Origin: a virus
Length of the DNA stretch: 29,970 nucleotides
IMG/VR virus record: IMGVR_UViG_3300009181_000245
Span: 1-29,970 of that record
Reading direction: 5' to 3' (one strand)
Positions 1 to 29,970 of the stretch are shown piece after piece. The notes beneath the pieces are model-generated. The model had not been told where the DNA came from. It was given only the letters and a program-made list of their open reading frames with translations, and ran no database searches. The position numbers and the translations under genes were made by a program. The stretch's first letter is position 1, and each line of letters begins with the position of its first letter.

Positions 1-762
1 CAAGGTACCACTGGCGCAACTGGTGCGCAAGGATCGACCGGCGCAACAGGTGCAACCGGATCGACTGGTTCTACGGGTGCACAGGGCCCGCAAGGCGCCA
101 CTGGTGCAACTGGAGCAGCATCAACTGTTGCTGGTCCTCAAGGACCGCAAGGAACTGCCGGTTCTACAGGTGCACAAGGCGCAACAGGTGCTCAAGGTGC
201 AACCGGTGCAGCATCAACTGTTGCTGGTCCAACTGGACCACAAGGATCAACGGGACTTACTGGAGCACAAGGTCCGCAAGGTTCAACTGGTTCAACCGGT
301 GCGACTGGCGCAACTGGACCTGCCGGCCCAGTCGCAGGTTCAAGTACGACGGTTCAATTCAACGATGCCGGCTTTGCAAATGGATCAGCAAACTTTACAT
401 TTACTAAATCGACTGGTTTAGTCTACGTCAATGGTAATGTACAAGCGGCCGACTTTGTGGTTGCATCTGATGATACACTCAAAAATGTAATTGGGAATAT
501 ACCAAATGCGCTTGATATTGTTAACAGTCTCGACGGTATTCGATACACTTGGAATGAACTCGGTCAACAGCTTCTCGGATACAAAGGTGATAAAGTTGAA
601 CTTGGGTTACTTGCTCAGCAAGTTGAAAAAGAATTGCCTGAACTGATTGCAATGAGCGATAATGGCGACTACAAGATGGTCGCATATGCAAGACTTGTTG
701 CGGTTCTGATTGAAGCTGTCAAGGAGTTAAGCACTAAAGTTGATGCGCTGGAGAATCAATAA
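1..762 (+). CDS. Collagen-like tail fibre with C-terminal S74-type chaperone domain (5' partial)
   Basis: The reading frame is open from base 1 and ends at TAA 760-762; the start lies outside the window. Roughly the first 110 codons are Gly-X-Y triplets dominated by Gly-Ala-Gln, Gly-Ala-Thr and Gly-Ser-Thr, with a few Gly-Pro-Gln. Next comes a short VQFND...GSANFTF linker that is also found after the collagen block of the 4561-10389 fibre. The last ~105 residues (from about 451) match the peptidase S74 / intramolecular chaperone pattern: an SDDTLKN box, [23 protein letters not shown] and a closing helix with IEAVKEL. In known members this domain trimerises the fibre and cleaves itself at the Ser of the SD box. 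A GTG at 457 is internal, not a real start. The stop overlaps the next ATG as TAATG, suggesting translational coupling. Role in host adsorption is inferred. Confidence 0.85.
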
Positions 763-1406
763 TGGCTGTAACTATAGTCAATCCTGCGAGATTTAATGAT
801 GACGGTTTAGGGACTAGAAGATTTATTCGGGCCGCTTTCTTCGATGAAGGTTATGGTGTATCTACTAGTTTCCTTGCCTATGCGCAAGGTGCAGGCATTG
901 TGCCCTCAACTGCAGATTTTAATGCAGTTGGCGCAGGTACAGCTGGTGATCCGTTACGGATGAGTCAGTTTAGTGGATTTGTTGTGCCGAAAAAACCCTT
1001 TTTCACTACATCATTAACAGAAGGTTTTTTTAGTAGTAGTGCAACTAATTATAAAAGCGGATATGCGAGAGATACAAACTCAGGTTTTGCTCCTCTAGGA
1101 TCAGTTAGTACTGCTACAATAAGTGGCTCGTCACAGTTTGTTGAGTTTGCTACAAGCGTAACACCATTTAAAAGTGGAACTTATACTCAAACATTGTTTG
1201 TAGTGACAGGGGATCAAAGAAGTGCTGGATGGACCTCAGTAACTTTGTACAGCTCATCTTTTGTTGAAACTTACTCTCTTGTATATAGTGCCGAAAGCGG
1301 GCTTTCGGCATCTTTTGCATCAGGAAAGACTACATGGTTATTGCTAGGCGGTGCTCCATCGTGGACAGGTGCGGGTGCAGTAAAAACATTTTCAATTACA
1401 GCATAG
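762..1406 (+). CDS. Probable virion-associated protein of unknown function
   Basis: A 214-aa protein starting in a TAATG overlap with the preceding fibre. Near residue 65 it carries GDPLRMSQFSG, a short 'MS-x-F-x-G' box that I recognise from small phage virion or tail proteins, followed by Ser/Thr/Gly-rich, beta-prone sequence. There is no signal peptide, membrane helix or catalytic motif. Position between fibre genes supports a structural or decoration role, but no function can be assigned. The gene contains a strong 8-bp G+C-rich hairpin at 1290-1309, listed separately. Confidence 0.65.
   Translation: MAVTIVNPARFNDDGLGTRRFIRAAFFDEGYGVSTSFLAYAQGAGIVPSTADFNAVGAGTAGDPLRMSQFSGFVVPKKPFFTTSLTEGFFSSSATNYKSGYARDTNSGFAPLGSVSTATISGSSQFVEFATSVTPFKSGTYTQTLFVVTGDQRSAGWTSVTLYSSSFVETYSLVYSAESGLSASFASGKTTWLLLGGAPSWTGAGAVKTFSITA
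1290..1309 (+). other. Strong hairpin inside a coding region
   Basis: GCCGAAAG and CTTTCGGC form a perfect 8-bp inverted repeat around a CGGG loop, extendable to 9 bp with a 2-nt loop. It is followed by ATCTTTTG, a short T-rich stretch. The shape resembles an intrinsic terminator but lies about 95 bases before the stop codon of the 762-1406 gene. It may attenuate transcription, or it may just be coding sequence (AESGLSA). Confidence 0.5.
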
Positions 1407-1414
1407 GATATTTT

Positions 1415-1942
1415 ATGATAACGTTAACAAAGTGTGTTTCTACTGATGTAACTGTAGAAGAGTTAGAAAGATTATACAGTGAAGCATATACACATATATC
1501 CGAAGAACGTAAGCGAATGGGCGAAGAACAATTAAAAAATGCATTAGTCAATGATATAGATGGATATCCACTTATTAAGTATGAAGTAGATGAATATTTA
1601 GTTGCAATTGCTAGTTATACAAGCATGATTTATGATGGTAAACAATACATGCTACATAGACACCCAATTTATGGTTGTGATATTAATGGATCAAAGGCCT
1701 GGTGGTACTCTGAAGAGTTTCAAGCTAAATTTAGTCAATATTTGGTTGATAATGATTATGCTGGTATAGTTACTGTAATTAATCCAAATTCGCCAGCCGC
1801 GAAAGCTGTAATTAGTCACTTTGGTTTTTTTGAAAAACATTTAAATAAACCTTATGTATTAGAAGATTTATCAGGAACAGGTATTACTCCGAGCGATGAA
1901 ACATTATCTGTTTTAATTATTGATGTAAATAATAACGTTTAA
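1415..1942 (+). CDS. Possible GNAT-like acetyltransferase
   Basis: 175 aa if started at ATG 1415, eight bases after the upstream stop and preceded by AGGA; a longer frame from 1334 would overlap the upstream gene by 73 bases and is less likely. The fold is alpha/beta by eye. A segment near residues 120-145 (TVINPNSPAAKAVISHFGFFEK) resembles the late GNAT pattern in which an Asn/Pro turn and helix precede a 'GF' strand. The acetyl-CoA pyrophosphate loop (Q/RxxGxG/A) is not evident, so this is a weak call. The gene is clearly more A+T-rich than the fibres around it, which suggests separate acquisition. It could instead be a small virion protein. Confidence 0.55.
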   Translation: MITLTKCVSTDVTVEELERLYSEAYTHISEERKRMGEEQLKNALVNDIDGYPLIKYEVDEYLVAIASYTSMIYDGKQYMLHRHPIYGCDINGSKAWWYSEEFQAKFSQYLVDNDYAGIVTVINPNSPAAKAVISHFGFFEKHLNKPYVLEDLSGTGITPSDETLSVLIIDVNNNV

Positions 1943-1953
1943 AGAGAGTACAA

Positions 1954-2283
1954 ATGGCACTGAAAGCAAACATAGTAATCGATCAGGGTACTTCATTTTC
2001 TACATCGATTGATGTGACAGATGAAAATGGTAACATCGTAAATCTGACAGGATTTACAGGTGCCGCACAACTACGTAAGCATTATACTTCGACCGCTCAA
2101 ACCGCATTTACAGTTTCGATTACCGCTGTGACTGGTGTCGTCGCTCTTTCGATGTCAGCAAATACCACAAATGGTATTACTGCCGGAAGATACGTATATG
2201 ACTGTGAGTTGACTGATGGTAGCGGAACAGTTTCTCGTCTTGTTGAAGGCATCGTCACAGTGACACCAGGAGTGACAAGATAA
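1954..2283 (+). CDS. Small virion protein resembling a BppU-type baseplate N-terminal domain
   Basis: A 109-aa beta-rich protein. The pattern is an N-terminal strand (ANIVIDQGTSF), then DVTDENGNIVNLTGFTGAAQLR, and a C-terminal GRYVYDCELTDGSGTVSRLVEGIVTV. This matches the general layout of the immunoglobulin-like N-terminal domain seen in BppU-like upper baseplate proteins and in many small marine T4-like virion proteins ('G..YvYdl...dg.g....l..G.v.v'). An AAAGAGAG ribosome-binding site lies just upstream. It overlaps the next gene by one base (TAATG). The virion location is inferred. Confidence 0.65.
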   Translation: MALKANIVIDQGTSFSTSIDVTDENGNIVNLTGFTGAAQLRKHYTSTAQTAFTVSITAVTGVVALSMSANTTNGITAGRYVYDCELTDGSGTVSRLVEGIVTVTPGVTR

Positions 2284-2549
2284 TGTCAATTCAAGGTCAA
2301 ATTAGATCTTCGGCTACAACAATAAGGGCTAATGTTACTAATAATGGCGGAAGTCTTTCTGCACAATCACCTATTACTCTCAAGAATCAAATACAAGAAA
2401 TACGAAGCATTGAAAATATACTTGACGTGAAAACAGTTGATGTCACGAATGGCGCTACATTAATCTACAATTCTCAAAATGATAAATATGAGGTGAGACA
2501 ACTGTCATTCGCAGATCTAGCAGTAGATCTCGACGGCGGATCATTTTAA
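2283..2549 (+). CDS. Small virion-type protein ending in a DGGSF tail
   Basis: An 88-aa protein translationally coupled (TAATG) to the preceding gene. The N-terminal half is Ser/Thr/Asn-rich; the C-terminal half contains YNSQNDKYEVRQLSFADLAVDLDGGSF, like the 'yd...kyev' strands of fibre-associated proteins. The final residues (LDGGSF) closely match the last residues of the 581-aa fibre immediately downstream (LDGGTF), which suggests a shared attachment or folding tail. Function is unknown. Confidence 0.6.
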   Translation: MSIQGQIRSSATTIRANVTNNGGSLSAQSPITLKNQIQEIRSIENILDVKTVDVTNGATLIYNSQNDKYEVRQLSFADLAVDLDGGSF

Positions 2550-2566
2550 AGGAAAAGGAATAAAAC

Positions 2567-4312
2567 ATGGCCGTAGAGACCGGTAACTTAATTCAAATTA
2601 AAAGGTCGTTAACGACAGCTGATGCACCAGTATTAGCTAACGGTGAATTAGCATTTACAGCCAATGGAGATCACCTCTTTATTGGTTCGAATGGCGCTTC
2701 TATCACCATTGCCGGTAAGTTTAATCCTGGTACACTGACCGCCAACCAAGCACTTGTTGCTAACGGCACTGGTTATATCGATGCTGTAAAAACTGCAAAT
2801 CTTACTGTTCGCTCGATCACAGCAAACGGTACATCTTCACCCGGTGCTGGCTATATGCTTGCAGTTGATGCTGGAGGTAATACTTTCTGGCAAGCGGCTG
2901 GCGCAGTATCTACCAACGTAAATTCAACTTACGCTTGGACAAACACACATAGCTTTGCTAACGTTGTCACATTCAATGGTGGCATTGTTGCGAACAGCTC
3001 GCTGACAGCGAATGGTACGACTGGTACTGCAGGACAAGTTCTTGCATCGAACGGTACAGCTGTATACTGGTTAACACCACAAGTTGGAGACATTACTGCT
3101 GTTGCTGCTGGCGATGGTCTTACAGGAGGTGGTACATCTGGTGATGTTACACTAAATGTTGGTGCTGCTAACGGTATTGGTGTTTCTGCAGACGCAATTA
3201 TTGTTTTAGCAGCTAACGGTATCTCGGTTGACTCTTCGGGTGTTAACGTTCTTGCTGGCGCAAATGGCGGTATTGTTGCAAATGCGACTGGTGTACACGT
3301 TCGAGCCGGTGCTACTCTTGTAAGTAACTCTACTGGTCTGCATGTTAATACAGCTAACCTTTCGATTGCTACATCTCAATTAACTGGTGATGTTGCTCTT
3401 GGTTCAGGTACATCAGGTAACTATGTTGCGACTATTACAGCCGGTAACGGTATTTCTGGATCATCTTCTTCAGAAGGTGGAGCAGCAACAATTGCTGTCG
3501 TAGCAAATAACGGTATCGTATCGAACACTTCGGGCGTCTTTGCTGCGGCTGCGAATGGTATTTCTGTTGATGCAGCAGGTATCAATGTAGTAGGCGGTTC
3601 AGGTCTTGTAGCTAACTCGACAGGTGTTCATGTTGGTGCTGCTAACGGCATTAACGTTACTGCAGATGCAGTTGGCCTTACAACTGGTTCAACACTCACC
3701 GTGAACTCGGCTGGACTACACGTTAACTCTGCACTCTCGATTACAGATCTTTCTCTTTCAGGAAATCTGACCGTTCTCGGTACACTTTCAACAATCGATA
3801 CTACCAACCTGACAGTCCAAGATTCGCTGATCGAGCTTGCAAACGGAAACGCAACAACCGACATTCTTGATATCGGTCTTTATGGTCAGTTCGGCTCAAG
3901 TGGATCTAAATTTACTGGTCTTTTCCGCGATGCTACAGACGGAATCTATAAGCTCTTTACTGGATTAACAGTCGAGCCAACCACGACTGTTGATACATCA
4001 AACGCTAGCTTTACGACTGCTACATTACAGGCATTCCTGACTTCAGGCGGTTTGGTTTCGAATGCGACTAACGTTACTCTTACTGCGAACTCGACACTCG
4101 CGGTTGGTATCACTGCGAATACATTGAGTCTTTCGACTCCTCTTGGTGTTGCTTCTGGTGGTCTTGGTCTATCAACTATCACAGCTGGTGCAATCCTTGT
4201 AGGTAACGGCGCTGGAGCAGCTACTATTCTTGTAGCTAATACAAATGGTAAGGTTCTGCAATCAAACGGAACATCGGTAGTATACGGATATCTTGACGGA
4301 GGCACGTTCTAA
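2567..4312 (+). CDS. Tail fibre-like virion protein with Mtd-type N-terminal repeat
   Basis: A 581-aa protein preceded by an AAAGGAAAAGGA ribosome-binding site. Residues ~7-45 (IKRSLTTADAPVLANGELAFT...HLFIG) match the 'KRS...P..L..GElA.n...g.lfiG' module at the N-terminus of many phage fibres, where it attaches to the tail. The middle repeats short units such as NGISVDA, NSTGVHV and [27 protein letters not shown], typical of trimeric beta-helical shafts. Several of these units recur in the fibres at 4561 and 12713. It ends with ...GYLDGGTF, echoing the upstream 88-aa protein. There are no collagen triplets and no enzyme motif. Receptor contact is inferred. Confidence 0.75.
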   Translation: MAVETGNLIQIKRSLTTADAPVLANGELAFTANGDHLFIGSNGASITIAGKFNPGTLTANQALVANGTGYIDAVKTANLTVRSITANGTSSPGAGYMLAVDAGGNTFWQAAGAVSTNVNSTYAWTNTHSFANVVTFNGGIVANSSLTANGTTGTAGQVLASNGTAVYWLTPQVGDITAVAAGDGLTGGGTSGDVTLNVGAANGIGVSADAIIVLAANGISVDSSGVNVLAGANGGIVANATGVHVRAGATLVSNSTGLHVNTANLSIATSQLTGDVALGSGTSGNYVATITAGNGISGSSSSEGGAATIAVVANNGIVSNTSGVFAAAANGISVDAAGINVVGGSGLVANSTGVHVGAANGINVTADAVGLTTGSTLTVNSAGLHVNSALSITDLSLSGNLTVLGTLSTIDTTNLTVQDSLIELANGNATTDILDIGLYGQFGSSGSKFTGLFRDATDGIYKLFTGLTVEPTTTVDTSNASFTTATLQAFLTSGGLVSNATNVTLTANSTLAVGITANTLSLSTPLGVASGGLGLSTITAGAILVGNGAGAATILVANTNGKVLQSNGTSVVYGYLDGGTF

Positions 4313-4315
4313 TTT

Positions 4316-4507
4316 ATGGAAGCTGAATTTGTAAATGAGTATATCAATCGATTACTCGCGAGTGTACATGATCTTACAAGTAAGAACGTAATGCTAGAAA
4401 CGAAACTGGTCATGGCTGATAAAGCCATGACCAGTCTTCAAGCAAAAATTGTTGATCTTGAAAAACTTGGAAATAAAAACAAAAAAGCTGAAGATACTTC
4501 TGTATAA
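4316..4507 (+). CDS. Small coiled-coil protein of unknown function
   Basis: A 63-aa protein starting 3 bp after the upstream stop. Almost the whole chain is heptad-like helix (EYINRLLASVHDLTSKNVMLETKLV...SLQAKIVDLEKLGNK), so it should form a coiled coil. A perfect 13-bp inverted repeat lies in the middle of the frame (4405-4435). The gene ends directly in front of the late promoter for the giant fibre: the stop codon TAA at 4505-4507 is part of the promoter box. It may be a fibre-associated or chaperone-like protein; this is a guess from position. Confidence 0.6.
   Translation: MEAEFVNEYINRLLASVHDLTSKNVMLETKLVMADKAMTSLQAKIVDLEKLGNKNKKAEDTSV
4405..4435 (+). other. Perfect 13-bp stem-loop inside a small gene
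   Basis: ACTGGTCATGGCT (4405-4417) and AGCCATGACCAGT (4423-4435) are exact reverse complements around the 5-nt loop GATAA. The downstream sequence CTTCAAGC has no T-run, so it is not a standard intrinsic terminator. It could be a processing site, an mRNA stability element separating the upstream transcript from the 4503 promoter, or an operator. The encoded peptide is LVMADKAMTS. Confidence 0.7.
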
Positions 4508-4510
4508 ATA
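4503..4510 (+). promoter_or_regulatory. T4-type late promoter
   Basis: An exact TATAAATA box lies 51 bases before the ATG of the 1942-aa fibre. In T4-like phages this box is the whole -10 element recognised by the gp55 sigma factor with gp33 and the sliding clamp. The flanks match the other fibre promoter: TGTATAAATAGAATA occurs at 4501-4515 and again at 12675-12689. The box overlaps the stop codon of the 63-aa gene. Confidence 0.85.
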
Positions 4511-4560
4511 GAATATTAGGGGTTACATAACCGCTTCGTTGCTCTATATAGAGGTTGAGA

Positions 4561-7500
4561 ATGGCAAATAAGTTTCAATTCAAGCGCACGACAATTTCTG
4601 GTCGTACAGCTAATACTACTGACGTAGCAAATTCCGGCTTTATTGATAACGGCGAATTTGCAGTTAACTTAACTGATCGTAAAGTCTTCTCTTCAGATGC
4701 TGCCAATGCCATCTTCGAAGTCGGTTCAAATCTCTCTTCTCTTGCTGTTACTACGGTTGTCGCCAACGGATCTTCTGGATTAGGCGGACAAGTTCTTTCA
4801 TCGAATGGAACCGCAGTTTATTGGGGTCCAGGTGGTACAGCAAATGCTGCTACCATGAATACCTATACGTTTACTGTGGCATCGAATACTACGGTGTTTA
4901 CAGGTTTAGACGATACCTCAAATACATTCATATATACTGCCGGACTTGAAAGCGTCTTTATTAATGGCTCTCGTCAGATTGCGGGTGTTGACTATAACAC
5001 AACAAATACTACCGTTCTCACACTTACAGCGAATGCGATTGCCGGTGATATTGTTCAAGTTACAACTTTAAATGGTGCTTCACTTACTCTCGGTTCTCAA
5101 GGTGCCCAAGGAGCAACCGGCGCTCAAGGTGCTACTGGTGCTCAAGGCGCACAGGGTGCCCAAGGTGCACAAGGAGCCACTGGTGCAGCTTCATCGGTTG
5201 CCGGTCCACAAGGTTCTACTGGAGCTCAAGGTGCTCAAGGTGCTACTGGCGCTCAAGGTGCTCAAGGTGCTACTGGCGCTCAAGGTACAACTGGTTCTAC
5301 AGGTGCTCAAGGTGCTACTGGAGCCCAAGGTGCTCAAGGTGCTACTGGCGCTCAAGGTGCTCAAGGTGCGGCTGGAGCTCAAGGTACAACTGGTTCTACA
5401 GGTGCTCAAGGTGCTCAAGGTGACACTGGCGCTCAAGGTGCTCAAGGATTACAAGGTGCACAAGGAGTTACCGGAGCACAAGGTGCTCAAGGTGCTACTG
5501 GCGCTCAAGGTGCTCAAGGTGCAGCTGCTGTTGTAGGTGGATCAAATACACAGATACAATTTAATGATTCTACCAGTTCCAATGGATCTGCAGGATTCAC
5601 GTTTAACAAAATAAGTAATAATGTTACAATCGCTAATAATATATCTGCTACCTCTGGTACATTTGCTGGAGCAGTCTCTGGTATCACTACACTCGATGCT
5701 GGCAATACTACGATCACGGGTGTTACTAGATTATCCTCTCCTACCATTAGTGCTCCATACTGGGGAGCAAATGGTATCAATTTAATTCAAAGTGCTGCAA
5801 CCTTCATAGATAACACTACACCAGGCAATAACGGATCGGTGTATATAAATCGTTTTGCATCTCAAACTTATAACGCAACGGTATCGACGGCGCAAATTCT
5901 ATCAATCTATGGCACTTATTTTGAAGCGCCAATTTTGGGTGCTAATGTAATTACTGGTGGTGGTGGTGCACTTTATGGTAAGTTTGCATTGGGTGCGGAG
6001 GGAATCTACTCCAATGGCTCTATCTCCGTTCAAGGAGTATTAACCGCAAACAGTCCTGGTAATAATGACATTGTGGCTGTTGCATCAACAAATATTAGTG
6101 GCGCAAATGTGAATATTGGTGGCGTAACAACTATTACTGGCGCACCAACTACTGGGCTTGTGGTAACTGTCGGCACTGCCAGCTTTACAGTAACCCCAAG
6201 TACCACTGGCACAATCACGATGGGGAACGCCACTGGTAGTGGTGATATTACTGTTGGACGGTCCACTAGAAATCAGACAGTCCAAATTGCTTCTGCCGCT
6301 ACTACTTCCGGCAACACCAAGACTATCAATCTTGGCACAGGTGGTGCTGCAGGCTCAACAACCAATGTCAATATCGGTTCGACACTTTCTAATACATTTG
6401 TTACGATCAATGCTAATACCGTAACTTATACTGGAGCAGCATCTGGCATCACAACACTTGCTGCGGGTAATACTACGATCACCGGTGATATCACTGTTTC
6501 TGGTAATCTAACCATCAACGGAACAACAACGAATATAAATTCTACAAATCTTGTTGTAGAAGATAAAAACATTATACTTGCCGATGTTACTACTCCAACC
6601 GAGGTGACTGCGGATGGCGGTGGTATTACTCTGAAAGGTGCCACCGATAAGACATTTAACTGGGTAAATGCTACTACGAGTTGGACCTCTTCAGAAAATT
6701 TAGATCTTGCATCGGGCAAAACTTATAGGATCAATGGCACTACTATTGCTAACTCCACAGCTTTAGGTACTGGAATTCTTGCATCTTCTTTAACCTCGGT
6801 AGGCACTTTAAGTTCTCTTACACTCGGCGGTGCTGTAACAGGTGTCACAACACTTGCCGCTGGCAATACTACGATTACTGGCTTTGCGAACGTAACATCA
6901 ACGCTTGCCGTCGCTGGAATTACTACATTCTCAGGCAACGTAATTCTTGGCTCGTCCGGTCTTTCTGCAAATGGAGGATTTGGTTCTGCAGGACACGTTC
7001 TTTCATCGAATGGTACCGCTGCATATTGGACGACTGCTGCTGCCACGGGTGTTACTAGCGTTGCGACCGCAAATGGACTTTCAGGTGGACCGATTACATC
7101 TACCGGCACAATTGGTGTTACAACAGGTCCGACGCTGACAGTCAATACGACTGGCATTCATGTCAACTCAGCATTATCAATCTCCGATCTTACACTCTCT
7201 GGCAATCTCACAGTATCTGGCACAAGAACATATGTGAACACAACGACACTTGATGTCGGTGATAATATCGTCACTCTGAATGCAGATCTTGGAGCTAATC
7301 CTCCTACTGAGAATGCCGGAATTGAAGTTATGCGCGGCACTTCCGCCAACGTTCAATTCCTTTGGGATGAAACAAACGATCGATGGTCAACTAATGACCA
7401 ACCACTTGCAACCTTATCATTGACAGTTGGTAACTCTTCTATTAGCTCTACTGTCAACGGTAGTAACTTTAGCGGTACTGCAAACAACTCGACGAATTTT

Positions 7501-10389
7501 GGTGGATCTTCGCTTGCAACTGTTCAAGGCCAAATTACAGGAAATGCGGCGACTGCTTACACGAATGCTGTATCATATACCGATACGAAGATTGGAACAG
7601 CAAATACTGCCATTACAGGAAATGCTGCTACGGCATATACTAACGCAGTATCTTATACTGATACTAAAATCGGAACTGCCAATACCGCAATGGTTGCAAA
7701 TGCCGGAGCAGCCTATACAAATGCCATTGCAATTGCAGCGAATGCCAGCAATCTGACATCGGGTACGGTAGCATTTGCTCGACTTCCTACTGTCGACGCT
7801 GTCAATAATACTTCAATTACATTAGTTCCAGTCGCTAACAATGTCAAAACAGCATACGATGCGGCTATCACCGCCAATACAAATGCCAATACTGCATTAA
7901 CCGCTGCAGGTGCTGCTTATACGAATGCCGTATCATACACAGATGGTAAAATTCTAACATCGAATAGTGCTATTACAGGAAATGCTGCGACTGCTTATAC
8001 GAATGCTGTGAGTTACACCGATACGAAGATCGGAACTGCTAACACTGCAATGGTAGCGAATGCTGGAGCAGCGTATACGAATGCGACTATCTTTGCAGCG
8101 AATGCTTCGAATGCAAACAGCGGCACATTAGCTGAAGCTCGTCTTCCGCACAGGATGAATCAAGACGTTCGAACTAGTGATTCTCCAACTTTCGTAAATA
8201 TGACGCTATCCGGAAATCTTACAGTTTCTGGTACAAGAACATATGTCAACACCACAACGCTCGATGTTGGTGATAATATTATCACTCTGAATGCAGATCT
8301 TGGAGCTAATCCTCCTACAGAAAATGCTGGTCTCGAGATCATGCGCGGTACTTCTGCAAATGTTCAGTTTCTTTGGGATGAAACTAACGATCGTTGGTCG
8401 ACTAATGACCAGCCACTCGCAACCTCATCTCTCGTAGCAAATGGTGCCGCTTCTGGTATCACGACACTTGCTGCTGGTAATACAACGATTACAGGTTTTG
8501 CTAACGTATCATCTACTCTTGCCGTAGCAGGCATCTCTACATTCTCTGGCAACGTAGTTTTAGGCTCTGTAGGTCTTTCAGCTAACGGTGGCTTTGGTAC
8601 AGCAGGTCAAGTTCTAGCATCAAATGGAACAGCTGCATATTGGTCTTCAGCTGTGGGTCCTCAAGGAGCTCAAGGTGCCCAGGGCGCAACTGGTGCTCAA
8701 GGTGCTCAAGGAACTACTGGTGCTCAAGGTGCTACAGGTGCTCAAGGAACTACTGGTGCTCAAGGTACAGCTGGTACTACTGGTGCACAGGGTGCAACTG
8801 GCGCACAAGGCGCGCAGGGACTTCAAGGCGCACAAGGCTCCACTGGAGCCCAAGGCGCTCAAGGTGCAACTGGTGCTCAAGGTGTAGCTTCAAATTCTGC
8901 TACGATGAATACCTATACGTTTACTGCAACATCGAATACTACAATTATTACCGGAGCAGACGATACAGCGAACACTCTAGTATACACCATTGGACTTGAA
9001 AGCGTTTTTATCAATGGTTCTCGGCAGATTTCGGGAATAGATTATAATACAACGAATACTACAGTCATTACGCTTACAGCGAATGTTGTGAGTGCAGATG
9101 TTGTTCAAGTCACAACTTTAAGCGGTGGTGCTCTCGTTTCCGGAGCTCAAGGTGCAACTGGTGCACAAGGTGCTACTGGAGCTCAAGGTGCACAAGGAGC
9201 TACCGGCGGAGGCGTAACTTCTGTCGCGACAGCCAATGGTCTTTCTGGTGGAACGATTACAACTAGTGGCACAATCGGAGTAACTGCTGGGCCAACACTC
9301 ACAGTCAATACCACTGGTATTCACGTGAACTCCGCATTATCAATTACCGATCTTACTCTATCTGGCAACCTGACAGTTTCTGGTACAAGAACTTATGTGA
9401 ACACTACAACGCTCGATGTTGGCGATAATATTGTTACATTGAATGCAGATCTCGGCGCTAATCCACCCACCGAAAACGCTGGTCTCGAAATCATGCGTGG
9501 CACTTCCGCAAATGTTCAGTTTATGTGGGATGAAACTAATGATCGTTGGTCAACAAACTCTCAACCACTCGCCGTTTCATCTCTCGTAGCTGCCGGAGCG
9601 GCATCAGGTATTACAACACTCGCTGCCGGTAACACTACGATTACCGGCTTTGCCAACGTAACCACAACTATCCAAGGGGGTTCGTCACTAACTATCGCCG
9701 GTGCTGCATCTGGAATTACGACTCTTGCTGCCGGCAATACCACAATTACTGGTTTTATTAATGCTACTTCTACTGGAACATTCGCTTCAACTTTACAAGT
9801 CGGTAATAATTCCGGTGGGGTGGATGCAACATTGCATATCAAGTCAGTCCAAGGTGGCAACGGTAGATTCTTGCAATTCTCTCCACAGGCTAACTCAGTT
9901 AATGCTCTAGCACTGATGGCATCAAGTAACTCGACAGGTGGTGAACAGTGGTGGTCGATTGGTTCTCAGACTGATGATACTTTTAAAATCCAAAAGGGCG
10001 TAGGCTTTGGCGGCGCTGGCCTCTCAATTTCGAATACTGGCGGCATTGTGTCGTCCGATGTCGCTGACGCAGTTGGCTACAAAGGACTGCCGCAAAACGC
10101 CAAGACTGCAGCTTATGGGTTAATATTGACTGACATGGGTAAAATGATCAATACCACGACAGGCGGCGTAGTAATTCCAGCAAACGCCAACGTGGCGTTC
10201 CCACTTGGATCGACGATCGTTATCTATAATAACAGCGCATCCAGTCAGACGATCAGCATCACGACTGACACCATTTATCTTGCTGGCACAGCCACCACTG
10301 GTTCACGCACATTGGCCCAACGCGGCCTTGCGACTTGCGTAAAGGTTGCTAGTACGACTTGGGTCGTTTCCGGAGCAGGAGTTACTTAA
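4561..10389 (+). CDS. Giant modular tail fibre with three collagen-like blocks
   Basis: 1942 aa from ATG 4561 ([10 protein letters not shown]); a TTG two codons earlier is in frame, but the ATG follows GAGGTTGAG and is preferred. Order: an N-terminal KRT...[10 protein letters not shown] attachment module (1-60); a ~80-aa beta domain (about 99-178: TMNTYTF...[22 protein letters not shown]); a large Gly-Ala-Gln/Thr collagen-like block (about 180-322); long shaft repeats; a second collagen block (about 1366-1442); a second copy of the beta domain; a short third collagen block; and a C-terminal domain (about 1750-1942) with [28 protein letters not shown] and [20 protein letters not shown], a common phage-fibre tip pattern. 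A ~220-bp module occurs three times (from ~7190, ~8203 and ~9355), and another is shared with the 12713 gene. The late promoter at 4503 drives it. It is probably the long or side fibre; trimerisation is inferred. Confidence 0.85.
5096..5530 (+). repeat. Collagen-like Gly-X-Y coding repeat, block 1
   Basis: About 140 codons of nearly uninterrupted Gly-X-Y triplets, mostly GAQ and GAT, with one break at AASSVA. At DNA level a 27-bp unit (GGTGCTACTGGCGCTCAAGG plus GTGCTCAA) recurs in tandem with few changes, so length change by slippage or recombination is likely. Proline is almost absent from the Y position, unlike animal collagen. Confidence 0.85.
6486..6830 (+). repeat. Inter-gene fibre module repeat, copy A
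   Basis: Encodes the [20 protein letters not shown] segment through [21 protein letters not shown]. It matches 13678-14010 of the second fibre at both protein and DNA level. Identical runs exceed 40 bp (AATATAAATTCTACAAATCT onward, and a shared stretch beginning GGTGGTATTACTCTGAAAGG). This is strong evidence of duplication or gene conversion between the two fibre genes. Confidence 0.8.
7190..7411 (+). repeat. Fibre module repeat, copy 1 of 3
   Basis: Encodes [24 protein letters not shown] followed by ...[15 protein letters not shown] and ending near [11 protein letters not shown]. Related copies start near 8203 and 9355 in the same gene. Copies 1 and 2 share an identical run of about 32 bp near 7276 and 8287; copies 2 and 3 both encode the '[14 protein letters not shown]' variant. 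Third-position differences show the copies are not very recent, but they are still good recombination substrates. Confidence 0.8.
8203..8424 (+). repeat. Fibre module repeat, copy 2 of 3
   Basis: Second copy of the module described at 7190-7411, encoding [20 protein letters not shown] through [14 protein letters not shown]. It follows a block of alanine-rich '[20 protein letters not shown]' shaft repeats and precedes an [14 protein letters not shown] unit. Confidence 0.75.
8656..8885 (+). repeat. Collagen-like Gly-X-Y coding repeat, block 2
   Basis: About 76 codons of GAQ, GAT and GTT triplets between a shaft repeat and the second copy of the TMNTYTF beta domain. A short third block of about 22 codons lies at 9142-9207. 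The collagen/beta-domain pairing appears twice in inverse order, consistent with duplication and shuffling inside the gene. Confidence 0.8.
9355..9575 (+). repeat. Fibre module repeat, copy 3 of 3
   Basis: Third copy of the module described at 7190-7411, with [18 protein letters not shown] at its end in place of [18 protein letters not shown]. It is followed by two [14 protein letters not shown] units. Confidence 0.75.
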
Positions 10390-11222
10390 TGACTGGTATC
10401 TTTGCTGGATTGTTGGGTGTAGGCGTTAGCGTAGTAACTGGCCAAGATGCCTACACCACTGCGGGTACATATACATGGGTTAAGCCAGCCGGGGTTACTA
10501 GCGTATCCATTGTTGCCGTTGGTTCCGGTAGACCCGGAGCAGCTAGTTTTTACGTTGGTGAGATCGGCGTGTGCTGGTGTGGCTTTGGCGGCGGTGGTGG
10601 CGGTGGAGGTGCGCTGGCCTACCTCAATAACTATGATGTTTCAGCCCGATCCTCGTTGCAGATTGTAATCACCTCTGGTGGTAGCAGTACTGTTAACGAC
10701 TGCGCGGCCGCGCATATATTTACGGCAGGGCTAGGCGGAGTGGGCAGCGGTAGTACTGGTGGCGATGGGGGCACTGCCACAGGTACATTTACGGCATCTT
10801 ATGCTGGTGGTAAGGGTGGTATTGGCGGATATACTGCGTGTGGCTATAATAATAACAACGGCGGTGGTGGTGGTGCTGGCGGCTATGCTGGCGTTGGTGG
10901 CTTTGGTGGCGGTCGAACCCCCCCACCAAACGGCTGTACTAATACCCCCAGTGTTGCTGGCTCTGGCGGCGGCGGCGGCGGCGGGGGCAATCCCTATAAC
11001 GTAGGTGGTGGCGGCGTAGGCATACTTGGGCAAGGAACAAACGGCGCTGCTAACGGCGGTGGTGGGTCTGGCGGCGCTTCTGCAAATGTCAGAAATGGGG
11101 GAGCATACGGCGGTGGCGGCGCTGGTTGCAATGCAGTCTATGTTGCCTCAGGAGGCGCAGTTCGCATTATCTACCCTGGTACAACACGTTCCTTCCCATC
11201 GACTAATACAGGGGACCTATAA
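10389..11222 (+). CDS. Glycine-rich adhesin-like tail-fibre tip protein
   Basis: 277 aa from ATG 10389, coupled to the giant fibre by TAATG. After a short N-terminus (TYTWVKPAGVTSVSIVAVGSG, a 'trumpet' strand pattern common in phage Gly-rich proteins) it has dense poly-glycine runs (GGGGGGGG near residue 65, GGGGGAGGYAGVGG near 165, GGGGGGGG near 200). It ends in GGAVRIIYPGTTRSFPSTNTGDL, the usual terminus of this family in T4-like phages. Several cysteines, including VCWCGF, punctuate the glycine runs. Poly-glycine lattices are known from T2/S16 gp38 adhesins that cap the long fibre; here the same role is inferred from composition and position after the fibre. G+C is clearly above the neighbours. 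Confidence 0.75.
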   Translation: MTGIFAGLLGVGVSVVTGQDAYTTAGTYTWVKPAGVTSVSIVAVGSGRPGAASFYVGEIGVCWCGFGGGGGGGGALAYLNNYDVSARSSLQIVITSGGSSTVNDCAAAHIFTAGLGGVGSGSTGGDGGTATGTFTASYAGGKGGIGGYTACGYNNNNGGGGGAGGYAGVGGFGGGRTPPPNGCTNTPSVAGSGGGGGGGGNPYNVGGGGVGILGQGTNGAANGGGGSGGASANVRNGGAYGGGGAGCNAVYVASGGAVRIIYPGTTRSFPSTNTGDL

Positions 11223-11732
11223 ATGGAACACACTGATCTCGAACTCTACATTCAAATCCGTGACGGACAGCCGCATGAGCACCCGATATTTGCGGACAAC
11301 TTCCGTGAGGCGTTTCCCGACGTGGATATGGAGAACTTGCCAGACACGTTTGCCAAATTCATCCGCGTCGATGCCCCTGTGCCGGACACTTATGAGGTGT
11401 ACGAAGGTGTGGCCTACCAGTGGTTTGATGGCATAGTAAAGGACGTGCATTCTGTTCGCGCTATGACTGATGAAGAGCGCGCAGCCAAGGATGCAATACT
11501 GGCGCAGGAAGCAATAGACCGAGCCAATTTTGCGTTACAGTTCCGCATGGAGCGATGCCAGCAAACGGCGGATGAAACAGAGGATGCTACGCAAAAGCAG
11601 TATTGGCTTGACTGCCTTGAGGCCCACAGGCTGTGGGTGCTTGAAAGCGTCGATCCGATGACACCTGCATTTCCGCTCTTCCCTAAGAAGGATGAAAGCG
11701 GTAACTGGGTAAGTCGTTATACTATTATATAA
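11223..11732 (+). CDS. Probable tail-fibre assembly (chaperone-type) protein
   Basis: A 169-aa protein starting immediately after the adhesin stop (TAA then ATG). The N-terminal half contains IRDGQPHEHPIFADNFREAFPD and YEGVAYQWFDGIVKDVHSVRAMTDEE. I recognise this layout in proteins encoded next to Gly-rich tips in marine T4-like phages, and it resembles the tail fibre assembly proteins whose C-terminal helix (here AAKDAILAQEAIDRANFALQFRM onward) follows a 'V...R.MT..E' element. The product is soluble and has no catalytic motif. Helping to fold or attach the adjacent adhesin is inferred from gene order. Confidence 0.6.
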   Translation: MEHTDLELYIQIRDGQPHEHPIFADNFREAFPDVDMENLPDTFAKFIRVDAPVPDTYEVYEGVAYQWFDGIVKDVHSVRAMTDEERAAKDAILAQEAIDRANFALQFRMERCQQTADETEDATQKQYWLDCLEAHRLWVLESVDPMTPAFPLFPKKDESGNWVSRYTII

Positions 11733-11741
11733 GGATTAATT

Positions 11742-12410
11742 ATGGCGCGTAAGAAAGTGTCGGAACCTATGGTGGCTCCGTTGGAAGAATTTCATTATTT
11801 TGTAACTCCCATCTATATTATTAAACAGCCACGGTTTCTTGATGTAGTTAAGACAATAGCATTGGACAGCATCAAGCAAGTTCACGGCAAAGCTAAGCCG
11901 GACAAAATACATCCTCTCCTCATGTCGGGCAATATGTTGGAAGACACTCGCATCGAGGAGTTTGCCAACTTTGTAGGCGAGACGGCGTGGAATATCTTAG
12001 CTAGCCAAGGCTACGCTATGGAGAATTTTAGCACTGGGTTTACTGAAATGTGGTGCCAAGAGCATTATCAAACGGCATCGATGGATTACCACGCGCATGC
12101 CGGAGGTAGCTTCCTTGTTGGCTTCTATTTCCTTGACACGCCGGAAGGATGCTCACCCGCTGTCATTCACGATCCTCGTCCAGGACGCGTCATGCTCGAC
12201 TTGCCGCAAATTAATCCTAGCCAAGCAACGCTTGCAAGCACGGCGATTAACTTTATTCCAGAACCGGGGATGTTGATGTTCACACCGGCATGGTTAGCGC
12301 ACAGCTTCAATCGCAATACGTCGAAGGACCCGTTCCGCTTCGTTCACTTTAACCTCGCCGTGCAGCCAAAGGCACCAGTCGCGTGTCTTGCGCCTGCAGA
12401 GGTGATCTGA
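11742..12410 (+). CDS. 2OG-Fe(II) oxygenase-like protein (PF13759/TIGR02466 type)
   Basis: A 222-aa protein with a double-stranded beta-helix signature: MDYHAHAGGSFLVGFYFLD (metal ligands H117 and H119), PGRVMLD, then MLMFTPAWLAHSFNRN (H187) and DPFRFVHFNLAV (R199 for 2-oxoglutarate). The HxH rather than HxD pair is what the 2OG-FeII_Oxy_5 group shows. The substrate is unknown. It belongs to the G+C-rich adhesin module, not to the enzyme block at 16781-24974, so it may modify the adhesin or a host product. It overlaps the next gene by one base (TGATG). Confidence 0.7.
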   Translation: MARKKVSEPMVAPLEEFHYFVTPIYIIKQPRFLDVVKTIALDSIKQVHGKAKPDKIHPLLMSGNMLEDTRIEEFANFVGETAWNILASQGYAMENFSTGFTEMWCQEHYQTASMDYHAHAGGSFLVGFYFLDTPEGCSPAVIHDPRPGRVMLDLPQINPSQATLASTAINFIPEPGMLMFTPAWLAHSFNRNTSKDPFRFVHFNLAVQPKAPVACLAPAEVI

Positions 12411-12637
12411 TGTCGCATTTCGAAATACGCTATAATCAAACTCGTGGTCAGCCGGGGCGCGGTACGATGGATCACGTATGGCGCGTGTTCGAGGACGGCA
12501 AGGAGTATTTGACGAAGAACGTAGAGATTAACGTGCCTTGTCGCGGGGAGAAAACCGGTAATGACTGGAGTATGGTCTGCGAGGGTGTGCTTACGTTAGA
12601 TAGAGAAACATCGACTGCCACCATAGGGCTAGCGTAA
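12410..12637 (+). CDS. Small hypothetical protein
   Basis: 75 aa from ATG 12410, in a TGATG overlap with the oxygenase stop; an in-frame ATG at 12383 would overlap the oxygenase further and is not needed. The sequence FEIRYNQTRGQPGRGTMDHVWRVFEDGKEYLTKNVEINVPCRG looks like a compact beta protein; I recognise no family. It is the last gene of the G+C-rich module, and its tight coupling suggests a role with the oxygenase. Confidence 0.6.
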   Translation: MSHFEIRYNQTRGQPGRGTMDHVWRVFEDGKEYLTKNVEINVPCRGEKTGNDWSMVCEGVLTLDRETSTATIGLA

Positions 12638-12676
12638 TATTATAAAGCATGCCGATTCGTTTAACATTGATAAATG

Positions 12677-12684
12677 TATAAATA
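12677..12684 (+). promoter_or_regulatory. T4-type late promoter
   Basis: An exact TATAAATA box lies 29 bases before the ATG of the 905-aa fibre, within the 75-bp gap 12638-12712. The surrounding 15 bases (12675-12689) are identical to those at the 4503 promoter, so two related fibre genes share the same promoter context. A GAGGGATAGGGA ribosome-binding region follows. Confidence 0.85.
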
Positions 12685-12712
12685 GAATAAAATCTGAGGG
12701 ATAGGGAACCAG

Positions 12713-15430
12713 ATGGCTACACCAAATAACTTTCGCGTTAAATCAGGCCTGAATGTAGGCACTACAATAGCAGGCGGTAATACAACTATTACTGGCTTTG
12801 CGAATGTCAGCACCAGCGTCAACTCAGCTTCACTCACTGTAGGTTCTAGCTTCATTGCCAACACGAGCAAAGTGGCTATCGGTACGGCAGTCGGACTTGA
12901 AGCGAACGGTGGTATCGGTACTGCCGGTCAAGTATTACACTCAAATGGTACTTCGATATACTGGGCAGTTGATGACAATGCCGGAGGAACAGTCACATCT
13001 GTCGCAACTGCCAACGGTCTTTCTGGTGGTCCAATTACATCAACTGGTACACTCGGTGTAACGACCGGTTCGACACTTACGGTGAATACTGCCGGCATTC
13101 ATGTGAACTCAGCCTTATCAATCACATCTCTTACGTTAGCAGGTGCAGCTTCTGGTGTTACGACACTTGCTGCCGGTAATACAACAATTACAGGTTTTGC
13201 AAACGTAACAGGTAACGTACAAATAAGCGCGATCAATGCAACCTCATTTGGCGCTACGCTTACTTCAAATTCAACGACCGCTATTTTAACTCTTGGCAAC
13301 TCTTCTGTTACCGCAACAATGAATAGTTCAACCTTTAGTGGCACTGCAAACAACTCTACGAATCTTGACGGGTCTTCATTAGCTACAGTACAAGGTCAAA
13401 TTACTGGTAACGCTACTACTGCATATACAAACTCAGTATCCTACACTGACACAAAGATCGGTACAGCGAATACTGCGATGGTTGCAAATGCCGGTGCAGC
13501 ATATACCAATGCGACTATTTTTGCTGCCAATGCTTCGAATGCAAACAATGGCACATTAGCTTTTGCTCGATTACCTTCATTGTTTGTTGGAACGACTACG
13601 ATTCAGTCAACAAGTGCTGCACAAGCCGTAACAGGTATTACGACGCTTGCCGCAGGTAACACGACGATTACTGGTGATATTACCGTTTCTGGTAACCTTA
13701 CTATCAATGGTACTACAACCAATATAAATTCTACAAATCTTGTTGTAGAAGATAAAAACATTGTGCTTGCTGACGTAACTACTCCGACCGATGTGACTGC
13801 CGACGGTGGTGGTATTACTCTGAAAGGTGCCACCGATAAGACATTTAACTGGGTTGATGCAACTGACGGCTGGACTTCTTCTGAACATATCGATCTTGCG
13901 GCCGGTAAAGTCTATAAGATCGGTACTACTACTATTGCTAACTCTACAGCTTTAGGTACTGGAATTCTTGCATCGTCTCTTACCTCTGTAGGCACTTTAA
14001 GTTCTCTTACGCTCGGTGGCGCAGTATCAGGCGTCACAACACTCGCTGCCGGTAATACTACTATTACTGGCTTTGCGAATGCTTCAGTTTCGGTCAACTC
14101 AGCATTGTTAACTGTGGGTACAGCCTTTGTTGCTAATACGATTGGAGCTTTTCACACTGGTACTGTTAACGCTGCATCATTTACAACCACTGGTTTAACA
14201 ATTAATACTACTGCTATTGTTCCTACATCAAACTCATCAGGGCAGACATTAGGTAATACCACTTCTAGGTTTGTTTTGTCCGCCAACTCAATTGACACAA
14301 CAGGCGCAATTAACATCGCCGCCGGGCAAGTGTTAAAATTCAATAATGATGTTGGTATTTCTCGCTCGCAAGCTGCAGTATTGTCTATCGGCAACGGAAC
14401 TCAAAATGATTCTACTGGAACAATAAGTCTTACTGGTGGTTTATTTCAAGGCGCAGTCAATGCAGCTTCACATACTGTCGGTTCTAGCTTCATTGCCAAC
14501 TCAACGGGCATTACATCAACTGGCTTTGCAAACGTATCGACTACATTACAAGTGGGAACGAATACAGCCACCTTTGGTACCGCTGTTTATATTATAGCAA
14601 GTGGTAACACCGGTGTTGGTACAAGTTCTCCGGCATCACTGTTTCATGTCAAACGCGGCAGCAATGCTACCGAAAACTACCCTACTAATACTTGGGCGGC
14701 GCGCATTATCAATGCCACCGATGCCAATACTGAAAATGGCCTTGTTGTCGGCAATCGCTGGGCTGCGGTTGAGTCAACAATTTTTGAAGCCGGGTCGATT
14801 TATGGCGGAGGCTCTGCTTGGGCATCTTATTATAAAGTCACAGGCATTGGAACGCACACTTGGGGCACGGGCTCAACTGGCACTGAAGCTATGCGTATCG
14901 ATACTAACGGTAACACTGGTATTGGTAACACCGCACCGGCCCATAAATTATCGATAGGTGGCACGCTCGCAGCCGGTAACACTACGATCACGGGTTTTGC
15001 TAACGTATCGACCACTTTACAAGTAGGAGGCATTTCTACTCTTGCCGCAAACTTAGTAATGGCCAACAATTTTATTACTCGCCCAGTGTTAGCAGGTTAC
15101 TCTGAACACGAAGTGTCAAACACGGCAGTTACTGGTACATTTACACTAGACTTTTCGACTGCAAACTTCTTCGATCTAATACTTACTGGAAACACGACAA
15201 TCTCACCATCTGGAATTCCAGCGAATACAAGAATGGTTTCTGCTACACTTGCAGTCAAACAAGATGCGACCGGAGGAAGAACCATTACATGGCCGACAGG
15301 TACTAAATACGCGGGTGCTGTCTCGCCTCCTGCGACAACGACTGCAAATGCTGTCGATATCTGGTCGATTATGACGTACGATGCGGGCAATACTTACATT
15401 GTTTCATTGTCAGTAAAGAATGCGAGCTAA
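12713..15430 (+). CDS. Modular tail fibre without collagen repeats
   Basis: A 905-aa protein. The N-terminus ([32 protein letters not shown]) is a minimal attachment element. The shaft contains many [14 protein letters not shown] and [16 protein letters not shown] units also present in the 4561 fibre. Residues ~320-450 duplicate a stretch of that fibre ([22 protein letters not shown] onward). Around residues 630-745 is a VGTSSPASLFHVKRG...GNTGIGNTAPAHKLSIGG pair, the 'G.G...P..kL.v' signature common in phage fibres. The C-terminus (DFSTANFFDLILTGNTTISP, VKQDATGGRTITWPTGTKYAG, VDIWSIMTYDAGNTYIVSLSVK) matches a frequent fibre tip domain. It is probably a second receptor-binding fibre under its own late promoter. 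Confidence 0.85.
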   Translation: MATPNNFRVKSGLNVGTTIAGGNTTITGFANVSTSVNSASLTVGSSFIANTSKVAIGTAVGLEANGGIGTAGQVLHSNGTSIYWAVDDNAGGTVTSVATANGLSGGPITSTGTLGVTTGSTLTVNTAGIHVNSALSITSLTLAGAASGVTTLAAGNTTITGFANVTGNVQISAINATSFGATLTSNSTTAILTLGNSSVTATMNSSTFSGTANNSTNLDGSSLATVQGQITGNATTAYTNSVSYTDTKIGTANTAMVANAGAAYTNATIFAANASNANNGTLAFARLPSLFVGTTTIQSTSAAQAVTGITTLAAGNTTITGDITVSGNLTINGTTTNINSTNLVVEDKNIVLADVTTPTDVTADGGGITLKGATDKTFNWVDATDGWTSSEHIDLAAGKVYKIGTTTIANSTALGTGILASSLTSVGTLSSLTLGGAVSGVTTLAAGNTTITGFANASVSVNSALLTVGTAFVANTIGAFHTGTVNAASFTTTGLTINTTAIVPTSNSSGQTLGNTTSRFVLSANSIDTTGAINIAAGQVLKFNNDVGISRSQAAVLSIGNGTQNDSTGTISLTGGLFQGAVNAASHTVGSSFIANSTGITSTGFANVSTTLQVGTNTATFGTAVYIIASGNTGVGTSSPASLFHVKRGSNATENYPTNTWAARIINATDANTENGLVVGNRWAAVESTIFEAGSIYGGGSAWASYYKVTGIGTHTWGTGSTGTEAMRIDTNGNTGIGNTAPAHKLSIGGTLAAGNTTITGFANVSTTLQVGGISTLAANLVMANNFITRPVLAGYSEHEVSNTAVTGTFTLDFSTANFFDLILTGNTTISPSGIPANTRMVSATLAVKQDATGGRTITWPTGTKYAGAVSPPATTTANAVDIWSIMTYDAGNTYIVSLSVKNAS
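13678..14010 (+). repeat. Inter-gene fibre module repeat, copy B
   Basis: Counterpart of the 6486-6830 segment, in the 905-aa fibre. Protein differences cluster at ...TWSSEN/HIDLAAGKVYKIG, while the [15 protein letters not shown] core is unchanged. Confidence 0.8.
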
Positions 15431-15433
15431 GAT

Positions 15434-16756
15434 ATGGGTATTGGTGGAGGTTCTAAATTTACACTCGAAAAAACTTGGCGCGCAAGTGGTGTCGGCACGA
15501 CTACGTTTAATGCACCAGGCAATATCGCAATCCCTTACGGTAGAAATGTAATCAACGTTGCTGGTGCAGGTGGCACCGGAACAGCAGCCATTTCTGGTAA
15601 CTTAAACTATAATCCACTTGTACCAGGAACATTAAACTATAATCCACTTGTTCCAGGAACATTAAACTACAATCCACTCGTTCCTGGTACTCTTAACTAT
15701 AACCCACTCGTTCCTGGTAACTTGAACTATAATCCACTTGTTCCTGGAACATTAAACTATAATCCTCTAGTTCCAGGCAATCTGAACTATAATCCGCTTG
15801 TTCCCGGAAACCTAAACTATAATCCACTTGTTCCTGGAACTGCCAACTATAATGCTGTCGTTCCGGGCACTTCTAACTATAATGCTGTCGTTCCGGGCAC
15901 TTCTAACTATAATGCTGTCGTTCCAGGCAATTCTAACTTTAACCCAATTGTTCCAGGAACTGCGAGCACATATAATCCAGAGAGCGCAGGAACAGCGAGC
16001 TCATATAATGCTCCAAGCCCAGGAACAATTGCTGGATATACTCCCTATAAAGCCAAAGCGGGTACCGGAGGCAATCCGTTCTATAATGCTCCAACTGCTG
16101 GTAATCTGAATTATAACTCTCCTTCTCCAGGTACAGTTGCAAGTTATAATTCTCCTTCAGGCGGCACATTTGCTGGTACTAATCCATCAAGTGGAGGTAC
16201 ATTTGCTGGTACTAATCCATCAAGTGGAGGTACATTTGCTGGTACTAATCCATCAAGCGGCGGTACTTTATCTTCATACAATGCTCCAACTGGCCAAACA
16301 TCGACCGGAACATATAATGCTCCAACTGGAAAAACATCGACCGGAACATATAATGCTCCAACTGGTCAAACATCAACAGCAACATACAATGCTCCAACTG
16401 GCCAAACATCGACCGGAACATATAATGCTCCAACTGGAAAAACATCAACAGGCACTTATAATGCACCAACGGGTCAAACCTCAACAGGCACTTATAATGC
16501 ACCAACGGGTCAAACCTCGACCGGAACATATAACGCTCCGACTGGACAAACGTCGTCAACATATAATCCAAATACTCCGGCAGTTGCCGGTACCTCATCA
16601 TCAGCGCTCGGCGTGACAGCTCCCGGATCGGCGACCGGAGGAACTCCAGCAACACCGGTAGGTCAAACACTTGTTAGCTATTATACATATCCAGATAACG
16701 CAACATATCCTGTGACAGTGGCTCCTGGGGGTAATATAACTATAGTAGTATCGTAA
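15434..16756 (+). CDS. Proline/glycine repeat fibre protein, candidate hydroxylation substrate
   Basis: A 440-aa protein starting 3 bp after the 905-aa fibre. Residues 1-55 are a short N-terminal module (FTLEKTWRASGVGTTTFNAPGN...). Residues 56-175 are twelve decapeptides of the type NYNPLVPGTL (eight NYNPLVPG, three NYNAVVPG, one NFNPIVPG). Degenerate Tyr-Asn-Pro units follow, then three GGTFAGTNPSS units and eight YNAPTGQTSTGT-type units to about residue 375. A C-terminal strand (LVSYYTYPDNATYPVTVAPGGNITIVVS) may cap the fibre. Nearly every decapeptide contains X-Pro-Gly, the sequence context favoured by prolyl 4-hydroxylases, and a gene of that class starts 24 bp downstream. No catalytic motif is seen. 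Being a virion protein is inferred from context. Confidence 0.75.
   Translation: MGIGGGSKFTLEKTWRASGVGTTTFNAPGNIAIPYGRNVINVAGAGGTGTAAISGNLNYNPLVPGTLNYNPLVPGTLNYNPLVPGTLNYNPLVPGNLNYNPLVPGTLNYNPLVPGNLNYNPLVPGNLNYNPLVPGTANYNAVVPGTSNYNAVVPGTSNYNAVVPGNSNFNPIVPGTASTYNPESAGTASSYNAPSPGTIAGYTPYKAKAGTGGNPFYNAPTAGNLNYNSPSPGTVASYNSPSGGTFAGTNPSSGGTFAGTNPSSGGTFAGTNPSSGGTLSSYNAPTGQTSTGTYNAPTGKTSTGTYNAPTGQTSTATYNAPTGQTSTGTYNAPTGKTSTGTYNAPTGQTSTGTYNAPTGQTSTGTYNAPTGQTSSTYNPNTPAVAGTSSSALGVTAPGSATGGTPATPVGQTLVSYYTYPDNATYPVTVAPGGNITIVVS
15599..15958 (+). repeat. 30-bp tandem repeats coding NYNPLVPG decapeptides (12 units)
   Basis: Twelve in-frame 30-bp units with a fixed period. Units 1-8 encode (N/T)LNYNPLVPG, units 9-11 encode (T)(A/S)NYNAVVPG and unit 12 encodes NSNFNPIVPG. 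Third positions vary between neighbours, so selection on the peptide rather than very recent DNA expansion explains most of the array; the NAVVPG units are nearly identical in DNA and look younger. Confidence 0.9.
16160..16258 (+). repeat. 33-bp tandem repeats coding GGTFAGTNPSS (3 units)
   Basis: Three almost identical 33-bp units in frame, differing only at a few third positions (GGCGGC/GGAGGT and AGTGGA/AGCGGC at the edges), which indicates recent expansion. Confidence 0.85.
16274..16558 (+). repeat. 36-bp tandem repeats coding TYNAPTGQTSTG (8 units)
   Basis: Eight in-frame 36-bp units; positions vary between Gln and Lys in TG(Q/K)TS, and the last unit is shortened to QTSS. Each unit contains Ala-Pro-Thr-Gly and a Ser/Thr cluster, a plausible O-glycosylation target. 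Confidence 0.85.
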
Positions 16757-16780
16757 TTTTTATATAATGAGGAATATATA

Positions 16781-17371
16781 ATGACTTTTGACTTTCAAAA
16801 ATATAATGCGCCGTTGGAGTGTTTTGCTATATGGGAAGGTGGATTTACACCTGAAGAAGTAGACAAAATCCTTTATATGGAATCTCTCCAAAACTTTGGA
16901 AAAGGTACAGTAGGATCAGAGAATGCAGTTGCTAAAAAAGAAGTCAGAGACTCTGAAATAGCATGGATTCACCCCGATCAACATTCCCATTGGTTATTTG
17001 AACGACTTGCTGCAATCACATCAACCATAAATCATCAACAATTTATGTATGATATTAAAGGTGTTGAACTTCTTCAATACACAAAATACAATATTAACCA
17101 ACACTACACTTGGCACTGGGATGTTGAGTTTGGTTGGCAAAACTTTCAGCGTAAAATCTCTGCCACGATGATGCTCTCTGATCCTGATGAGTATGAAGGT
17201 GGTGAACTCGAGGTTTGCAATAATGGCAATTTTGAAGATACTAAAGTAGTGAAACCTAAAAAAGGTGATATTGTTTTCTTTGCATCTTGGATGCCGCATC
17301 GAGTAAAACCAGTTATTTCTGGTGAAAGAAAATCATTGGTAATGTGGGTAATGGGAAAAAGGCAATCGTAA
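16781..17371 (+). CDS. Prolyl 4-hydroxylase/PKHD-type 2OG-Fe(II) dioxygenase
   Basis: A 196-aa protein. It shows the full catalytic set of the P4H/PKHD superfamily: YTWHWDVEFG (Fe ligands H112 and D114), RKISATMMLSDPDEYEGGELEV (strand and Gly-Gly turn), and KKGDIVFFASWMPHRVKPVISGERKSLVMWV (third ligand H173, 2-oxoglutarate anchor R183). These enzymes hydroxylate prolyl residues in peptides or similar substrates using Fe(II), O2 and 2OG. The length is that of the bare catalytic domain. It follows the Pro-Gly repeat gene after 24 bp with a TGAGGA ribosome-binding site, and overlaps the next gene by one base. Acting on the neighbouring repeat protein is inference; relatives are widespread in marine T4-like phages. 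Confidence 0.88.
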   Translation: MTFDFQKYNAPLECFAIWEGGFTPEEVDKILYMESLQNFGKGTVGSENAVAKKEVRDSEIAWIHPDQHSHWLFERLAAITSTINHQQFMYDIKGVELLQYTKYNINQHYTWHWDVEFGWQNFQRKISATMMLSDPDEYEGGELEVCNNGNFEDTKVVKPKKGDIVFFASWMPHRVKPVISGERKSLVMWVMGKRQS

Positions 17372-18087
17372 TGTTTAACTTCTTTAAAAAACCGGTGATG
17401 GAATTCTATTGCCATCCAGAACAACATGGTGTTATTCCTGAACCAAAACCGGCTGCAAAGTATATAGCAGATTGGTTTAAAAAAATTCCTGTCGATCTTG
17501 ATGAAAGAGACACGTTTGGTGCTCGATCAATGTCTGCAAAGAAATGTATGCCAATGCTAGATGCAATGACATTAGGATACGTGATTCCTTTACAAGCAGA
17601 TCTACATCTCATTTCTAATCACGATCGCACTCATATTGAGGTGACAAATCCTCCTGGTACAAAGATTTGTGAGTTTCATAATATCAAGCAAGTTGGTGAA
17701 AAGACTGCGCCCGGATTTCCGGCAGCTCCAATAAAGTTCATCAACTATTGGGTGATTAAAACAAAGCCCGGTTATTCTACGATGATCATGCCATTAGTTA
17801 ATAATTTTGATAATGACTTTACGTGTTTGTCAGGTCTTGTCGACACTGATAGATATCCTAAAGAAATCAATTTTCCTGCAATCTGGCACACTCCTAACTT
17901 TGATGATATTATTCCAGCAGGAACTCCACTTGTTGTAGTGTTTCCTATTAAAAGAAGCGATATTCCATCTAAACCAATCGTCAGAGAAATGACCACTAAA
18001 GAATTTAAACACATTGATAATATCAAAAAAGCACAAGACAGTCGTCGTCATGTCTATACACAAGAATTGAGGGAACCTAGAAAATGA
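17371..18087 (+). CDS. Unknown protein, paralogue of the next gene
   Basis: 238 aa from ATG 17371 (TAATG overlap with the hydroxylase); the upstream in-frame ATG at 17344 lies inside the hydroxylase. It begins MFNFFKKPVMEFYCHPEQHG and contains CMPMLDAMTLGYVIPLQADLHL, APIKFINYWVIKTKPGYSTMIMP and GTPLVVVFPIKR. The same order of elements is found in the 18084-18803 product, so the two are paralogues from an old duplication. It vaguely resembles the DUF6065 type of protein; I do not know its activity. There are no metal-binding or nucleotide motifs. The C-terminus is basic and helical. Its place between hydroxylase and glycosyltransferase genes suggests a role in the same modification process, but this is unproven. 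Confidence 0.75.
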   Translation: MFNFFKKPVMEFYCHPEQHGVIPEPKPAAKYIADWFKKIPVDLDERDTFGARSMSAKKCMPMLDAMTLGYVIPLQADLHLISNHDRTHIEVTNPPGTKICEFHNIKQVGEKTAPGFPAAPIKFINYWVIKTKPGYSTMIMPLVNNFDNDFTCLSGLVDTDRYPKEINFPAIWHTPNFDDIIPAGTPLVVVFPIKRSDIPSKPIVREMTTKEFKHIDNIKKAQDSRRHVYTQELREPRK

Positions 18088-18803
18088 TTTTCAATTTTCT
18101 TAAAAAGAAAAAAGATCTTGAATTTGTAGATACCAGTAGAACTGCTTATCAGACATATCCTGTTGTAAGAGCGGCTGATATCAAACCGCGCACATTTGAA
18201 TATCAAAAAAACAAATACAAAAAGCATATGTTGCCTCACTGCCCCGGTATGATTCAATATGCTGAGATGGGATATATTATTCCTGCATGGATTGATATTC
18301 ACATTAGAGCGAATAAAGCAGGTGTTGCTCACTATATTGGATCTGACGAACGCGGAACCCGCGGATATTTGCCAGGTAGAGTAATGGGTGCAGACGTAAT
18401 CGATGGGATCTTTGAACCAGAAGATGGTGTTCCGTTGACTCCTCTTAATTTTGGAGCACCTTGGGCTATTTTTGGTCGTGGTAATATTACAGCCTTGTTA
18501 TTACCTGCGATTTATCATTCAGACTTCTTAGACGATTTGATGGTATTACCTGGATCTGTTGATTATGAAAAGTTTCATACTGCCAATTTTATCTGTGCTC
18601 CAAAGCGTGAGTGCGAGGTACATATCAAAGCTGGAGATCCTTTGTTGCATGTGATCCCGTTCTGGAATAAAGAATTTAATGCTGGATTTGGGCCTGGATC
18701 ACAAGATCAAGTAGACAAATGGAATAATGAAATTCCCGGTGATGATAAACAATATTATCGTAGGTTTCAAATGTTAAAGAAAGTGTTTAGGTTGTCAAAA
18801 TGA
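18084..18803 (+). CDS. Unknown protein, paralogue of the previous gene
   Basis: A 239-aa protein overlapping the upstream gene by 4 bases (ATGA). It begins MIFNFLKKKKDLEF, then CPGMIQYAEMGYIIPAWIDIHI, LNFGAPWAIFGRGNITALLLPAIY, LPGSVDYEKFHTANFICAP and GDPLLHVIPFWNKEF, matching the order of elements in the 17371 product (GLVDTDRYPKEINFPA, GTPLVVVFPI). It differs mainly in the N-terminal 40 residues and a loop (DERGTRGYLPGRV). Both copies appear intact, which argues for distinct roles or a heteromer. Function is unknown. It overlaps the glycosyltransferase start by 4 bases. Confidence 0.75.
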   Translation: MIFNFLKKKKDLEFVDTSRTAYQTYPVVRAADIKPRTFEYQKNKYKKHMLPHCPGMIQYAEMGYIIPAWIDIHIRANKAGVAHYIGSDERGTRGYLPGRVMGADVIDGIFEPEDGVPLTPLNFGAPWAIFGRGNITALLLPAIYHSDFLDDLMVLPGSVDYEKFHTANFICAPKRECEVHIKAGDPLLHVIPFWNKEFNAGFGPGSQDQVDKWNNEIPGDDKQYYRRFQMLKKVFRLSK

Positions 18804-19870
18804 AAATATTTGTATCAATCTGTTCTTATAGAGATCCACTTTTACATTATACTCTTGAGAGTTTAATTGAAAACAAATCAAATAGACACGAAGCAACTTA
18901 CTCGATCTTAGAACAGATCGTATACAAAGACTCGCTTGAGAAGTTATATCCAGAACTTGTGGCAAGACCGGATGTTGTTTATAAAAGAGTCGAACCACAA
19001 TATTCAGACGGGGTAGGTTGGGCGAGAAAGGTTAACTCACTGAATGTAAGAGATGAGGATTTCTTTTATCAAATCGACAGTCATATGGTGTTCGATGAAA
19101 ACTGGGATCGATATCTTGTAGAAGACTATAAGCGTGGTGTCAAGAAATCTGGTAGTAAGAAAGTTATTATTGACGGTGGAACTAAAACTTATACGTTAAC
19201 TGAAAAGTTTGAACCGTATAAACATATAGAAGCTTACGGAATTACCACACATGCAAAATATTTTATGTGGGACAGAAATTCTATATTAGCAGTACATGGA
19301 CATCATGTTCCTCCTACACCAGATGTGATGCCTACAGCACATCTTTTTGCCGGCAATCTTTTTACTCATGTCGAATGGCTTCAAAATGTAGGAATCAATC
19401 ATCTTTCGTTTTTTGATGCTGAAGAACAGCTTCTTACTATGACATCATTTGAAGCCGGTTACTATATGTACGCGCCGACTGAAGTTAAAGTATATCATTT
19501 CGCCGGATCCGGAGAGTATACTACTAAACAGTGGTATAAACCTATTATTAGTATGGATAAATACTCAGAATGCGTAAAAATATCTGTTAAACAGTGGACA
19601 GATTATCTTGAATATGTTCAAGAATCCGTTCTCATAGATTACTACAAATATTCTGGCGTAGATTACATTAATCAAAAGATCGAAGATCGCGGTCGAGACT
19701 ATCCTGCATTAGTCAGTAAAATGAATTATCCTTTGATACCAGGCGAAACTCACGTCGTTATTAATAAAGAAATTGAAGAAGACACTAAATCTAATATAAT
19801 TGTTAATGAAGAAATTCAAGATGATAAAGGTGAAATAACAAATGACAGTGCCGAATCTCAAACGGAATAG
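18800..19870 (+). CDS. GT60-like (Skp1 GlcNAc-transferase type) glycosyltransferase
   Basis: A 356-aa GT-A fold enzyme. It opens with MKIFVSICSYRDPLLHYTLESLIENK, has GVGWARKVNSLNVRDEDFFYQIDSHMVFDENWD with the metal-binding D93-S-H95 triad, and later GNLFTHVEWLQNVG...SFFDAEEQLLTMTSFEAGYYMYAPTEVKVYHF (about 184-235). These three blocks are the pattern of the PF11397 / CAZy GT60 family, whose characterised members transfer GlcNAc to polypeptide Thr/Ser or, in Dictyostelium Skp1, to hydroxyproline. The donor sugar here is not proven. The last ~55 residues are acidic and look like a flexible tail. It overlaps both neighbours (4 and 29 bases), so it is in an operon with them. Pairing with the hydroxylase at 16781 is the key context. 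Confidence 0.82.
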   Translation: MKIFVSICSYRDPLLHYTLESLIENKSNRHEATYSILEQIVYKDSLEKLYPELVARPDVVYKRVEPQYSDGVGWARKVNSLNVRDEDFFYQIDSHMVFDENWDRYLVEDYKRGVKKSGSKKVIIDGGTKTYTLTEKFEPYKHIEAYGITTHAKYFMWDRNSILAVHGHHVPPTPDVMPTAHLFAGNLFTHVEWLQNVGINHLSFFDAEEQLLTMTSFEAGYYMYAPTEVKVYHFAGSGEYTTKQWYKPIISMDKYSECVKISVKQWTDYLEYVQESVLIDYYKYSGVDYINQKIEDRGRDYPALVSKMNYPLIPGETHVVINKEIEEDTKSNIIVNEEIQDDKGEITNDSAESQTE

Positions 19871-20303
19871 AGAATGTGGAGATTGTAAAGAATGCTGTAC
19901 GGGCACTTTATATGCTGATATTTACGGAAAAATTATGGATAAGGGAAGACCGTGTCACTACTTAGGTGGAGAGGGTTGCACTATTTATGAAAAAAGGCCA
20001 GGTGTTTGTAAAGCATATGCATGTGAATGGCTAAGAGATGATTCGACACTTATTCCAGAATGGATGAGACCGGATTTATCAAAAGTTATTATTACGCAAA
20101 AAGGCTGGGGTGATAATCTTCAACACAATTATTGGAATATCGCAGAAAGCCATCAGAAGATTGATTCTGTAATCTTAAATTGGGTCTATATGTATACGTC
20201 TTCTCATAATATATGTGCTAACATTGAAGTTGACGGAAGATGGTATCAAATGGGCCCTCCCGAATTTGTAGAATATATGCAGAGAAGTGTTTCGGCGACT
20301 TAA
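19842..20303 (+). CDS. CxxCxxCC-type (YkgJ-like) metal-binding protein
   Basis: A 153-aa protein starting 29 bases inside the glycosyltransferase gene; a later start would remove the cysteine motif, and GGTGA precedes this ATG. Cysteines at C12-x2-C15-x2-C18-C19, C38, C46, C56 and C61 (ECGDCKECC...PCHYLGGEGCTIYEKRPGVCKAYACEW) fit the zinc/iron-chelating YkgJ domain, PF03692. Members are proposed to bind Fe or Zn; their biochemical role is poorly known. In this setting it could supply or protect iron for the several Fe(II) enzymes nearby, or be a flavin/Fe-S-like partner; both are speculation. The C-terminal half has no recognised motif. Confidence 0.8.
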   Translation: MTVPNLKRNRECGDCKECCTGTLYADIYGKIMDKGRPCHYLGGEGCTIYEKRPGVCKAYACEWLRDDSTLIPEWMRPDLSKVIITQKGWGDNLQHNYWNIAESHQKIDSVILNWVYMYTSSHNICANIEVDGRWYQMGPPEFVEYMQRSVSAT

Positions 20304-20307
20304 ATCT

Positions 20308-20901
20308 ATGTTATACGAAGAAATAAAACTTAAAAATCCTGGGGTATTAAAAACAAAACTACCTAATGATATATTCAGGCAGATAAAAGCTGATGCACTT
20401 GCAGATGCTGAAAAAAAGATCCCATATAATGAACATTTAGTAGGTCAAATTGCTGGTGAATATCAAATCAAAGTAAATCCATATTTTGAAAAAATTATTA
20501 ATAATATGTGGATTGAATATAGAGAAAGATTTGACTATCATCTTTCAAACCAATATTATATTTCTGATACAGCATGGATAAATGTCCAGAAAAAACATGA
20601 ATTCAATCCCGTGCATCATCATGAAGGTGCAGCATCTTGGGTTATATGGTTACAGATCCCGTATGATTTAGAGGAAGAATTGAACACTTTTAAAAATGCA
20701 AAAAGTCGTGATACTTCTTTATTTTATTTTTATTATAATTCGTTTATAGGAACACAAGAAAATTCCCCGCTGTATATTGATAAACAATGGGAAGGAACTA
20801 TGATTATGTTTCCGGCGATGCTGAAGCATAGCGTATATCCATTTTATACTACAGACTCTCCAAGAATTTCAATATCTGGGAACATTGAAGTCCATGCATG
20901 A
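20308..20901 (+). CDS. 2OG-Fe(II) oxygenase-like protein (TIGR02466-like)
   Basis: 197 aa from ATG 20308, 4 bases after the previous stop; an in-frame GTG at 20287 is possible but would overlap. Core elements: AWINVQKKHEFNPVHHHEGAASWVIWLQIPYD (HxH at H103/H105), GTMIMFPAMLKHSVYPFY (H174) and SPRISISGNIEV (R186). This is the 'N..H.H.....SwV.wl..P' layout of phage 2OG oxygenases, related in type to the 11742 gene but divergent in sequence. An N-terminal ~90-residue helical region precedes the core. The substrate is unknown. It overlaps the next gene by 8 bases. Confidence 0.75.
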   Translation: MLYEEIKLKNPGVLKTKLPNDIFRQIKADALADAEKKIPYNEHLVGQIAGEYQIKVNPYFEKIINNMWIEYRERFDYHLSNQYYISDTAWINVQKKHEFNPVHHHEGAASWVIWLQIPYDLEEELNTFKNAKSRDTSLFYFYYNSFIGTQENSPLYIDKQWEGTMIMFPAMLKHSVYPFYTTDSPRISISGNIEVHA

Positions 20902-21724
20902 TATTCAATTTTGGAAAGAATTATGTCCAAATCTTACGATTGCAGAAATAGATCGTTGGGCAACACCGTCAGAAATTGCTATAGAAGATGTCAAAGATAA
21001 AATAGTTAACGACGGATATTTCCATATACCATTTGACTCATGGAATCTGCCTTTCGATGAAATGACTCGATGCATTGAAAAGTTAAAAGATCTTGATATG
21101 CAACCAGTATGGTGTTTTATATACGACGAGTTTTGGTTATTGACGGTCAAGATCGATGCACACATCAAATCTATTCTTGGTGAAAATTATTATCGGCTTC
21201 CTGAAGTGTGGGCATGGCATATCGATCCATCGAAAGAAGAAAGAGGCTGGAAGATACATCGAGAAGGCGGATATTATAGTACATTTGATGACGGTCTTCC
21301 AAAAACTTTAACTATCTGGATTCCTTTAACAGATGCAACTTCAGAGAATGGTTGCATGTGTGTCGTGCCAATAGCAAACGATCCTAACTTTTATAATACA
21401 GACGAATCGTATTATGCAAATTGGCAAGAAGATTTTTATGATAATAGTAAAAAAATACTTGAAGCCAAATCAGGAGATGTGCTTGGATGGCATCCGCAGA
21501 TATTACATTGGGGGAAAAAATCTACTAATAAAAATGCAAATCCGCGAATATCAATATCCATGGAGTTTGTTTCGAATCGTATATTAGAACTAAATGATAC
21601 TGCGTGTTTTTATGACAAAGAAGAACATCCATGGTTAGATCCATTTTATATTCCAGATCTGACTAAAAAGACAGAACTCATAAATAAGCTAGTATCACGA
21701 TATCAACATATGTGGGAAAAGTAA
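20894..21724 (+). CDS. Phytanoyl-CoA dioxygenase (PhyH)-like oxygenase
   Basis: 276 aa from ATG 20894 (a TTG at 20885 is an alternative start). A PhyH-type layout is visible: DGYFHIPF near residue 41, VWAWHIDPSKEERGWKIHREGGYYS (ligands H122 and E124, an HxE variant), TIWIPLTDATSENGCMCVVP, GDVLGWHPQILHWGKKST (H205) and NPRISISMEFV (R218). PhyH enzymes hydroxylate lipid, amino-acid or sugar-linked small molecules and some peptides; the substrate here is unknown. It starts inside the preceding oxygenase gene and its stop abuts the methyltransferase start, so it is in the operon. Confidence 0.8.
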   Translation: MHDIQFWKELCPNLTIAEIDRWATPSEIAIEDVKDKIVNDGYFHIPFDSWNLPFDEMTRCIEKLKDLDMQPVWCFIYDEFWLLTVKIDAHIKSILGENYYRLPEVWAWHIDPSKEERGWKIHREGGYYSTFDDGLPKTLTIWIPLTDATSENGCMCVVPIANDPNFYNTDESYYANWQEDFYDNSKKILEAKSGDVLGWHPQILHWGKKSTNKNANPRISISMEFVSNRILELNDTACFYDKEEHPWLDPFYIPDLTKKTELINKLVSRYQHMWEK

Positions 21725-22333
21725 ATGCCTGAACTAACCAAATACGAAAAATTAGTAAGACTTCAGCCGGTCGATTTTGTGCCTGAGATACAATTGTATC
21801 TATGTGATACAGCACATCACATCGTATATCCCGATAGATATCCTTGTTGGGCATACGCATGGGTAGGCGGAAAGGCACTTGCCAGATATATTCTTGATAA
21901 TCCGCAATTAGTTCAAGGCAAAACAATCATTGACATGGCAGCTGGATCTGGAATTGCAGCCATCGCAGCTAAAATGGCTGGCGCTGCAAGAGTAATAGCA
22001 GTCGATGACTATACACCGAGTATAGAAATCATGCAACTCAATGCTGAAGCGAATGGCGTTGAAATAGAATTGGTTCAACAAAGCGTTTTTGACTATCAAC
22101 CAAGCCACGCCTATGACTTATTCATAATGGGCGATCCATTCTATAACGATGATCTCTTCTCGTATGTTGAAAATAATTTCAAACCAGTACTTGTCGGATG
22201 CCCGGTAAGATCTCATACTTTGTATTATAATTTTTATGTAAAAAATCCAATACACACATATACTATTGAATCACCTCCAGGCTACGACGACTATCTCGAA
22301 TTTGACACACACATTTGGTGGTTAAGTGCCTAA
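21725..22333 (+). CDS. METTL20/ETFB-KMT-like class I methyltransferase
   Basis: A 202-aa Rossmann-fold SAM-dependent methyltransferase. Upstream of the fold is CWAYAWVGGKALARYILDNPQLVQGK, then motif I IIDMAAGSGIAAIAAK (68-83), the acidic residue of motif II in VIAVDDY (D94/D95), LNAEANGV, and GDPFYND (136-142) in the motif IV region. This combination (W-Y-A-W-G-G..LA, G-x-G, GD-FY) matches the METTL20 / Methyltr_16 group of protein lysine and small-molecule N-methyltransferases. A protein substrate is therefore plausible but not shown. It is encoded with no gap after the PhyH-like gene and overlaps the sulfotransferase by 8 bases. Confidence 0.8.
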   Translation: MPELTKYEKLVRLQPVDFVPEIQLYLCDTAHHIVYPDRYPCWAYAWVGGKALARYILDNPQLVQGKTIIDMAAGSGIAAIAAKMAGAARVIAVDDYTPSIEIMQLNAEANGVEIELVQQSVFDYQPSHAYDLFIMGDPFYNDDLFSYVENNFKPVLVGCPVRSHTLYYNFYVKNPIHTYTIESPPGYDDYLEFDTHIWWLSA

Positions 22334-23084
22334 ATTTACGTGTTTATTAACACCAGGAAGATCGGGCTCTACGTTTTTATACACTGCATTTAATCAAATT
22401 CCAAATACTATTGCACATGAATCATACTATGTGTGTACTGATAATATCGAGCAGTGTTTTTCTTCTATTTACGGAAAATCGTTGGCAGAAAAAAACAGAT
22501 TCATAAAGTCTAAGATCGAATATATCGAAAACTTAGACTGTGAATACTATGTTGATACTGTATCTCTTATATGCCAAGATAATAACTTAGAGTTGTTTAT
22601 CGATAACGGTTATAAACCAAATGTCATTACGCTTCGCCGTGATCCAAGAGATGTTGCCTTAAGCTGGTATAGTTTTGGTTGGGATCCGACTAAGTCGCCT
22701 TTAACATCTGTCAATCCAAATGACAAAGATGCCATCAAAATCACATTACAGGATCCACATGATTATCAATATTGTTTATGGTATTGCTTTGAGATTGAAA
22801 GACTGTGTAGACAATATAAAACAAAACTTGAATCTTGGGGCGTCAAACATTATGAAACATCCTTGTCTCATATAATAGACAAAGACAAGTTTAATTTGAT
22901 GTTAGATTTTTTTGAAATGCCTAACATATCAGAGATATGTCAAGGTAAAATAAATGAACTGAATGAATTTAAGGTCAGATCATTAGAAAATCATCTAATT
23001 CCTGAGTTGCAACAGCAGTTTCTAGAAAACATTAGAGACAATAATGACATAGAGTTTTTTGATATGGATCAGTGGAACTATTAG
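22326..23084 (+). CDS. Sulfotransferase-family protein
   Basis: A 252-aa protein starting at GTG 22326, overlapping the methyltransferase stop by 8 bases. The N-terminus FTCLLTPGRSGSTFLYTAFNQIP carries the 5'-phosphosulfate loop (TPGRSGST, 9-16), and PNVITLRRDPRDVALSWYSFGW carries the 3'-phosphate-binding Arg and Ser (R104/R105, S113). Both are the defining PAPS-binding elements of sulfotransferases. The acceptor (glycan, tyrosine or small molecule) cannot be told. The C-terminus is acidic and helical. In a cassette with two glycosyltransferases it may sulfate a sugar. The gene converges tail-to-tail with the minus-strand operon, overlapping its last gene by 4 bases with no terminator between. 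Confidence 0.8.
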   Translation: MPKFTCLLTPGRSGSTFLYTAFNQIPNTIAHESYYVCTDNIEQCFSSIYGKSLAEKNRFIKSKIEYIENLDCEYYVDTVSLICQDNNLELFIDNGYKPNVITLRRDPRDVALSWYSFGWDPTKSPLTSVNPNDKDAIKITLQDPHDYQYCLWYCFEIERLCRQYKTKLESWGVKHYETSLSHIIDKDKFNLMLDFFEMPNISEICQGKINELNEFKVRSLENHLIPELQQQFLENIRDNNDIEFFDMDQWNY

Positions 23085-23665
23085 TCTCTATAAACAGGAA
23101 GTGGAAAACCATATTGTGCTACATTTCCTGGTGAAACATAATGTAAAAAGGCTTGTGTGATAGATTTTTGTTCTACCTTTGGTCGATAATGCCATCTTCC
23201 GTCAAATTCGGTTGTGCCATAAAACATAATAGCATCTCCTTCTTCCATAAAGACTTCTACAGGATTTGATCCGTGTTCGTCATCACAGAAACATAAAGAC
23301 GTTGGCTGATCGCCGTCTTTGTCAATTAGTATAGTAGCTGAGAATTCACAGACAGAACGATCTCGATGGATCTTGAGTTCAGAATCGGTATAATATTGCC
23401 TAAAAAATACATAAGAAGGAATCAATTCAGTATTAAAGATGTCTTGCACTTTATTCTTATATGCGAGCAGCATACTATCAGCAAAGATAGTAGGTTGATA
23501 GTGATCGACATTGCCAATGAGATAAGGATTTGCTTCTACAGTCTTAATATTCGAAGCCTGTGAAACATCCATAAAAGACTTACAAATCTGAATTACTTCT
23601 GCAGATAAAAAGTTCTTGATGAGAACATATCCATGTTTTTTAAGATGTTTTCTAGCGTTTTTCAT
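23081..23665 (-). CDS. 2OG-Fe(II) oxygenase (P4Hc-like)
   Basis: 194 aa from the ATG at 23665, which overlaps the upstream stop as TAATG; a start six codons earlier is possible. HGYVLIKNFLSAEVI opens like other 2OG oxygenases; SELKIHRDRSVCEFSATILID gives H100 and D102, and EEGDAIMFYGTTEFDGRWHYRP gives H159. The C-terminal strand KSITQAFLHYVSPG lacks the usual Arg that binds 2-oxoglutarate; a Lys may replace it, or 2OG binding may be altered. The order matches small phage and bacterial P4H-like dioxygenases. Substrate unknown. It is the distal gene of a three-gene minus-strand operon. Confidence 0.78.
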   Translation of the reverse strand: MKNARKHLKKHGYVLIKNFLSAEVIQICKSFMDVSQASNIKTVEANPYLIGNVDHYQPTIFADSMLLAYKNKVQDIFNTELIPSYVFFRQYYTDSELKIHRDRSVCEFSATILIDKDGDQPTSLCFCDDEHGSNPVEVFMEEGDAIMFYGTTEFDGRWHYRPKVEQKSITQAFLHYVSPGNVAQYGFPLPVYRD

Positions 23666-24426
23666 TATATGCCTTTCATCCACTTTGTTCCATGCTTCGA
23701 GCTGTACTTTGTTTCAGGATCGTATGCTGCAAAATCTTCGTAGCGAGGATCTCCTGGCTCAGCTCGCTTGCCGATGCTATACTCGCCGATATGATTGACG
23801 ATGTTATTTCCTTCTTCGGTCTTGAGCTTACATGTTTGCATGCCAAGTTGTTGCAACGATTTCGCGACGACATACTCACTTAAGTTCTTCTCGCCTACTG
23901 ATTCGGTATGAGGAAGATCTACTATGGCACGCGGAAAAACACTTGCCAAACTCCAAAAATATGCTTCAGAAAGTTCTCCTCGATATTTTCCGAGTGTAAT
24001 GTCTGTTTCATAAGCCTGAGTTTCCTCTTCAAAATCATACCATTTTTGTCTTGTCAAACATACTTGAGAAACGTTACGATAATCATGTAAGATCTGAGTC
24101 ATGTCGAGCATTCGAATCGGACAGTTGAACGTCACATCATCTTCTGATAGATACACGTAGTCATAATCTCGTTCTCTCAGCAGTTCGAAGGTTCGATTCC
24201 ATACGTATGGCAAACCCATATTCTGTTGATGTAAGAAGATCTCGGTAAAACCAAAACTTTTGGCTAACTCGAACATCGTACCATCGTGGCGACCTTTTGG
24301 CATATCATCGATAAAGATGCCTTCGACTTCACAACCTTCAAAGTCTAACATATCACGCTGAGATTTGAGTGTAGGAATTAAATACTCGAGTCGATTCGTC
24401 GACCATATTACTTTACAAACTTTCAT
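23665..24426 (-). CDS. GT2-like glycosyltransferase
   Basis: A 253-aa protein. It begins MKVCKVIWSTNRLEYLIPTLKSQ, a GT-A type opening, then EGIFIDDMPKGR (nucleotide-binding Asp pair near 40-41), QNMGLPYVWNRTFELL, and YDYVYLSEDDVTF with an EDD metal site at 95-97. This is the pattern of a small GT2-class nucleotide-sugar transferase. Acceptor and sugar are unknown. It overlaps the upstream DUF6445-like gene by 4 bases and the downstream oxygenase by 1, so an oxygenase-glycosyltransferase-oxygenase order is coupled in translation. Confidence 0.75.
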   Translation of the reverse strand: MKVCKVIWSTNRLEYLIPTLKSQRDMLDFEGCEVEGIFIDDMPKGRHDGTMFELAKSFGFTEIFLHQQNMGLPYVWNRTFELLRERDYDYVYLSEDDVTFNCPIRMLDMTQILHDYRNVSQVCLTRQKWYDFEEETQAYETDITLGKYRGELSEAYFWSLASVFPRAIVDLPHTESVGEKNLSEYVVAKSLQQLGMQTCKLKTEEGNNIVNHIGEYSIGKRAEPGDPRYEDFAAYDPETKYSSKHGTKWMKGI

Positions 24427-24974
24427 CTCACTTGCTCCGTGTCAAAAAAGAATGTCTGAAAAAGACGTCCATCATATAAATCTTTCCCAAAGTAATCTAA
24501 GCTAGCATGGAAAAGGTCACCGCTATAAAGAATCAATCGATTGTATTTGTTGCCTACAACATCGATTCGATCCCACTTGGTATAGTCATATGCTTCGTGC
24601 TCGTTTGTTGGAGCCCGATATTCGCCTGTTTCTTTGTGCCGATACATGGCAGTGCCAGCGGTATATGGAGCATCTGGTGACAAGTAGCATACACCAGCCC
24701 ACATGCTTGTATGATCGCAATGAATCCACGTTCGATCTAAAGCGGTAGCGTATTGAAAGGCACCAGTATAACCGGAATCTTCGTGCCAATTGGAAATCTT
24801 TCCGACTGGATTCATCCAATGCTGAATGCAATCTTTGACATCTTGTGTCAAGAATGAAGGTGTTCGTTTTCCTGGATAGTTACCTATGACGCCAAAGTCT
24901 TGAGTTAAAGCAAAGGCTCTGACCGCGTCTGGATTGATATAGAAGTTATCAATAATCATCAAGTCTAAATTCAT
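24423..24974 (-). CDS. DUF6445-like 2OG-fold protein
   Basis: A 183-aa protein. It starts MNLDLMIIDNFYINPDAVRAFAL, then TWIHCDHTSMWAGVCYLSPDAPYTAGTAMYRHKETG, and ends NRLILYSGDLFHASLDYFGKDLYDGRLFQTFFFD. I recognise this as the DUF6445 layout. H85xD87, H156 and R170 are spaced like the Fe(II) and 2OG ligands of the oxygenase superfamily, so enzymatic activity is likely. Its gene lies 31 bases after the minus-strand late box, so it should be the first gene of the minus-strand operon. Confidence 0.75.
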   Translation of the reverse strand: MNLDLMIIDNFYINPDAVRAFALTQDFGVIGNYPGKRTPSFLTQDVKDCIQHWMNPVGKISNWHEDSGYTGAFQYATALDRTWIHCDHTSMWAGVCYLSPDAPYTAGTAMYRHKETGEYRAPTNEHEAYDYTKWDRIDVVGNKYNRLILYSGDLFHASLDYFGKDLYDGRLFQTFFFDTEQVR

Positions 24975-25005
24975 AATATTTCAAGTCCTCATGCTATACT
25001 AGTTG

Positions 25006-25013
25006 TATTTATA
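25006..25013 (-). promoter_or_regulatory. T4-type late promoter, minus strand
   Basis: TATTTATA on the plus strand is an exact TATAAATA on the minus strand, 31 bases before the DUF6445-like start. It is separated by only 5 bases (CGTCT) from the plus-strand late box at 25019-25026, so the two -10 elements point away from each other as an inverted repeat. Confidence 0.8.
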
Positions 25014-25018
25014 CGTCT

Positions 25019-25026
25019 TATAAATA
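25019..25026 (+). promoter_or_regulatory. T4-type late promoter for the neck/terminase operon
   Basis: An exact TATAAATA lies 33 bases before the gp13 ATG, in the 85-bp gap 24975-25059. Late transcription from here would cover gp13-gp17. An AAAGAGG ribosome-binding site is at 25047-25053. Confidence 0.85.
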
Positions 25027-25059
25027 GCTAGACACATAAATATAATAAAGAGGTATTCG

Positions 25060-25803
25060 ATGGCAACTCCTACTACAAAAGCGACATTTAAAGAGTATTG
25101 CCTTCGGAAGCTCGGCAAACCAGTCATTGAGATTAACGTCGACGATGATCAGGTAGATGATCGCATCGATGAAGCAATTCGTTACTGGTATGACTATCAC
25201 TTCGATGGTTCAGAGAGAATATACTATAAGCATGCTATCACGTCAACTGACGTAACAAACAAGTATATCACTCTTCCAGAGAATATCATTGGTGCTGTCA
25301 GCATCTTCTCGATGGGTGATCCTTCGATTCGCTCTGACGACCTCTTTAATATTCGCTATCAGATCGCACTGAATGATATTTATACTTTGACAAACGTATC
25401 TCTTGTTCCATACTACATGGTCATGGAACATCTTGCACTCATGACTGAGCTTCTTGTTGGTAAACAACCTATTCGTTATTCTCGTCACAAAGATCGTCTT
25501 TATGTTGATATGGATTGGAATACAGTTGCTGTCGGTGAATTCTTACTCGTCGAAGCTTACGAAGTTGTAGATCCAGAAACATGGACAGATGCTTATAACG
25601 ATCGTTGGCTTCAAAACTATGCTACGACTTTGATTAAAGAACAATGGGGTTCGAATCTTACAAAGTTTACTGGAATGTCCTTACCGGGTGGAGTACAGTT
25701 TAACGGAGAGAAAATCTACAATGACGCGGTCGACGCAAGAACTAAGATGGAACAAGAAATGATTTCATCTTATTCCCTTCCGGTTCTCGATATGATAGGT
25801 TAA
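25060..25803 (+). CDS. 13: Neck protein gp13 homologue
   Basis: A 247-aa protein. The opening ATFKEYCLRKLGKPVIEINVDDDQVDDRIDEAIRYWYDYHFDG and the later VGEFLLVEAYEVVDPETWTDAYNDRWLQNYATTLIKEQWGSNLTKF are the recognisable core of T4 gp13, which with gp14 closes the head-tail connector after DNA packaging. It is shorter than T4 gp13 (309 aa), as usual in marine relatives. It is the first gene after the plus-strand late promoter, and gp14 follows after 4 bases. Confidence 0.9.
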   Translation: MATPTTKATFKEYCLRKLGKPVIEINVDDDQVDDRIDEAIRYWYDYHFDGSERIYYKHAITSTDVTNKYITLPENIIGAVSIFSMGDPSIRSDDLFNIRYQIALNDIYTLTNVSLVPYYMVMEHLALMTELLVGKQPIRYSRHKDRLYVDMDWNTVAVGEFLLVEAYEVVDPETWTDAYNDRWLQNYATTLIKEQWGSNLTKFTGMSLPGGVQFNGEKIYNDAVDARTKMEQEMISSYSLPVLDMIG

Positions 25804-25807
25804 CCCT

Positions 25808-26536
25808 ATGACAACCAATTTCTATTTTAACAACTTTACAAATAGTCAAGAGCAGATCTTAATCGAGGATCTGGTTCTTGAGTCTATTCAAATATATGGT
25901 CATGATGTATTCTATTGTCCTCGTACACTCGTAGCCAAAGATGAAATCTACGAAGAAGATGCAGTATCAGAATACAACAGTAATTACTTAATTGACATGT
26001 ATATTCGTAGCTATGAAAGTTACGAAGGCGACGGGCAATTCTTGTCGAAGTTTGGTCTTGAAATCAGAGATCAAGTCACATTTACTGTCTCTGTTCGTAA
26101 CTTTATGAATGAGATCGGAAACGTTGAGATGATCGATCGTCCTCAAGAAGGCGATCTGATTTATCTTGCAATGGCAGATCGTTTAATGTATGTGAAGTAT
26201 GTGAACAAAACTCCTGTCTTTTATCAGATGGGCGCTATCCAGATGTATGATCTTGTTTGTGAGATGTTCGAGTATGGTAGCGAGAAGTTGAATACAGGTA
26301 TTACAGCTATCGATAGCATTGAGAAAAACTCCAGTCTAAGTCTCGATGCCTTTGGAATCTTGACGAATGACAATTTACTTCTGATTACTCAAGAAGGAAA
26401 TCCAATCATACAAGGTAGCTATGATTTTGGCACACAAGCCGGAGATGCATTCGAAGATAATATCGAGTTTGAAACAGACGGGGACACTATCCTTGACTGG
26501 ACGCAGATAGATCCGTTTAGTGAAGGACAAGTATAA
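25808..26536 (+). CDS. 14: Neck protein gp14 homologue
   Basis: A 242-aa protein (T4 gp14 is 256). N-terminal NFYFNNFTNSQEQILIEDLVLESIQIYGHDVFYCPRTLVAKDEIYEED and central DQVTFTVSVRNF...RPQEGDLIYLAM...LMYVKYVNKTPVFYQMGAIQMYDLVCEMFEYGSEKL are the gp14 pattern found across T4-like phages. With gp13 it forms the neck to which the tail docks. It overlaps gp15 by one base (TAATG). Confidence 0.9.
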   Translation: MTTNFYFNNFTNSQEQILIEDLVLESIQIYGHDVFYCPRTLVAKDEIYEEDAVSEYNSNYLIDMYIRSYESYEGDGQFLSKFGLEIRDQVTFTVSVRNFMNEIGNVEMIDRPQEGDLIYLAMADRLMYVKYVNKTPVFYQMGAIQMYDLVCEMFEYGSEKLNTGITAIDSIEKNSSLSLDAFGILTNDNLLLITQEGNPIIQGSYDFGTQAGDAFEDNIEFETDGDTILDWTQIDPFSEGQV

Positions 26537-27366
26537 TGTTTGGAAGAACATGGAATCATGACAGTTTAAGAAAATACATCATTGTATTTGGTACTGTCTT
26601 CAACGATATCTATATCAATCGACTTAGCTCGACTGGAGAAGTACTTCAGACTCTGAAAGTCCCTTTAACGTACGGTCCAAAAGACAAAATACTTTCGAGA
26701 CTCGAACAAAGCCCGAGACTCGATAATCAAGTTGGTATTATTCTTCCTCGTATTTCTTTTGAAATGACGACTTTAGAATATGATCCTACTCGTAAGTTAA
26801 ACACTCTGAATAAGCTGACGAAGCAATCTGCAACCGCGGGCACCGATGACGAAGTCAAGTATCAATATCAACCTGTTCCATATGATATGCAGTTCGAAAT
26901 GAACATCTTAGTGAAGAATGCCGAAGATGGCACGCGTATCGTAGAGCAGATCGTACCTTACTTTACACCAGCTTTTACCGTAAGCGTGAATGTTGTACCA
27001 GAAGTCGATAGCGCGCGAGATATTCCTATTGTTCTAAATAGTATCTCTTCTCAAGATCAATATGAAGGCAACTTCGAACAAAGAAGAGCTTTAATATGGA
27101 CACTTAGCTTTACATTGAAAGGTTGGTTGTACGGACCATCGAAGAAATCAAAACTAATTAAACACGCTGAAACTGTATTTAGATTTCCAGAAGATGTCGC
27201 GACCGGAAATACTAATAGCACAGCGAATACGATAGTAGTGACTTCACGTCCTGGACTCACCGCGAACGGAGAACCTACTACCAACACTGCTTTAAGTATT
27301 TCGTATGAAGATATTATAAGTACAGATGACTATGCCATTATTAATACAATTACTGAGAATATCTAA
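26536..27366 (+). CDS. 15: Tail terminator / sheath stabiliser gp15 homologue
   Basis: A 276-aa protein (T4 gp15 is 272). Recognisable elements are MFGRTWNHDSLRKYIIVFGTVFNDIYINR, VPLTYGPKDKILSRLEQSP, LPRISFEMTTLEYDPTRKLNTLNK and YDMQFEMNILVKNAEDGTRIVEQIVPYFTP. In T4 gp15 forms the ring that ends the tail tube and sheath and binds the neck. Position between gp14 and gp16 agrees. One-base overlaps with both neighbours indicate a tightly coupled operon. Confidence 0.9.
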   Translation: MFGRTWNHDSLRKYIIVFGTVFNDIYINRLSSTGEVLQTLKVPLTYGPKDKILSRLEQSPRLDNQVGIILPRISFEMTTLEYDPTRKLNTLNKLTKQSATAGTDDEVKYQYQPVPYDMQFEMNILVKNAEDGTRIVEQIVPYFTPAFTVSVNVVPEVDSARDIPIVLNSISSQDQYEGNFEQRRALIWTLSFTLKGWLYGPSKKSKLIKHAETVFRFPEDVATGNTNSTANTIVVTSRPGLTANGEPTTNTALSISYEDIISTDDYAIINTITENI

Positions 27367-27755
27367 TGAGCAATGAACTTGATAAATTTTTAAACATCGC
27401 CGCCGGCGATAACTTACCAGCTGTGATCGAAAAAAAGATGAGTACTCAAGTCTCGGCTGACTTTGAATTTGCTCGCGAGAATATGATGGAAGTCATTAAT
27501 AAAGGGCAAGAAGCTCTCTTCGATCTAATGGATGTGGCAAAACAAAGTCAACATCCAAGAGCATATGAAGTACTTGCTGGAATGATGAACACTATGGTCG
27601 GAGCGAGTAAAGATCTTTTGGATTTACAAGTCAAAAAGAAAAAATTGATGGAAGATGATCCTTCTGCTTCTCCACAACAAGTCACAAACAATCTTTTTGT
27701 TGGTTCGACTGCAGAGTTACAAAAATATCTAAAGCAGCATAAAGATGGCGAGTGA
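27366..27755 (+). CDS. 16: Small terminase subunit gp16 homologue
   Basis: A 129-aa protein (T4 gp16 is 164), mostly helical: FEFARENMMEVINKGQEALFDLMDVAKQSQHPRAYEVLAGMMNTMVGASKDLLDLQVKKKKL, the oligomerising core of T4-type small terminases. It is followed by QQVTNNLFVGSTAELQKYL, a C-terminal element also known in this group. It regulates gp17 during genome packaging. It overlaps the gp17 gene by 11 bases. Confidence 0.88.
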   Translation: MSNELDKFLNIAAGDNLPAVIEKKMSTQVSADFEFARENMMEVINKGQEALFDLMDVAKQSQHPRAYEVLAGMMNTMVGASKDLLDLQVKKKKLMEDDPSASPQQVTNNLFVGSTAELQKYLKQHKDGE

Positions 27756-29418
27756 AAATTACTTAGGTAATCCTCGATTAAAAAGAGCTGACACAAAGGT
27801 CGAGTATACTCCAGAGCAAGTTGCCGAGTATATTAAGTGCTCTGAGGATCCGATCTACTTCATCTTAACTTACTGTAAGATTGTCAATATTGACAAGGGT
27901 TTGATCATGTTCCCGCTCTGGGAATTCCAGAAGGAAATGATCCTTGCATTCGAAGAGAATCGATTTGTCATCTGTAAGATGCCTCGTCAGGTTGGTAAGA
28001 CGACGACTGTTGCCGCTTATTTGCTTTGGAAGATCGTATTTAACGAAGAATACTCGATCGCTATTCTGGCTAACAAAGATAGACAGGCAAGAGAAATCCT
28101 TGGTCGTATTCAGTTGATGTTCGAGCATCTTCCGAAGTGGCTTCAGATGGGTGTGACTGAGTGGAATAAGGGTAACATTAAGCTCGAGAACGGATCTGAA
28201 ATCCTTGCCTCAGCTACTTCGTCTTCTGCGATTCGTGGTACTTCACAGAACATGGTTTACCTCGACGAGTTTGCCTTCGTTCCGACCAATATTCAAGACG
28301 AATTCTTTGCTTCGGTCTATCCTACCATTTCATCTGGTCAAAGTTCGAAGGTTCTGATTACTTCGACACCGAACGGCATGAACATGTTCTATCGTATCTG
28401 GACCGAGTCAGAAGAAGGCCGTAATGCTTATGCTCGTGTCGATGTTCACTGGTCACAGATTCCAGGCCGTGACGAAGCATGGAGAGAACAGACGATCAGC
28501 AATACGTCTGAAGATCAGTTCAGACAAGAATACGAGTGCGAGTTCCTTGGTTCTTCGAATACTTTGATTCATCCTACCAAGCTTCGTAATATGGTCTATA
28601 AACAACCGATTGCTCAGGCAGACGGTGGACTCAAGATCTATGAAGAGCCAGAACCAGATACCATTTATGCTATCGTGGTTGATACTGCTCGAGGAGCCGG
28701 AGCAGATTATTCTGCTTTTATTGTCGTCAACGTATCGACGATGCCATATCGTCAAGTCGCAGCATTTCGAAACAATCTAATATCTCCATTAATATATCCA
28801 AATATTATCTACGGTGCCGCAGTCAAATATAATGATGCTCTCGTTCTCGTCGAAACAAATGATATTGGTCAGCAAGTCGCGGACATCTTACACTATGATC
28901 TTGAATATGATGGAGTTCTGGTGACTGCGAATAATGGTAGAACAGGACAAAGTTTATCAGGTGGTTTTGCTACCACTACACACTATGGAGTCAAAACATC
29001 AAAGCAAGTCAAGAGAATTGGTTGTGCCACATTGAAAACTCTTGTTGAGGGTGACAAGTTTTTAATTTATGATTATGATACTATCTATGAGTTGAGTCGT
29101 TTTTCACTCAAGAACACTCTGAAAGGAAATCAGTCTTACGAAGCAGAAGACGGCAATGATGACATGGCCATGTGTTGTGTTCTCTTTGCCTGGTTGACTA
29201 CACAACCGTATCTGAAAGAGATTACAAATATCGATATTCGTATGCAAATTTACGAGCAGAACGAAAAGATGCTTGAGCAACAGATGCTACCATTCGGTCT
29301 CATGAGTACAGGTGATGATGCTCATGACGAAGAAGTCAATGAGTCGTTATTTGACGGCGGACCAAGAGATGATTTTTGGGTAGCGCAAAAGCGTGGTTTT
29401 TTCGAAGGAAACTTTTAG
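27745..29418 (+). CDS. 17: Large terminase subunit gp17 homologue
   Basis: A 557-aa protein (T4 gp17 is 610). ATPase motifs are visible: Walker A-like CKMPRQVGKTTTVAAY (78-92), Walker B VYLDEFAFV with D174/E175, and a motif III-like LITSTPNGMNMFY. The RNase H-type nuclease has D312 in VVDTARGAGADYSAF, E369 in VLVETNDIGQQVADIL and D471/D472 in DDMAMCCV. The enzyme pumps and cuts concatemeric DNA into the prohead. Gene order and motifs make this a firm call; the shorter length suggests a reduced N-terminus compared with T4. Confidence 0.95.
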   Translation: MASENYLGNPRLKRADTKVEYTPEQVAEYIKCSEDPIYFILTYCKIVNIDKGLIMFPLWEFQKEMILAFEENRFVICKMPRQVGKTTTVAAYLLWKIVFNEEYSIAILANKDRQAREILGRIQLMFEHLPKWLQMGVTEWNKGNIKLENGSEILASATSSSAIRGTSQNMVYLDEFAFVPTNIQDEFFASVYPTISSGQSSKVLITSTPNGMNMFYRIWTESEEGRNAYARVDVHWSQIPGRDEAWREQTISNTSEDQFRQEYECEFLGSSNTLIHPTKLRNMVYKQPIAQADGGLKIYEEPEPDTIYAIVVDTARGAGADYSAFIVVNVSTMPYRQVAAFRNNLISPLIYPNIIYGAAVKYNDALVLVETNDIGQQVADILHYDLEYDGVLVTANNGRTGQSLSGGFATTTHYGVKTSKQVKRIGCATLKTLVEGDKFLIYDYDTIYELSRFSLKNTLKGNQSYEAEDGNDDMAMCCVLFAWLTTQPYLKEITNIDIRMQIYEQNEKMLEQQMLPFGLMSTGDDAHDEEVNESLFDGGPRDDFWVAQKRGFFEGNF

Positions 29419-29421
29419 TAT

Positions 29422-29445
29422 CAAATTAAATATACGATTAATTTG
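29422..29445 (+). other. A+T-rich inverted repeat after gp17
   Basis: CAAATTAA (29422-29429) and TTAATTTG (29438-29445) are exact reverse complements around an 8-nt loop, 4 bases after the gp17 stop. It lies directly beside the GGGT/ACCC hairpin below. It may help transcription to end or be a weak structural element. Confidence 0.45.
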
Positions 29446-29474
29446 GGTTTTATGAACAAATACCCTAATTTTTT
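29445..29474 (+). terminator. Possible intrinsic terminator after gp17
   Basis: GGGTTTT pairs with AAATACCC (one bulged T) around a short ATGAAC loop and is followed by TAATTTTTT. The stem is short and A+T-rich, so strength is uncertain. It would separate the packaging operon from the gp18 transcript that starts at the box just downstream. No other comparable stem plus T-run was found between operons. Confidence 0.35.
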
Positions 29475-29479
29475 GAAGT

Positions 29480-29487
29480 TATAAATA
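29480..29487 (+). promoter_or_regulatory. T4-type late promoter for tail sheath
   Basis: An exact TATAAATA lies 45 bases before the gp18 ATG, within the 113-bp gap 29419-29531. A strong AAAGGGAG ribosome-binding site (29518-29525) precedes the ATG, consistent with heavy late expression of a sheath protein. Confidence 0.85.
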
Positions 29488-29531
29488 AAGTAAATGCAAC
29501 TTACATGACTAACCTTTAAAGGGAGATAACA

Positions 29532-29970
29532 ATGGCGTTTCAAGTCAGCCCAGGAATCAATGTTTCCGAAATTGATCTTACAACTACTGTTCCAGCACTT
29601 GCGACTACGGTCGGCGGTTTTGGCGGAGTATTTCGTTGGGGACCAGTCGGAAAGTTCGTTCTTGTAGATTCAGAAAATACACTCGCAAATCGCTTCGGTA
29701 AACCGACCTCGGACAACTACGAAACGTTTTATACAGCCGCAAATTTCCTTTCTTATGGAAATGCTTTGTATGTTTCGCGGGCCGCCAATACAACAGGTTT
29801 TTCTAATACAGCGACTGTTACGCTTAGTAGTAATACTACGCTTGCCACGGCGAACGGCGCGGCTCTTGGCCTTACAGTTGGTAATCGCGTGCAAGGCGAT
29901 GGCATTCCCGATGATACCTTCGTTACAGCGGTTTCCAATACCACTACTACTATTTCGAGAGCCGCGACAG
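29532..29970 (+). CDS. 18: Tail sheath protein gp18 homologue (3' partial)
   Basis: The frame is open from ATG 29532 to the window end (146 codons). The opening MAFQVSPGINVSEIDLTTTVPALATTVGGFGGVFRWGPVGKFVLVDSENTLANRFGKPTSDNYETFYTAANFLSYGNALYVSRAA is the standard T4-like sheath N-terminus (SPG...E.D......G...RWGP......V.....L...FG.P). Sheath subunits form the contractile tail cylinder. Position after gp17 matches T4 order. From about residue 95 a Thr/Asn-rich beta insertion begins (TATVTLSSNTTLATANG), probably part of a surface domain. Confidence 0.92.
   Translation, partial: MAFQVSPGINVSEIDLTTTVPALATTVGGFGGVFRWGPVGKFVLVDSENTLANRFGKPTSDNYETFYTAANFLSYGNALYVSRAANTTGFSNTATVTLSSNTTLATANGAALGLTVGNRVQGDGIPDDTFVTAVSNTTTTISRAAT

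Follow-up and report, generated by a model that had tools for sequence, protein, structure and literature searches.

The window analysed here is a stretch of viral DNA of 29,970 nucleotides (IMG/VR record IMGVR_UViG_3300009181_000245). Downstream of a tail-fibre gene it carries, on the plus strand, a capped repeat protein (REP), an oxygenase, two DUF6065-type proteins and a glycosyltransferase:

12713..15430, plus strand: upstream tail-fibre subunit, with PHROG tail-fibre families matched at 771-901 and an equivalent position in relatives
15434..16756, plus strand: capped repeat protein (REP), made of N-cap, decapeptides, a short central non-repeat insert, 12-mer TYNAPTGQTSTG repeats and C-cap
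15602..15961, plus strand: twelve-copy decapeptide array with V-Pro-Gly (Tandem Repeats Finder)
16275..16555, plus strand: second repeat array of a 36-bp unit, without X-Pro-Gly (Tandem Repeats Finder)
16781..17371, plus strand: 2OG-Fe(II) oxygenase of the P4H/PKHD superfamily, HxD..H..R intact (PF13640, phrog_61, nearest PDB entries PKHD-type)
17371..18087, plus strand: DUFa, a DUF6065/phrog_7084 protein with a predicted beta-clip (dUTPase-like) fold
18084..18803, plus strand: DUFb, a second DUF6065-like protein (phrog_7084, E 8e-16)
18800..19870, plus strand: GT60-family glycosyltransferase with conserved QIDSH..NWD motif (PF11397, E 1.2e-22)

An earlier sequence-only reading had counted twelve NYNPLVPG-type decapeptides in the repeat protein (440 aa), and this number is exact; Tandem Repeats Finder reports a 30-bp unit in 12.0 copies. 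The second array (36-bp unit, 7.8 copies) lacks X-Pro-Gly, and therefore PG is limited to 57% of the [YF]N units in this REP; Pro occurs in every repeat unit. REP had no Pfam or PHROG match and its predicted structure reached a pLDDT of only 45. Its N- and C-terminal caps are conserved among relatives. As also described before, the oxygenase gene starts 24 bp past the stop codon of the repeat gene, and the GT60 gene follows two genes further on in a series of open reading frames overlapping by 1 and 4 bases. In most lineages with flank available, REP is preceded by relatives of the C-terminal part of the upstream fibre subunit. The closest terminase relatives of this phage are cyanobacterial T4-like phages, and it encodes several further 2OG oxygenases and another sulfotransferase.

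The oxygenase matches PF13640 with E 1e-19, as do 32 of 32 homologues, and its active-site residues are H112-x-D114...H173...R183. This HxD..H..R signature is intact in all oxygenases examined except copy 1 of a tandem-cassette lineage, where the GT60-adjacent copy has Ser/Ala replacing the distal His and the second copy is intact. PDB matches were the PKHD-type entry 3dkq (3e-10), PiuC (2e-8), a bacterial P4H (5c5t, 7e-7) and PHD2 (1e-4). The initial P4H/PKHD-type assignment is sound for the superfamily and its signature, with the enzyme apparently nearer to the PKHD type (3dkq, PiuC) than to collagen-type P4H. Although PiuC/YbiX-like PKHD-type hydroxylases are the nearest solved structures, the phage enzyme stays far below the curated cut-off of the NCBIfam equivalogs NF003972-5 (best 70.4 bits vs 143) and stands in another gene context.

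The 18800-19870 product belongs to GT60 by profile search (81.3 bits against a cut-off of 21), as had been suspected from its letters, and PF11397 is matched by all 21 diverse homologues; no competing glycosyltransferase family appeared at E<1. The match comprises a best stretch at 94-271 of 352 and an N-terminal stretch at 2-44, and bacterial relatives reach 351. Invariant across the 21 GT60 sequences are Q91, D93, S94, H95, W102 and D103, forming the QxDSH...WD motif that we take to be the metal/donor motif of GT60. A PDB search with the sequence gave chance matches only, and none of 50,697 GenBank phage records held a member of this GT60 group; no named phage was matched. One bacterial GT60 (L140) is flanked on either side by a flagellin gene, and its scanned neighbours include no 2OG gene. 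Another bacterial relative adjoins a gene for an RTX/PT-repeat protein; both neighbourhoods agree with protein-directed transfer. The family includes Ser/Thr-directed members, mucin-type enzymes among these (PMC8724618, PMC6939170).

Both genes between oxygenase and GT60 are of the phrog_7084/DUF6065 type, DUFb being ∼21% identical to DUFa. For the DUFa structure model (pLDDT 80) the top Foldseek matches in the PDB were all dUTPases or dCTP deaminases (best E 2e-4, TM by target 0.65, large rmsd), and we predict a beta-clip fold of this kind; the DUFa sequence gave no dUTPase Pfam match and no credible PDB sequence match. A role of DUF6065 as transferase was rejected on the basis of the predicted fold. 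No paper on DUF6065 was found in the literature searched.

The best 80 viral contigs from a search with DUFa only form 22 clusters at 85% identity; beyond them lie about 100 DUFa loci that are more distant. Among these best 80, the oxygenase is present in 78 of 78 determinable contigs, a homologous capped REP in 76 of 76, a DUFb-type second DUF6065-like gene in all 80, and GT60 in 69 of 77. Six of the eight contigs without GT60 have a PF03567 sulfotransferase adjoining the oxygenase. Sulfotransferases of this family act on hydroxyls, as does a sugar-adding enzyme. Two relatives (L204 and L215) keep the core, but GT60 and sulfotransferase are both missing from its vicinity. An oxygenase-based search gave a matching picture (17 clusters), and a search with the 38-aa C-cap only retrieved five new contigs, of which both annotated ones (2/2) are ordered REP-oxygenase-DUFa-DUFb-GT60. 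In related phages, oxygenase and GT60 are thus found along with a capped repeat protein. A lack of this pattern, or a profile placement outside GT60, would have refuted the sequence-only reading by its own terms, and neither occurred. The counts together with the C-cap search define one conserved module of fibre, oxygenase, two beta-clip-like proteins, and GT60 and/or sulfotransferase. Almost every lineage has REP immediately upstream of its oxygenase; the remaining flanks vary by lineage. The distances computed for oxygenase, DUFa, DUFb and GT60 are in agreement over 26 lineages (Mantel r 0.73-0.87, p 0.001), so these genes descend together, to which shared phage ancestry contributes. We rejected co-occurrence as a mere by-product of many 2OG genes in these phages, because related oxygenases occur in 361 GenBank phage records, of which 0 have a GT60 match. 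Literature searches found no published report of a REP-oxygenase-DUF6065-GT60 module.

In contrast to the caps, the repeats are free to vary. X-Pro-Gly is not conserved: PG occurs in 0-100% and Pro in 28-100% of the units across relatives, several of which have repeat units without PG, and collagen-like X-Pro-Gly triplets were consequently rejected as a conserved substrate. At the lower end, L220 has Pro in 28% of its units, yet keeps oxygenase, GT60 and sulfotransferase. The element that recurs across REPs, Pro-poor L220 included, is [Tyr/Phe]-Asn. Compared to other proteins of the same loci, the repeats of REP are enriched in Pro (median 12% against 4%), in Asn (18.5% against 5%) and in Tyr (11.5% against 5%); Asn exceeds the 99th percentile of the background in 44 of 53 REPs and Pro in 30 of 53, which makes Asn the most consistently enriched residue. 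Ser/Thr is found in 59-100% of the units among GT60-bearing REPs.

With moderate confidence we regard the five genes between 15434 and 19870 as a single conserved unit, which makes a component of a host-recognition fibre and modifies it chemically. In many uncultured T4-like viruses of aquatic bacteria the repeat fibre gene stands beside genes for a hydroxylase and usually a sugar-adding enzyme, so that chemical decoration of their own host-binding fibre is probable. REP would be a fibre or tip protein built of repeats between two caps, and the caps are kept constant while repeat sequence and length may change. The oxygenase may hydroxylate many side chains along the repeats, with Pro as a first guess, and GT60 would then transfer a sugar, probably GlcNAc, onto the hydroxyl so formed or onto one already present. 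In some lineages the sulfotransferase may replace or join GT60 as decorating enzyme, and the two beta-clip proteins are probable scaffolds or chaperones for the fibre or the enzymes. We infer REP as the substrate, and likewise the modified residue and the order of steps; the benefit might lie in fibre stiffness, protease resistance or receptor binding. Several observations count against our preferred reading, namely the variable X-Pro-Gly, Pro-poor L220, the more consistent enrichment of Asn than of Pro, the bare L204 and L215 cores, and the loss of the distal His in a GT60-adjacent oxygenase copy. Also, the other 2OG oxygenases and the sulfotransferase of the phage could share the work.

The sequence-only reading had proposed, after the model of Skp1, that the phage hydroxylates and then glycosylates its fibre; self-modification of the fibre persists from it as the best explanation. 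The specific form, Hyp-GlcNAc at X-Pro-Gly, has partial support, and the site is not conserved. In the Skp1 pathway of Dictyostelium and Toxoplasma, PhyA hydroxylates Pro and Gnt1, a GT60 enzyme, attaches GlcNAc there (PMC6939170). The phage likewise pairs a P4H-superfamily oxygenase having HxD..H..R with a profile-supported GT60, both pairs being presumably soluble and cytosolic, and all repeat units in the window contain Pro. However, its candidate substrate is a repeat fibre, two beta-clip proteins and in some lineages a sulfotransferase are added, and a Pfam scan recognised neither the Skp1 substrate nor PgtA/AgtA-type extension enzymes among the window genes that it covered. A prolyl 4-hydroxylase acting on the repeat X-Pro-Gly, followed by GT60, as in Skp1, is a narrower form of our preferred reading that we hold only tentatively: PG and Pro vary widely across relatives, the nearest solved structures are PKHD-type, and one tandem lineage has lost the distal His beside GT60, though its second copy is intact. 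Hydroxyproline glycosylation of REP may occur. We suggest with similarly limited confidence that these phages may carry a full two-step hydroxyproline O-glycosylation for their own fibre, with sulfation as exchangeable second step, and that the capped, fast-changing repeat fibres on which it acts are a family not described before.

It appears rather unlikely that the two enzymes work in parallel and not in relay, GT60 on repeat Ser/Thr in the manner of mucins or flagellins and the oxygenase separately on Pro or Asn to stiffen the fibre. Such a division would agree with the mucin-type members of GT60 (PMC8724618), the flagellin-flanked bacterial gene and the frequent Ser/Thr in the repeats, but GT60 accompanies the oxygenase throughout the module set, and the greater constancy of the oxygenase as a partner would be left unexplained. 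The recurrence of [YF]N, even in L220, and the consistent enrichment of Asn would suit an oxygenase that targets Asn of [Tyr/Phe]-Asn, with GT60 or sulfotransferase decorating Asn or a neighbouring residue; we consider this improbable, as Asn may be merely structural (Asn ladder or turn) and we know of no P4H/PKHD-group enzyme for protein Asn hydroxylation. Enzymes aimed at the host, with GT60 changing surface polysaccharide against superinfection and the 2OG enzyme serving metabolism, would follow published interpretations, one for glycosyltransferases in the pelagimyophage host-recognition cluster (PMC7029224) and one that assigns 2OG oxygenases of cyanophages to nitrogen metabolism or DNA repair (PMC3037559). 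This is quite improbable, as it gives no reason why the genes strictly adjoin one fibre family and descend jointly with it, and flagellin and RTX genes adjoin the bacterial GT60s found. That the oxygenase and the beta-clip proteins serve chiefly as chaperones of the fibre, with catalysis minor or absent, is very doubtful, since every examined oxygenase copy keeps HxD..H..R other than the one retained beside GT60 in a tandem lineage, which together with the predicted dUTPase-like fold of DUFa speaks for it.

Other known systems resemble the module that we favour in part. Bacterial flagellin and surface-protein glycosylation islands share a GT60 gene adjoining a filament protein gene (L140), but have flagellin in place of the fibre, and the scanned neighbourhood of L140 contained no 2OG oxygenase. 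The T2/S16-type gp37-gp38 long tail fibre and adhesin are alike by position only, in that a separate protein with conserved ends and a variable middle directly follows a fibre subunit; REP has Pro/Asn/Tyr repeats in place of polyglycine helices. Chlorovirus and mimivirus encode enzymes that modify their own structural proteins, but these are eukaryotic viruses with unrelated enzyme sets.

The usual accounts of phage 2OG oxygenases and glycosyltransferases refer to the metabolism of the host, to DNA or to lipopolysaccharide (PMC3037559, PMC7029224). Prolyl hydroxylases for collagen-like proteins were stated to be absent from bacteria and viruses (PMC3368898). If our reading is true, this would be the first GT60-2OG pairing beyond protists, as far as we found, and small soluble enzymes for the decoration of repeat proteins may come from the module. 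A fibre family tied to its own oxygenase, and nearly always to a GT60 or sulfotransferase, makes post-translational modification of tail fibres testable.

The window comprises the entire virus record (29,970 bases) and is probably a genome fragment; the closest terminase relatives of its phage are T4-like cyanophages (57% identity). The sequence-only reading had placed a repeat protein, an oxygenase and a GT60-like transferase close together, and all three were confirmed. The capped repeat protein REP (15434-16756) contains twelve decapeptides of NYNPLVPG type, and the 2OG-Fe(II) oxygenase gene (16781-17371), which starts 24 bp past the REP stop, matches PF13640 with an intact HxD..H..R. The label of the third product (18800-19870) was likewise upheld by a match to the GT60 family PF11397 (E 1.2e-22), with no competing family in the Pfam scan. 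Since overlaps of 1-4 bases join the genes from 16781 to 19870, which include DUFa (17371-18087) and DUFb (18084-18803), these are likely translated jointly. Many possible protein modifiers follow the GT60 gene at 19842-24974:

within 19842-24974, CxxCxxCC protein, 2OG-Oxy_5 and PhyH
21725, lysine-methyltransferase-like gene
22326, sulfotransferase
23081-24974, reverse strand, 2OG-like and other genes

Other fibre genes of the window (1-762 and 4555-10389) encode collagen-like Gly-X-Y stretches (GAQ, GPQ) with Pro at X, and a glycine-rich protein lacking a Pfam match (10359-11222) resembles by eye polyglycine adhesins of T2/S16 type.

Relatives were sought with five different queries, namely GT60 (12, then 23 contigs), oxygenase (69 loci), the REP N-terminal cap (43), DUFa (best 80 matches) and the REP C-terminal cap (18), and the recurring gene order was fibre, REP, oxygenase, DUFa, DUFb, GT60. 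Among the 80 best DUFa matches, picked irrespective of other genes and forming 22 clusters at 85% identity, DUFb was present in 80/80, the oxygenase in 78/78 and REP in 76/76 determinable contigs, and GT60 in 69/77, so that the proposed co-occurrence of the enzyme pair with a repeat protein in related phages was borne out; the oxygenase search, taken by clusters (80% identity, n=17), agreed with this. As an out-of-sample test, a 38-residue C-cap query recovered five previously unseen contigs, and the two annotated ones (L233, and L237 on a contig of 173 kb) hold the whole gene set in order. When 26 lineages are compared, the pairwise distances of oxygenase, DUFa, DUFb and GT60 are concordant (Mantel r between 0.73 and 0.87, p 0.001), showing that the four descend together, either as a separate block or with the whole phage (three neck genes being available for that distinction). 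Related oxygenases occur in 361 GenBank phage records, and no GT60 match was found in 50,697 such records. The entire module also lies on DOMR01000007.1, binned as Chitinophagaceae, which is probably a phage contig and possibly a host hint. Two further loci (L093, L094) carry rows of many 2OG oxygenase-like genes behind a glycine-rich protein, with REP and GT60 absent.

Both REP caps (N-terminal KTW..GTTTFN..GNI.IPYGRN...V.GRGG.G, C-terminal YPDNATYPVTV..GG.I.V) are kept across relatives, with fully different repeats between them. A stretch rich in residues rare elsewhere in the repeats, frequently with a CP...YSC pair, was locatable in 28/39 REP clusters at a median relative position of 0.46 (interquartile 0.44-0.51), figures that omit clusters without such a stretch and in charged-repeat types score repeats instead. 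The position is therefore only suggestive of an out-and-back hairpin, in which both caps would sit at the base, the repeats would form two arms and the tip would vary; for judging this, the REP model from AlphaFold (pLDDT 45) is too poor. In one relative, an N-cap fibre with a terminal Hint/intein-like domain (L018:5602-7875; PF01079 and PF14890 weak, AXH PF08517 6e-11) precedes a C-cap-only gene (7878-9398), possibly a split or spliced fibre; the L016 equivalents end in poly-Pro and poly-Gly tracts.

The nearest solved structures to the oxygenase are PKHD-type hydroxylases, followed by bacterial P4H and PHD2. It scores far short of the PKHD equivalog cut-offs and is here assigned to the P4H/PKHD superfamily. 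Iron ligands and Arg are intact in every homologue examined save one copy of a tandem lineage (L016-L021, L024) that has two cassettes, REP-oxygenase-GT60 and REP-oxygenase-DUFa-DUFb. In this GT60-adjacent copy (L016-L018, L021, L024; e.g. L016:9426-9998) the distal iron-binding His is replaced by Ser/Ala, while HxD and Arg are kept. Human P4H binds iron through His412, Asp414 and His483, and hydroxylase activity was absent from those variants that were assayed at Asp414 (PMC2767507); by this analogy the retained degenerate enzyme is probably inactive. The second copy is intact in each tandem locus.

DUFa and DUFb are related to one another and to DUF6065/phrog_7084. Because dUTPase and dCTP-deaminase head the PDB matches of the DUFa model (pLDDT 80), a beta-clip fold is predicted; no dUTPase sequence signature was found in DUFa. 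Synechococcus phage S-CREM1 has a distant homologue, which the depositors of that genome labelled triphosphate nucleotidohydrolase. DUFa homologues in one haloarchaeal virus and two cyanophages have other gene contexts, and DUF6065 thus also exists outside the module. Halophage HF1 (48119-49003) has a solitary homologue near ribonucleotide reductase, and DUF6065 homologues extend to ~50 related haloarchaeal viruses. In S-CREM1 (53439-63882), a collagen-like protein, a tryptophan halogenase, a DUF6065-like gene, seven 2OG oxygenases and a JmjC gene stand in a row, a candidate for another fibre-modification region.

Within the GT60 family are enzymes specific for hydroxyproline (Skp1 Gnt1) as well as Ser/Thr enzymes of the mucin type (PMC6939170, PMC8724618). 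One bacterial GT60 is flanked by two flagellin genes in a Hyphomicrobiales MAG (L140:1445-6766), likely a flagellin glycosylation island using GT60, which also holds a methyltransferase and a GT2; another lies beside an RTX/PT-repeat protein (L139). Given these neighbours and the protein acceptors of the family, a protein-directed transferase is well supported, any one acceptor residue not well. Eight determinable contigs of the DUFa set lack GT60; in six a PF03567 sulfotransferase-like gene adjoins the oxygenase (L054, L129 and L213 types), and two (L204, L215) have neither gene nearby. L216/L220 combine GT60 with a sulfotransferase-like gene detected by profile search. Both kinds of enzyme act on hydroxyl groups, which fits a hydroxyl-making oxygenase; enzymes that decorate Ser, Thr or Tyr directly would fit as well.

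The residue itself was approached by cutting REP into units at every [Tyr/Phe]-Asn. The proposed X-Pro-Gly substrate held in part: Pro is in every unit of the window REP, but PG in just 57%, and relatives range from 0 to 100% for PG and 28 to 100% for Pro. The lowest Pro content (L220, units like NVASYNAQ) nonetheless goes with a kept oxygenase and GT60. Pro is enriched in REPs (median 12% vs 4% in other proteins of the loci), yet Asn, which may have a structural role, is the more constant feature, exceeding the 99th percentile of same-loci proteins in 44/53 REPs, compared with 35/53 for Tyr and 30/53 for Pro. This variation weakens the hydroxyproline reading, and the exact Skp1-like hydroxyproline-GlcNAc relay becomes one possibility among several, a rather doubtful one. 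Of the proposal that the phage modifies its own fibre in this way, the broader part fares better: a conserved module for modifying a fibre very likely exists, and REP is, on the natural and somewhat favoured reading, its target.
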